Assembly (NCBI RefSeq): GCF_000151315.2
Contig: NW_011887303.1
Span: 376,141-440,140 of the forward strand
Length of the DNA: 64,000 bases
Direction of reading: 5' to 3'
Source of the DNA: Capsaspora owczarzaki ATCC 30864
Taxonomy: Eukaryota; Opisthokonta; Filasterea
Below the pieces are notes generated by a model, which worked only from the letters and a program-made list of their open reading frames with translations, had not been told where the DNA came from and did not search any database. The position numbers and the translations under genes were made by a program. Shown here in pieces: positions 1 through 64,000 of the stretch. Each line of letters opens with the position of its first letter. Position 1 is the stretch's first letter.

Positions 1-1120
1 TCGAGTGACGAAGACGCAGAGCGCAGCGACGGCTCCGGCCATGTTCTGGCGAGCAAGCGCAAGTCCAAGAAGCTGCTTGGCCAGCGCACCAACACCAAGG
101 CGAGTCTTGCTTTGGGAGGGGGTGGTGGTGGTTTGGTGGTTTTGGGTCTGCCTGAGCGTCTTGCATTGAGAGTTCAAAACGCCTCGACGACGACCACTCG
201 GCCAACCTACTGTCACTCAAGATGCTCGATATATCAACTCCATGGCTTAAACAGGCTTGATTGTGGAAATGGGTGCGGGGGTTGGGGGTTGGAGGTTTGA
301 CTTGTTGAATTGGGAGCGGTTTCATACAGATACTGACCGTTTTGCTTGGGCACTCGCACTTGGACATGCCAGGCGCAATGGCTGCTCGGGGCGGACAACC
401 CACACCACTTGCCAGAGGACTTGCACAAGTTCATCCAGACGTCGGGCGCCGTGCAGACTGCGCTGCTCGCTCCGGCCTTCCTGTCGCCGTTGGCGGTCTT
501 GCAGCTTGTTGGAGTGACCGCCGACGAGCTCACCACCCGCATCACCGCCGCTGCCATCATGGGTATGGCGCACTTTGTTTTGCTTGGATTTGGAGTTGGC
601 ACTTTTGCCATTGGTGGAAATGTTTGAATGTTGGGTTGGGCTGGGCTGGGTTGGGTTGGGTTGTGTGTGCCGCTCTGCGCCAAATTGACCACCTTCGCCA
701 AACCGCTCGAGTTTGAGGTTTCTGGTCAACAATATCACACTCAACGTGTCATTGCGTGCGCATCTAGGCCTTGGTGTTTGCAAGTACACACTCTCGGATA
801 ACGGCTTTTCCGCCGTGCACACGCTGACTTCCGTCGAAGGCCTTGTTTCGACCTTGGCGGCCACCGGTAACTTTTTAGCCACTGCTCTCATGCAGACGGC
901 GTTATATACCTTTTGGTCTTGCTCTTTTTCTTGGATGTGCCATTCTTTGCCTCACTTGAAGCTCAACGGTGCTGTAGGGGTTATTTTGTCGCTGCTCGAG
1001 CGTCCCGCCGCCCGATCCGTGCCTGCCTACATTATGTTTGGCGCATGTATCGCTTCGAGCGCCGCTTCGTTCCTTGTTCATCGACGACTGACCACTATCG
1101 CCCGGGATGCCAATCGATAA
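1..1120 (+). CDS. 3' part of an unrecognised multi-pass membrane protein
   Basis: The gene runs in from the left edge. A phase-consistent model uses exons 1-93, 171-254, 373-562 and 768-1120, ending at a stop codon at 1118-1120 and giving 239 residues. The N-terminal piece is acidic then Lys-rich (SKRKSKKLLGQ). The rest alternates short loops with hydrophobic stretches, for example around AVQTALLAPAFLSPLAVLQL and a final segment in exon 4 before a basic C-terminus, so a membrane protein is likely. Two of the three introns would have to use GC donors (AAG|gcgagt and CAG|gcttga), which lowers certainty for exons 1-2; the 373-562 to 768-1120 join has an ordinary GT-AG intron and matching phase. 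I do not recognise the family. Confidence 0.45.
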
Positions 1121-1533
1121 TCTGCTGGTGATATGATGTTCCCTCGTCTGTAGTTGGGGGTTTTCATCCCCACGCGACCACCCCCTGTCGCTCTTCTTGC
1201 ATTGCTCTTTTTTGTTGAAACTCTTTGCGATGCTTCAACATTTTCATGTGTGAAATTGGTTTTACGTAGTGAAATACAGACCATGTTTTTAAGACCAAAC
1301 AACCTCCAGCATGTGTCCGCCTTGGTTGCTTTTCTGCCGCCAAACAGCAGAGCTCGTCCCGATTTGAAAAAAACCCCAATAAAATACAAGAACGACACTC
1401 GTCAGTCTTGCTTTTTTTTGCCCCGTTTCGTTGCCGCTGTTTTCAAAAAAGACCGGCAATTTTGTTCTCGATTTTAGGGGTTGGCAGTGTGCTTTTTGTG
1501 TTTGTTTACCAAAACTGCGAGATTTGCAAGAAA
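1121..1533. other. intergenic, no gene seen
   Basis: This 413-base stretch lies between two plus-strand genes. It is T-rich near its right end (1408-1440) and presumably holds the 3' end of the upstream transcript and the promoter and leader of the next. The reading frame of the downstream gene stays open back to about 1408 but contains no ATG before 1534. Confidence 0.5.
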
Positions 1534-2535
1534 ATGGCTACTTGCCGCTCATGCTCTGCGCTCATGCTGGCTGCTGTTAGCTGCATGATTGCTGCTATTA
1601 CGCTTGGCACGGGTGCTACTTTTGCTGCTGCGCTGCGACCTCCGTCCGGCCTGTATGGCATTGGCGCCAATTTTAACTTGGTGCGCATCGATCCGAAAAC
1701 GGGCAACATCACGACGGTCGGACCTGCCGTGCCCTTCCTCCAATCCCAGCAGCTGGCGGCGGTGGATCCCGTCAGTAGCATCTTTTATGCCGTTGGACAA
1801 AACGCGACGGGTCAGGTCGTGATTGGGCTGGACATGAACACCGGACTCGTCGTTTCTCAGACGCCGCTCCCGTTCGTCTCGAGTATGTTCATTGGCGTTG
1901 GTCAAGTGTTCGACTTTGACCCCCTTACAAATCGGCTCATTGCCATGGGGCGCGAAGCAGGCAATTCCACCCACTTCATTCTTTCGATCAACCCAATCAC
2001 CGGTGTGACCAGCAACGTGGCTCTCATCCCATCAACCACCTCGACAGACTTGCTGGGTGGCAGCTCTGGATTTGACCCCTCTGCCGGCATTCAGTGGGTC
2101 GAGTTGGACGTCAGCAACAATGGCACCCTCGAGACGGACTTGTTTGCCGTCAACTTGACAACCGGGCAGATTGCTCACCAGATCCCAGACAAGTACAATG
2201 TCAACAGCATGGCCTTTGACCAAGGCACCAACTCTATGCTTTGCTTTACCTTCGATGACGCCAGCACGACGCGGCAGCTCATGTCTCTCGATTCCGCCAC
2301 TGGAGCATTGAAGAAAATTGGCACTGTCAAAGACTACACCTACACGAACGGCGATATTGTCGCATTCGACTCTGAAAAGCGCATTCTCTACGGCATTTTC
2401 ACGAAACAATCTGGCGCTCCGGCCACCACTCTCTTCTTGGTTGGCGTCCATCCTGAAACGGCTGCAGTGGTCTCGAGCGTCCAGCTGTGTCAAGACCCGG
2501 CGAGCTGTCTCTGGGCGATGGTGTATCTTCCGTAA
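1534..2535 (+). CDS. Secreted propeller-like protein
   Basis: Single exon of 333 residues. The start at 1534 is the first ATG in the open frame and is followed by a typical signal peptide: a short polar start, a hydrophobic core (LMLAAVSCMIAAI) and small residues near a likely cut site after TFAAA. The mature part contains several repeats of about 45-50 residues with the pattern 'G-x-x-LVRIDPKTGNITTVG', 'VVIGLDMNTGLVVSQ', 'LSINPITGVTSNVAL', 'MSLDSATGALKKIG', which is the blade pattern of a beta-propeller of the kind that follows a value through 'D-x-x-T-G' turns. There is no membrane anchor at the C-terminus, so the product is probably secreted or lumenal. No catalytic motif is visible and I cannot assign a specific function. 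The two cysteines close to the C-terminus may form a disulfide. Confidence 0.75.
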   Translation: MATCRSCSALMLAAVSCMIAAITLGTGATFAAALRPPSGLYGIGANFNLVRIDPKTGNITTVGPAVPFLQSQQLAAVDPVSSIFYAVGQNATGQVVIGLDMNTGLVVSQTPLPFVSSMFIGVGQVFDFDPLTNRLIAMGREAGNSTHFILSINPITGVTSNVALIPSTTSTDLLGGSSGFDPSAGIQWVELDVSNNGTLETDLFAVNLTTGQIAHQIPDKYNVNSMAFDQGTNSMLCFTFDDASTTRQLMSLDSATGALKKIGTVKDYTYTNGDIVAFDSEKRILYGIFTKQSGAPATTLFLVGVHPETAAVVSSVQLCQDPASCLWAMVYLP

Positions 2536-2817
2536 TCGACGGCATTGCATCGATTTTAAATCGCGTTGTGGTGTGTGAAACGTGTGCGTTGATGCTTCTG
2601 TGAGGAGCGGTGTTATGGATTGATGTTCTCGTCGCTTTGTATAAGTGAAGTCTCTTGTTTCCTTGTTATTACTCTCATCATCAACCCATTACTCGTATCT
2701 TCGTGGAACGATCTCTGATCATAACAGAGAATAAATGGCCAAAGCGCCAATTCTGCACATGATGTCACTCACTTTGTTTCAGCCCGATCCTTCGCTATTT
2801 CTTTTCAGAGAGCTTCC

Positions 2818-3838
2818 ATGAGTAAAGGAGACTCCGTGGTGGCGACCAATACACAATGGCCAGGTCTGTTGAATCCAGGCTGAGGGACTTTGGGTTTTTG
2901 TGGCGCGGAAAAAACCAATTGATTCTTGGCTTGTTGCAGAATTTTGGACAAGTGGGCTGTGCATCAAGCGCGTTCCCGCGTGGTTTCGCTCCCACGAGTT
3001 GGAGCCTCAAGCCAGAATGCACCAAATGTGGGCGGATGTGACGAAATGGCAAGAGACGCTGGTGCATGACAAGTCCATGGCTGCTTTTGCCAAAAGTCGC
3101 GCACTAGCCGTCGTGTATTTGTCAAACAAGCTCGAGGGGACTCTCGCCAAAGGCACGAGCGAGCAAGAGACGTACGCTCTACTGGACGAGCTCTGGGAGC
3201 AACCATCGCCTCTGGCTCTCGAATCTCCTGCGATTGTGCTGTGGCATTCGGAGGGACAACACAGCAGCGAGCGTTCCTTGTACCAACTCCAGCAGCATCT
3301 TCTTGCGTTGCGTCACTTGCAAGGAGCACTAGATCAGCCACTCTCGGTCGAGCTCGTATGTGAGACACATCGTATTCTGATGAAAGGCGCGCTCAGCGAC
3401 GAGACGACTGCCCCGATCCGAGCTGGCCGGTTTCGCCAGCATCACTGCTGCGCTGGAAAGTACTCGTTTCCTGAAGCTGGTACCATTTCAGCTTCGCTGA
3501 GCAAGATCATTGAGCAGTTTAACGAGCGCTTTGCAACTCGGAAGCTGGCGCCTTACCGCCTTGCTGCCTGGCTGTTTGTTCAAGTGATAACGTTGCATCC
3601 ATTTGAGAACGGAAACGGTCGCCTGTGTCGGCTTCTCGCGTCCTACGTGTTCCAAAAGTGCGGCGTACCATTCCCCGTGGTCATTACTTCCGGTCATTCT
3701 CGCGCTTACAAGCACTACATTGATGCGATTGTCGCATATCAGACCCGCGGCCAGGGCCTCGACGAGCTTTGTCTGTACATGCTCACATCGCTCCATCAGA
3801 GCTGGTCCATCTTTGCGGCGACCTTGAATCATTCTTGA
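2818..3838 (+). CDS. Fic-domain protein (class II, AMPylase family)
   Basis: Two exons, 2818-2863 and 2940-3838, joined in phase 1 across a 76-nt GT-AG intron, give 314 residues. The catalytic motif HPFENGNGRLCR (about residues 235-246) matches the Fic consensus HxFx(D/E)GNGRxxR completely: the histidine that activates the target hydroxyl, the anion-binding GNGR and the second arginine are all present. Upstream, SNKLEG (about 77-82) matches the inhibitory (S/T)xxxE(G/N) helix; its position before the Fic core makes this a class II, self-inhibited Fic protein. The family transfers AMP (sometimes other phosphate compounds) to Ser, Thr or Tyr of target proteins. Unlike animal FICD there is no membrane anchor and no TPR region, so the protein is probably cytosolic or nuclear. 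The compact layout is closer to bacterial Fic proteins, but the intron shows it is established in this genome. The target cannot be told. Confidence 0.88.
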
Positions 3839-4889
3839 GGCGTGCCTTTGTCAGCGTATTGAGCTGTTTTGACAATGCCATTCTTCCTCGGGACGTTTTC
3901 CCCATTCATTGTTCGTGTTGTTCGCTGGGTTCACTTTTTGTTTGTTTTCTTGTACGTTTTTTTTTTTTTTTTTTTTTTGGGTTGTGTTTTTCGCTGGAGA
4001 TTTTTAACGCGTTTCGCAGCGGAAGTGACACTTTTTTCGTCCCCAGCTTGCCATTCCGCTCCGTCGCTCAGTTGATTCATCGCTTGGCGTGATGCACCGT
4101 TGCACTTTCCGAGTGCGTTCAGAGAGAGCAGAGAGAGCGAGCGACAGCGCAACGGAAGGGAGAGATTCAAACAGCGGAGTGCGCAAAGTGCAGTGCAGCT
4201 CTTCGTTACGCCCCGCGTGCTTCGTTCTCGCTGCTTTGCGCTTCTTCCATGTGTGGTGTGCTCTCGCGCTTTTCCTGTCAGGAGTGTCATGGTGGTGATG
4301 GCGATGGTGGCGCATTGGTGCGGATTGCCATTGACAGGGAGAAGCCTGCCTCACTCATCGTTTGTCGCTTCCTCCCTCGCCTCTATTTCCTCCGCGAGCC
4401 AAGTGGCGATGGGTAGCACTGAACAAGCGGTCATTGAAGAGGGTTTGTGGGTGAGCCAGATGTGAAAGCAACCAAGCGAGATTTCACCCAACTACTCATC
4501 GTAATAATACAAAAAAAAAAAAAAAAAAAAAAAAACCACAACACAAACACAAATTTAGTCAAGTCCAGGTTTTAAGGTTTGGCTTTATTTTATGATCGAG
4601 ATGAAGATTTGATTTGATTTGAAACAGCAACTCGATTCGGATTTGAAGATTCGAATTTATGATGAACTGGGCGCTCAGTGAGACGCGATGGGGTGGAGGC
4701 GAGAACATTTGGCATCTCACGGTGGAAAAAGGAGAGCCACTACCGCTACTGCACTGGCCTGCGTTTGCATGGATGTAACTATTTGGATGAACAACCAAGC
4801 TCACGTTGTTACACGTTTTTTCGATTCTGGCTATTGGTCTCAGGGGTGACCGTCCAACTTGACCACATTGACTTTCCTCAAACAAAAAC
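3839..4889. other. intergenic with homopolymer runs
   Basis: About 1.05 kb between two plus-strand genes. It holds a T run near 3957-3978 and an A run of about 27 at 4511-4537. Open frames exist on both strands between 4004 and 4465, but they overlap each other, have skewed Arg/Ser/His composition and show no recognisable domain, so I do not call a gene. The last 300 bases before 4890 probably carry the promoter of the RapGAP gene. Confidence 0.5.
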
Positions 4890-7247
4890 ATGGCAACCAA
4901 TCTGGTGAAACGCGTGCCGGGATACCGCTTCGAGGACGGCTCAAGCACGCCGGCTACGATGAACGTCTTCCAACACCTAGTTCTGGAGGATGCCGAGGGC
5001 GAGACGCGATGGTACTTTAAGTACTTTCTAGGCCACGATCACAAGAACATTATCGGTCTGGTCGACGAGAAGCCCTTCCTCGTGTCTGCCGTGCTGACAG
5101 ACCAGGACAACAATGGCAATCTGCAGTGGCGTCTCATCCGCTGGCGCAAGGAAGGCTCAGAGCGGCTGTGTCTACCATTCCTGGAGAAGGACAAGAAGGA
5201 GCTGGCCTCTGGCGACATGCTCAAGGTCTTTGGCATCAAGAACGCCGACAAGGTCAAGGAAGTGCTTGATCCCGATGTGCAAGAGGATCTTCTCGTGCTT
5301 GAAGAGCAAGAGGGCGCCGTGAACTTCAAGTTTGGCATTCTGTACGCCAAGCCTGGGCAGCGGACGGACGATGAAATGTTCTCCAACAACGACCCGTCGC
5401 CTGCGTTCAACGAGTTTGTCGAAGCTCTGGGCACCAAAGTGGATCTCAAGGGCTTTGATGTAAGAAGAGGGGAGGCGCCGGGGGGGGGAGGAGCCGAATT
5501 CAACAGCTAGTTGTTTTTTTTTTCTTCAGTTTTTCCTGGTCCACTCAAACTCCCATCATTGTTAGAAATTCCGCGGTGGCCTCGATGTCAAGACCGGCAC
5601 CACCGGCACACACTCCATTTGGACGAGCTACCACGGTCACCAAATCATGTTCCACGTTTCGACGATGCTGCCATTCTCGGCAGACAACGCACAGCAACTG
5701 GAGCGCAAGCGCCATCTCGGCAACGACATCGTGACCATTGTGTTTGTGGACGGCGACGCTTCCACTCCTTACGAGCCACTATTCGATCCTGACGAAATCA
5801 AGTCACATTTCATTCACGTCAATGCTATTGTTCGGTACGATCCCTCCCGGCAACAGTACCTTCTGAACATGGCGACCAAAGACTGCGTGAACGAGTATGG
5901 CCCACCCCTCCCCAACCCTGCCGTGTTTAGCCACAAGGCCGACCTGCGAGAATTCCTGCTGGTCAAGCTCATGAACGGCGAGAAGGCGTCCTACAGCGCG
6001 CCCGTGTTTCTGAAGAAAATGGAGCGTACTCTGGACACGCTCCTTGGCGAGACCCAAAAAAAGTTTATGGCCGGCAACCAGACTCCGCCCGTGACGCTGA
6101 AAATGCACGAAGTGGGCCAGATACTTCGCGTCAAGCGCATTCAGAGCGGACTGGCGCCGACATCGCGCGTGGACGCCGGCAGTTCGGCTTGGGCTCCTGT
6201 CACCGTGGTCGATGGATTTTCCAACGGAACGATCGTGTGCGGTGCTCTGTGGGGCGAGCGTGTCGTGATTGCCACCACAGCCGGCGTGTTTGTCACCCAT
6301 GGCGACCTCTGCCAAAAGATTATCGACAAACAGTCGATTGTGCAACTCACTGTTATTGAGCGGCCGGGATTGCTCATCTGCCGCTCAAACAAGTCTGGCA
6401 AGGGCGGGCATGTGTACGTCTTCCCGCTGGACTTATTGCTGATTGGCAATGCTGTGCCGAAGGGTCGCTGCAAAAAATTCAAAATTGGCAAGTCCTCCGA
6501 CTGCCACCTCTACGCCGTCGGCGAATGGGAGACGGAAACCCACTTCTCGGGAGCCCTCAAGCTTTGTGTTGCAGTGCGCAACCGAGTGCTTGTGTTTGAG
6601 CACATCGGCCCTGTGGTCACCGGACAGTTCAAGATGGTTCAAGAACTGCTGACACCCGACCCGCCGAGCGTCATTTCCTTCTGCGACAACAACAACCGCG
6701 TCGTTGTCGGCTTCCGCACCGAGTTTGATCTCATCACCCTGAAAGGCAGTCAAATTCGCGAGCTGTTTGTGGCCGACGGCAAGGTCAACCCGCTCCAAGC
6801 CATTCCCGTCGACAACGAGGTTCTTCTCTGCTACAACCATCTCAGCGTCTTTAAGGATTTCGTCGGTAAAACCAGTCGCAACTATGACCTCAAGTGGACT
6901 GCCGTTCCTTCCGCAGTTGGTACGCAATGGTTGAAGGTTTTTTTTTTCCCCTTCTTGCAAACGCAAAAGCATTTTGGCTCAGAGACTTTAGTCATAAACT
7001 CATTTTGAATTTTTGGGATGATTTGCTTGTTACCTACACAGCATACCATGTTCCGTTTGTTTGCGGGTTTGCGGCTGAAACGATCGAAATCCGAACGCTC
7101 ATCAACGGCAAGTTGGTCGCGAGTGTGCCTGCTCCCGGCAACAAGTACCTCACTACCACGCCGGACGCCGTGCTTTACACGACCACCGTGAACGGGCGTG
7201 TTGACATTGTCAGGCTTGCCTTCGATGTCTGGCTCTCATCGGCATGA
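4890..7247 (+). CDS. GARNL3: RapGAP-CNH protein, GARNL3-like
   Basis: Three exons (4890-5459, 5566-6919, 7042-7247; phases 0 and 1) give 709 residues. The N-terminal half is a Rap-GAP domain: it starts with a FKYFLGHDHKNIIG segment, then FKFGILYAKPGQ, then [19 protein letters not shown], then [10 protein letters not shown] and the catalytic helix RKRHLGNDIVTIVF, in which Asn243 corresponds to the 'Asn thumb' that Rap-GAPs use instead of an arginine finger. From about residue 350 to the end the sequence is rich in short beta strands (VVDGFSNGTIVCGALWGERV, LLICRSNKSGKGG, VVVGFRTEFDLI) as in citron-homology (CNH) domains, which bind small GTPases. A Rap-GAP followed by a CNH domain is the architecture of animal GARNL3. 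It should stimulate GTP hydrolysis by a Rap-family GTPase; no direct evidence for the exact substrate. The gene symbol is by architecture and similarity, not proven orthology. Confidence 0.85.
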
Positions 7248-7393
7248 GCGCTTTCAGCAGTTTTGGTTTCGTTTTGTTTTTTGGTTTTTGTTTTCGATTG
7301 CTTTCGCTTTCTGAAAGTTTTTTGTTGTTTGTTTTGTTTGTCTTTAGTTCCTCTGAGCAATAGGAGCTGAACTAGATCACAGTAAATGGATGG

Positions 7394-7438
<45 letters not shown>

Positions 7439-8098
7439 AAAAAAAAAAGAGATGCAAGCGTAAAAAAAAAAAGTGTCATGTTTAATAACACATAGAGTAA
7501 TCACAATGCAAGATTGGGAGTGGGAATGGTGAGTGAGGAGTAAAACACAGAACAAAGAGAAGAGGGTATACAGAATGCTTTACAAAAAGCGCTTGACGAC
7601 ACGAACAGGAACGTTCGAGCGCAAGGGTAAAATGAAAGCAGAGAATAAATCAGACAATGTCAGCAGCTCAGCATCGGAGATCAATCGCGAAGATGGGGCT
7701 GCATTCCATTCCTGAAGGCCAGCATCGCCATCAAAACGCGCGCGTTCAAAAAAAGCGAGAGGCCAAAAAACATTTTCGAAAAAAGGAAACTCAATCGAGG
7801 AGGAACAGACAACAACAAACAACAACATGACAAAAGCGACAGAAAACCCGAGAGGATGCACGGAAAAAGGCAGCCAGTCCAAGTCTCACAAAAGAGGAAA
7901 TACCAAAAGAAGAGAAAAAAATGAAGCAAAACGACAGGTCAAACATCCAAAGAAAGTGACAAGAAGCAGAAAGGAAAAAGTCGCTGAAGATAAGACCCAA
8001 GGGAAATCCTCCAGTTGCAGTTCACTATCCAGTGGAGGGGGTGGTGGTTTTTGATTTGATGCTTTTTTTTTTTGAGTCTTGCTTCTGGCTTTTTTTTT
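7248..8098. other. convergent intergenic region
   Basis: About 850 bases between the 3' ends of the RapGAP-CNH gene and the PP1 gene. The left part is T-rich, the middle has a CAA repeat, and the right part is A-rich with short frames of low complexity. It probably contains both 3' untranslated regions. I see no gene. Confidence 0.55.
7396..7448. repeat. (CAA)n microsatellite followed by an A run
   Basis: About 14 perfect CAA units in the convergent 3' region followed by a short A run. It lies outside any called exon. Confidence 0.9.
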
Positions 8099-9088
8099 TT
8101 ACATGCCCTTCTTGAGCGCCTTCTTTGGCGACGTCTTGCCAGCCTTCTTCTTGTCGGCAGCCTTCTTGTCGGCCGGTTTCAAGATGTGGAACGAGCACAT
8201 AAGCGTGTCGTCGACGCTCATCATGGCACCGGCGTTGTCGAATTCACCGCAATAGTTGGGGGCGGAGAAAACAGTGACGAGTTGTCGCTTGGCGAAAAAC
8301 TCGTAGCCATCCTCAACGACTTGGTGAGCGCGGCAAATCAAATCAATGTCGTGCTTTTGCAAGAACTTGCTGACCACGTCGGGACCAAAAGTGAACGAGA
8401 CGCCGCGGTCGTTCTCGCCCCAGCCTTGAATGTCCTTCTCGGGGTCGGACCAGAGCAGATCGCACAACAAGCCAGTGTCTGGCACGTCGGTGGGTCGCAT
8501 GACCTTCTTGATTTGCTCCATCGAGTGGAGGTCGGGCGAGAGACCGCCGTGCATGCAAAAGATCTTTTCGTCGATAATGGCGGCAATGGGCAGGCAGTTG
8601 AAGCAGTCCGTGAACGTCTTCCACAACTTAATGTTGTATCGGCGCTTGCACTCGTCGTAAAAGCCATAGATTCGGTTGATCGATGCGCACTCGTGGTTGC
8701 CGCGGAGAATGAAAAAGTTCTCGGGATACTTGATCTTGTACGCGAGCAGGAGGCAGATGGTCTCGAGCGATTGCCGGCCACGGTCGACGTAGTCACCGAG
8801 GAAGAGGTAGTTGGCATCCGGGGGGAAGCCGCCGTACTCGAACAGGCGCAGCAGGTCGAAATATTGGCCGTGCACGTCGCCGCAAATCTTGATGGGCGCC
8901 TCGAGCTCGAGCAGGATGGGCTGCTTGATGAAAATGTCGCGTGCAGCCAAGCACAGGCCACGGATTTCGTGCTCTGCGAGTTGCACCTGCTTGCCCGGTC
9001 GCTCGCCGCGCACCGACAAGAGTCGCTCAATGATGTTGTCAACGTCGATTTCGGGCAATGCCGCGCTGGGTGAACCGCCGTCCGCCAT
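8099..9088 (-). CDS. PPP1C: Serine/threonine protein phosphatase PP1 catalytic subunit
   Basis: Single-exon gene of 329 residues. All metallophosphatase signatures are present: GDVHGQ (70-75), GDYVDRG (98-104), GNHE (130-133), the later metal-binding histidines, and the PP1-specific [16 protein letters not shown] near the C-terminus, which precedes the beta12-beta13 loop product-binding region. Length and core agree with animal PP1 alpha/beta/gamma. The enzyme removes phosphate from Ser and Thr and is directed to substrates by docking subunits that bind an RVxF groove. The odd part is the tail: after FHILKP the usual PP1 tail is replaced by about 25 residues rich in Lys and Ala ([20 protein letters not shown]). 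It contains TSPKK, a plausible proline-directed kinase site that could replace the usual TPP site. The start codon follows the family N-terminus well. Confidence 0.96.
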
Positions 9089-11235
9089 TGTGTGTATAAT
9101 GTTTTAGTTGTTTACGAGGAAACAGTGAAGAAGGAGAAGGAATAGGAAGAGGAAGCGAACGCAACGCGGAACGCAATGGGAAAAAAAAAACAACGAAAAA
9201 AATGGAACTTCCACAGGAAAAGGAAGCGACCGAGAGAGTTCCCTGTTGCGACCCAAGCAAGCCAAAAAAACAAGGAAGCGCAGAGATACGAAAACAAGTG
9301 AGTCGCCATGATGAACAAGAAGCAAAAGGCAACGAAAAAACGAAAAAACCGAAATAAAAGCGGGAGAAATGCAAAACCATCGATCGCTCCAACACTTTTC
9401 GGATAGATCACACAAATCACAGCCACAGCAATCTCAACCGACCACCCACCCGCCTCTCTCCTGCCTCCTTCGACCTCAACGAATCGCACAAACGCAGTCC
9501 GAAGAGATGAACGACAAGCGATTCTCTCTTTGAAACAAAAAAAAAAAAAAAACAGAGAAGGAACGATAAGGAAGAAAAAAAAAAAGAAAAAGGGGAAAAA
9601 AAAACACCAAAAACTGCCACGAGGGGTTGAAAATAAAAAATAATACAAAATAAAATAAAATAACAATGCGAAACGGTTAGAAAAAAAAAAAAAAAGAAGG
9701 AAAAAAAAGGGTGCACAAGAACAAGAACAAGAAAAAAAAAAACGGTTCTCTTTTTTTGCTTTGGATGCTTGTGATGCTGAGCAGTGAAGGCGGCCGCTGC
9801 GAAACACAACAAGAGCCCACTGACACGCTCACACGCCGCAATGCAGATGGGCGATGGAGAGAGGGGGGGGGAGGACAGCGGCGAGCACAAAGCAAAAAAG
9901 AGGAAAACGAAAAAAAGAAGAAAAAAAAAAGGCGAAAAAAAAAAGAAGGCAAAACGTGTTTTTTGTATGGGTTTCCATTACAAAAAAAAGAAAAAAAAAG
10001 AAAAAGAAAAAGAAAAAAGAAATTGTTGCCAGCTTTTCATCGCGATCGGAAGGAAGGAAATGACCTTACGCCCCTCCGACTTCCGCTCATGCCTGCGTCT
10101 GCCACCACTGCTGCATCGTGGCTTCAGCAACACCCTTCTCCCGAACAGCAACAGGCAGCAAAAGCATCCAAAAAAACAAGCGGAAAAAAACAAAAAAACA
10201 GTTGCCCGCCATCAAAAAAAAAAAAAAAAATACAGGCTGGCCTAAGACCATTTATTTGGTCATCCTTCGTGGAAACTCTTTTGCTGCCGCGGCAAATCCC
10301 AGTGCTCTGGGAGCAGCCCCTCCTCCCATGCGCGTGCGACTGCGCAGTCCCATCGCATCGCTACAACCCCCTCACGCGCCGCTCGCTCTCGAAACAAGCA
10401 CAGAACAGCAAAGCAAAAAAACAAGCAAAAAAAAAAAAAAAAAGAACCCGAAAAAAACGAGATCTTTTGAAAAAAACAACTTGATTTTTTTTTTTGCTTG
10501 ATTTTCAATTGCAATGGAAAAACGCAATGGAAGACAAATTCAATACCAAAAAGCCACGAGTGAGCTCTGAACCATTTGGTCTAAGAAATGACAAAAAGAA
10601 AAGTCGTGGAATCAGACAAAAAAAACACAAGTACACAAAAAGTACAGCAACGACAAGAAGAAACGTGGATGGCAAAAGTCAAAAGTCAAAAAGGAAGGCA
10701 AAGAAAAAAAACAACAATTGGCTGGAATTGCATTGAGAACGAAGAAACAGCGATCAATCATGCACTCGTCGAAGGACGAAGCGAAAACTCATCAAGTCTA
10801 GATCACAGAAATCCTCAGACCTCACAAAAGCGCTGCCGTTGAAGAAATCGCTGAAGCAGGCAGCGTCAACCACCCCATCCAATCGAACGAGCGACAAGTG
10901 AGTTTTCCCGCCTTGCGTTGTCGATCTCGCTTCCAATAGTCTGAATCTTCAATTCATCTGTTCTCTCTCTCTTTGTGGCATACTGTTTCGCTTTTGGAGG
11001 CTGTTGGAGAGACAGCTCAGTCCAAGCCATTCGTTCGTTTCAATTTGAGCCCGAGCTTCTCCACTGTTTGTGCTCTCTCAAGTCTCATCCCCCAAGCGAA
11101 GCGAGGGCTTTCTAATTCTTGAGTAGTCAAGTCACAGGCCAGGTGTTCCAAAGGTCAAAAAAGGGGGTGGGGATCCAAAGGCACAACATACTGTTAGGAG
11201 TTGGCTCGAGATTCAACCCTGCCGCGCCGCGCCAA
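9089..11235. other. long A-rich intergenic region
   Basis: About 2.1 kb upstream of both the minus-strand PP1 gene and the plus-strand EDEM3-like gene, so it holds a divergent promoter. From about 9530 to 10500 it is full of A runs of 8-18 bases (T runs as read from PP1). Lys-rich frames there are products of the A runs. A frame from 10091 and a less A-rich block at 10255-10390 could belong to a small gene, but there is no homology or convincing splice pattern. The last 300 bases before 11236 are ordinary mixed sequence. Confidence 0.5.
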
Positions 11236-14200
11236 ATGTCCACTCCACTGCGGGTCCTGCTGGCGTTGGCTGTCATTGCATGGATTGCTTGGCCCACTCG
11301 TCCAGCACAGAGCTCGGCTGCGAATGCGAATGGCAGCGCGGTGCGTGGAAAGCAGCCGCCATTGCCATCATCGCCTGCCAGCGAAATCACTCCTGCAATG
11401 CAACGCGAGCTGAGGTACCACTGGGCTGGGATGGATAGTTGGGATTGAATGGATCAACGGGGAGACTCACTTTACAATGATGCCTTCAATCCATCACAGG
11501 GACGCTGCAAAGGAAATGTTCTATCACGGGTTTAACTCGTACATGGTGAGCATTGGAGATTTCAGTGCATGCAGGGCTGTCAATGTCGACTCACGCTTGT
11601 ACGTATTGTGTTGATGCAGAAATATGCCTACCCAGCGGATGAACTGATGCCATTGAGCTGCACTGGACGAGTACGCGGTGTTACCCCAAACCGTGGTGAC
11701 ATGGATGATGCGTTGGGACGGTAAGTCTTGACTGTTCCAAACCTTGGTGCGCTATGATTTGCTCACGCTGATATCGGGGCATCTGCACACGATTCCAGCT
11801 TTGCGCTCACTCTCGTCGATTCGATGGATACGTTGGCGGTAAGCTAGTTGAGCGCAATTGCTAAAACCTCTTCTGCACACGAACTCATCTCGATCTCGGT
11901 CGTGCTCGTCCTCCTTCTTCCAGGTCATGGGAGACTACGACGAATTCATGTGGGCCGTAGCAAAAGTAGCCCTGGACATACGGTTGGACGCGGATGTGGT
12001 GGTGTCGGTGTTTGAGACCAATATTCGCATGGTGGGCGGGTTGATATCTGCGCATGTTCTTGCGCTGGAAATCGCCAACCGACGCCTTGGCCGAAGCCCG
12101 CACACGTACAACGGCCGCTTGTTGGCAATGGCGTACGACTTGGGCACACGACTACTCCCAGCGTTTGACACTCCCACAGGCATTCCGTACGCGCGAGTCA
12201 ATCTGCGCTTTGGCATGACCAAGGAGGCGCTCAAAGACCATTCCACCTGCACGGCATGTGCTGGATCAATGATTCTCGAGTTTGGCGCGCTGAGCCGCCT
12301 GACTGGCAACCCCGTGTTTGAAGAGAAGGCCAAAAACGCCATGCGTGCCTTGTGGTCCCGGCGCAGCGCGGACAATCTGATTGGAAACGTCATTCACACG
12401 CACACGGGGCAGTGGCTCCGCGAAGAGTCTGGGATTGGCGCCGGCATTGACTCGTACTACGAGTACCTGCTCAAAGCGTACATGCTGCTGGGCGATGCGG
12501 TCTACTTGGATGTGTTCAACACTCACTACTCGGCCGTAATGACGCACGTCAAGCGGGGCGCGTGGTTTATCGACACTCGCATGCACCAGCCGTATTCTGC
12601 CAACCGCAACAACTTGATTGTTGACGCGCTTTCCGCCTTCTGGCCTGGTCTGCAAGTTCTGAAGGGCGACGTGGATGCCGCGAAAGAAAGCCACCAAATG
12701 TACTTTGATGTGGTCAAGCGCTTTGGCTTTTTGCCCGAGGGCTTTACCGCCGACCACCGCGCTCACTGGGTGCATCATCCGCTCCGTCCCGAGTTTATCG
12801 AGTCGACCTATTACCTGTATCGCGCCACCAAAGACCCGCTGTACCTGGAGATTGGTCGCCAAGTCCTCGAAAAGATCAAGTCGACGGCTCGCGTCAACTG
12901 CGGCTGGGCCGCCATTGCGGACGTCAACACACTGCGCCTCGAAGATAGAATGGACTCGTTTGTCCTGTCCGAAACGTTCAAGTACTTGTATTTGCTGTTT
13001 GACAGCGACCGTGCCAGTGGCAACCGCATGGAGGACGATTTGACGATTGACGTTGAGAATTTCGTCTTCACCACCGAGGCCCACTTGCTGCCGCTGAACT
13101 TGTCAACGATTGCTGGGCGCACCACCCCGTTTCCTGAGGATGACACCATCCCCAGGAGCTCGACCCACCAGCAACTCTCGTGTCCCGTTTTCCAAGTCTA
13201 CGATGCACACGCTGCCTTTACTCAGTTTGTTCTGAGTGGTGGTTTGTCGCCCTTGTGGAATATCTGCTTGCCTCAAGAAGCCCCAGCTGTTGCTTCAGAG
13301 CCGACTCCTCCGCCATGGTATGTCGCCAATGTTTTTCCCTCTCCATTCAGGCTCCAGATACCACTCAGAACTTGGTATCACTTGGTGCTCATTTTGCTTT
13401 GCTGTGTTGAAACAGGTCTGGTGACGCATCCTCAATCAACCCGTCCAATCCCATCCACCGAAACTATCTGAGTTTGCGAGGCATTGATCTGCAACCCTCT
13501 GGGGACCACTTTAAAGTCTCATTCAACCCAGCGCAGTGCGTGACCACGCAACTCTTGATGGAAGGGCAGGCGTTGATGCAGCAAATCATCGGCCTTTCCC
13601 ATGCTCAGCAACCAGCAGCCCAAGCAGCACAAGCAGCTCATGCCGATAGCAGTACGTTGTTTTCCGTCGTTGTGTTTGTTGGTGATTGACGTTTGCCTTG
13701 TTATTTTCAAGGGTACTGAGGTGGACTGGCTGATCCGATGATTTGAATCGCTGTGAACAACCACAGAGGACCCCACTGTTGATGCAAGCGACAAACTGCT
13801 CCGCATCATCTATCCCTCAGATGCACAGCCGCACACTTTTGTCGTAGGACCGGCGCTATTCGGACCAGTGCTCACTAGCACTTCAACCGTTAGCGGCAGT
13901 CTTGCCATCGCAAAGCCTTTCGACGGTTGCAGGCCTCTCGAGCAGGCAGAACGCATGAAGAATCGGATTGTGTTGGTCGAGCGTGGCAGTTGCCTGTTTG
14001 CGCACAAAGTTCGGACAGCGGCTGCTGTCGGCGCGGCTGCAGTCGTTATCATTGGTATCGTCGCTGATCCATCCATCGTGTGTGTGCTAAGGTGGTGCTC
14101 TCATCTCACGACCAATTTTTTTTGAATGCTTTCCGAAAACAGACAATGAAGACCGACAGCAAGTGTCGGCCATGCGCAACGACGGACTGGAATCAGTGTC

Positions 14201-14312
14201 CATCCCGTCCGTCTTTGCTGGACGCGCCCTCGGTCTCGCCTTGCTCAATCTCTTGCAGTCAGGCCAAGTGGTCGTCACACTTTCCGGCACGCAGGACCTT
14301 TCCGGGCAATGA
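11236..14312 (+). CDS. EDEM3: EDEM3-like GH47 protein with PA domain
   Basis: Eight exons (11236-11414, 11500-11545, 11620-11720, 11799-11838, 11924-13317, 13416-13651, 13767-14054, 14143-14312), all GT-AG and in phase, give 817 residues. A signal peptide or signal anchor opens the protein ([15 protein letters not shown]). The GH47 mannosidase-like barrel follows: [49 protein letters not shown], and the later [14 protein letters not shown] protease-associated (PA) domain is encoded by exon 7 and the start of exon 8 ([19 protein letters not shown]...AAVVII). GH47 plus PA is the EDEM3 layout, so the product should trim mannose from misfolded glycoproteins in the ER and mark them for degradation. 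No KDEL-type signal is seen at the C-terminus (it ends LSGQ), unlike animal EDEM3; retention must be by another route. Confidence 0.9.
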
Positions 14313-14702
14313 GAGCGTTGCGATTCTTCAGCTCATGTATTGTAGTTGTAGTCGTTTTTTTTTTTTTTGATTATTGTTATTATTATAATCGAAAGAACAA
14401 CATCATCATCACATCAACAACCACAACGATTACCTGCATACTTGCAAGTTGCGTCCGCAAACAAAGGCAGTTTTTTTTTCATTGCAGGAGCAAACGTGCA
14501 TGAGGTAGGGGACGAGAAGGCAAACAACAAGCAACGCAAACACATCATCCGGAACGCATTCCAAAGCAAGCACCAAATACAGAAACGAGAAGGTAGAGGC
14601 GCTAGACAATAACAAAATCGACTAGTAGAAAGAAAACAAAAAAAAAAAAAAAAAAAAAAAAAACAGATTCACAAAAAGAAGAAACGAAAAACAAAAACCA
14701 AC
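14313..14702. other. convergent intergenic region with A run
   Basis: About 390 bases between the 3' ends of the EDEM3-like gene and the RasGEF gene. It has a T run at about 14355-14369 and an A run of about 24 at 14638-14662. I see no gene. Confidence 0.55.
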
Positions 14703-17700
14703 CTAAGCCAGCGATTGGCGGCGGTCATTGCCAGTCAGCTTTTTGATTTGCTTCTTCAGCAAGGTTGGCCGGCGTTGGGACGACTGGCCGCCGCGTGGCT
14801 CGACTTCAATAGATCGTTTGTACATTTCATCCTCCGTCATGCGAGGATACTGATCAATCATCTGCAGAATGACTGGGTCGGGCTGGATGGGGTACTCGTC
14901 CAGCTGGTACAGGCGAATGCTCTCAATGACGCGCTGGACCAAGCGTCGCTTGGAGAAGTTGATCAGCCCATCGAGCTTGTTTGGATTGCCGTCATCCATG
15001 AAGGTCAGATCGGACAGCGACAGGCCGAGATACGGCACACAGGGCAAGCCGCATACAACCAGCTGCTGGCGGTAGTTGCGGTACGAGCTCTCGTGGGACA
15101 TGAGCTCAGTGAGCTCGACCAGCTGATCCAGGTACTTTTTCGGCACGGCGCTGTACGAGTGCTTCAATCGCACCACACCGGCGCAGTTCAAGCCAGCAAT
15201 GATGGAAATGATGCTCGAAAAGTTGTTGAGCGTGCGCAAGTGCACCAGGATTTTGATAAACTTGGCAATGACATCGCCGCGAGCAGACGCCTTGTCCTCG
15301 CTCAACACCTCGAACGCGCACCAGTTTGACACGTCATTAAAGCGCTTAATGACGCCGAGGACGTTCGGCGAGAGATGCTTGAGCTTGTCGCGACTCCACG
15401 ACTGGTCGAGCAGCTCGTGGAATTTGATGCGCCGGAAGAGCATTGAATCCACAAGAGTGATTTGCGCGGCAATATCCTCCGACCGGAAATTCAGAGGGGA
15501 GGGTCGCGCCACGGCGACAGATTTGACAGGCGACAGGAGATTGGACACAAATTCAGTGTTTCCTGCCCCGGCCTGTTGCTGTCCAGCAGGCAATCCAGCC
15601 GCCGCCGTCTGTGGTTGGCCAGGGAGCCCGAGCGAAGATCCGCTCAAGGAACGCAGCGAATTCAGCGACGGAAGAATCGACTGCATTGTTGGCGAGCTGT
15701 TTGAGCGAATAAAAGGATCTGCAGACTTGAAAATGCTTTGCTTGCGCTGCGCAACGATGGGCGAGACGGCCGGCGAGGTGTTTGTTGAGCTCGGCGCGGG
15801 GCTGCTGGCGGGAGCGGCATTCCGCTTGTCCATGGCGCTGAGCTTTCCAGCAAACGCATTCGCCACATTCTCAACACTCGCCGAGCGAGCCTCACCCTTG
15901 TTTGCACGATAGAGGAATTCGCGCATGAGCAGGATGGATCGGCCTGTAAAGTCGGCCCAATGGTCGTTGATGAGCTTTTTGAGGACGTTGCAAACCAGGA
16001 ATTGCACGCGCGCGTCAAAGTTGGGTCCATTGTTCTGGCGTTGCTTGACCCACTCGGGCACAAAGTAGCGCTGGAAGAGCTTCTTGAGCAACTCTTCCAT
16101 CGTGGTGAAGGATTTGAAGGTGACCATGAAAACGTGCACAAAGTTCGGGTCGTGGTTGGAGGTGAGGCTCGAAACGAGCGCATTCAGGCTGCCAGCTTTG
16201 ACAATTTTGCCTTCCGCGTCTTCGAACAGCATGTTTTGCCCGGTGGTGGTGGTTTCGAGCCAAATGTTGTCCGTATTCACCGGCGACAGCCACTCGTCGA
16301 GCACAACAGTCCCTTGCTGCTGCGAGCCCAAGGGGCGTCGCAGAATGAGCGACAACGTGTGCTCCTTGTCCGCCAGCGTGTCCGTGATGGCTTGCGGCGA
16401 CAAGTCTTCGACGCGATTGCCGTTGATGACCATGACCGTGTCGCCAACGTGCACACCGCATCGCTCGGCCAACTTGTCCTTTTCAACGAGCGTCGCCGTG
16501 ACGCGTAGGGTTGGGGTGGTCACAGAAGGCGTTTGCGGCGAGCGTGAGACCAGATCGTCCGACTCGATCGAGAACGTGCATCCAGAGCCATTCTTGTCTG
16601 CCGGGATGTCAATGTACAGGCAGTATTCCGTCGCGTTCCAGATGATGGATTGATGGAGAGCGACTGCATAACCAAAACAAAACAAAAAAAACCCCACCAA
16701 TTAAATCAGAAAAGAAGAAGCACAAAACCGACCAGCCACACAAAAGGTGTCGTACCAGTGTTGCCCGCTGCTGCTTTCTTGGCGTCGTTCGACTCGAGAG
16801 CATTCGAGAGGTATTCCCGTTCCACATCTTCGAGATCGCCCAGCTCGTCGAGCAGCGCCAGCAAATCCATTTTGCCCTCGTAGTACATGCTCCACATTGA
16901 GAGACGCTGCGGGGAGAGACCACGGCCACGGACGGTCGTCTGCGACATGCGCTTTGTCATTTCGGCCGCATCGCTGGGTGAGAGTGTGTCGACACCGATT
17001 GCGGCGGACGCCTCGGTGACTGCAATATTGAGGACCTCCTGCGAGGCGGTCCGAATGACGTTTGGCAGGGTGCTGTTGTCGCTGTCTCGGATGCCAAACG
17101 ACTCGCCCTCGTCATCGGCATCAGTAGCACTGCTCGCACTGGCACTGGTACTGGTACTGGCACTGGTGCTGCTTGGAGCGGCAGATTCGCTGCTTGTTGT
17201 CGAAGCAGCGTCGACAGAGGACAAGCTGGACAGTGTGGTGCTTGTGCTCGTGCTCGATGCGCTCTTGGGGCCGCCATCGTCTGCTATTGGCATGTCCGTG
17301 CTCGATGCGCTTGGTGTTGTGTCTCTGCTGCGACTACTGGTGGTAGTAGCATTGGTGGCAGGAGGCGGGGTTGCTGATGACGGTGATCGCACAAACAGCT
17401 CCTCGACAATCATGCGGGACTCTTCCCCGATGCCCAGCGTGTCGTCCTCGTCGAGAACCAGCATGAACGAGTTTCCTTTTGGTCAGCGGAGGAGGGGGGG
17501 GGAGAGAGACCGAAAGTCGGAGCGAGAGAGAAGGATCCAAAGCCAAAATGTTGGAAAACAAAACAAACACAAAAGCGCGGTTAGTGAACACATTCGTATG
17601 CAGTCAAATCAGGTTTTAAAGCGAAAATGGTGATACGAAAGTAAGCCCCAATCCACCCCCGAATTTCAAACCGCAACTCTGTTGTTTTGAAACAATTCGA

Positions 17701-18167
17701 CCAGGCAAAGCCCGATACTCAGAGCAACAGCAACGAGAGCACATTGGAATGAGAAGGCGAGATTAAGTGAGAAGTGAGAAGTGAGTGAGAAGTGAGATTG
17801 AGTGAGAAGTGAGAAGTGAGTGAGAACGAGAGAGATTGAAAGGATGGGAAATTGAACGACCATAAAGTGAAAGCTGCAGGACTCTTCCTTCACTCCTGCC
17901 ATACAAAACTGCAGTTCGAGATTTGAGTTTGGATTGCTGTTTGGGGGTTGGGTGGTGGGGGGAGGCCTTTTACGTACGGGTCTTGAGCGAGCTAAAGTCA
18001 GCTTCACGCTCGCGGTCGCGCAGAATCCGCTGGAGCAGCAGCCGCTCCTCAGTCCAGAGGAACGGGCAGCTGGAGATTGTGGCGAGGCCAGCGGCAACCG
18101 CATTGGACGCAGCGTGGGCGGCGCTCGCGGCTGTGAGGCTCGCTCCATCAAGCGACGAGCGGCTCAT
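14703..18167 (-). CDS. PDZ-containing Ras-family guanine nucleotide exchange factor
   Basis: Three exons read right to left (17978-18167, 16756-17475, 14703-16663; phases 1 and 1) give 956 residues. The N-terminal 300 residues are Ser/Thr-rich and mostly disordered. A PDZ domain follows at about 353-413 (LAERCGVHVGDTVMVINGNR). Then come a RasGEF N-terminal (REM) module at about 451-576 (GSLNALVSSLTSN, FMVTFKSFTTMEELL), a Ser/Ala/Gln-rich linker, and the catalytic Cdc25 domain at about 701-931 (ITLVDSMLFRRIKFHEL, FNDVSNWCAFEVL, GLPCVPYLGLSLSDLTFM). The Cdc25 domain opens the nucleotide site of Ras or Rap GTPases. The PDZ next to REM and Cdc25 recalls animal PDZ-GEFs (RAPGEF2/6), but no cyclic-nucleotide-like domain and no Ras-association domain is seen, so I do not assign a symbol. 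The first exon is supported by a clean splice that continues the frame past the internal ATG at 17464. Confidence 0.86.
17476..17977 (-). other. long intron of the RasGEF gene with GTGAGAAGT tandem repeats
   Basis: The first intron of the RasGEF gene is about 502 nt, much longer than most introns here. On the plus strand at about 17769-17825 it contains imperfect tandem copies of AGTGAGAAGTG and AGTGAGATTG. The donor is CCC|gtacgt and the acceptor aaaag|GA on the minus strand. No open frame of interest lies inside. Confidence 0.7.
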
Positions 18168-18393
18168 CCCAAAAAAAAAAAAAAAAAAAACAAAAAAAAA
18201 AGTTGACTGAGTTTTACATTGAAACAAACAAACAAACAACCAAAACAAACATCTATCAATCTGGATGGATAACCGTGGATGTGAGGTTGTAATGATACAA
18301 GGGTAGTGCTCAAAGGGGTGCAGCAGGAAGAAAAAAAATAATCAGGCGCAAAAAAAGGGAACAAAGCAAGCCAAGAAGAAAATTCGTCCTTTT

Positions 18394-21300
18394 TCACAAA
18401 CTCGTCGTGTACGAGAATGGAGCGTTCGTGGGTGTTGGGCCGTACTCGAGCGGCAAGCCAGCCTGGCGCTTCGTCTTGCCTTCTTCGATAGCCATGCGCA
18501 TGACATTGAGCAGCAAGGCCATGGAGCGTGGCGAGTCGTCGTTGGCCGGGATGCTGTACGTCACTTGGCGCGGATCGCAGTCCGTGTCGGCAATGCCAAT
18601 CGTTGGCACATTGGCAAGGTTAGCCTCGCGTGCCACTTGGCTCGACATTGGCATGCATGTTAGCACGATCAGGTCGGGCTGTCGCAAAGCACCAAGCGTG
18701 CTCATGCTGTTATGGTGGACAAAACAAAACAAGGAGAGAAAACACAAAGTGAGCTTGACCAAACATTGGGATGGGAGACGTGACGCGGAACGTACGGATT
18801 GGTCAGGGTGCCAGGCATCCACTTGTTGGCAATGTAGTACTCGCCGACAGACATGGCAGTCTCGCGGACAAGCTGCTTGTGCTTGGAGCGACCACCGACA
18901 AACAGAATGACACCGTTTTGGTAGGCAATGTGCTTCAAGACACGGCATGCACGACGCAATGCGACAATCTACGGAAACGAAACAAAGCGAAATCCGCGAG
19001 AGTCAGGGATGAGTCATGGCACGACATCCACGACAAATCGCCCGCAACAAACAACACGCACAGTCTGTTCTAGATCAATAATATGAATGCCATCGCGTTC
19101 GCCAAAAATGTACGAGTTGGCAAAGACATTGTGGCAACCAGCCTAACCAAACGAAAAAAAGAAGAAAAAAAAAAGAAGAAAGAAAACAAATCAATCACAA
19201 CAATCAGTGCAAGAGAACAAGCAAAAGGTGAGCCCCACTCGCTACACAACAGCGCCCGAGAAATAAACTCTCTCATCCCGCATCCGACGCTTACCTTGTG
19301 ACCCAAATGGACACCGGCATCAAACAATTGACGGAGGGTGACAGAGTGTTCCGAGAGGAAGAGCTTGGGCTCGACAATGGCGTTACCAACCGCCTCGGCA
19401 GGGCGGCCAAGAGGCAAGCTGGCAAAGAATGCCTCAGTGCGTTGATGTTGCCCAGGGGCTGCACAAAACAAAAACAACAGCAACAACAAACAGCACGCGT
19501 GAGCACTGCGCACAAACAGATTCAAACACCTTCTTCACTTTCCTCTCGCAAAATAACCCCAAAAAGCCTTACCAAACAGGACGGGGTCGGGCATGCTGCT
19601 GGACTTGCCCGAAAACTCGCGTTGGAGTCGCTCCTCTTCGTCTTCGATGGGCGTTGCGATCGGGCGGTCGGACTCTTCTTCCGCAGCGCGCTCAATGACA
19701 AACGCACGCGTGTCGGCAGCGATAACGTCCCGAGCATTCATGGCAACGTCGCGCGGAACAATGGTGACTTGCGGCATGGCGGCAATATCGCCGACGGACG
19801 GAGTGCCGAGCACGTCCATTTGGTCGATCAAGGAGCTCACACCGGCAGTGGCAAAACCATCATCGATAACTTCGCGCGGGACAAACTTGCGGTACAGCCG
19901 TCGGAGCTCGCCGTCGTTGAGACGGTCAGCGATGGGCGCAAAGTCTTCAATCAGCGCAGGCTTGAGCGCCGGCATGGCGTATATTTCGCGCAAACGAGGG
20001 ATTGTGCGCAACAAGAGGGCGTCGACAGCGCGGTCAAGACGCGTACCCGTGTGCACATACCCAGACATGGCCTCGACAAAGAACATGTGCAGGAGCTGAC
20101 CGTTGAAGCGAGGGCCCGAGAATTGGAAGGGCAAAAGCTCGTGGAGAAGATGGACAAACTCGTCCATCGCTTCCGCCTCGATGGCTTTGATGCCCTTAAC
20201 AGTGACAAGGTGCGGCTCGAGCATGACAAACAGAGCGTGGCGGATGACCAAGACGTCTTCCGAAATTTCATTTTCAGTCTCAGCGTTCGATGCCTTTAGC
20301 ATGGATGGGTGGTGTTGGGCAATGTGGTAGAACATGAGCACATGGAGAGAGAGATCGATCGAGCTGAGCGTCATTGGCCCGATTTCTTCCAGCTCGACTT
20401 GTGGAGTGATGGGCAGGGCAGCGACCAGATCCGGCTGGAACTGAGCCAGCGGCGTGCCACCAATCAGCTCGTGCAGCACATCGGCCATCGCGGCGTCTTC
20501 CCGCTCGAGCTTTTGCGTGTGCAGCGTCTTGGTCAAGTTGGCAGCTTCTGCAGGATAGATGGTCTTGTACGCGTCCTCCTCTGCCTCGGGCACTTCCGGG
20601 GCAGGCTCGTCACCAAAGCGTGGGCTCTCACCCGCAAGGAAGGCAATAAAGTTTTGGAGGTCTGTCTCGAAATCCTCGGCAGGGAGAATGCTGTGACCCA
20701 GTCCCTCCGGGTTGAGTTCCTCGTCCTCCTTGAGCTCTGGCACTGGCTCGTCCTCCGGGCGGACGGGCCGGGGAGTGGCATCGTCCGACCTCCGTACCAG
20801 CATCTTGTTCATGCTGGGATCAAAGTCGAGCTGGAGTGCGCCCTCATCGAGCGCGCCGGGTGCCTCGGCAGGCTCAATGACTTCGCCCTCCTCTGCCGCC
20901 TCGACCGCCAGTGCAGCTTCCTGGTCCATCGCAAGGGTTGTGTACGCCTCTGCGGTCGCCACCGACTCTGCACGACGCTGTGCCCACGACGACAAGACGC
21001 CGACTCGGAAGGTGAGGTCCGAGTCCGAGATGGGCTCGTCCTTGCGAAGCAGTCCAAACCATTCGGCGCGGCGCTCGCTTGGCTGCATGTTCAACACGCG
21101 CTGCAGCCACTTGACATTTTCCACCGTGAATCGCGGATCGTCCAGCTCCGGGGCACCATCGTCTTCCATCTCGTCGGTGTACTGAGCTTTGAAAATCTTG
21201 GATTCAGCCTCTTCACCATCTTCCTCCATGTCTTCCTCCAACTCTTGCAGCGGCTGCTCGAGCGACTCCGGTGACGATGCCAAGTCCGACTGACGCTGCG

Positions 21301-21586
21301 CGCGCATAAAGTCTGCAGCAGCAGCAGCGCTCGCTGGCGATGCTGCTGTTGGTTTTGCGCGTTTATCCGAGCCAAAGCCCGAGCTCGCGGTGGCCATCCA
21401 GCGCCGGTGTTGCAGCTGCTGGCGTCCATGGACAGCAGCATCAGATCCGTATACAGCCGAAGCAGTCACAGCCGCAGTCACAGCCGCAGTGGCAGGGCTG
21501 CATGAGCGCCGCATCCCGCGCAGTCCTGTGAGAGAGAGCGAGAGAGCGCGAGACAGAACGAGAGTGAGTGAGTGAGGATTGATCAT
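18394..21586 (-). CDS. MRPS2: Mitochondrial small-subunit ribosomal protein uS2 with a giant N-terminal extension
   Basis: Five exons (19573-21586, 19295-19458, 19062-19142, 18796-18968, 18394-18706), all in phase, give 914 residues. Residues from about 711 to 895 are a bacterial/mitochondrial-type uS2: LRQLFDAGVHLGHK, YIFGERDGIHIIDLEQT, GVILFVGGRSKHKQL, NKWMPGTLTNP, QPDLIVLTCM, ANVPTIGIADTDCDP, and IPANDDSPRSM. This protein binds the head-body region of the small mitochondrial ribosomal subunit. The first exon adds about 670 residues that I do not recognise: an Arg/Ala/Ser-rich start that fits a mitochondrial targeting peptide, an acidic stretch rich in Glu and Asp, then a helical Leu-rich part (SIDLSLHVLMFYHIAQHH). 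The reading frame crosses from the extension into uS2 through an ordinary phase-1 intron. The start could be 21586 or the next in-frame ATG at 21514; the sequence does not decide. Confidence 0.85.
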
Positions 21587-22385
21587 CGACCTCAGCACCA
21601 CTGTTGCGCATTGCAATGCGGCGTGATGCTGGTGTTGTTGCTCTGGTGTGTTGTGGGCTGTTGTGGTGGGGGGCGCGGGGAAAGCGGTTTTGTATGGGCG
21701 CTTGCATTGGCGGGACGAGCACATGCGATCTCTGCCTTTTTCTTTAAGGCGTCGTCGCTTGTCGTCCCCCTTCGTTCTCATTCACGACAGAGTGAGAGTG
21801 AGCGTGACGGGATGGCATTGATGTTGATTGAGTGCAAAGCAAAAGGGGGCTGCGGAGGGGGGAGGGGCAAGTCGAACCTTGTGCTGCTGCAGTCCGGAGC
21901 AACGCAGCAGAAAGCATTGGAAAACGAAAATCAAAGAAGAAGAAAAAAAAAAAAAAAAAAAAAAAAAGGGACTGGGAAAAAAAAAAAAAAAAAAAATCAC
22001 AGAGACTGAGATTGAAGATGAATCCCAACAGAAAGCAGTCGAACGGACAAAAGGAAGAACAAAGCGAATGATAATCACAGGAGAAAAAAAAAAAAAACCA
22101 CATACTGTAGGCCGAATTGCTTTCAATTTCATGAGGAGTCGAAAACCTGCCCTTTCTCATGAAATAAAACAACCTGCGATTTTGGGAATGTTTCGGCTCA
22201 TTAAATTGAAAGCGATTCGGCCTAGATCGATTATTTTTGGAGGGGGGGGGGAGAAAGGAAAAGGGGGGGGGGGAAAAACACTGTTATTAATTCAGTACAC
22301 AGAAGAAATGACAAAACAACCAGATAGAGGGGAGGGGAGGGGCCTGAAACAAGCACATCAACAAATACATAGGTGTCAGGGTTTG
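21587..22385. other. intergenic region upstream of uS2m
   Basis: About 800 bases between the 5' end of the uS2 gene and the 3' end of the TBC gene, both on the minus strand. It holds A runs at about 21940-21995, G runs at 22243-22275 and a palindromic repeat (separate entry). The open frame of uS2 extends upstream without a clear reason to choose an earlier ATG. I see no other gene. Confidence 0.5.
22108..22224. mobile_element. MITE-like element with 22-bp terminal inverted repeats
   Basis: The segment 22108-22129 and the segment 22203-22224 are reverse complements over 22 bases with one mismatch (core TAGGCCGAAT...GCTTTCAATTT). A second perfect inverted pair of 10 bases (ATTTCATGAG at 22126-22135 and its complement at 22156-22165) lies inside. 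If the outermost TA is the duplicated target, the element is a 113-bp non-coding unit flanked by TA, as expected for a mariner-type MITE. A structured RNA or a chance hairpin is possible, because only one copy is seen here. Confidence 0.4.
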
Positions 22386-23812
22386 CTACTTTGCGGCAGG
22401 CGACGGAGACAGCGGCGGTTGTTGCGTTGCACTGCGCTGTTGTTGTTGTTGAGGTTGCAAGGGGTGAGCCTGATGCTGCTGATGCTGCTGATGCTGCTGC
22501 TGCTGCTGCTGCTGAGATGCATCGCCGGGTCCTGAAAACCACGCCGCCTTCTTGGTCATGAAATTGTTCATGAGCGAGGACATGGCGGCCTTGGCGCTGG
22601 CGGCAGTGGACGATGCAGAGCCTTCGGAGGCGGCAGCGCCACTTCCAGAGCTGGTTTGGCGCGAGACACTGGATCCAGGGACGGGGGATGGTGGCGTGGC
22701 CAGCACGATGAGCTCGTGCTGGAGCTGCGCAATCCGGTGTTTCTGAGCTTCGCTCGCTTCAACCGCCTCGGCCAGCTGCACTTTGACACTGGCGAGCTGG
22801 ACCTCTGTCGCTTGGACCTGCTTCTCCAGTTGGTTGGCTCGGTGCTCGTGCTTGAATTCAATGACAACCGGGTTGTCCGAGCCCAGCGATGCCTCCAACG
22901 TCGCCACTTTTTGCCTCAGGTTGCCAACTTCGCGCTCGGCTCGCTCGGTGACTTGACGAATCAAGCTCTTGAGCTCCTCAATCTCACGCTGACTGCGCGA
23001 CCGCTCTTCGTCCGCCTCGCTAGACAAGGCACGATACAGGTCCTTGAGCTGAGCCACCTCGGTGTCCAACCGCGTCTTGGTCTCCTCGCCTTCCTGCAGC
23101 GAGGCCTCGTGCACGCCTTTCAGCCGCGAGAGCGCTTGCTGTGCCGCGAGACGCTCGTCCACCATACGGTCCAGCTTGGCAGTCAGCTGGCTTCGCGTGG
23201 TGACGAGTTCCTTGGCCAGGACATCGTTCTCGTTCTCGAGTCGGCGCTGCACCTCCAGCAGACGCTCGTTCTCCTTGGTGAGACGGTTGATGGGGTCGTT
23301 GTCGTGCTCATCCGAGGCGCGCTTGGCATAAAATTCGCGCTCAAATCGCTTCAGCTTCTTTGCGTTGAGCGGAAAGTCGGCTGCGACCGTGACAAGCTCG
23401 GACGGGTTGGACATGTACTTTTTGGGGAGGGCCACCCGGAAGAAGGTCATCATGTGCTCAAAGTCACCCACGAGCAAATCCATCTGGTTGAGCGAGAGCA
23501 GCGCCATGGCCACTCGTAGCTGCGTCTCCATGCCGTACGCGAGGAAGAGATCCATAATTCGGAAGGCGAGCGGCAGCGAAAACTTGGCCGCGTACAAGGT
23601 CAAAAACCACTGCGAAGCATACATTTCCGGCTCCACACCGTGACGGGCAAAGTGGGCATGCAGCTCGGGCATGTGTTCTTCAATGCAACGCTCGAGCTGG
23701 TAGAACATGACTTGCAGCGCAACCATTTCTGGCTTGAACAGCTCGCGCATTCCATAATCGTACATGATCTTGACAATGACTGCGAATGCTTGTTCTTCCG
23801 GCATCTGAGAGG

Positions 23813-23854
<42 letters not shown>

Positions 23855-25724
23855 CAACAAAATTAAAAAGACAACCAGGACGAACGAAAGGTCAGCAGAT
23901 TGTTTTTCTCAACATCTCAATCCCTTTCTCACTACTGACATGAAGAACAAGGATGCCGAGAATGAAGGACAGGCCTTGGACATAACCCGTCTCGGAATCA
24001 TACGCGGCGTACGCCTTGCTCAGCCGGTACAGCGCTTCTTGCCCAACACTGCCTGCATTCTTGAACGTTTCGTGCGCGGGAAAGGTGCGCATGATGTCCC
24101 ACTGAATGATGCTTTCCGTGGGCGTTTCTTTCGTGGTGAGGAAGCGGAAGGTGTCTTGCAAATCGTCCGTGTTGCTGCCAATCAGCAGCTGCCACACTTG
24201 GCCGCGCAGACGGTCGGGCACGCCATTTCGCGCAAGCTGTTGGACCTGCTTGCGGGGCAGTACATCCCACCGAGCAATCAGCCCTGCCCACTCATCCCAT
24301 TCCTCGGGCGAGAAGGTCTCCACGACCGTGCCGGTGCCTGAGACGGGGGCGTCGTCGTCCTCTTCGTCCGGCAGCGCAAGACCCAGCGCACTGGCAGCGG
24401 CAAACTGGCGAGAGTGAGCGGCGGAAGCGATTGGCAACGGGGCAAATCCAGTGCTGGAGCCAGAATGGGAGCTGGTCGCTTCGACCACGTCTGACGACGA
24501 CGATCGGCGAGAGTCTGTGCTCGGAACGCTCAGCAGGGAGGTGCTCGATTCCGCGTCGTCGTCCTTGGAGCCGGTGGACGAGACCGAGTTGCTGCGGTTG
24601 TGTGGCCGCTTGTGGTGGGCGTTTCGTGCGGCGGCAGCGGCGGCGGCACCAGCACCAGCACCAGCAGCACTACTACTGGCACTTGTGGAAGCAGCGGCAG
24701 CGGCTCGGGCGTCGGCAACAGCGGCGTTGCGATTGTACTCGATGATGGGCGCGTCGGGCGCAACGCGACTCATCGCCGTCACTTCAAAGTACGGAAGGCG
24801 CAGGCCAGCCGAGGTCTTCATGGGCGTCAGCTCCATAAAGTACTGCACGGGCGGAGCGGCCTTGCCATAATTCCAAAAGCGCTCGGACGGCTTGAATATC
24901 TTGACGCGGCATTCCTGCGCGAGACGGACGGGCTCGGTGACGCCCGTGAGCACAAGATCGACTGCGAACGAGACGTAGATGCGAGCGCCCTTGGGTGTCT
25001 CGGTGGTGAGCATGATGGAGTCGCGCTCGGACGGCTCCCAGACGCCATCGACTGCGAACGTCCGCTTGTGCGCGCGCCGGTCTGCATTCGAGACGTCCAG
25101 CATCTGAATGTCCTTCTGGGTGATGGCGCGGCCCGGGCAGAGGAAGACGCCGACGCAGCGCTCAATCACGAGCGGACCGGGCGTCACCTGCGTGATGGCA
25201 AACTGGATTCTGCGCGGCTGCGTCTGCCGCAGCTTGAACACGGCGGGCTCCTTCGAGTCGCCGACGTACGGCACTGGCACGTAGCTGCTCTTGGCGTCCG
25301 GCTCGGCAACCACGATCGTCATGTCAAACTCGTACGTCGTCGCCCCAGAGCGATCCTCGACCAGCTTTTGCTGCGACTGCGGCTGCGGCTGTGGCTGTGG
25401 CTGTGGCTGTGGCTGCGATGCGTCGTCCGCAGATGCAGCGACAGTGAGTAGAGTCGCGCCTGAATCAGGAGCAGCAGTCGTAGTCGTAGTAGTCGTAGTA
25501 GTCGTAGTAGTAGACTCGGCTGGTTGCTCAATGGAGTTGGCTGGATTCGCTGAAGGTTCAGCAGCAGCAACAGCAGGCTCAGTCGACGTCGCTGCTGCTG
25601 CTGCTGCTGCTGCTGCATGGTGCTGCTCAGTCGTCACTGCCTGCTGTTGTGGCGGTGCTGGTGTTGGTGTTGGTGTTGGGTCGGTCGCTGGGACTGCATT
25701 GGCTGCTTCGACCGGATCACTCAT
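22386..25724 (-). CDS. RABGAP1: RABGAP1-like TBC-domain Rab GTPase-activating protein
   Basis: Two exons (23940-25724, 22386-23804; phase 0) give 1067 residues. Residues 1-125 are low complexity (Ala, Thr and Pro-Gln repeats). About 128-320 matches the kinesin-like DUF3694 region found in RABGAP1 (RIQFAITQVTPGPLVIERCV, FAVDLVLTGVT, RVKIFKPSERFWNYG). After a Ser/Ala-rich linker a TBC domain begins near 495 (RNGVPDRLRGQVWQLL). Its two catalytic fingers are present: Arg546 in the IxxDxxR motif and Gln583 in YVQG. The TBC domain continues across the splice (MPEEQAFAVIVKIMYDYG), then comes a long coiled coil and a Gln-rich tail. The protein should switch off Rab GTPases in membrane traffic. Compared with animal RABGAP1 the N-terminal PTB domain is missing and replaced by low-complexity sequence. 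Confidence 0.88.
23815..23856. repeat. CAG/CAA repeat at an intron
   Basis: About ten CAG units followed by CAA units, inside the intron of the TBC gene immediately upstream (in minus sense) of the acceptor of its second exon. As read on the minus strand it is a CTG/TTG tract that serves as the pyrimidine-rich stretch of the acceptor. Confidence 0.8.
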
Positions 25725-26158
25725 CGCTTCAAAAACCTGTTGTGTGACTGTATGATGAAGGGGAAAAATGGGAGAACTGAGCTGTGTGTATCATTGACAT
25801 GCCCAAGTCTACTGTACATACAGTCAGAGAAACGATAGAAAAACAAAAAAAAAAGGCTCAAAGACAAAATTCTGCCAAAAAGCTCAGAAATGGTGATTTT
25901 TTGGGGTCGTCCGTCAGTCTGAGCATCATGATACTAATAATAATGATGATGATGACAATGATGACAATGATGGTGATCTATTCAATCCCAGTCATCCTTC
26001 CCTTCCGGTTCATTCACTTTTACATTTGACGATTTGACAGCCTTTGCCAAAACGTCCAGCAATCGACTGTCACCACTGCCCACCACTGCCCACCACTGCC
26101 CACCACCACCAGCCCCCTTTGGAACCAAAACTACAAAACGCCCCCGCTGTAAACCAAG
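25725..26158. promoter_or_regulatory. divergent promoter region between the TBC gene and YJU2B
   Basis: 434 bases separate two divergently transcribed genes, so both promoters must lie here or overlap. The stretch has an ATGATG-type tract at 25930-25975 and three tandem copies of CCCACCACTG at 26078-26110 close to the YJU2B start. No TATA box or other known core motif is obvious. Confidence 0.45.
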
Positions 26159-27181
26159 ATGGCCGACCGGCGCGCCCAGCAAAAGTACTACCCGCCCGAC
26201 TGGGACCCGTCGAAAGGGTCGATCAACACGTATATGGGGCAGCACCCCCTCCGCGACCGGGCGCGCAAGCTGTCGGAGGGCATTCTGATTGTGCGGTTTG
26301 AGCTGCCGTTCAATATCTGGTGCGGCGGGTGCAACGCCCATGTTGCATTGGGCGTCCGGTTTAACGCTCAGAAGAAGCAGGTCGGAAAGTACCTCTCCAC
26401 GCCCATTCTGAGCTTCCGTATGAAGTGCCACTTGTGCGACAATTGGTGGACCATCCAGACGGATCCAAAGACGCATAATTATCTCGTGATGGAAGGCGCG
26501 CGGAGACGCAACCAGGAATTCTCAGCAGCTGATATCGAGGCAGCGCCGCAACGCGCCGAGGCGGACGAGCGGAAAAAGCTGGACAACGACCCTATGTACA
26601 AGTTGGAGCACGGTGTCGTCGACGCCACAGCTGCCAAGAAGGCTCGGTCGCACATTGACGAGCTGCTTTCGATCAACGAGATGCACAAGGATGACTTTGA
26701 TCTCAACTCGCTTGCCCGGAAGCGATTTCGGCAGGACAAGGCAGTCATCAAGGAGGACGAGCGCGAGCGTGCTGCCTTCCGCAGTAGCACTCGACTGTAC
26801 ATTCCGGCAGCCCCAGAGTCTGCAGCGGACGCGACGCGCGCACGGCAAGTGTTCCGTGGGCAATCGTCAACAACTTCTGCTGTAGCCACCCCTGCACGCG
26901 ACAGCCTAGATCCCGAACGGAGAATTGCCGCAATTCAGGGAGAGTCCATATTTGCAAGAGCCGCCAAGGATGCGCAGAAACCCCACGTTGGAACGACTCC
27001 ACGAGCTGCGTCGTCGTCGTCGTCGTCCTCCGCGCCCAACTCGGCTCCCCGTGCCGCTCGACCTGACCAACCAGCCGTGTCCGATGCAGCACTTGCAGCC
27101 CTTCAGCGCATGCGTCGAGCAGGGTCGTCGGCGGGGAATTTGCTGGCCAATATCCCAGGGAAGACCTCGTCGATATTTTGA
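26159..27181 (+). CDS. YJU2B: Splicing factor of the YJU2/CWC16 family, CCDC130-like
   Basis: Single exon of 340 residues. The N-terminus matches the CCDC130 branch of the CWC16 family: KYYPPDWDPSKGSINTY, FELPFNIWCGGCNAHVALG, VGKYLSTPILSFRMKCHLC, IQTDPKTHNY. The two CxxC pairs (CGGC and CHLC) form the conserved zinc site. A charged helical middle region (LDNDPMYKLEHG) and a Ser/Ala-rich basic tail follow. CWC16 proteins join the spliceosome around the first catalytic step; YJU2 itself contacts the branch helix, while the role of the CCDC130 branch is less certain. The start ATG is directly followed by the conserved block, so the N-terminus is well supported. Confidence 0.93.
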   Translation: MADRRAQQKYYPPDWDPSKGSINTYMGQHPLRDRARKLSEGILIVRFELPFNIWCGGCNAHVALGVRFNAQKKQVGKYLSTPILSFRMKCHLCDNWWTIQTDPKTHNYLVMEGARRRNQEFSAADIEAAPQRAEADERKKLDNDPMYKLEHGVVDATAAKKARSHIDELLSINEMHKDDFDLNSLARKRFRQDKAVIKEDERERAAFRSSTRLYIPAAPESAADATRARQVFRGQSSTTSAVATPARDSLDPERRIAAIQGESIFARAAKDAQKPHVGTTPRAASSSSSSSAPNSAPRAARPDQPAVSDAALAALQRMRRAGSSAGNLLANIPGKTSSIF

Positions 27182-27401
27182 GGCTGTTCTGTTTCTGTTG
27201 ATGGCTCTGAGTCTTGGCCCCCAAACCATTCTCTGCGAGTCGTGTACTTTTACGTTACATCATAATAGAGTTTAATTAAATAGCTGCGATAACTTCACCA
27301 GCTAAGAATAAAAAAAATAGGAAAAAATAAGAACAAAAAATAGAATAAAAAAAACACAGACCAGCCACATCGACTGCGCGGAAAAACAAATAAAATAAAG
27401 G

Positions 27402-29044
27402 CTACAACACGTTTTTCCCATTCGAATCACTGGTCAGCGTCGGATGCGGCTGCAACGCAAGCTCAAAGTCGGACCAGTAAGGTTCGTGGTTTTCCAGGAT
27501 GTGCTGACGATACCAGTCAATAGTACTTTGCAGTCCAGCTAGAAAGCCCACACGCGGAACCCAGCCCAGGGCGGCGAGTTTTGCCGAGCTGATGGAATAC
27601 CGGCGATCATTCACGAGACGATCGTCGACTTGCTCAATCCATTCTGCAAAAGCAGCAGCACGAAATGGAGGGTAATTAGATCGTGGTTTGCAAGTCCCCC
27701 TTCCCAAAAAACAGGCAATGCAATAGAAAGCAAAAAAAGCCATACCATCGCAATCGCAGTCGGGCCGGATCTGGCGGACAAGGGTTTTGGCCAAGTCACG
27801 GATGGAGAGCTCGTCGTCAGAGCCAAAGTTGTAAATTTCACCGCCATGTCCGCGGTGCAGCACAACGTCGAAGGCCGCACAGACGTCATCAACGTGCAAG
27901 TACGTTCGGAGAGCAGATCCGTCTCCATGCAAGCAGCACTTTTCTCCGCGAAGCAAACGCAGAATGAACTTTGGTACAACCTGCGAACACGAGGACGACG
28001 ACAAAGGAAGGCACCCGAGCGATCAGCCAATTCCCGTCACGACCACACGCAAGATCCAAAACTACAAATCCAAAAACCGCCAACCCTATCGTACCTTCTC
28101 GGGAAATTGACCTGGGCCATAAACGTTGTTGCTGCGCGTAATGATGATGGGCATGCCAAAGCACATCATGTATGACTTTGCCACAAGCTCAGCTGCAGCC
28201 TTGGAGCACGCGTACGGGTTTGTTGGATCGGGAAGCTGCTCCTCTGGCGCATGGGCGTGGCCAACGGCAGTCGCGCCATACACCTCGTCCGTGGAGACGT
28301 GAATGAAGCGCTTGACGCCGGCCAGCCGCGCGCACTCAATCAACGCATGCGTACCCAAGACGTTTGTCTGGGTGAACTTTAACGAGTTCCCGAACGACAA
28401 ATCGACGTGCGACTGCGCTGCAAAGTGGAGCACCGTGTCGAATGCTTCGTCTGCAAACAGCTGTTGGAGGAGTTGAACATTTTCAATGCTTCCTCGCACG
28501 AATCGGAAACGCGGCGGAGGAGGAGTCAAACTACCAAGCGTTTGCGATGGATTGGCCTGCTTGACGGGCGTTGCGAGCGAGACTGCAGGACTGGGAGCGG
28601 TAGAAGAGGCATTGATAGCGGGCGGTTTTGAGCGGTCTTGCAGGCGATTTTGCTCTCCTCGCGCTCCATGCGCCGCGCCATCATCAAGCAACAACGATGG
28701 CAAGGGCTCTGAAACGCCATCCAGACATGCACTGGCGGCAGCGGTGATGGGCTGTGGTCCGCCAAACTCGAATGCCGCGTCGAGGTTTTTCAATGACGCG
28801 CAGGGCTCCAGGCTGTCCAAGCAGACGACGCGGTACTGCGGGTACTCTCGAAGCAAGAACGCGCACACATGGCTCCCTGTCAAGTTAAAAGCGGACGGTG
28901 AGACACCTCCCCACAGTGAGTGAGTGAGATTGTACATCAAGTAGGTTGAACTGCTCAATCGTTGCAACTTGACCGCTTACCTATAAACCCAGCACCGCCA
29001 GTCACCAGAATGCGATGCGGAGTGTAAACACTCGCCTCTTGCAT
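27402..29044 (-). CDS. TGDS: dTDP-glucose 4,6-dehydratase homologue with a linker insertion
   Basis: Four exons (28981-29044, 28095-28876, 27746-27980, 27402-27653 region ending at the acceptor base 27643), phases 1, 0 and 1, give 440 residues. The NAD-binding GGAGFIGSH is split by the first intron. Other family marks are FHVSTDEVYG-type sequence (HVSTDEVYGA), the catalytic YxxxK in PYACSKAAAE, ITRSNNVYGPGQFPEK, LHGDGSALRTYLHVDD and RLVNDRRYSIS. The enzyme family oxidises and dehydrates the 4,6 positions of nucleotide-bound glucose; the animal TGDS substrate is UDP-glucuronate-related or unsettled. Between LKNLD and RFRFVRGSIEN there is an extra stretch of about 75 residues rich in Ala, Pro and Ser that family members lack; it falls on a surface loop of the Rossmann fold and the frame is open throughout. 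Confidence 0.9.
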
Positions 29045-29556
29045 TTTTGGGTCCCTGTAGCTGTAGAATGATCACTCACGAGCACTTCTCGTTGTTTTTG
29101 TGTGTTGTTTCAGTCAAAGCTCGACCAAAGCCAACAAACAGAGACTGAGACTCTGAGCAGTTGTTGGTCTTGTTTGGTGTTCACTCTCAATCTAGTTCTA
29201 CAAAACTCAAACACACTCAGCACACTCATTCACCTTGTTGCCTGGTCTTCTTCAAGATCGCCACAAAACCTGGAGATTTTGACTTCAATCTTCCATCCCC
29301 AATCTTCGACGGTTTCTTTTGAATCTAATCTGATTCAACGCAGTCTTTGCTTTCATTTTTGTTTAGTGGCTGAACACAGTCACCAGTCAAAGAGTCAGTC
29401 ACAAATAGCGTGATCGCAGCCAGATTGAAGCAAGTTTTTTCCCCCCCTTTGACTGAAGCTCAGCAGCCTTCAGTCTTCACGACTCTACTCCTCCGTCCGC
29501 CTGCGCACTCTTCGTCCGAGCCGTGCAACACCAACACGCGTTTTACTCTTGCTGCC
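29045..29556. promoter_or_regulatory. divergent promoter region between TGDS and PPIP5K
   Basis: 512 bases separate two divergently transcribed genes. The sequence is mixed with a short C run at 29440-29447. No core promoter motif is certain. The frame upstream of the PPIP5K start does not add a conserved N-terminus, so translation should begin at 29557. Confidence 0.45.
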
Positions 29557-32500
29557 ATGGATGCAAGCCAGCGCATCACCATCGGCCTCTGCGCCATGGA
29601 GAAGAAGGTCGGGTTTTCGTGTCTCTTGTTGCTTGCTACAGTCTGTCTCTCTCTCTCGCTCTCTGCCACTGACTTGTCGTTCGCGATCGCATGTGTGAGA
29701 CAGACCAAGTCCAAGCCGATGCGCATGATCATGGAGCGCCTGCGCGTCTGCGGCGACTTTGATCTCATTGCCTTTGATGACAAGTTGAGTTTTTTTGATT
29801 CCTTCTTCATGTTGTTTGCTGGGTTCTTTGGTGAACACGCGCCTGGTCTGGCCTGGAGGGCGGAAACCAAGTCTGCTGCTTGGCCTATCATTGCCATGAA
29901 ACGTTGGCTTGGCTGGGCTGAGGGCGGCGAGCGAGCACGGCGTTGGGATGAGCAGGCTTTCAATCCTGTTCCGATAGCGATCATCACTCACCCAAAACCA
30001 TCATCGCAAAAGCCCAGCAGCATTCTCAGCCTGACTTGACACTGAGAAAGCATGTCAAGAATCGCGTTGATCGCTGTACTGACCGATGCAACCACGAATT
30101 TTTTTTCTGTTTTTGTTTTTGGTTGATTTTTGGCAGCACCATTCTCAATGTGCCTGTGGACCAATGGCCCATCTGCAACTGCTTGGTGGCCTTCTTTTCA
30201 ACGGGATTCCCGCTCCACAAGGCGATGGTATGCTGTTGGCTCAGGACTGGCGAATGTTTCGAAATCTGCGCTCCGAATTTTTCCGACTTGCTCACGTTGG
30301 TTTTTTTCAGGAATACGCCGAGCTGCGTCGTCCGTTCATGCTGAACGAGCTCGAACCGCAAATAGGTTTGCTCGATCGTCGATCGGTGCGTCTCTGTTGT
30401 CGTTGTTGATGATGTTGATGTCTTTCCTCGAGGGATGATTCTCCAACTCACAATGTCTTGCTCAACCTCGCTGTTATTACAGGTCTACGAAACGCTCATC
30501 GACAACGGCATCCCGGTGCCACGTCACGCAGTTCTTGAGCAAGACAAGATTGAAGAAGAGTTGGACGAGCATGAGGATTACATTGAGGTGAGAAAACAAA
30601 GAAAAAAAAAGAAACAAAAAAGAAATCAAACAATTGTGATTGCGGTGCGTTGCTTTTGGCTAATTATCTGGCGTTCTGGCGTGTTTTTAGATTCGTGGAA
30701 TGCGCTTCAACAAGCCGTTCGTCGAAAAGCCCGTCAGTGGCGAAGATCACAACATTTGCATTTACTACCCGCGAAATGCAGGCGGAGGCAGCCAGCGTCT
30801 CTTTAGAAAAGTGGGCGACCGAAGCTCCCAATTCTACCCGGATGTGAACACAGTTCGCCGCAATGGCTCCTACATTTACGAGGTTTGGTCTTGACATTGT
30901 CGGGCCAACGCGTGTCTGGTTTTTTTGCGAGTCTGATTTTTTTTTTGTTGTTGTTGTTGTTGGCAGGATTTTCTTGCGACCGAGGGCACGGATGTCAAGG
31001 TCTACACTGTTGGTCCGATGTACGCTCACGCCGAGGCTCGCAAGTCGCCTGTGGTTGATGGCAAGGTCTTGCGCGACGCGGACGGCAAGGAGATTCGGTA
31101 TGGCATGTCTCTGTGTGCCGCTCCCTCTGACAAAACGTACTCATGTTCTTATTTCCACATTCCAATCGCCCCATTTGCCCCCCCCCTCCCCTTGTTTTCT
31201 TTTTTCCCCTTTGATCCGAAAGCTTCCCGATCATGCTGACTCCAGAAGAAAAGGACATGGCGCGCAAAGTGTGCAGCGCGTTCCGCCAGATGGTCTGCGG
31301 ATTTGATCTCTTGCGCACTGGCGGCCGCTCGTTTGTGTGCGACGTGAACGGCTGGAGCTTTGTCAAGAGCTCTTCCAAGTATTACGACGATTGTGCCGCG
31401 GTTTTGCGCGATCTGATTCTGCTGAACATGGCACCGAGTCGGCTGAACATTAATCGGCTGCCGCGCGGTGGCCACCGCACGCTGTCCATTCCCGAGTCGT
31501 CGCTCACCGAAAGCGACAAGGCATACCTTGCTGGGCTGGATCTGGAGGGAGGCGAGGACTCTGGCACCACGACGCCTCCCCTCGTCGGCAGCAGCGCCAT
31601 CTCGTCCCCGGCTCATGGCGGCAGTGGAACGACCACGCCTGGCGCCATTGGATCGGGCACCCCTTCGACATCGCGCCGCGAGCTCGACCCGCTGACGGGC
31701 TCCGGCTCGATCTGTGGCACGAGCGCCGAAGAGCTGCGCTGCGTGATTGCCGTCATCCGGCATGGCGACCGCACTCCCAAGCAAAAGCTCAAAATGCTCG
31801 TCACCAACGACAAGTTTTTGCACTTTTTCGCAAAGTACAGCGACGACAACAAGACAGAGCTCAAGCTCAAGACGGCCGTTCAGCTGCAAGAGCTGCTGGA
31901 TGTTACGCGTTCGCTTTTGCAGCAGCACTCTGGCGACGACGACTCTGACATTGAAGAGCGCTTTGACAAGCTCGTGCAGATGAAGGCGGTGCTCGAGAAG
32001 GGCGGCCACTTTTCTGGCATCAACCGCAAGGTCCAGCTCAAGCCTTTGCGCTGGGTCAAGCGCTCCAAGCGCACCAATGCTGGCGCCGAGTTCAGCGACG
32101 CACAAGAAGCGTCGACCGAGTCTGTTGCCGAGGCTCTGCTCATTCTGAAATGGGGCGGCGAACTTACGCACGCAGGCCGCGTCCAAGCGGAGATGCTTGG
32201 TCACACATTCCGCGAAGATTTGTATCCGGGCGAAGGTAGCGGCCTGCTCCGCCTCCACGCCACCTACCGTCATGACTTGAAGATTTACTCCTCGGACGAA
32301 GGCCGTGTCCAGGTGACGGCGGCTGCGTTCACCAAGGGCTTGCTCGAGCTTGAGGGTGAGCTCACACCCATTCTCATCTCGCTTGTTCGCAAGGACAAGG
32401 CAGCCATCAAGCTGCTCGATGACGCATCTGGCGCGAACGAGGACGTTGCAGAAGTCAAGCAGAACATTCACGCACAAATGTCGATCGACAAGCGCTTTGA

Positions 32501-33963
32501 TCGCGAGATGATTGAACAGGCTGTTCCCACATTGTCGCAGTCCATGGTGCGCTCGCTGCAGCTTGTTCGCAATCCGCGTCAAATGTGCCTGCGCATTCAC
32601 CGCCTGATCCAGGCCGTCACCGATCAGCTGCGCGACTTGATTGCCGCGGCAACTCCCGAGGAGCGAAGCGGCATTGACTCGCTCTGCAACGGAGAGACGT
32701 TGTCCTTGATGCACAAGCGCTGGGAGAAGCTGCTGCGCGACTTTTTCAACAAAAAGAAGGCCAAGTTCGACTTGAGCAAGATTCCCGACATTTACGATTG
32801 TGCCAAGTACGACGTGCTGCACAATCGCCATCTGAGCATCAAGAACATGCGAGAGCTGTACATTTGCACCAAAGCAATGGCCGATTTCGTCATTCCGAGC
32901 GAATACGGCATGACCTGGGAAGAGAAGGTGCGGATAGGCAGCAGCATTTGCGCCAACTTGTGCTCCAAGATCCTGGCCGATCTTGGCATCGCAAGCACTC
33001 CGCCAGAGGTGCCTGCGGCAGCTTCAGTGGCTCCCGTTGTGTGTGGCGGTTTGTCCGTCCCCATTGGGGCAGACGTACCTGCACCGCCAAACCCGCCCGT
33101 CGCTCCGACTCCCCCTTCTTCTCGTCCCCTCGGCGCACCCGCTGCTGTTTCCTCGGGCCCGTCCACTGGCTCGCCGTCATCCGGGTCCAGCACCGGCGCT
33201 TCTTCTGGAACGGACGCGTCCGTCGACGGCGTTGGGGCTCCTCCCCCGCCAACCCCGCCGCTGCTGCGAGGATTGCAGTCCCAGACGAGCATGATGGCTG
33301 GTGGCAGCAGCATTTCCACGCCCACGAGCATGACCGCTGCAGCACAATCCGTGTCCTTCTTCCCCACCGAAACCGTGCATCGTCTCAACTCGAGGTATGT
33401 GACCAACATCAAGACCCCCGAGCGCCAGGTCCGTTCTCGTTTGTACTTTACGTCCGAGTCGCACATGCATTCGTTGCTGAATGTGCTGCGGTTTTCGAGC
33501 ATGCGGCACAGCGAGGTATGTCCCAATCCACGAGTCATATGTGTTTTTTTTTTTCGCTGTTTCTCCGATGTTGTTTTTGCTGCAATTCTCACGTTTCCTC
33601 GGACTCTTTGTTGTTTGCTGGATGGCGTGGGTGGTGCTCTTTTGCAATGGATAGGAGTGGCGCGATAGCATGACCAAGCTGAGCGCAACTTCGGAGCTGG
33701 ATTACCTGACTCACATCGTGTTTCGTCTCTACGAGCGCTTTGATGTCGATCCTTCCCTTCCAGACCGTTTCCGCATCGAGCTCATGTTCAGTCCGGGTGC
33801 GGTCAAGGTCACCGAGGCGCCGGACGACACGCACGTTGTTCCTGTTGCGCCAACCATGACCCTCAACTCGTCCATCACCCTGCAAGAGATGGAAGAAGTG
33901 CTGGCGAGCGCAACTCGTCAACACTGGGAGAACAAGGAAGCCGAGCAGCCAGCTACTGTTTGA
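29557..33963 (+). CDS. PPIP5K: Inositol hexakisphosphate/diphosphoinositol kinase (VIP1/PPIP5K)
   Basis: Nine exons (29557-29607, 29704-29783, 30137-30227, 30311-30385, 30483-30587, 30691-30882, 30967-31097, 31223-33515, 33655-33963), all in phase, give 1108 residues. The N-terminal ATP-grasp kinase is clear: [96 protein letters not shown]. The C-terminal half is a histidine-acid-phosphatase-like domain starting at R421-H-G-D-R-T-P, with [12 protein letters not shown]-type helices and the late HSE|EWRDSM junction across the last intron. The kinase adds a phosphate at position 1 of InsP6 or 5-InsP7 to make inositol pyrophosphates; the phosphatase half removes it. About 130 residues of Pro/Ser/Thr/Gly-rich sequence (33000-33370) interrupt the phosphatase half, probably a disordered loop. 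Confidence 0.95.
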
Positions 33964-34116
33964 GCGGCGAGTGGTCTTTGTTTGTGTGAAGTGTGTGTGT
34001 GTGTGCGTGGTCTTTTTTTGTAGTGTAATTGTGTGGATTGAACGTAAAGGACAAAGTTGTATTGCAACAAGCTGTTGCACACCGCGGACAAGCGTGCGCC
34101 GTCCCGTCGTCTTCTA

Positions 34117-35466
34117 CTACTGCAAAATTGTAATCGAGATCAACATGTGACCGCGTGGCGGGACGTTGATGGCGGTGTAGTTGGCCTTGATGTAGCCGAT
34201 GCGTTCACGCGCCCACAAGTCGCGCACTTCCGCCTGGGCATTGTTTCCCCAGTTCAGAATGGACCATGGAATCGTAATGTTCTTGTCACCAACATCGTTC
34301 GAGTTGTACAGGATGACGGCGTAGCGGTTGTCGACCGAAGGACTGAGCGGCTTTGTCCAAACCTGCGTGCCGTCGGTGTTGTTGAGCGCAATGTCGCCAG
34401 CAATGGCAAAGGCGTCCTGGTTGATGGCAATGACTTCCGGGTTGAGCAAGATGCTTTGCTTGACGTCGGTCATGTTGCGAATGTCCGTTGCGACAATGAG
34501 CGGTGCAGCAAACAGTGCCCAGAATGCAAACTCGGTGCGGGACTCGCGCTGTGTTGGTGTGGTGATTGTTTTGGTGAGTTTTCTGTGAAAGATTCAAATT
34601 AAAAGCAAAAGCTAGAGCACAGCCAACCACTCACCTCAGTCAACGGTGGCAACATGGTCATCAGGAAATCGGGATCGTTCTGCAAAAGGTTGCCACAAAA
34701 CAAAACAAACCAAAAAATGAGAACTCAAACCCAAGAGTTCAACTGAAACGCACAGAGAGCGTACGACTCACCCAGCCTCCAGGTCCAGCATACTTGGACA
34801 AGTGGGCCATCGACTGAATAATGTTGGCCGTGCCTTGCTCCGATCCCCAAAGGGGAAGATGATCCTTGTGCACACGCCACATGTTGGCAGTCTCCATGCC
34901 CCAGGTCCACGGCTCGTCCTCGCCCCATTCGCAGGCTGAAAACACAATGGGGCGCCCGGTCTTGTTCAGGGAATCGCGCATCATGCCGTAGACAGTGGGC
35001 GGAGGAAGGTTGGGATGGTTGCACCAGTCCAGCTTGACAAAGTCAATGCCCCAGTCCGCAACAGTCTGTGCGTCCTGATCAAAGTAGCCCCACGAGCCAG
35101 GACGCTTGTACTTGCACGTTTCGTTGCCAGCACACAGATACAGGCCCATCTTGAGACCGAGAGAGTGGACATAGCTGGTGACCTTGGCCAAGCTGCCGCT
35201 CGGAAAGCGCGAAGTGTCTGCGGTAAGCGTGCCGTTCGCAGAGCGCGGGCCGCCCCAGCAATCGTCCAAGTTGATGTACTGCGGTGATTTGGTTGAAGGG
35301 CAGACTGTCAGAGTTGGAAAAAAGGGCAAAACCCCGGACAAGAAATGAAACAAAATGGACCAACCTGATAGCCCAAGTCTTGCATGCCCGAAGACACCTA
35401 CAAGCATGTCGCACGGTGTGCAGCAGCAAGCCGACTCTAGTGAGCATTCAGCCATGGAGAGACACC

Positions 35467-35499
<33 letters not shown>

Positions 35500-36186
35500 C
35501 CAAAAAACACTTGCCATCGCATCGGCCATCTGCATAATCTCTTCCTCGTAGCAGAAATCAAACAGCCCACAGTAATCGTCCGTGCACCTGTCACAATGCC
35601 ATATGACCAATGAGCACTATTCTCCTCTGCAAACAGAGCTTAATTGCTGATAGCGGTTTGGTGGTGACCAACGACTTTGTCCACTTGCCATGTATTCCAG
35701 CCCATGACTGTCAAACCCAGTCCAGAGACGCACAGTCAAAAGCATTGGAAAATCGGTACATTTTCACCAATGTGAAACGTGTCAAGTTTTGCACCAAACA
35801 GAACAGAGCAGTTCGGATGTGAGTGATACGCAGCGCGGGGACTGGAAGCAGACTAGAAGCGGCTTGAAACCTGCGCAGACCCAATGAAAAGCAATGCAAC
35901 TGTACCTGGCAGTTCGGCGAGACCTGTGCGAGCGGAGTGTGGATGCATTGGAGGGATGATGGGAAGAGGAGGGACGATCAGTGAGTGAGTGGAGCTTCAA
36001 TTGGCGGACGATTGCCAGATTTTCTCATAGTCCGTCAGTCAGTCAGATGACAGAGCAGAGCAAAGGGTGTTTGTGGATGTCCTTGTTAGAGAAAGCAAAC
36101 GCACCGTTGTCCAGCGCGAGGGCGGGCGGACTGCTGGCGGACAGAGCAGTCGCAACCAGCAACAAGGAAGCAAAGAGCGGCAACAT
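34117..36186 (-). CDS. GLA: Alpha-galactosidase (GH27), secreted or lysosomal
   Basis: Eight exons, right to left: 36105-36186, 35906-35923, 35689-35707, 35515-35587, 35365-35397, 34772-35278, 34635-34679, 34117-34548. All phases agree and give 402 residues. A signal peptide (LPLFASLLLVATALSAS) ends near LALDN. The micro-exons of 18 and 19 nt supply GLAELP and VMGWNTW, completing the family start LDNGLAxxPxMGWNTW. Then YINLDDCW, FVKLDWCN with the nucleophile Asp159, and NMWRVHKDH with the likely acid/base Asp214, then GPGGWNDPDFLM and RTEFAFWALFAAPL. The enzyme releases terminal alpha-galactose from glycolipids and oligosaccharides. The introns after exons 3 and 4 use GC donors (both gcaagt); the others are GT-AG. 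Without the micro-exons the family motif cannot be made, which is why I trust them. Confidence 0.88.
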
Positions 36187-37319
36187 GAGAAAAACTCTGA
36201 GCGCACTCTGAGAACGAAGAGAAATGGAAAAAAATAAAAAGGACTGAGACAAAGTATTAGTGATAAAAATGATGGGATCAAATCACCTGATGAGCATCGT
36301 CCAACTTTGAGAGATCGACGTATGGGGTTGTGCATTGCGACGTAACGAACGAAGGCGATCGACCCCACCATTTCGCTTCCACGACGCTAGAAATTCAAAG
36401 TCAGACGAGTCGGGCAAGTCTACCAGTGACTTTTTTGTTGATTCAGAGTGGCAGCTCAACGGAGCTCATTGAGTTGGTACAGTAACGAGAGGTACCTTTC
36501 TGTTTTCTCATTGTCATTGCATTCGCTTTTGATTCACCTCATTTTCACTCTTCATTCTTCATTCTTCCATCTTTCCTTCCTTCACTTTAATTTTTTTGTA
36601 TGTCACTTGAAATTCTCACCTCCGCTCAGCAAAGGCGGGCTTGCTCCCCATACGAGACTTTGACATGTCCTTTTTGTTCTCTCTCTCCCGTCCCCTTCTT
36701 TCCTCGCTCTTCTCTCACTCTCTCTCTCTCTCTCTCTCTCAACAAAATCCCCTTCCCCCTTTCCCCTTCCCCTCTTCATGTTGCTGCAGCGACGGCAACT
36801 CAGCCACTCCTTGCAAAACCGAGCGGTTCGCTGCGAATTTATTATCATTTTTATTTTATTATTTTTTATTTTATTTTTCGATGGACGAACTCTCGTCTCG
36901 TCTCGTTTCGTCTCGTTTGTTGGAACTTTTGTTCTCTGTTTTCTCATCGCAGTTCTATTTTTTCACTCGTTTCGTTCGTTGTTCGCGTCTCAGCTTCAAA
37001 ATCGTAGGACGATCAAACAAAAAAAAAAAAAAAAAAAAAAGAAAAAAAAAAGAGGAAAAATTTGAATTTGCATTTTGGATTCAACTGTTAAAAAAAAAAA
37101 ATCAAAAAAAAAAAAAAAAAACAACCAATACGTTTTTCAATGGAAGACCTTTTTTTTTTTTTTTTTTTTTTTTTTTTCCTGTTGACTTTTTGTATTGAGT
37201 TTTTAACGTTTTTCCCCCTCCTTTTTGTTTTCTTTGACAGACAAACAACCGAACAAACAACCCAAAACAAGAAGTCAGTTTTATCATCATCATCATCTCC
37301 ATTTTGTTCTCTGTGGCGA
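36187..37319. promoter_or_regulatory. divergent intergenic region rich in pyrimidine and A/T runs
   Basis: About 1.1 kb between the divergently read alpha-galactosidase and RapGAP genes. From 36480 on, the plus strand is strongly C/T-rich, with a CT repeat at 36718-36739, A runs at 37019-37040, 37090-37120 and a T run of about 27 at 37149-37177. Such sense-strand pyrimidine richness is typical of the leaders in this window. No gene is seen. Confidence 0.5.
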
Positions 37320-38483
37320 ATGAACCCGCGACACAGCCGGAGCAGCGGCGAAATTGATCTCGTTGGAGCAGCCGCGCCGAGGTCCTCCTCACCGAGCACC
37401 AGCACCAGCGGCACCAACCCACTCGCCCTCGCTGCGTCTGCTGGTAGTACTGCTGGTAGTGCTGGTAGTACTGCTGGTAGTACTGCTGGTAGTGCGCGTG
37501 GGACGGCGAGCGCAGGGACACCGACCCAGGCAACGAGCTCCTCGTCCTCTAGCAACGGCTCAACCACTACCACTGCCACTCCGACTCCGACGCACCCCGG
37601 ACGCGTCTCGTCGCCAGCCGTGCTCCTGACGTCCGCTTTGCCATCCGCCATCGGAGGCGGGGCTGCTGCAGCGTCGGTGACGACGGCCGCTGCGCTCGAC
37701 CACGCTCAAAACCACCAGAATGACTCAGCCGCAACCACAGACATGGCTGCTGCTGGTGGCTCTGCTGCTGCTGCTGCTGGGACTGCTGCTGGCGGAGGGT
37801 TTGTACGCACGTCGGGCATCACGGGACCGCGGCGAAACAGCAACAACCGGTCCTCACTGCGCGTCCACTCGCAGCTCTATGAGAAGGACCCGCTCGCCGC
37901 ACTGCAGCAGCAGCAGCAGAGCAGCATGCGCAGCTCACACTCGTCGTCAAGCGTCAATGTTCGGGAAAAGAGCGAGCGGCGCATCTCCATGATGGACACG
38001 GTCTCAATCATCAACGATGGCGGCAACAGCAGCAGCCAGAGCAAAGACTCCTCCTCGTCGGGCCTGTCCTCACCCGTGTCGCGGTCGCGAACCAGCAGCA
38101 CCTCGTCGTCCAACCCGGCGCTCAACCGCTCGGGATCGGCGAACAACGTGGCGCAGCAGCAGCTGCGGTCGTCAGGCAACTCCAGCCAGCGCAATTCCAT
38201 GCTCTTCTCGTCCGAAGACGAACTCGACGGTTCGAAATCAGCCAGCGCAGCGGGACAGTTCTTTTTGATGCGAACACACTCGTCTCAAGGCCTGATCACA
38301 CCGGGTGATCCGTCATCCAGTCGCTCTGGTGGTGGTGGTGGTGGCGCACCTGCCAGCGGAGCCCCTCCACCGAGCCGGTTGTTGAACCGGTTCTTGTCCC
38401 AGAACAACCTCGCAGCGCGGCACTTACCTGGCGACGACGAGCTCAACACCACCATGTCGGACGATACAACTGATTATTCCGAC

Positions 38484-38515
<32 letters not shown>

Positions 38516-38573
38516 CGACGACAATGAGGACGACGACGACGACGACGACGATGAAGAGGACGACGACGATGAC

Positions 38574-38604
<31 letters not shown>

Positions 38605-41600
38605 GCACCAGTGATTCCGCTGGCTCAGACTACGAGGGTGAGCAAGCCACTCCGTCCAGTGCCAAGTTTTTCTACTTTGACACTGAGATTAACGACACGG
38701 AAGAGTCGCTCACCGACCCTGTCGACGTGCCAGTCACGAGCAACGAGCCAAACCGATTGGCTGTCGAGTCGCCCGAAAGCAGTCTCAAGAACAAGCCTCG
38801 GAATCGCAGCTTTGGCGAAACAACCTCGGTCGCAGATGCAATCAAACGCATGTCCGGCACGGAAGACAGCCACTCGGATGGCGGCTACGGTAGCGACACC
38901 TCGCTCAGCTCGCTGCCAGCCACACTGGTGACCAACTGCGCCAATTTTGTCAACGAAGTCGCGCCAGGCAAGCCTCGGTCTCTTTCCTCTAGCGGCTCAA
39001 CAAAGAGCATGCGCCGCGCGCTCTCATTGAAGGTGGGCAGCGCTTCCTCCCTGAGCTCTACGCCGTCATTCTCAGAAGCCACCTTGTTGTCATTCGAGTT
39101 GGCCGATCCCACTGGCAATTACTTCCGCAAGCACTTTTATGGCAAAGAGCATGAGACGTACGCCGGCACCGATCCCACCCTCGGCCCTGTCGTCCTGTCT
39201 GTACTTCAAGAGTCGGTCGACAAGGTTGCCGCCAAGCAGAATTTCCGCATCGTTGTTCGTAGTGCAGAGGTAAATCGAAAAACAAAATTGGTGCAAAAGG
39301 CTCTTAGCTCTGAACATCCCAACCTCCAATTATTGTTGTCTTTGTTTTGCTCATTTGTCTGGTTGTTTTTGTTTCTTCCCCCTTCCATTTCTTCCGTCCA
39401 CTCTCACCTTGCTCGTTTTTTCCAGCAACCCGACATCCGAACAACTTGTGCGGTTCCTCTTTCATCAGCAACAAGCCTAACACGCAAGGCTGTGTCCAAG
39501 TATGTGATTTCAACAATGGCGCCCTCAATCGACTTTTCCAAACTGCGGGCCATTTCTGGGGCCAAATTGCACGATCGGCTGCTTCAATTAGACGAGCAAT
39601 TGGTAAGTCCAATTCGCCTCTCCCCCTTTGTGTTTTCTTTTCGTCGCTTTCACACCTTTTGGCTGGCTGGTCCGGTCTGGCGGTTGTGGCTCAACCCTTT
39701 TTTTTTTGTTGCTGACTCATCCTTGCCCAACCCTTCTTCTTCAGTTTGTGCGGCAGTACAAGTTTGGCATTTTGTATTGCAAGGCGGGCCAGAGCACCGA
39801 GGATGAGATGTACAATAACGGTATGGTTTTTTTCACATGTCATTTTTTTTCTTTCCCCTTGCTTTCGGTTTTGGCCTGCGTTTGATGCTTACTGTGTGTT
39901 CCAATTCCCCTTTTGACCGCGTTTCTCAGAAACCGCCGGTCCGGCTTTCACTGAATTCCTTGATACAATCGGCACCACTGTTCCACTCCTCAACCACGCC
40001 AAGTTCCGTGGCGGTTTGGATGTGAAATGTATGTTTGTTCCTTGCTCGTGGGTTGCTGTTCTCGTTGGTGTCCACGCACTTGTGTCCTGTTTCGCGGCTT
40101 GCTCACACACGTGTCTAATGCACCACCACTCTCGCTGCAGCGTCCACAACTGGCGATACTTCGGTCTTTGCCGAGTTTGAGGATTGTGAAATCATGTTTC
40201 ATGTTTCCACAATGCTGCCATTCACACCCAAGGACACGCAGCAGCTTCAACGCAAGCGACACATCGGCAATGACATTGTCACAATCATCTTCCTCGAGCC
40301 CGGTGCCAAGCCGTTTAGCCCGAAGGTTATTCGATCCCATTTCCAGCACGTCTTTATCGTCGTTCAGCCAATCAACCCGAACTCTGCCACAACAGAATAC
40401 ACGTATGTCGCAATTTCGAAGGAGACGGTGTTTCTCCCCCCCCCACCACCTTGTCGGCTGCACTCACACAAAAATGCTTGCTTGCAGAGTTGCAACGGTG
40501 CGATTCGAGGACGTGCCCAAGTTTGGGCCTCCTCCGCCTTCGTCTGGCACCTTCCCGAAAGGCCTGCGGTTCCGCGAGTTCCTTTTGACAAAGCGTGAGT
40601 TGAACTTTACAGACTGGTTTGGTCATTTTTCGGGGGTGCTCGTCGTGCTCGTCGTGCTCACATTTTGCTCCTCCTTGTCCCATCTCTTTGTGTCTCCTCT
40701 TCACAGTTATCAATGCCGAAAACGCAGCCTATCGATCATCCAAGTTCTCGGCCATGAACAAGCGAACCAAAGTCTCGCTGCTCACCGACATTGTCAAGAC
40801 GTACACCTTGGACGCCGGCGCGCCAGTGTCGCCCACAGTCCCTGGCAAGGACGACGGCCAACTCTTCCGCAGCAAGTCTGCTCGGTTTGCACGGTCTGTG
40901 TTGCGCATCGCCAAGAGCGGGCCGGCCGAGCCTGGCGTTCCACCTCCCACTCCTGGCGTGCGCCAACGCACTGACTGGCTGGTCAAGGTATGTGGTTTTC
41001 GAGTTGATGTTTTGGGCCATTTTGGTTCAAGTGATTAACTGGACTGGTTGGTTCCCTTTGTGTGTCTGTGTTTTTGTTTTCCTGGTTGCTTTTGTAGGTC
41101 AAGGATCCGAAGAATGAGGCCAGCCTGAGTGCCACCTTCACCATCACGCCAGAGACCATGACCTTGCGGCACGCTGTGTCTAATGTACGTTCGACAACCG
41201 CGAGCGATTCTTGTATGGATTTGCGAGCTAACCTGTTGTTTTGCTGCTCCTTTCTCCCGCCACGAACAGGATATTCTGGTGGCCTGGCCAACGGCTTCGA
41301 CTTCAGGCTGGGTTCTTATTCCTCTTGGGTGAGTTTTGTTCATTCAGTCGGATTTTTTTGGTCCCTCATTCCCTCCCAAACAAAAAAATTACTCATCAAA
41401 TTCTCAACCGATGCTTTGCTTTACAGCATCAAAGTGTCGTATGGCAAAGGAGCAACGCAGATTCTGCAAACCACCGATGCAGCCTCCATCCAAAACCAGC
41501 TCGAGCAATGCCTGGGCAAAGCCATGGCCGCCGCCAAAGACAATCCCGACAGCATCCTCACTGCGTGGTACTCGAAAAAGAAGAAGGGAGACAAGAAAAA

Positions 41601-42954
41601 GGACCGCGCAAGCAAGTCCGACAAGGAGAAAAAGCCCAAGAAGGCCAAGGGCGAAGGCGACAAGAAATCCAAGGAAGAAAAAGCGGCTGCCAAGGCGCTC
41701 AAGAAGCAGCAAAAGCTCGAGCTCAAGGAGCGCCAAGCCCAAGAAAAGTTTGAAAAGGAAGTGTCCAAGCGTATGCTCAAGGGCATGTCTGGCACACCAC
41801 TCGGCAAGAGCAAGCAGTACGGCTCCGAGCCCGCCCTTGATGACGGACCGTTGTCGCCTTCAGCGCTGCTCCAAGACGAGCCGTTGACCCCGTCTGGCCA
41901 GTCCACCTTTTCTTTCGCCCGTCCGTTGTCTCGAGAGTACACGAGCAAGTCGCTCAAGTCGCTTCTCAAGGTCGGGCGACCAGACAAGGAGCTGGACGCT
42001 CCCAATAGTCCATCCAGCTCGCTGTCGGCCAATAGCTCGGGCTCCAGCCCTGGCGTTGCTGCAACTTCTCCTTCCAACCCGTTTGCCAAAATGGGGTCCC
42101 GCATTGCGGCTCGTCGCTCATCGCGCCCAACCTCAAGCGGATCCATGTCATCGTCGGGCGTGACTGGCAGCTTGGACGACCTGTCGTCCTTGTCACCGGC
42201 GCATGTTGCCGCGACCGTCAACCGCAACCAGTCCTTCCTGACCGCCACGACCCACCAGGCCCACACCCTGTCGCTTCCTCCCGTTACTTCCTCCGCCTCG
42301 AGCAGCCAGCGCAGCTCGTTTGTCAGCCCGCCCAGCCCGAAGAGCACGGATTCTCCTTCGCGCACGCCGGTCGGCTCCACTGGCGGTGCCGAGGAAGTCG
42401 TCGCCCTACGTGTCAAAACGACGTGGCTCAACGAACGCCTCGAGAAGGCCACCGTCGAGAATGCATGGCTGGTGGCCGAGAAGGAGTTTCTTCAGCAAAC
42501 CATCAAGCAACACGAGGAGGCGCGCAGCGAGCTCGAGCGCCAGCTCGACTTGGCCAAGCGTCTGCTTGCATCCTATGGCGTGACCCTTCCAGCAAGCGCT
42601 GCAGGAAGCACGGCCACACCAACCGTGCACCCGTCCATCTCGGTCTCAAGCGGTTCGCTCAACAGCAGCGGCAGCGCTTCCACTGGCCCAGGCCTCGACA
42701 GCGGTCTTGGCTCGAGCTCGTTTGGCAGCACGTCCAGCATTCCTGCGTCGTTCGCTCCTGGCTCCAGTGCCAGTGCCAGTGCCAGTGCCAGTGCCAGTGC
42801 CAGTGGTGTCACCACCGCTGCTTCCCTGATTGCGCGCACTGCCGCGTCGAACGGCGGGTCTGGACCCAACAGCGCGCGGCCCGAGTATGACACAGTTCAG
42901 GCCAAGTTTGATGCCATGTACGACGAGTTCAAAAAGATTCACACGCGCAAGTGA
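37320..42954 (+). CDS. RapGAP with long disordered N- and C-terminal arms
   Basis: Ten exons (37320-39269, 39426-39602, 39745-39820, 39930-40028, 40141-40402, 40488-40594, 40707-40987, 41098-41184, 41270-41328, 41427-42954), all GT-AG and in phase, give 1541 residues. The first 590 residues are Ser/Thr/Gly/Asn-rich with a run of over 35 mostly Asp residues (about 387-430). The Rap-GAP domain starts near [13 protein letters not shown] and runs through [45 protein letters not shown] to the catalytic helix [14 protein letters not shown], with the Asn thumb at about residue 811, then [18 protein letters not shown]. The C-terminal arm has a Lys-rich patch ([15 protein letters not shown]), Ser-rich regions and a coiled coil ([19 protein letters not shown]). 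It should switch off Rap GTPases. Domain order recalls RAP1GAP and SIPA1 proteins, but no PDZ domain is certain. Confidence 0.88.
38479..38606 (+). repeat. GAC/GAT repeat coding for poly-Asp
   Basis: A nearly pure GAC/GAT/GAG tract inside the first exon of the RapGAP gene, coding for Asp with a few Glu and one Asn. The reading frame is kept throughout, with no stop, as expected of a coding microsatellite. Confidence 0.92.
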
Positions 42955-43231
42955 GCAAATTGGCCGCAAGTTGTCGATGCTGCCATCAATTCTCTTCCTT
43001 ATTTTAAACCCCTACCCTGTCTAGTTTGTGCCGTAACCTTATCTCTTTTGTCTGTTTGGCTTGTTTGTTTGCTGCTTTCTGTTGTCTGGAAATTACACAA
43101 CACCAACAAAAACAAACAAACATCAAACAACTGAAAACAGCTTCCTAACTTTTTGCATTTTTATCTTGACATTGAACCACTGCAAGCCAAGAACCATTTC
43201 ATGCTGGTCATTCATGCTGGTCACAAAATGT

Positions 43232-43499
43232 TCACAACCGGAGCATCAGCGCCAGTGGCAACACGAGAGAGAGCAACGTGGCCTGCAGACCAGACGCAGA
43301 GTTTGTGTTTTTGTCTTGGTTGTAATCGTTGTTGGAGCCATCGCCGTTGTATCCGGGATTGGGATAGTACGTCGGATACACAATAGTCGTCGGTCCAGGG
43401 CCAATCGGACCCGGAGGTTTGAAGGACGGGTAGAGATTCACCGACGACTTGGAGCTGGTTGCAGGCGCAGAGGACGACTGAGCGGCCGAGGATGACGAA

Positions 43500-43532
<33 letters not shown>

Positions 43533-44439
43533 GCAGAGGATTGGGCAGGAATAGGAGTACTCGAAGAGACAGGCGCAGGAATGGGGGTGTTTGAAGAGAC
43601 AGGCGCAGGAATGGGAGTGTTTGAAGAGACAGGCACAGGTGTGTGGGACGAAGCGGGCTGCGGGGGCGGTGCAGCTGTCGTGGGAGCAGGCTGTGCCGCC
43701 GAAGAAGGTCGTGCTGGAGGTGTCGAGACGGGCTCAGGAGCCTCCTCACCATCTTCTGGCGAGTTTGGCGTGGTCGAACTTTGTGCTGGGGGCTGTGGCG
43801 CGGGGGTGGTTTGGGCGGGCGGCGCAGGTGTATTTGCTTGGTCGTCATTGTTCGAGGAACGCGTCTATACGTATGTGCAACGAACGCAAATGAGACCAAA
43901 TGTGCGTTTGCGGTGCGTGTGCGGCTTTTTCTATAACAATATTGTTTGGGTTGGCGGTTTTTTCTTTCTCTCTTTTTTTTTTTTTTTGTAATCTGAGCCA
44001 GTTTCCTTCCGCTTCCTCCTTCGCGTACAACGACTCAACCCACCCGTTTCCTCAAAGGTCTGGGCACTGGGCACACTAAAGTACCCCCGAGGCGTCATCC
44101 CTGGGTTGTTATTCTGGACATTCTTGCACGTCGTGTGGAGGCAAGTGTTGGGAGGAAACAGACCGCCGTGGACGCGGCTTAAATTTCCGGATTTGGGTTG
44201 CCAAGCTGCTCGACGATCGAGGTTTCGGAAGCCGCTTATCGCAACGCACGATGCATCTTCAATCGACAATGCATGACTCATGGTTGATTCGACAACGAGG
44301 GGCACTGCAGTCTTTAATGGGGAAATGAGGGGGGAGGGGAAAAGTGGGCCGCTTTTCTTACGCTTTGTCCCAGAGCTGGAGCGCCAAGCAATGCAATGAG
44401 CAGTAAAATGAACGCGATTCGACACGGTGATTTGCGCAT
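43232..44439 (-). CDS. Ser/Pro-rich cell-surface protein, probably GPI-anchored
   Basis: Two exons, 44362-44439 and 43232-43864, join in phase 0 across a 497-nt intron and give 236 residues. The first exon is a near-ideal signal peptide (RIAFILLLIALLGAPALG). The mature part is almost wholly Pro, Ser, Thr and Ala: it includes two and a half copies of the decapeptide SSNTPIPAPV and a run of about 14 Ser coded by a GAC-complement microsatellite (43497-43530). The C-terminus has small residues (NSASG) followed by a hydrophobic end (LLSLVLPLALML), which is the pattern of a GPI-attachment signal. Such proteins are usually heavily O-glycosylated surface or wall components. An open frame inside the intron (about 43990-44311) could be an extra exon, but no donor gives the phase needed by the last exon, so I leave it out. 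Confidence 0.68.
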
Positions 44440-44751
44440 TTTTTTCTTTGGTTTTTTTTTTTGAGGAAAGCTGCCAGAGCACCACAAAGAAAGAAGACTG
44501 AGGAAAAGCCCGATTCAAAGTTGGCCGGCCTTGGTGTGCGTTCGAGTGTTTTCCAAATGTTTTTTTCAAATGTCATTAGATCTAGTTAGTTTTTCCGATT
44601 AAGGATTTTGCACCAAATTCAAATTCATTATTAAGGTAAAGAATACATGACAGGGGCGGCGAGTGCTGGAGGTAGAAGAAGGCACGAGGCCAAAACAAGC
44701 CAACAAAAAAACCAACAACAGCAACAACACCAACAGAAACAAAAAAGGCGC
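44440..44751. other. intergenic between two minus-strand surface genes
   Basis: About 310 bases upstream of the Ser/Pro-rich gene and downstream of the receptor-like gene. It has short A/T runs and a CAA-rich stretch at 44700-44740. No gene is seen. Confidence 0.55.
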
Positions 44752-46410
44752 CTACTGCGGGGCCCCGTCAAACTCGACATTTGTATAATATACACCAGCA
44801 GTTGGTGGCGATGTGCCGTAATCGTACGCCTGCTCTCCAGGTCTGCTGTACACTGGTTCTGGCGGATTGCTGCTGGCTTTGCCCTTCGGGGTCGGATCGC
44901 TGTAGATTGGCTCTTGAGCAGCGGACGGATCTATCCGCCGCATGTCGGCGTACTCTGTGTGCCCTTCTCGAGCAGGGTTTGGAAGCACGAGATCCGAGTA
45001 CAGGTCGTCCGGGTCCTGAAGCTCCCGATGGCCCGTTGGAGGCGTGGCCGGAAGACTCGCCGGCTTGGTGATTGAAGGAAGATTGGCAGGAATGCGTGTC
45101 GCACGCTGGGCGTAGATGGGCGGTTTGGTATCGTACGACGCAGGGCTGGCTTCAGTTGTAGCCAAGGCCAACGGGTTGCCGAGCATGGCCATTTCAGACG
45201 CTTCCCCCATATCTGCCGAGGGCGTGTACGGCGGGGGCTTTTGCAGCAGGTGACGCTGACGGCGGCGACGCCACAACATCACGCCGACCAACACAGCCAG
45301 ACCCACGCCAGCAACAGCAACAACTGCTGCGACGATCGCAGTCGTGCTTCCCGAGCCTCCGGACGATTGCGTAGAGCACGTGCTTGACGCACCAGATGTG
45401 CAAGCAACGTCAGAGTACGCGCATCCTGCCACGGGCCGGCATGGCAGGCACCGGTCAGCAGTCGTGTAAGTGTGGTTGGCATACGTGGTGGCCATGCAGA
45501 CACCACACCGTGAGTTATCGGCCGCAGTGCACGTCAACCCAGAGGTGCAGTTGACCACCGGCGTGCAAGCCGGGCAGACAGTGTTTGCCGTGCTCGAGCA
45601 TCCGGTGGTGTTAAAGGAGCCGGGAGTGCAAACCGAACACGGGATTGCAGCGGTCGAAGAGTTGCTGTCGTGGTCGTACATTTTGCCTGCTGGCACGGCA
45701 TACTGGCTGCAGGGACCGGCCAATCCGAACGAGGAAGTGTCGGTTCCAGCGCCACAAGCAACGCACGCTGTGGCAGGAATCGAATCGTGGTCTGTCGTGC
45801 CAGGCAAGCACCGGCGTTCCTCGCAGGTGCCCACTGCGTTGCTTGATGGAACATAGGTGCCGGCTGCACACGAAACGCAGGCGGATTCAAAGAGGAGAGT
45901 TGCTCGAGTGGTGTCAGCGGGGCAGGTGAAGGTCACGCTCATAGAGGAGGTGCCAAGGGCCACCGTTGAAGAATAGGCTCCCAGAGAAATGTAGTACACG
46001 ACTCCTTCATTCACGCTGAGGGTGATTTGAGACTGCCTGGAACCGCTGTAATCGTCGCTGTACGCCAAGCAGTTTCCAGGCAAATGGGTCGAGTTGGAAC
46101 AACTCGTTCCAATTTGAAGAATTGTGTCGGCCGAGGTGAGGTCCATGGTGCTTACAACCAATTGACCAGCCGAGGGAGCAATGAACTTCCACTGAAGAAT
46201 GAAATTTAAATCAAAGCTCCCGCCGCTGCAACGAGTCAGAGTTCTTGATCCAACGCTTCCAACATACGAGACCTGCCCGGACGGGCCGGCCAAAAGAGGG
46301 GCCGTGTCGCAATCGGACGACTGAGCGACCGTCGACGAAACTGTCGCGAGCAGACAGAGGCACAGGAAGAGCAGCGACATGCCCGCGGCCGACTTGAGTA
46401 AAGTGCGCAT
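44752..46410 (-). CDS. Type I membrane protein with cysteine-rich ectodomain and tyrosine-rich tail
   Basis: Single exon of 552 residues. A signal peptide (MSLLFLCLCLLATVSSTVA within the first 30 residues) is followed by a beta-rich domain of about 130 residues (TILQIGTSC, NCLAYSDDYSG, VVYYISLGAYS), similar in pattern to bacterial-type PPC domains. Next are cysteine-rich repeats of TNFR/ephrin-receptor type (CVSCAAGTYVPSS, CVACGAGTDTSSFG, CSVCTPGSFNTTGC). One membrane span (IVAAVVAVAGVGLAVLVGVML) is followed by a stop-transfer RRRRQR. The cytoplasmic tail of about 180 residues has 11 tyrosines, many in SH2-type settings: YSDL, EYADM, IYSDP, VYSRP, and YTNV (a GRB2-type YxN). The layout is that of a receptor phosphorylated by tyrosine kinases; the tail has no kinase domain. 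Family unknown. Confidence 0.82.
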   Translation of the reverse strand: MRTLLKSAAGMSLLFLCLCLLATVSSTVAQSSDCDTAPLLAGPSGQVSYVGSVGSRTLTRCSGGSFDLNFILQWKFIAPSAGQLVVSTMDLTSADTILQIGTSCSNSTHLPGNCLAYSDDYSGSRQSQITLSVNEGVVYYISLGAYSSTVALGTSSMSVTFTCPADTTRATLLFESACVSCAAGTYVPSSNAVGTCEERRCLPGTTDHDSIPATACVACGAGTDTSSFGLAGPCSQYAVPAGKMYDHDSNSSTAAIPCSVCTPGSFNTTGCSSTANTVCPACTPVVNCTSGLTCTAADNSRCGVCMATTYANHTYTTADRCLPCRPVAGCAYSDVACTSGASSTCSTQSSGGSGSTTAIVAAVVAVAGVGLAVLVGVMLWRRRRQRHLLQKPPPYTPSADMGEASEMAMLGNPLALATTEASPASYDTKPPIYAQRATRIPANLPSITKPASLPATPPTGHRELQDPDDLYSDLVLPNPAREGHTEYADMRRIDPSAAQEPIYSDPTPKGKASSNPPEPVYSRPGEQAYDYGTSPPTAGVYYTNVEFDGAPQ

Positions 46411-46773
46411 CGCTGAAACCCTGCGATTCTTTGACGCAATCCGCAGAATTGGCAGCCTCAGCAGGAACAACAAGCAAAAAAAACCAACAAAGAACAAAGC
46501 ACAATTTCCAGCTTTGTTGTTGCTTTGCTGAGAATCGGGGTCTTGTGTTGTTGTTGTTGTTGTTGTTGTTGTCTGTGCAAAGAGACCATCCAAAAGTCAG
46601 CCACCGAAAACTTGACAACAACTCAAAAACACTGGAGTAGCACAAAGTACAATGCTCGACTGCTGAGTCAGAAGTGCTTTGCTCAGGTGTCGCAGGCTGC
46701 AAGTTCGGGGAAAACCTGCTCTTTTTTTTGTTTTCGCGGTTTTGCTGGCTTTTTTATTATTTTATTTTATGAG

Positions 46774-46818
<45 letters not shown>

Positions 46819-46923
46819 GAGATCGAGAGAGCGAGGGAGGGGTTTTGCTGGGGTTGTGATTGGTTTGGTCATCTCTCTTCTAGCGAGTGTCCTTGACTTT
46901 GTCGTGCATTAGACCATCCGTGT
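46411..46923. other. intergenic with a long T run
   Basis: About 510 bases upstream of the cysteine-rich receptor gene. It contains a GTT repeat at 46545-46572 and a T run of about 37 at 46780-46816. This run is on the plus strand although the flanking genes are on the minus strand. No gene is seen. Confidence 0.5.
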
Positions 46924-47198
46924 TTATGGCTGGTCCTCGTCAGCCCTGCGCCCCTGTCGCCGTCGCTGATCGCAAAGTCGAAAAAAATAAAAGAGCCAGT
47001 GAATCATTTGGCTGCGCCCCGACGGACTACCTGTGCTGAGCGACTGCTGCCCCCCAAAGAGCCGCCTGCCCCACGCGCCATCGCCACCTGCTGGATGGCC
47101 GACGCCTGCCCTGACCATCCTGCGTCGCGCAAACACCAAGCAACCCCCTCCACCTCCCAAAGCGAATCGAGTGAAGGACAGACCGCAAACGCGAGCAT
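46924..47198 (-). CDS. Candidate small two-exon gene, function unknown
   Basis: A GC-rich island in A/T-rich intergenic DNA. Exons 47031-47198 and 46924-46965 join in phase 0 across a 65-nt intron with donor CAG|gtagtc and a strong acceptor (tttttttcgactttgcgatcag), giving 69 residues. The product is mostly small residues (SGQASAIQQVAMARG) with a basic end (RRRQGRR). I find no family. A second frame across the same splice (from ATG at 47206) is also open and gives an Arg-rich product, so the true frame is not settled. Confidence 0.33.
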
Positions 47199-47408
47199 GA
47201 CATTGTGAACCCTAAATTTGTCGCGCTTGTTCTAAAATCTTGCACTCGCCTCTCCTCGAAGCTCAAACAAGCAGCATCATGGTGCAAGCAGCAAGTGGAG
47301 TGAGAGGGGGAGGTTGGAGTGAGGCGCAGACAGAAGAGCGAGAGAGAGAACGAGAATAAAACCAAAAAGAAGCCAAAAGTCATGCAAAAAACTCACAAGT
47401 AAATTTTT

Positions 47409-47439
<31 letters not shown>

Positions 47440-48115
47440 AAAAGAAAAAAAAAAGAAAAAAAAAAAAAGAAAAAAAAGGGGGAGTGACAAAATGTAAAGG
47501 GAGAAAAAAAAGCATGCGTTGTCCAGAAAAGGCAAACGGGAGGATAATGATGCACTTGAAAACGATGGAAAGGAGGGAAAAAAAAGGAAATAAGCGAGTA
47601 ATTGAAAGAAGAAGAAGAAAACACGTTGAACGAAAAAAAGCGAAAACAGAAAAATGAAGTCACGCCAAATGAGAAGTTCGCTTCAAAGAAAAAACAAAAA
47701 AGAAGATCAAGCGAATGAAAGTCGGATTGCTCGCTTGGTGTGGCTGCAATAAGTGAGTAATTGAAAGGAGAAGAAGCAACATTGAACGGAAAAAAGCGAA
47801 ACAGAAAATGAAGCTTGCTTGAAAAAAAAAAAAAAAAAAAAAAAAAAGATCAAACGAATGAAAGTCGGATTGCTCGCTTGGTGTGGCTGGCAAAGTGGCT
47901 GGCGTTGTATTTCTCATCGTAAGAAAGCGCGACAGCAACTGACAACAAAACGAGCCATCGGAAACAAGCAACACGAATTCAAACAACAAAAGGGACGTAG
48001 ATGGAGAAGGCGGGGGGGGGGGAGATCAGCAACTGTCACGATTTTGCACTGCAAACCATGCCCCAAAAACTGCCCCCAAAACTGCCCCAAAACAACCAAC
48101 ACAATTAGGAGCAAA
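47199..48115. other. A-rich intergenic region with tandem duplication
   Basis: About 900 bases with very long A runs (47407-47470, 47822-47847) and a duplicated unit (separate entry). Two short motifs are repeated near 48058-48095 (tandem AAAACTGCCCC). It lies downstream of the beta-helix receptor gene. No gene is seen. Confidence 0.55.
47591..47889. repeat. tandem duplication of about 140-156 bp
   Basis: 47591-47746 and 47751-47889 are two copies of one unit. Both start with GAGTAATTGAAAG, continue through GAACG...AAAAAGCGAAA.CAGAAAA.TGAAG, and end with a nearly identical 43-base block (GCGAATGAAAGTCGGATTGC in copy 1, ACGAATGAAAGTCGGATTGC in copy 2). The middle differs: mixed sequence in copy 1, an A run in copy 2. 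Non-coding. Confidence 0.85.
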
Positions 48116-51100
48116 TTACGAGCTTGGGTCGATCGTCGCATAGGTCTGCTGCGAGCTCTCGTTGCTCTCGTTGCTCTCGGACACGACTTGAGCGTAATCG
48201 GTCGAGGTCACGGCTTCCGCTTGGCCTCGGAGGATGCCGCTGGCCGAAGCTGCAACGGCGACTTCCGCATACGCCGACACACCGGGAGTTGCAATTTCCA
48301 CGTACTTGGGACCTTGGGCAGGAGGGACTTGACCAACCGGATCAGGATCAGGATGCACGACGACAGCGATGGCGGCGTAAGTCGCGGCCGGGATCTGGGG
48401 ACGGGTTGTGTTGAAGCTTTCCGCGCTTGATGTTTCGATGTAGGTCACATCGGAACTTTCCTTGTTGCGCAAGGATGCGCTCGTCAGGTTGGTCGATTCG
48501 TAAACGGACTCGTTTCCGACGGCAGTTGCAGTCGTCGAGCCAACGGCTTCGTACAGGTCGGCACTGGTGGCAAGCGCGTCCAAGCGCTCATAGTGTGCTT
48601 CAACGGATTCATAGTGAGCTTCCGACTGGCGGATGTTGGCACCATCCATGGAAGCGTCAGAGCCGCGGCCACTCTTGAGCAAGACGAGGGCGGCTGCCGT
48701 TGCAACCTGTCGTCCTTGGCGCCGACGATGCAGCACGATTGTCAAGACAAGCACAACCAACACGACAACACCAGCCAGGATTCCAATGATGATCGGAAGC
48801 CAGGACGAGTCGCCATCCTGCTGGGACAAGGATGTCAAGAGTCTCGTCGTTGACGTGACGGACGCAGCAGACATTGAAGGAAGAACAGCCGCATGGGAGA
48901 CTGATGCATCAAACGCAACAGACGCAACCGAGACGGAGGACGCAGGAGCAGCCGAAGCAGCAGACATTGCAGAAAACACAGACGCTGCAGAAACGGCAGA
49001 GTTTGCCGCCTCGACAGATGCCACAGAGGCTGCTGATGCCGCAGCATCGACCAAAACGCTCGACGCGCTCATGGCAGCAGCGTCTGACGCAGCTGACGCC
49101 ACTGACGCGATAGCAGCCACCGACGCCTCCAAGGATGCCACCGAGGCAGCAGATGCCATGGACGCGGCAACCGTCGACGCACCAGAAGCGCCAGAAGCGA
49201 CGGAGGCGGCAACCTCAGCCGCAGCAGAGGCAGCAGAAGCGGCGACAGTCGATGCACCTGAAGCCGCAGAAGCGATAGAGGCGGCAGAAGCGACAACAGT
49301 CGATGCACCTGAAGCAGCGGATGCAAGAGAAGCGGCAACGGTCGATGCTCCAGAAGCGCCAGAAGCGACAGAGGCGGCAGCTTCAGCCACAACAGAGGCA
49401 ACAGAGGCATCAAAAGCAAAGGAGGCATCAGAAGCCGCAGAAGCCGCAGCAGCAGCAGAGACTAGTGATGCAACAGTTGCCGCGGAAGCTGCAGATGCAA
49501 CAGACGCAGCACCCGTCGATGCACCTGAAGCTGCAGAAGCGATTGAGGCGGCGACCTCAGCGGCAGCAGTGGCAGCAGATGCAACAGAAGCGGCGACAGT
49601 CGATGCTCCTGAAGCAGCAGATGCAAACTCGGCAGAAATCGTGGAAGCAACGAAAGCTGCAGATGCAACAGACGCGGCAACCGTCGATGCGCCGGAAGCT
49701 GCAGACGCAACAGAAGCGGCAACCTCAGCGGCAGCAGAAGCAGCAGAGGCATCAGAAGCAGCAGAGGCTAGTGATGCATCAGTTGCGACGGAAGCTGCAG
49801 AAGCGATAGAGGCGGCAACCTCAGCGGCAGCAGAGGCAGCAGAGGCACCAGAGGCAGCAGAAGCAGCAACAGTCGATGCACCGGAAGCAGCAGATGCAAA
49901 CTCGGCAGAAATCGTGGAAGCAGCGGAAGCAGCGGAAGCGACAGACGCGACAGTGGCGGCAGACGCAGCGGCAATCGAGGCAGCCGACGCAACAGCGGCA
50001 TCACTAGCGGCACTCGCGGCACTCGCTAGACTTGCCGCACTCGCAAGGCTGGCAGCACTCGCAAAGCTTGCAGCGCTTGCAACACTAGCAACGGAAGCAG
50101 CGGCGGTTGAACCAGCAGACGCACTGGATGCCACAGTTGCCGCGATAGCGGATGCGGCTGAAGCGGCAGAAGCAGCAATTCGACTCGCTGCACTCGCAAC
50201 ACTCGCTGCGCTTGCAGCACTGGCAAGACTTGTTGAAACTGCACTCAGGTGCGATGCAGTCGACGCAGTTGCCAGAATCGCGTACGATGCACTCACCGTA
50301 CTAGCGGCACTCGCCACGCTTGCCAAGCTTGTCGAAACGACGGACAAGTAGGATGCAGTCGAGGCAGAGGCAATGGATGCCGCTGTAACCATCGATGCTC
50401 GAGACGAAGGAAAGCCAGGACCACACTCAGGCATAGCCCTGCACAAGAATGTGTTCCAGCCCGGTGCATTGCAAGTCTCGCAAAATTCGGTGACGGTAAA
50501 GGCCAGAACGAACGTTGGGGTGCCTTGTCTCCGGTCATTGAGTCTCGGGTCCGGGTACTGCAGCACCTTGGTCTGGCTTCCCGCGTAGTACAGGTCGTAC
50601 TGGTTTTGTCCTGCCGGGGTGCTGATCACAGTTCGAGCAATCGCAAAGATGGCGTTGTTCGAAACACGAACTACACCACCAACGGCCGAGGACGCCTGTT
50701 GATGTCACAGATGCACTCAGTACCAAGACGCAGCGACTTTTCGTGCAACACCAAGTTTCGATCAACTCGACGTGTCTGTGACGTACCATAGAATGCGTGA
50801 GTGAGGAGTTGACCATGTAGCCGATGATTCGCGCCAAGTACAGCGCTTGACCCGTGGCACTGCCTGAAGTTTGATCGTGGTTGTTGATCATTGTGCTGTT
50901 GACAATTGACAGTTTGGCTTGATTCGCGTCCATGACAAGAACCGAACCATCTGTTGCCATGTTGCGCTCAAAGACACAAGCCACAAAGTCCAGGTCCAGC
51001 CTTGAAGCAAGTGCAACAGCGCCACCCATTGCGGTCCTAGATCCACCAATCAAGCACAACACCATCAAAAGAGTAAGGTTGATGTGGGAGGGTCGGGGGG

Positions 51101-52654
51101 GGGCGGGGCGCTGATTTTGAAAACACAGATGGCAAGTTCTTACCTGGCCACATTGTCTGCAAACAAGCACTTGTCGAAGCTGACCAGCGAGTTCTGCCCT
51201 TCCAGGTAAACCGCCCCGCCTTGATCGATGCTGCGGATAAAAACCAAGTCAGCAACTGACCTCATCAACACTCGGACACGAGGACGACACTACTTACAGC
51301 GCAGTGTTGCGGAGGAAGTTCACAGCGGAGAAGACTGGAGCCAAGCCATAGTCGACAACGTGATCGATTTCCAGGTGAAGAGCTCCGCTCTTGCTGGCCT
51401 GACAAGCCTCGAAAGTGGAGTTGCGAATGGACAACCCATACGCAGGACCATTTGCGAGATAGGGAGCCCCCACTACGAGCTGGAGTGCGCCTCCTTGGCC
51501 GTTCACAGCCGAGCATTCGGAGAAAACACTTGTGGAAATGCTCACAAGTGCTGCTACATCAATCGCCAACGCACCTCCATCGCCGTTCGATGTGTTGCAG
51601 CTCAAAAAGTTGCTTCCGGAAATGTCCACGACTCCCACGTCCGAAATCGCCAGTGCGCCGCCGTTGCCGTCCGACGTGCCGCAGTGCGAAAAGTTGCTTC
51701 CGGAAATGGTAATGTTCTTGCTGGTCAACTCCAAATCGATTGCCCCGCCTTCATGCAAAGCAAAGCAAGACACGAAGCGAGTCTCACGAATGTCCACCCA
51801 AGATGCTGCTGAAGCGCCAATAGCGCCTCCGCTCGCTTTGGGAGCCGTGCAATTGTTGAACACTGTGCTCGACACGTTGAGGGTGCTCGCATGATGGAGA
51901 TTGAAAAGAGACCTCACATACAATGCTCCGCCGTTGGAATTGTGTGAGATGCAATGGGAGAAGTTGCTGTTCCACACGGTCACCAGAAGCGGCGTGCCGA
52001 CCGCTCCTTCAGCAAGAAATCCGCCTCCAGCTAGGCGTCTGTCAATATGATGTGCAACGTAACTCACAGTCAGGTGCAATGTTGTTTCGAATCAAAGCCT
52101 TTTTCTTTGCAAAACAAACAGATGGATGCTTACGAGCTGCAAGAGGTAAAGTCGGAGTTGGCAACCTGCACAGATCGGGTTCCTAAAAGCGTGTCAACCC
52201 AAAAACCTCCGCCATTGCTCGCTGTGGAGCAGCCCTCGAAACGAACAGAGTCAACCAGAACCGAGCCTGTTGGAGTGTTGTACTTGTAAGCGATCGCCAC
52301 ACAGCCTCCGTTGCCTTCCGTTGCTCCGTTGCGAAAGGTCAAGTGCCGAAGGACAACATTATTGGAAGTGATGTTCACAATGCGAGAGAGACCAGCACCA
52401 TCGAGCACAGTGTCGCTGCTAGTAAGCCCAGTCCCGCGCAGTTCAATTGGTTCGGCAAGCCGGTTAATTTCAAGTTCCGTGCCGCTCAAGGTGATGGTCC
52501 CGGCAGCGATACAGACGACAGTGTTTGCTACGTTGTCGAGCGCAGAGCGAAGATCTTCCGAAGTTGAGACAGTCACAGAGCAGGGGCTTTGCGCGGCGAC
52601 TTGGACGACGAACAGCACAAGCAGGAGCGCAGCTCCCAAATTCATGAAACGCAT
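48116..52654 (-). CDS. Beta-helix receptor-like protein with Ala/Ser stalk and ten-tyrosine tail
   Basis: Five exons (52134-52654, 51298-52038, 51144-51230, 50787-51036, 48116-50695), all GT-AG and in phase, give 1392 residues. A signal peptide (LGAALLLVLFVVQVAAQS) leads into about 540 residues of right-handed beta-helix repeats of the Pmp/pectate-lyase kind: GGALYVRS, NCTAPKASGGAIGAS, FSHCGTSDGNGGALAIS, FLSCNTSNGDGGALAID. Next is a short Cys-rich part (FCETCNAPGWNTFLC), a stalk of about 500 residues made of x-Ala-Ser triplets (635-1135), and one membrane span at about 1165-1189 (IIIGILAGVVVLVVLVLTIV) followed by HRRRQGR. The tail of about 200 residues has ten tyrosines, eight in Yxx(V/L/I): YESV, YERL, YEAV, YAAI, YVEI, YAEV, YAQV, YATI. 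This is a type I receptor layout with a phosphotyrosine-type tail. I know no described family with this combination. Confidence 0.85.
48890..50389 (-). repeat. coding repeat of Ala-Ser triplets
   Basis: About 1.5 kb of the last exon of the beta-helix receptor gene codes for x-Ala-Ser triplets. Above the three-residue period there is a longer unit: FASAASGASTVAAS and AAEVAASIASAAS recur several times at roughly 35-60 residue spacing. This suggests growth by duplication of longer blocks. The repeat is open in several frames on both strands, which makes long shadow frames. Confidence 0.88.
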
Positions 52655-54189
52655 TGGGAGAGGCGGGAGGGAAAGAGGCGTTGTTTTTGCCTACAGCGCA
52701 AGCAATCACAGCAATACAGCAACATTAGAATGATAGTGCAATCAGGGGGGCAGTTTCGCATCCATCCATCGTCATCATGGTGATTGGGTGGGAAGTTGAG
52801 ATTTTGTAATTTTTGTTTAGGATCGATGGACAACCCCCCCCCCCGTGTTTACGCCTCGATTCGCGGGTCCCCCTTTGTTTTAAAAAAAACCACTTGACGC
52901 TCTTTGGTCGGAATTCTCGTGATTTCTCATGATGTGTTGTGGCTTGGTGGAAGTGGCGCTCAATCGCTGACCAGAAGTGGATGATTTCGGCGATTTTTGA
53001 ATTCGTTTTGTATTTGTTTGTTTTGTATATTTTTGGGTTTCCGATCTTTTGTTTGAGTCGTTTTAATGGTTGCGTTCGCCTCCGCTGTTGCTCTCCCAGC
53101 GGTCCCTCCGCGCCTGTCGCTTTGATCAACCTCATAAAATGCGTCCTTCTTTTGTTTTTTTTTTCTTGTTCTGTGAGCAGCGTGGGGGAGGGGCGGGGCT
53201 CTCGGAAAGCACGGCTTCTTTGGGTCGGGTGCGAGTGGCTGTCTTCCAAACCCCAAAACGCGCTCAAACTTGACGTCGGCGCACGCGTTTCTCCCCGCCC
53301 TCTGCGGATGATTGCGTGTATGTGGGAGCAGCCTTGTTTTTCCAGAGGATTCTGGCATCTGCTTGTCCTCGAATGAAACGCCTCTGTCGACTTTACGGGG
53401 GTGCGGACGGGGGGGGGAAGAAGGTGTGCGCCAGTGTCACCCGAATGACCATCGAACTCTTCGCAGCGGCAACCCCACAACCACGCACCTTCCCCCGAGA
53501 CCGACGGGCATGAAGTGGGTTTGAGAGAGTGATGATCGCCCGTGCATCACAAGCATGCTTACAATGGAAAGCGAATGGCAGCGAGAGTGCGACGCAACGA
53601 AAACGAAAACAACCGACAAAACAAAAAGAAGAGTAAATCCGTTTTAATTGGGTTTGGCGAAAAAAGAAGTCAGCTTGGTTTTGCGACGACCCGAGCAGCC
53701 GCTGCATTTTCGCAATGCAGTTAAACACGATGAAAATAATTGTTGCGATTTATGGCTCTCGTGCGCGGCGAGAGAGGGACGCTGACTCTGAGCGCATGCA
53801 GTTGACGAAACGCGACATACAAGCTCTCCCCCAACAAAAAACAAAACAAACAAAACGCCAAAACAAAGAGGAACCCGTCGGAAGCGGCAGATCTGGAACA
53901 GGCACGCCCTACATGCTGCACAAAAGCGCAGGCTCTACGAAGTACAAGGCGGACCACGCACAGTCCTCCCACCAGCATTTAAAAGAAGGGGTGGGGCGGG
54001 GGTGGGAAAGGAGACCTCGGCTTGTCGGACAACGAAACGCCGCAAACGAGAACAATTTACTTGAGGTGTGTTTACTGATGGAACAACACAACTGAAAATC
54101 GCGCCACGCCCCCCCTCCTCAATTGCGCCACCACCAACAACAATCAAAAACGAATCAAATCAAGCGTGCGTGTCACGCACCAATCACGT
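52655..54189. other. intergenic, no gene seen
   Basis: About 1.5 kb between the 5' end of the beta-helix receptor gene and the 3' end of the ACC-like gene. The sequence is mixed, with short C runs (52837-52846) and G runs (53409-53417). Open frames of 60-250 codons on both strands overlap and have no recognisable domain or splice support. The right end should hold the ACC 3' untranslated region. Confidence 0.5.
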
Positions 54190-57100
54190 TCAGTAGGTGC
54201 GTCGCGCAAGAGAATCGTGAGCAAGCTGGTTTAGAAGCAGCTCGCGTTGATCGTCGCCGAGACGATGGACAAGGCCAAGAATGGCCTGCAGCGTCACTGA
54301 CTCGCTGGGCTCATCGGAAGAACCAAGCGATGATGCATCGGCCACGGCTGCAGCGTTGAGTGCCGACATGGCAATTTGGCTCGGAGTGGCTGCGACTCCG
54401 TCGCCTGCCGCCGCGTAGCCAGCACCGCCGCTAGCGAGGCTCGAGACTTTGCGCATCAAGCTGCTGTGAGAGGGCTGCCGTGTGAGGGCGCTACTCGTGG
54501 GAACGGGACTGACGTGCCCAGTCGCAGCAATCCGCTCGCTGCTCCCGCTCAAATGGTGGCTCAGCGGCGTGGACGTGGGCGAATGCGAAGCTGAAGACTG
54601 CAAGTACGCCACAGATGCATGGGTAAATCCTGTAGGGATGGAGCCCGTTGAAGTGGAGGCGTGCAAATGTGGGGCAGGCGGGGACGTTGCAAGAAGATGG
54701 ATGGACGCACGACGACTGCTTGTATGGCTGCTTGAGAGCGCGCTCGCTCCTTCGGTAGACGGTGTTCCTGCTAAAGAAAGCAAACTAGCTCCTACAGCGG
54801 CCGAGCCAGCCGCAGCCGCCGCCGCCGCCGCAGCAGCAGCAGCAGCAGCAGCAGCTGAAGATCCAGCGACAGCAGTATTGGACCCTCCAGCACCACCGCC
54901 GCCAGGCAGCTCGCCGCGGAGCAACCGTGCAGCAGCATTAATCACCGCGGCAACAGGCCCTTCAGACACAGGATGTGCAATGTTCGCATGCGACAGTGCA
55001 CTGAAGGATGACGAGGGTGACAAGACCGACGCTGGGGTGTCGTCGTCTCCGCTTCCGTCCACGTCACCACCGCCGGTCAGGACGAGGGCGTTGCTGGACG
55101 AATTCATGCTTCTCAGGACGCCATCCGACGAGACCATTGCGCGAACGCTCTGGTCGACGTATGCCTCGCGCAGGTGAGTGACGTTCTGATCGAGCTGCGT
55201 CCGTCGACGGTCAAACCACTCTGACAGCAACTTGTCCTGTTTCCAGTTGCACACGCTGCCTTCGAATTCAAGGAACCACCGCCCGAGCACAGCTGTTGCA
55301 CCAGACGGGGTCAGAGACGGATTTGCCTTGAGAATATCTGCAAGAACGCGGGTCTCGCTCAGTCGGCGGCGCAACCGCCAGTACAAGAAGCGACGAGCGG
55401 ACTTCCATTGGATCACATCAGTCACCATTGCCTTCTCCTGCAGACGGTACGGCGTGTCGTGCAAGTCCGTAAAGGCCGAGGCCAGCGCCAAAAACGCTGG
55501 AGAAATCTCATCTTCTCGTTGTCGCAAACGCGTGAGCAGCGTCTGGACTTCGGCGTCTTGGTCGCTTGTGGGCGGCATGGCAGAGAGACTGGTGTTGCTG
55601 TGAGCCAACTGGTGCAGGCGGAGCAGTTGCTGCGGTCCTTGGCTGGGTGACGAGGCGACTGGTCCCGAGGTAGCCGCGGCTGCTGCGGCCTTCGTCTCGG
55701 CCGTCAGCTCGTGCAATTGCGCGACAAGCTCTTGGTAGACGGGATCGAGTCGCTGCATCGCATTCAGCAGGTCGCGACGTCGGAAGCACATCTCAGCGGT
55801 GACATCGGAGGTGTTGACGCCCGCGCGGGAACGCTCGTCCGCAAACAGCTGCAAGAGGTTGGGATTGACGTTGCAGTCAAACAACGACCAAGTGGTGCCG
55901 CGCAGTTCGCCATACGGAGGAATGTAGACAAAGATGGGCTGGTGGTACTGTCGGAGCTCGTCCACGATCGCCGACGAAAACCGCAGCACTTCTTCGTGAA
56001 TGTCGTGCAACGAGCCGGCAAGGCCCTTCCAATTGGCCAAGATGAACAGGGGCAGTCGCTCACGGTCAAAGTCGCGGATGCTGTCAACCAGCTTGCGAGA
56101 GCCCGCGCTATCGAGAACATGGCCATGGCGGATGCGCATCTGCATTTCACTGGCGGGGTTGAGCGGGTCGGCAGGCACGTGGACCTCAACAGAGCGCGGG
56201 TCGACCGCCACCACACCAGCAGCAATCCCTCCAAGTCGAGCTCGACCCACGACCACGCCGCTGACCCACGACGCCAACGTCTCAACAAACGAATCGCGAT
56301 CAAAGAGACCGCTTTCCCACCGCCCAGCACCAGTACCTGCAGCAGCCGGGTTGGATGCGTCGTCTGCGGCGGCTGATGGTTTGGAAGTCGCACCAAGCCC
56401 CATCATTCCGCCCGGCCCACTCACCGGCGGGGCAAACGGAGACGACCCGACCGCGGGCGAGCCCAGCACATTGTTGTTGCCCGGAGAGTTCACGCTCGAG
56501 CCGAATACGTGGGGTGATGCAAAGGATGGGAAGTTTGGCGAGCTCGTAAGCGACGAGAATGCGGAGGGGGTGGACGCCGCCAGACCGTTGTTGCGAGGGT
56601 AAGGGAGCTCAAAACTGCCGCCCGCCGCAGCCGACGACGCAAAGGCGCCAGATTCGCTTCCACCGGACTGAGTTCCAGCAAGACCTGCGTTTGCTACAGC
56701 GGAGGCGGATACGGTGGAGGAGGAGCGAAGAACGCGGCCGCGAATGAGGTGTCGCGGATCGTATTGTCCGTGTGCAGGCGGCATGAACTCGACATCGCGC
56801 TCGATCGTGTCATGATGGCACGGAGCAATCATTGGCTCGCGCGCCGCTGTAATCACTGGCGGTACAAAGCTGAGCCATTTGAGCAGCGCCACGATGCCCG
56901 AAAAGTCGTCTTCCACAACGACGTGGGCAATGCCAGCCATTGACAAGACATCACTGCCACCCAGCTGCATGTCGGCATTGTAGACGCCACGACCAAAGAG
57001 CGTGTTTAGGGCACTGGCTGTGGCGACGAGAATCTCTCCAGACCCCTCGGTAGCCGGCTTCAGCGACGTGTCGTGGATGGTTCCGCGCGCGCCTGGCTCG

Positions 57101-60100
57101 GCTTCGGCAGCACTGGCGTCTCCAGCGCGGGCCTGCGTGTTTTGCACCGAGGATGAGTTGACGGGCTGCACGAATGCACCGTGGGTGCCAGGATGCCGCG
57201 AGCGCGGATCCACCTGGACAACACGGCGGCCCATGCGAGCCAGCTGCGCGCCCAACCCGACGGCCTTGCAGGTGACCATGGTGATGGTAAAGACGTCGTC
57301 GTAGGCTCGCGCAATCGAGGCGAGTTGCGAGGCGCTCAATGACTCGACGCCCAGGCCGTCTGCCAAGCCCACAATGTCGGTGAGCTTGTAGCGGAACTCG
57401 CCGCCTTCCTCGAGCAGAACGGCACGCATGGTTGTTCCGGCAGCAGAGAGCCGCTTGTAATCGGCGGGAGTCAAGTAAATGTATCGGAAGCCACGCTGGG
57501 GTTGCCCGTCCTTCACCCATGCAACGCGGAAGCAGTCCTTCACTTCTTGAGCAACACCGACGCGTGCTCCGGACGTCGCAGCAAGATACAGGAACGGCAA
57601 GCCATGTTCGCGCGCGTAATCGACAGCCTGCTGGTAAAAGTGGACCTCGCGCGGACCAAACGAGCCGTTCAAGAGCGTCACGTCGTTGGCCACAACGACC
57701 AGCTCACGCCCGCGTGCCATGCATTCTGGCGTGCGAACAAACATGCGCCACGCCACAAGCGTGGTGGTATTTGCACCTGGTTCGCGATGGACCAGTTCGA
57801 GCCCGTTCCCCTGGGCGTTGAGCACCAATTCGGACACTTGGAAGAGCTCCGAGGAGGGCTCCGCCTCGCGAGCGGCCTGGGTCGCGGATGCAGTGGCAGA
57901 GTGTGCGAGTGCCGTTGCAAGCAGCGACTGCGCATGGGACGGCGCAGCTTGGGTCATGAGGTAGGAAGACGAACCCAGGCCTGGCGAGGCGCTGTAGACG
58001 GACGGGTCCGACATGGCAAAGCTGCCGCCGTTGCTGTTGTCACCGGATGAGCCACCAGAGCTGGCGATGTTGCCGTGGCCGGAACCCAATGCATCCCCGT
58101 ACCGGCTCGACTGCGACGACAATGGCAAGTGGCCAGAAAAGCTGCCAGACAATGGGCGCGAGGTCAACGAGAAGGCGCTGCTGCCAAACGACGAAGCCGA
58201 TCGCGGAGTTCCCACCGAGCTGGTCACACTCAGCCCGTCCAAGTTGACGCTGTGCCTGGGAGTCGTCGAGAGGGAGGCCGGTCCCGAAGACGCAAAACCA
58301 CTGCCTTCGTAAGGGGAGGAGAAATCAGGCACGGATCCCGCGGCTGTCTCGGCCCGCTTATTCACGGCCTTGGTCAAACTCGCGTTCAAATCTCGGACGA
58401 CGTGATGGAAAATGTCTGGAAAATCGTAGACATAGGTCGTTCCCAGAGATTGGGCAAGGTAGCGCTTGGTTTGGAGGTGATCCTTCGTCACGTAGCGCGT
58501 CATGATGTCGTGGCCGTGCAGCGGGCCCTTTTCGTGGCCAACCGACTCGTACACGTTCTTGTCCGAGCCGGGCACGGAGCGTTCGCGGTACATGTGGATG
58601 GACAGCATGTATCCTGACGTGTTGGACATGAAGACGCGAATCGGCATGGCAGCGTCGCCGCGGCCAGTGCTCACGTTCAAGCGCATCTCCGCTTCAAGGA
58701 TGCGCAACTTCCACAGTCGCCGCCCGTGGCGGGAGATCAGCAGCCGCAGTCGCGGAAGCAGCTTGATCGGATCAAGAACAACAACGGGCTGGAACGAGAA
58801 GAAGATGTGGTTGCGGTCCGTGTTCGCGTACAGCGGATTGACAAAGGCAATCTCCAGCTCGTTCAGAACCTCGTTGATTTGTCGCTCGCCTTCCAAAAAG
58901 AAAAAGTCAATGGGCGTCTGTACCGAGATGACGTCTGGCGAGCGGATGATGGAGCGCAAGAAGAATCGGCGGTCGTTGGGTTCGTTTTTGGCCACACCAA
59001 AGTAGAGGTGCTGACCGAGGTTTCTAGAGTAAGATTTTGAGGGGAAGGCGGGGAGGAGAAGGCGGGGGGGGGGTGCAATCACGACGAGTCGAGTGAGTTG
59101 CTACAAACAAACAAAACCAACAAAAAAAAAAGCACGAGAGAAGCAAAACCAGGTTGAATCTAGTTCGCTCACCCGGTGGGAATCACGTTGATGTGATAGT
59201 TTGACAGACGGAAGAGCTCCAGTTGGAATGCAAGACCGGGCTCCACGTGGCGGTACAAGATATCCTCCGCATAATCGAGGCGCTCGCGGAAGGAAAAGTA
59301 CCGAGTGTGTTCGGTCGAGGTGGGACCTAGCTTGAGAATAAACGTAATTCGCCGAATATCATGCGCCACCAGAAGGATTTTGAGGCTTTGAACAGTCGAG
59401 GCAAACATGGCCGACAGCTGCTGATCCAGAGCGGCACTCTGCTCAGTCAGCTCTTCATCGGAAATCCAGTGAGTGGCCGTGGCGTCGAGCCGCTTGGCCC
59501 CCTCTGGTCCAAGGTCCACCGACCGCAAAGCAATGTTGATCACATTCAGGGGTTCGTTGTTTTCTGTCAACGAGACCAGAACATCGAAATCAGCACCATA
59601 AGCGGCTTGAAGCCAAGTTGCTTCCAACAAAAATCATCTCTGCAAGCAACATCCATCGTGAAAAAGCGCCGAGCCACCCTACCAATATCACGCGGCGCAT
59701 CAAATCCTGGCGGACGATGCGGGAACTGCTCGAGTAGCGCGCCAAACCGCGCGAACGCAACCATGACGCCAGTGCGGAGGTAGGATTGCTGCAGCTTGTC
59801 GTCCACATGCAGAGAAACGGCATCGGATGCGATCGTTCGCTTCAAACCCAGGACAGAGTACATTAAAGCATGCGGATGATTGGACGGCAGCAAAAAGCTC
59901 CATTTGACGACGGGACGGTTGTCAAGGTACTCGCTCCAGACGCGCTTCAATCGGAACGCAGTGTACGAGCGGCGGACATAGACTTCCAGAGCGGCGGCCT
60001 GAATGGACGGCTTGGTGTGGAAAAAGAAGGCAAACAGGACGTCATAGCACGAGGTTGACTGAACTACGAGCGCCTGCAGCTTGCGCGCGCAGTCCTCTGC

Positions 60101-60347
60101 ATGCATACTGTCCACAGCATCTTCGAGATAGAGCTCCATGTCAAGTCGACGCCGTTCAAAGGAAGGCAGATGGGTGAGCACCAGAATTCGGCGAGCACGG
60201 ACGGCGACACGCGAGTTGGCCACATCCACAAGATCAGCAAGCTGAGACAGGATTGCCTTGTCCTCAGGCGTGATGGAAGTCGAGTCTTTGAGGTGCAATT
60301 GATCCTGAAGCAGGGACGAGAGGCAGCCCGAGATACACGCACACACA

Positions 60348-60382
<35 letters not shown>

Positions 60383-63300
60383 AAGAAAGAAAGAAAAGGA
60401 GTTGAGTTTCCCAAAAAACCATTCGCACAAAACACTGACATGACGCTTCCTTCCTCTTCAAAGAAAAAAAACAAAAAACCACTCACCATGAGAGCCAATG
60501 CGAGTTGGTACTTGGTCTTGCTTTGACGCGAAAATGCCATGTCCATCGCATGCGCAATGCCAGTCGTCTCCTTGATCTTGTAGATGCACTCGTTGTCACT
60601 GCGGCCATAGTTGGCAAAGATGCTTTCGACATCGAGATAGGCGCGCAGCAGAGAATGAATGGTGGCTTTTGTGTGGCCTCGAGAGCCTGTTCGGTAGCGC
60701 TGAATAATCTGGATGATGGGCTCGACAAGCATGTAAAAATGATCGCGTTCAGTCTTGTTTCGAATGTGCGCTGCGTGGCTGTCGACAACGAGTGCAATTT
60801 GTTGAACGGGGAACATGGAAAACATGGACGTGTAGCCGGCAGAGTACGAGGCGACAGTGCGTCCGATCGCACTTTCCACTTCGGGAGGGATGCGTCCTTC
60901 GAGCGACGACAGGACATCGTTCAGCTCGAGCAACGGGAGTTGCGGGTTTGCCAGACTGGACATCATGCGCTGCACGTGTCGATCAATGTACGAGCGGGCA
61001 AACGGCTCAGGAATGTCGTAGCCGAGCATAATGTTGGACAACGAGCGCAGTGCAGCGCGGAAGCTCTGGTGCACCTTGCCTCCGTGGACGGCTCGCAGGT
61101 CGTTGTGCGCAAAGCAACCCGTGAACGGCGTGATTACGGCATTGTTGGCAATGCCGGTCTCGTCCAAGCCGCTGTTTTGCGGTTGTTGGGGCTGCGAGCC
61201 TACCAGCGTGGTTCCGCCGGTATTGGAGGAGGATGAATTGGATGCCGAGTGAGCGGCCGCATCGTCCCCAATCGCAAACATGGAGGACTTGTTGCCTCCC
61301 TCACTTTCGACAGAAATACCTCCCTGGCTGTCGACGGACAGATTGGGCAAATCGATTGCCCCTGCTGCTGGAGATGGAGAGGCTGCAATCGAGGTGCCGG
61401 AGGACTGGAGCGGCGAGATGGACGCGGCGTTCCATGCGCTCAGCATGGCAGACGAAGCAGAGGCCGAAACCGTGTTGGACGACATGAGGGCGGACAAGTC
61501 CATGCCTTTGGGTACAAAGAAGGAGCAGCTGCGACCATCGACCGTAATCCGGCAGCCGTTGGCCTCCTCTTTGAGTAAGGTGACGTGGCTATTGCCATTG
61601 TAGATGACGAGACGTGTGCCGTCGGGCAGGGTGTGCATGACAACCTCCACCCACTCGCCGTTCATGACCACAAAGTAAGAGTCGGATCCGGTTTGCGTCA
61701 CAGTCAGCGCGAAAGATTGGTGACAGGGAGCAGCGGCACTACTTCCATTCAGACTTGCATCCAGGGAAGGTGCAGCGAGACCGTCGCCAGAGATGCCAGA
61801 GATTCCAGAGATTCCAGAGATTGGAGTGGATGGAGTGGTAACGCCAGCAGCGGGAACAAAGACGCCTTCTTCGCCGACCAGCTCGATAGAGACCGAGTTG
61901 CGCAGATATTCCTTGTTGAGCATCTGCCCGCGCTTCATGGCTCGAAGGTACAAGTCGCGCATTTCGCTCATGGCGCTCTCCGCGAGCTGCAGGCCGGCAC
62001 AAAGCACAGCCAGCAGCGTGTCCGGCCGGTCTGCCGTGAATCGCTCGGCCATGACAGAATCAAGCCAAGTAACATCAACGTCGTTGTCGCGAAAGTTGGG
62101 TGACTCGAGCAGCTTGACCAGATTCTCGACGACAGAGGAAAATGTCCCACGCACAGACGCCTCTTTCAGAGCGACCACAAGGTGTCTACAAAAAAAAAAA
62201 AAAAAAAAAGAAGAGATCATTGAATGAGTGTGAGAGAGGGAAATCAACGCGAAAAACCAAGAACAAATCGGAGCGAGATGAGAGCGGGGACATGAATCAT
62301 CGCTCCTCTCCTGAAAAACACTTGGAAAAGACAAACAAACTTGCAAGAAACCATCTACACCTACCTGCGTGCTTGCTCGCGAGTGTCGCCCCAGGCAAAA
62401 ACTTGGGCAAACGGCGCACTGGAGGTTTCGCGCCCAACGGAGGCCACGTTTGACTCGTGAGCGAGCGCGCTCGAAAAATAACCCCAAACATGCGCAGAGC
62501 GGAAGCTGAGATCGTGAGCAGTGGTGGGGCTGTCGTTACGGCTGCTTTCTTGGAGGATGCGGGCCGAAATCACGTGGCCGTACGGCAACGGGTTGGGAAT
62601 GATGGTTTTTGGCTTGCCTCCCTGTGCCGTGATGGCAGCCATGGCAGCGCTGGCAGCCTTTTCGCGCTCGCGGCGATCGAAAACAACGGTGCTCGAGCCA
62701 TGAGGCGCCTCGCCATACAAGACCCGGATTTCCGGGATGCGGTGCAGCGGAATGCCCATGGCGATTTGAAGCTGGGCGGCAGGAAGATTGGTGCGCGAGA
62801 TGATTTCGGCGAGCGGATGTTCCACGGGCAGATGCGGTTGGATTTCATAAAAGAAGAACTGTTTGGTTTGCGGGTTGTAGAGGAACTCGACTGTGACTGC
62901 GCTGGTGCATCCAACCTGGCAGAAAAAAACAAAACAAAACAAAAAAAAAGATTCAAAGTTGCAAGCAGTCAGTGAGTGATCAAATGCGAAAAAGAAAGAC
63001 TCGGCGGGATTTCTTGTGCATCGCCAGCTAGAAACAGCACTTTCATACCAAACGCAACAAGCGAACGGCAGCACGCTCCATGTCCGTGAAAATCTCGGGC
63101 GGGACAATCGATGCAGGCGCTTCCTCGATCAACTTGCGGTTGCGGAGCTGAATGGACGAATCGCACCCAAAAATGGACACAATTTGGCCGTAAACATCGG
63201 CCAACAGCAGAATCTGGACGTTGCGAGCCTTCTTGGCCACCTGCATGATGCAAATAGCGCTTCCGGGCACATCGCCTAACGACAAGAAGGGAAAAAAAAG

Positions 63301-63977
63301 GTGCAGGTTGGAACTTTCATCTCCACCGAATCAACATCCAAACCCCCACACCCCTCCCCGTTGGAAGCAACAACACAGCACAGAAAGGAATCAAATCAAC
63401 TCGGGTTGCCAACCTTGCACTTGACGGAAAGCAGGGCCAAACTCTTCAGCATTTTCAACCCGACGGACACCTTGACCATTCGTGCCCTCGGCTGCGCGAA
63501 TCATGACAGGAAACCCGACACGCTTCGCTACGTACAGGCCTTGGTCAACGCTGTTGACAGTGCCCCGAGAATACACCTCGTCCGGGACGGCAATCAACAC
63601 GCGCTGCTGTTGCGGCTGAGCGGCGATTTGCGGGAGCTGCACACGCAACGACGAGCCGCCCCATGGCAGCGTCGGAATGCCTGCAGACTGTGCCACAATA
63701 GTGGCTGTGATTTTGTCGCCAAGAGAGCGCATGGCGTGGGCTGGGGGACCGATGAAGATGGTGCGCGAGCGACCCAGTGCTTCTGGGAGGCGGGGGTTGT
63801 CTGCAGCGTGGTCCCAGCCAGCCCAGACGGCGTCATTTCCCGTACGCTCGGCAATGTCAACAATCAAATCCACATTGGCGTAGTTGTTGTTGGGTGCTCC
63901 GCCGGAAACCGGGACGTACTGATCCGCCATCTTGATGTACTCTGCGTTCGCCTTGATGTCCTCTGGGGTTGCGAGCA
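54190..63977 (-). CDS. Acetyl-CoA carboxylase homologue lacking the biotin carrier segment (likely pseudoenzyme), 5' end outside window
   Basis: Seven exons in the window, right to left: 63414-63977, 63049-63275, 62365-62915, 60487-62185, 59683-60304, 59173-59605, 54190-59023. All phases agree; about 2975 residues are seen and the first exons lie beyond 64000. The order is that of eukaryotic ACC: biotin carboxylase (NNNYANVDLIVDIAERTG, GDKITATIVAQSAGIPTLPW), BT region, central domains (LPLLELNDVLSSLEGRIPP, QQIALVVDSHAAH, YRTGSRGHTKA) and carboxyltransferase (YVTKDHLQTKRYLAQSLGTT, TSGARVGVAQEVKD, VVGRARLGGIAAGVVAVD). Key residues differ: the carboxylase glycine loop reads AEGTNGQGVR, RRHQK is LRNRK, and the catalytic NxRxQVEH is QPHLPVEH. 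After DGRSCSFFVPKGMDL the biotinyl domain with its MKM lysine is absent; about 110 low-complexity residues stand there. Carboxyltransferase GFSGG is GLAGS. Acetyl-CoA carboxylation by this protein alone seems unlikely. Confidence 0.9.
60343..60392. repeat. (AC)n plus A run in an ACC-like gene intron
   Basis: About nine AC units followed by an A run of about 24 within the intron between exons 60487-62185 and 59683-60304. On the sense (minus) strand this is a T run followed by GT units just upstream of the acceptor. Confidence 0.85.
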
Positions 63978-64000
63978 CTGTGAAATGAATTGCATGCTGT

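What the first reader, a model, noticed from the sequence alone, without database searches (positions are those of the whole stretch)
54190..63977. Full-length ACC homologue without a biotin carrier segment and with a broken carboxylase active site
Seen: the complete multi-domain ACC order is present and in frame, but the biotinyl domain is missing. The frame passes directly from DGRSCSFFVPKGMDL (about 61500) to Ser/Ala-rich sequence and then to the conserved TPFTGCF block (about 61130); no MKM motif occurs. Known: in E. coli biotin carboxylase numbering, K159, H209, H236, N290, R292 and Q294 are part of the ATP, bicarbonate and biotin sites. Here they read R, N, N, Q, H and P (63480-63510, 63127-63230, 62815-62850), and the glycine loop GGGGKG is GTNGQG. 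Inference: an ACC-derived pseudoenzyme, perhaps a scaffold or allosteric partner of the true ACC, or a carboxyltransferase fed by another biotin protein. I know no described family of this kind.
Basis: partly seen in the sequence, partly recalled or inferred. Interest (0 to 1): 0.92.

Follow-up and report, generated by a model that had tools for sequence, protein, structure and literature searches.

The report
Catalytically dead acetyl-CoA carboxylase twin
A single-celled relative of animals carries, beside its normal fat-making enzyme acetyl-CoA carboxylase, a second full-length copy that kept the scaffold but lost the biotin arm and key residues of both active sites, so it probably works as a partner or regulator rather than as an enzyme.

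Summary
The window lies in a Capsaspora owczarzaki genome (inferred from its canonical ACC). The predicted gene has eight exons, the first just outside the window, and encodes 3,120 residues in ACC domain order. Ser/Ala-rich sequence replaces the biotinyl domain; no biotinylation-like motif occurs in six frames. At 24 active-site positions, picked after seeing the alignment, 17 are substituted; 348 of 349 other rows have at most two. The non-catalytic central region behaves like that of a real ACC: 46 of 51 invariant columns kept, inside the range of 24 real ACCs, while every other domain falls below it. An intact canonical ACC lies about 236 kb away. No stops, saturated pS, and pN/pS 0.30-0.74 except in the replaced biotinyl segment (1.00) point to selection, not decay. 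Best reading: an ACC pseudoenzyme, perhaps a hetero-oligomeric regulator of the true ACC. Role, expression and orthologues remain unshown. The papers searched listed no ACC pseudoenzyme.

The parts
63414..63996 (-). exon 2 (part of BC N-domain and start of ATP-grasp); exon 1 lies outside the window at 64140-64538 = L005:4281-4679
   Evidence: GC-AG junction before it, phase 0; Biotin_carb_N 1e-24 on the spliced protein
63496..63498 (-). K159 equivalent read as R (residue 300)
   Evidence: K in 25 of 25 aligned canonicals with a residue; K in 346 of 347 rows with a residue
63469..63486 (-). glycine loop GGGGKG read as GTNGQG (residues 304-309)
63049..63275 (-). exon 3 (ATP-grasp)
63220..63222 (-). 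H209 equivalent read as N (residue 346); RHLEVQ read as RNVQIL
63139..63141 (-). H236 equivalent read as N (residue 373); QRRHQK read as QLRNRK (K238 equivalent kept)
62365..62915 (-). exon 4 (end of ATP-grasp, degraded BC C-domain)
   Evidence: Biotin_carb_C 28.8 bits, under the 32.4 cut-off; canonical 86.4
62826..62840 (-). ELNPRLQVEH read as EIQPHLPVEH: N290>Q, R292>H, Q294>P (residues 429, 431, 433)
60487..62185 (-). exon 5: end of BC, BT domain with insert, replaced biotinyl segment, start of central region, in one open exon
61141..61494 (-). Ser/Ala-rich segment in place of the biotinyl (BCCP) domain, residues 818-935
   Evidence: pN/pS 1.00 against the canonical here
59683..60304 (-). 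exon 6 (ACC central region)
59173..59620 (-). exon 7 (ACC central region)
58516..61131 (-). non-catalytic ACC central region (residues 939-1679, introns included)
   Evidence: PF08326 563.8 bits; 46 of 51 invariant columns kept
54190..59023 (-). exon 8: end of central region, CT N- and C-halves, Ser/Ala-rich C-terminal extension, stop
55135..57846 (-). degraded carboxyltransferase (residues 1903-2806)
   Evidence: Carboxyl_trans 284.8 bits against 514.9 in the canonical
57310..57336 (-). CT N-half loop: canonical NLRGSGMIAGETS region reads SLSASQL--ASIA (two residues deleted, glycines lost)
56011..56028 (-). CT C-half: NWRGFSGG read as NWKGLAGS (residues 2509-2514 are KGLAGS)
   Evidence: R at this column in 345 of 345 rows with a residue, last G likewise
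55888..55908 (-). CT C-half: ELRGGAW read as ELRGTTW (residues 2549-2555)

Best explanation
A diverged paralogue of the Capsaspora ACC that has become a full-length pseudoenzyme: carrier domain gone, key residues of the BC and CT sites lost, domain order and central region kept under selection (shown by sequence). Inferred: it still assembles like an ACC and works by pairing with, or co-polymerising with, the canonical ACC encoded about 236 kb away. Eukaryotic CT active sites form at the CT dimer interface with contributions from both protomers, so in a mixed dimer each CT site would contain one damaged half and each mixed BC dimer one damaged subunit. The likeliest effect is to lower or gate malonyl-CoA production when the pseudoenzyme is abundant (a poison or titrating subunit).
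For: Lost chemistry. CT damaged in both halves. Central region kept: 46 of 51 invariant columns (90%), inside the leave-one-out range of 24 real ACCs (lowest 51 of 57, 89%); every other domain lies below its real-ACC minimum, for example ATP-grasp 66 of 94 (lowest real 94 of 99) and CT_C 57 of 83 (lowest real 83 of 88); its identity to 23 references is 92% of the canonical's in the central region, 66-79% in ATP-grasp, BC_C, BT and CT. Central against BC plus CT: Fisher p 0.0035 (46/51 against 253/353); p 0.0014 at columns at least 99% conserved in 349 rows (74/84 against 271/377). Canonical partner in the same genome; the ACC central region matches at two loci only. Selection: pS 0.58-0.70 (saturated), pN/pS 0.30-0.74 except in the replaced biotinyl segment (1.00); codon usage correlation 0.91 with the canonical. 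Composite CT site and need for BC dimers: passages of PMC4833862, passages and section 5 of PMC11735997, passages and introduction of PMC5126230. Two ACC paralogues can mix: ACC1-ACC2 heterodimers, passages of preprint PMC12776311.
Against: The paralogues share only 48% identity over 1971 aligned columns. In plain identity to the canonical the central region (41.5%) is lower than BC_N, ATP-grasp, BC_C and CT; it stands out only against the low conservation this region has in real ACCs. BC_N is also fairly well kept (42 of 51; central against BC_N p 0.39). The protein has Ser/Ala-rich inserts inside CT (about residues 2112-2168) that could hinder dimerisation. BC keeps the K238, E276, E288, E296 and R338 equivalents, so ATP or Mg binding is not excluded. 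Third-position GC is 0.66 against 0.80 in the canonical, so codon selection looks weaker. Dead paralogues can also be activators. The constraint test cannot exclude recent relaxation.
Confidence: 0.42

Rival explanations
1. Positive partner: the dead paralogue hetero-oligomerises with the canonical ACC and is needed for its assembly, filament formation or activation, as the AdoMetDC and DHS dead paralogues and BADC 'glue' do.
For: Central region kept and a canonical partner present. Precedents: prozyme (PMC5201418, passages), DHS dead paralogue (PMC3663545, search listing with abstract start) and BADC as assembly aid (PMC11926652, passages).
Against: The canonical Capsaspora ACC has all ten motifs tested, so nothing in its sequence calls for help. 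A mixed CT dimer would contain damaged halves, which argues for inhibition unless mixing is through BC, the central region or filaments.
Confidence: 0.2
2. Ligand sensor or scaffold with a job outside ACC: the protein keeps a CoA- or nucleotide-binding fold and reports acyl-CoA, ATP or citrate state to other proteins, as CPT1C does for malonyl-CoA.
For: Kept GARIG-position arginine in CT and kept E276, E288, K238 equivalents in BC; long Ser/Ala-rich arms that might bind partners or be phosphorylated (inference); CPT1C precedent (PMC6927751, passages).
Against: Glycine loop, K159, H209 and H236 equivalents of the ATP site and the CT glycine loop are changed, so binding is likely weak. No direct evidence.
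Confidence: 0.2
3. Carboxyltransferase (or other partial reaction) fed by a separate biotin protein.
For: CT keeps most of its length and the GARIG-position arginine.
Against: Both CT halves have lost columns that are otherwise near invariant: R>K and G>S in NWRGFSGG, GG>GT in ELRGG, glycines and two residues of the GSGMIAG loop. The 7 biotin/lipoyl matches in the genome were not each identified, so a free carrier was neither found nor excluded.
Confidence: 0.04
4. A decaying pseudogene.
For: Long branch (0.96 against 0.34 changes per site for the canonical); many losses at conserved sites; no orthologue among the hits listed; lower third-position GC than the canonical.
Against: 3,120 codons without a stop and seven usable introns over a distance with saturated synonymous change; unconstrained drift of only 0.05 changes per site gave a mean of about 13 stops in 20 simulated runs; pN/pS under 1 except in the replaced segment; central region conserved as in real ACCs. 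Caveat: the splice model was chosen for openness.
Confidence: 0.08
5. Assembly or gene-model artefact, for instance a missed biotinyl exon.
For: Splice sites are predicted, with no transcripts; one GC-AG intron and one 62-base intron.
Against: The place of the biotinyl domain lies inside a single 1,699-base open exon; no motif in six frames of the gene; the active-site changes lie inside open exons.
Confidence: 0.02

Closest known systems
Eukaryotic multidomain acetyl-CoA carboxylase (ACC1/ACC2, yeast ACC1/HFA1)
   Same: Domain order BC-BT-[carrier]-central region-CT; 50-52% identity over the BC query to the 120 best hits and 33-40% over aligned parts of the CT query; next to the Capsaspora canonical in the all-domain tree
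   Different: No biotinyl domain; key BC and CT active-site residues lost; long Ser/Ala-rich inserts and tails
BADC proteins of plant plastid ACC (BCCP-like, not biotinylated)
   Same: A non-biotinylated paralogue of an ACC component that regulates or helps assemble the active enzyme (passages of PMC7712654 and PMC11926652)
   Different: BADC is a relative of the carrier subunit alone, lacking its biotinylation motif; here the whole chain is affected and the carrier domain is missing
Trypanosomatid AdoMetDC prozyme and DHS dead paralogue
   Same: Catalytically dead paralogue beside an active one in the same genome (PMC5201418 passages; PMC3663545 listing)
   Different: There partner binding and activation are shown; here only sequence evidence. 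Unrelated enzymes
CPT1C
   Same: Metabolic pseudoenzyme in malonyl-CoA physiology, proposed to act as a sensor (PMC6927751 passages)
   Different: Unrelated protein; ligand binding reported there, unknown here

Membership tests
Active eukaryotic acetyl-CoA carboxylase | BC, BT, central and CT domains in order on one chain | tested here: met
   (Biotin_carb_C under its cut-off, BT in part)
Active eukaryotic acetyl-CoA carboxylase | biotinyl domain with MKM lysine | tested here: not met
Active eukaryotic acetyl-CoA carboxylase | intact BC ATP/bicarbonate/biotin residues | tested here: not met
   K159, glycine loop, H209, H236, N290, R292, Q294 equivalents changed; K238, E276, E288, E296, R338 kept
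Active eukaryotic acetyl-CoA carboxylase | intact CT motifs in both halves | tested here: not met
Active eukaryotic acetyl-CoA carboxylase | homodimer with dimeric BC and CT | not testable with these tools
Pseudoenzyme paralogue | homology to an active enzyme with catalytic residues lost | tested here: met
   17 of 24 positions; activity itself not measured
Pseudoenzyme paralogue | intact paralogue in the same genome | tested here: met
Pseudoenzyme paralogue | kept by selection as a protein | tested here: met
   one genome only, recent relaxation not excluded
Pseudoenzyme paralogue | non-catalytic function shown | not testable with these tools
   needs experiment
BADC | BCCP-like chain without the biotinylation motif | tested here: not met
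   no biotinyl domain match
Processed pseudogene | intronless, stops or frameshifts | tested here: not met
   seven predicted introns, no stop

The most novel reading that the evidence does not exclude
A whole eukaryotic multienzyme duplicated and turned into its own regulator: a full-length dead ACC that co-assembles with the live one, spoils the composite CT sites and mixed BC dimers or tunes filaments, and so sets malonyl-CoA output by the ratio of the two proteins. That would be a control layer on ACC beside phosphorylation and citrate.
Probability: 0.3. Interest if true: 0.82.

Novelty: new variant of a known kind. Interest (0 to 1): 0.62.

Why it matters
ACC makes the committed building block of fatty acids and is a drug and herbicide target. 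Small non-biotinylated partners are known for plant ACC, and dead paralogues regulate other enzymes, but the searches (open-access library, capped listings) showed no report of a complete ACC chain that became a pseudoenzyme. Capsaspora is a close unicellular relative of animals (recalled), so the pair allows a direct test of whether a multienzyme can be regulated by its own dead copy, and of what the ACC scaffold does without catalysis.

Tried and rejected
Orthologue search: BC part (360 hits, best 120 listed) and CT part (368 hits, best 120 listed). The listed names and Pfam sets are those of ordinary ACCs. The top CT hit, P0121 from Durusdinium trenchii, is a partial chain that holds two CT copies; its CT motifs are intact apart from GARIG, which reads GARVG; I did not take it for an orthologue. 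These searches take only proteins of 1,716-5,460 aa and score about 8,000 candidates, so split gene models or transcript fragments of related filastereans could be missed. The protein itself was not among the 120 listed in either.

Listed entries without a biotinyl Pfam hit (P0002, P0059, P0182, P0192; P0121 besides) were checked as possible further cases: the first four keep the five BC motifs tested, so they look like gene-model gaps or ordinary variants. P0059 lacks the exact NWRGFSGG string but has NWRGFSSG.

Tree on BT plus central columns placed the canonical Capsaspora ACC with P0125 (support 84; a EukProt entry I take for Chromosphaera, recalled) rather than with the pseudoenzyme. The all-domain tree joined the two Capsaspora proteins (support 89; 73 in the quick tree). 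So the exact age of the duplication is open. A placement outside the opisthokont ACCs is rejected (AU p 5e-06), with cautions: long branch, odd amino-acid make-up of the pseudoenzyme, and a group named after the first tree was seen.

BT keeps 6 of 9. Left out of the invariant-column count: P0163 and P0198, N-terminally incomplete (kept in the trees).

Paper searches for a known ACC pseudoenzyme: 0 papers; 10, all listed; 6, all listed; 3, all listed; one seen in passages; 113 matched, 30 listed, mostly other senses of 'pseudo-acc'. I judged by titles and abstract starts. One search gave 0 papers; the 15 listed of 416 held no 'Arg1954'.
Full report
WHERE IT IS. The window is contig C12:376141-440140 of a 27.5 Mb genome in 29 contigs. 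An ACC elsewhere on the contig contains, letter for letter, the 2,442-residue protein named acetyl coenzyme A carboxylase alpha of Capsaspora owczarzaki ATCC 30864 (P0232), so the genome is that species or a very close strain.

THE GENE. Reading the - strand from L005 into the window gives eight predicted exons and seven introns of 62-182 bases (six GT-AG, one GC-AG). The spliced frame has 3,120 residues and one stop at the end. Pfam on the spliced protein gives Biotin_carb_N (87.6 bits), the ATP-grasp domain (123.4), Biotin_carb_C under its cut-off (28.8 against 32.4), part of BT (76.7), ACC_central (563.8) and Carboxyl_trans (284.8). P0232, whose model lacks the first BC residues, scores 76.1, 167.2, 86.4, 153.0, 707.6 and 514.9 and also has the biotinyl domain (39.8), which the window protein lacks at E<=1.

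THE MISSING CARRIER. The place of the biotinyl domain lies within exon 5, one open exon, and holds about 118 residues of which 73% are S, T, A, G, P, Q or N. No [AVIL]MK[MLIVQ] occurs in any of six frames across the gene, and none of the 7 biotin/lipoyl matches listed for the genome is here.

THE ACTIVE SITES. The BC nevertheless keeps the equivalents of K238, E276, E288, E296 and R338 (numbering and roles recalled), so it is a mosaic, and the ENPDEGFKP loop of the C-domain is gone. Over 24 positions the protein is substituted at 17. Among 349 other rows, the reference canonical included, 320 have none, 26 have one, 2 have two, and one N-terminally partial entry (P0121) has ten. Gaps are not counted, I picked the positions after seeing the alignment, and the rows are the best hits of three searches, not a sample of all ACCs.

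WHAT IS KEPT. Of columns invariant in 24 complete canonicals the protein keeps 42/51 in BC_N, 66/94 in ATP-grasp, 28/46 in BC_C, 6/9 in BT, 7/18 in the carrier, 46/51 in the central region, 60/79 in CT_N and 57/83 in CT_C. Set against each real ACC left out in turn, the central region lies inside the real range (90%; lowest real 51/57, 89%), and every other domain lies below its real minimum (lowest real: BC_N 51/54, ATP-grasp 94/99, BC_C 46/51, BT 9/10, carrier 18/21, CT_N 79/84, CT_C 83/88). Mean identity to 23 references, as a share of the canonical's, is 0.92 in the central region, 0.90 in BC_N, 0.79 ATP-grasp, 0.66 BC_C, 0.71 BT, 0.35 carrier, 0.73 CT_N and 0.72 CT_C. Central region against BC plus CT gives Fisher p 0.0035, and 0.0014 with columns at least 99% conserved in 349 rows (74/84 against 271/377); central against BC_N alone p 0.39. 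In plain identity to the canonical the central region is not the best part (41.5%, against 69.5, 52.5, 49.0, 44.9 and 46.0% for BC_N, ATP-grasp, BC_C, CT_N and CT_C); real ACCs vary there too. The C-terminal segment VTLQAILGLVHRLGDDQRELLLNQL resembles the canonical C-terminus by eye, after a 265-residue low-complexity stretch.

SELECTION. Against the canonical gene pS is 0.58-0.70 (saturated) and pN 0.20-0.43 in every domain except the replaced carrier segment, where pN equals pS. The tree puts about three quarters of the distance on the pseudoenzyme's branch (0.96 against 0.34), so the constraint cannot come from the canonical side alone. Third-position GC is 0.66, lower than the canonical's 0.80 but above the introns (whole-intron GC 0.39-0.49), and codon usage correlates 0.91 with the canonical. 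A simulation of unconstrained change gives about 13 stops at 0.05 changes per site (20 runs). These are tests on one genome, and the splice model was chosen to be open.

ORIGIN. The ACC central region matches at two loci of the genome, this gene and the canonical, about 236 kb apart on the same strand. The all-domain tree joins the two Capsaspora proteins (support 89; 73 in the quick tree). BT plus central columns alone do not. A position outside opisthokont ACCs is rejected, with the cautions told under Tried and rejected. No orthologue was among the listed hits.

HOW IT PROBABLY WORKS. Shown by sequence: lost catalytic residues, kept architecture, constraint, an intact paralogue. Inferred: pairing with the live enzyme. 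[quoted passage not shown] PMC11735997 section 5), and BC dimerisation is tied to activity (PMC5126230 passages and introduction), where the central region is described as a likely scaffold. A mixed dimer would therefore have a damaged half in each CT site, which makes inhibition the simplest prediction. Mixing of two ACC paralogues is reported for ACC1 and ACC2 (preprint PMC12776311, passages). Precedents run both ways: BADC (inhibitor in some studies, assembly glue in others), prozyme (activator), CPT1C (proposed sensor).

VERDICT. A real and unusual gene; the pseudoenzyme label rests on sequence but firmly, the role is open. Known kind (dead paralogue), new in that a whole ACC chain is affected; the searches listed no other case.

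Noticed in passing
C12:186371-193939 (L006/L007), outside the window: The canonical ACC is one open frame of 2,522 codons, apart from an unread first exon, while its dead paralogue has seven predicted introns. Intron loss or a retro-copied canonical gene would be worth testing.
   Followed up: partly
C12 about 193,800: The public canonical model P0232 starts at an internal methionine and lacks about 40 N-terminal residues of BC that are open and conserved upstream.
   Followed up: partly
window 31215-33668 +: Open frame with a histidine phosphatase domain and a weak, below cut-off ATP-grasp match, as in diphosphoinositol pentakisphosphate kinases (family name recalled).
   Followed up: no
window 5566-7008 +, 14703-16700 -, 22386-25790 -, 37092-39806 +: Several small-GTPase regulator domains in one window: Rap-GAP with CNH, RasGEF, TBC RabGAP, Rap-GAP dimerisation domain.
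   Followed up: no
window 51294-52654 -: Frames with, by eye, a signal-peptide-like start and Asn/Ser/Gly-rich repeats, without a Pfam match at E<=0.001.
   Followed up: no
protein P0121: Predicted Durusdinium trenchii ACC chain holds two very similar CT copies in tandem, possibly a model or assembly error.
   Followed up: partly
alignment column of canonical G2133: 16 of 349 ACC rows have S in place of the first G of the final GG in NWRGFSGG; P0059 from a crane has NWRGFSSG together with VMKI at the biotin site, so the motif strings vary in ordinary ACCs.
   Followed up: partly
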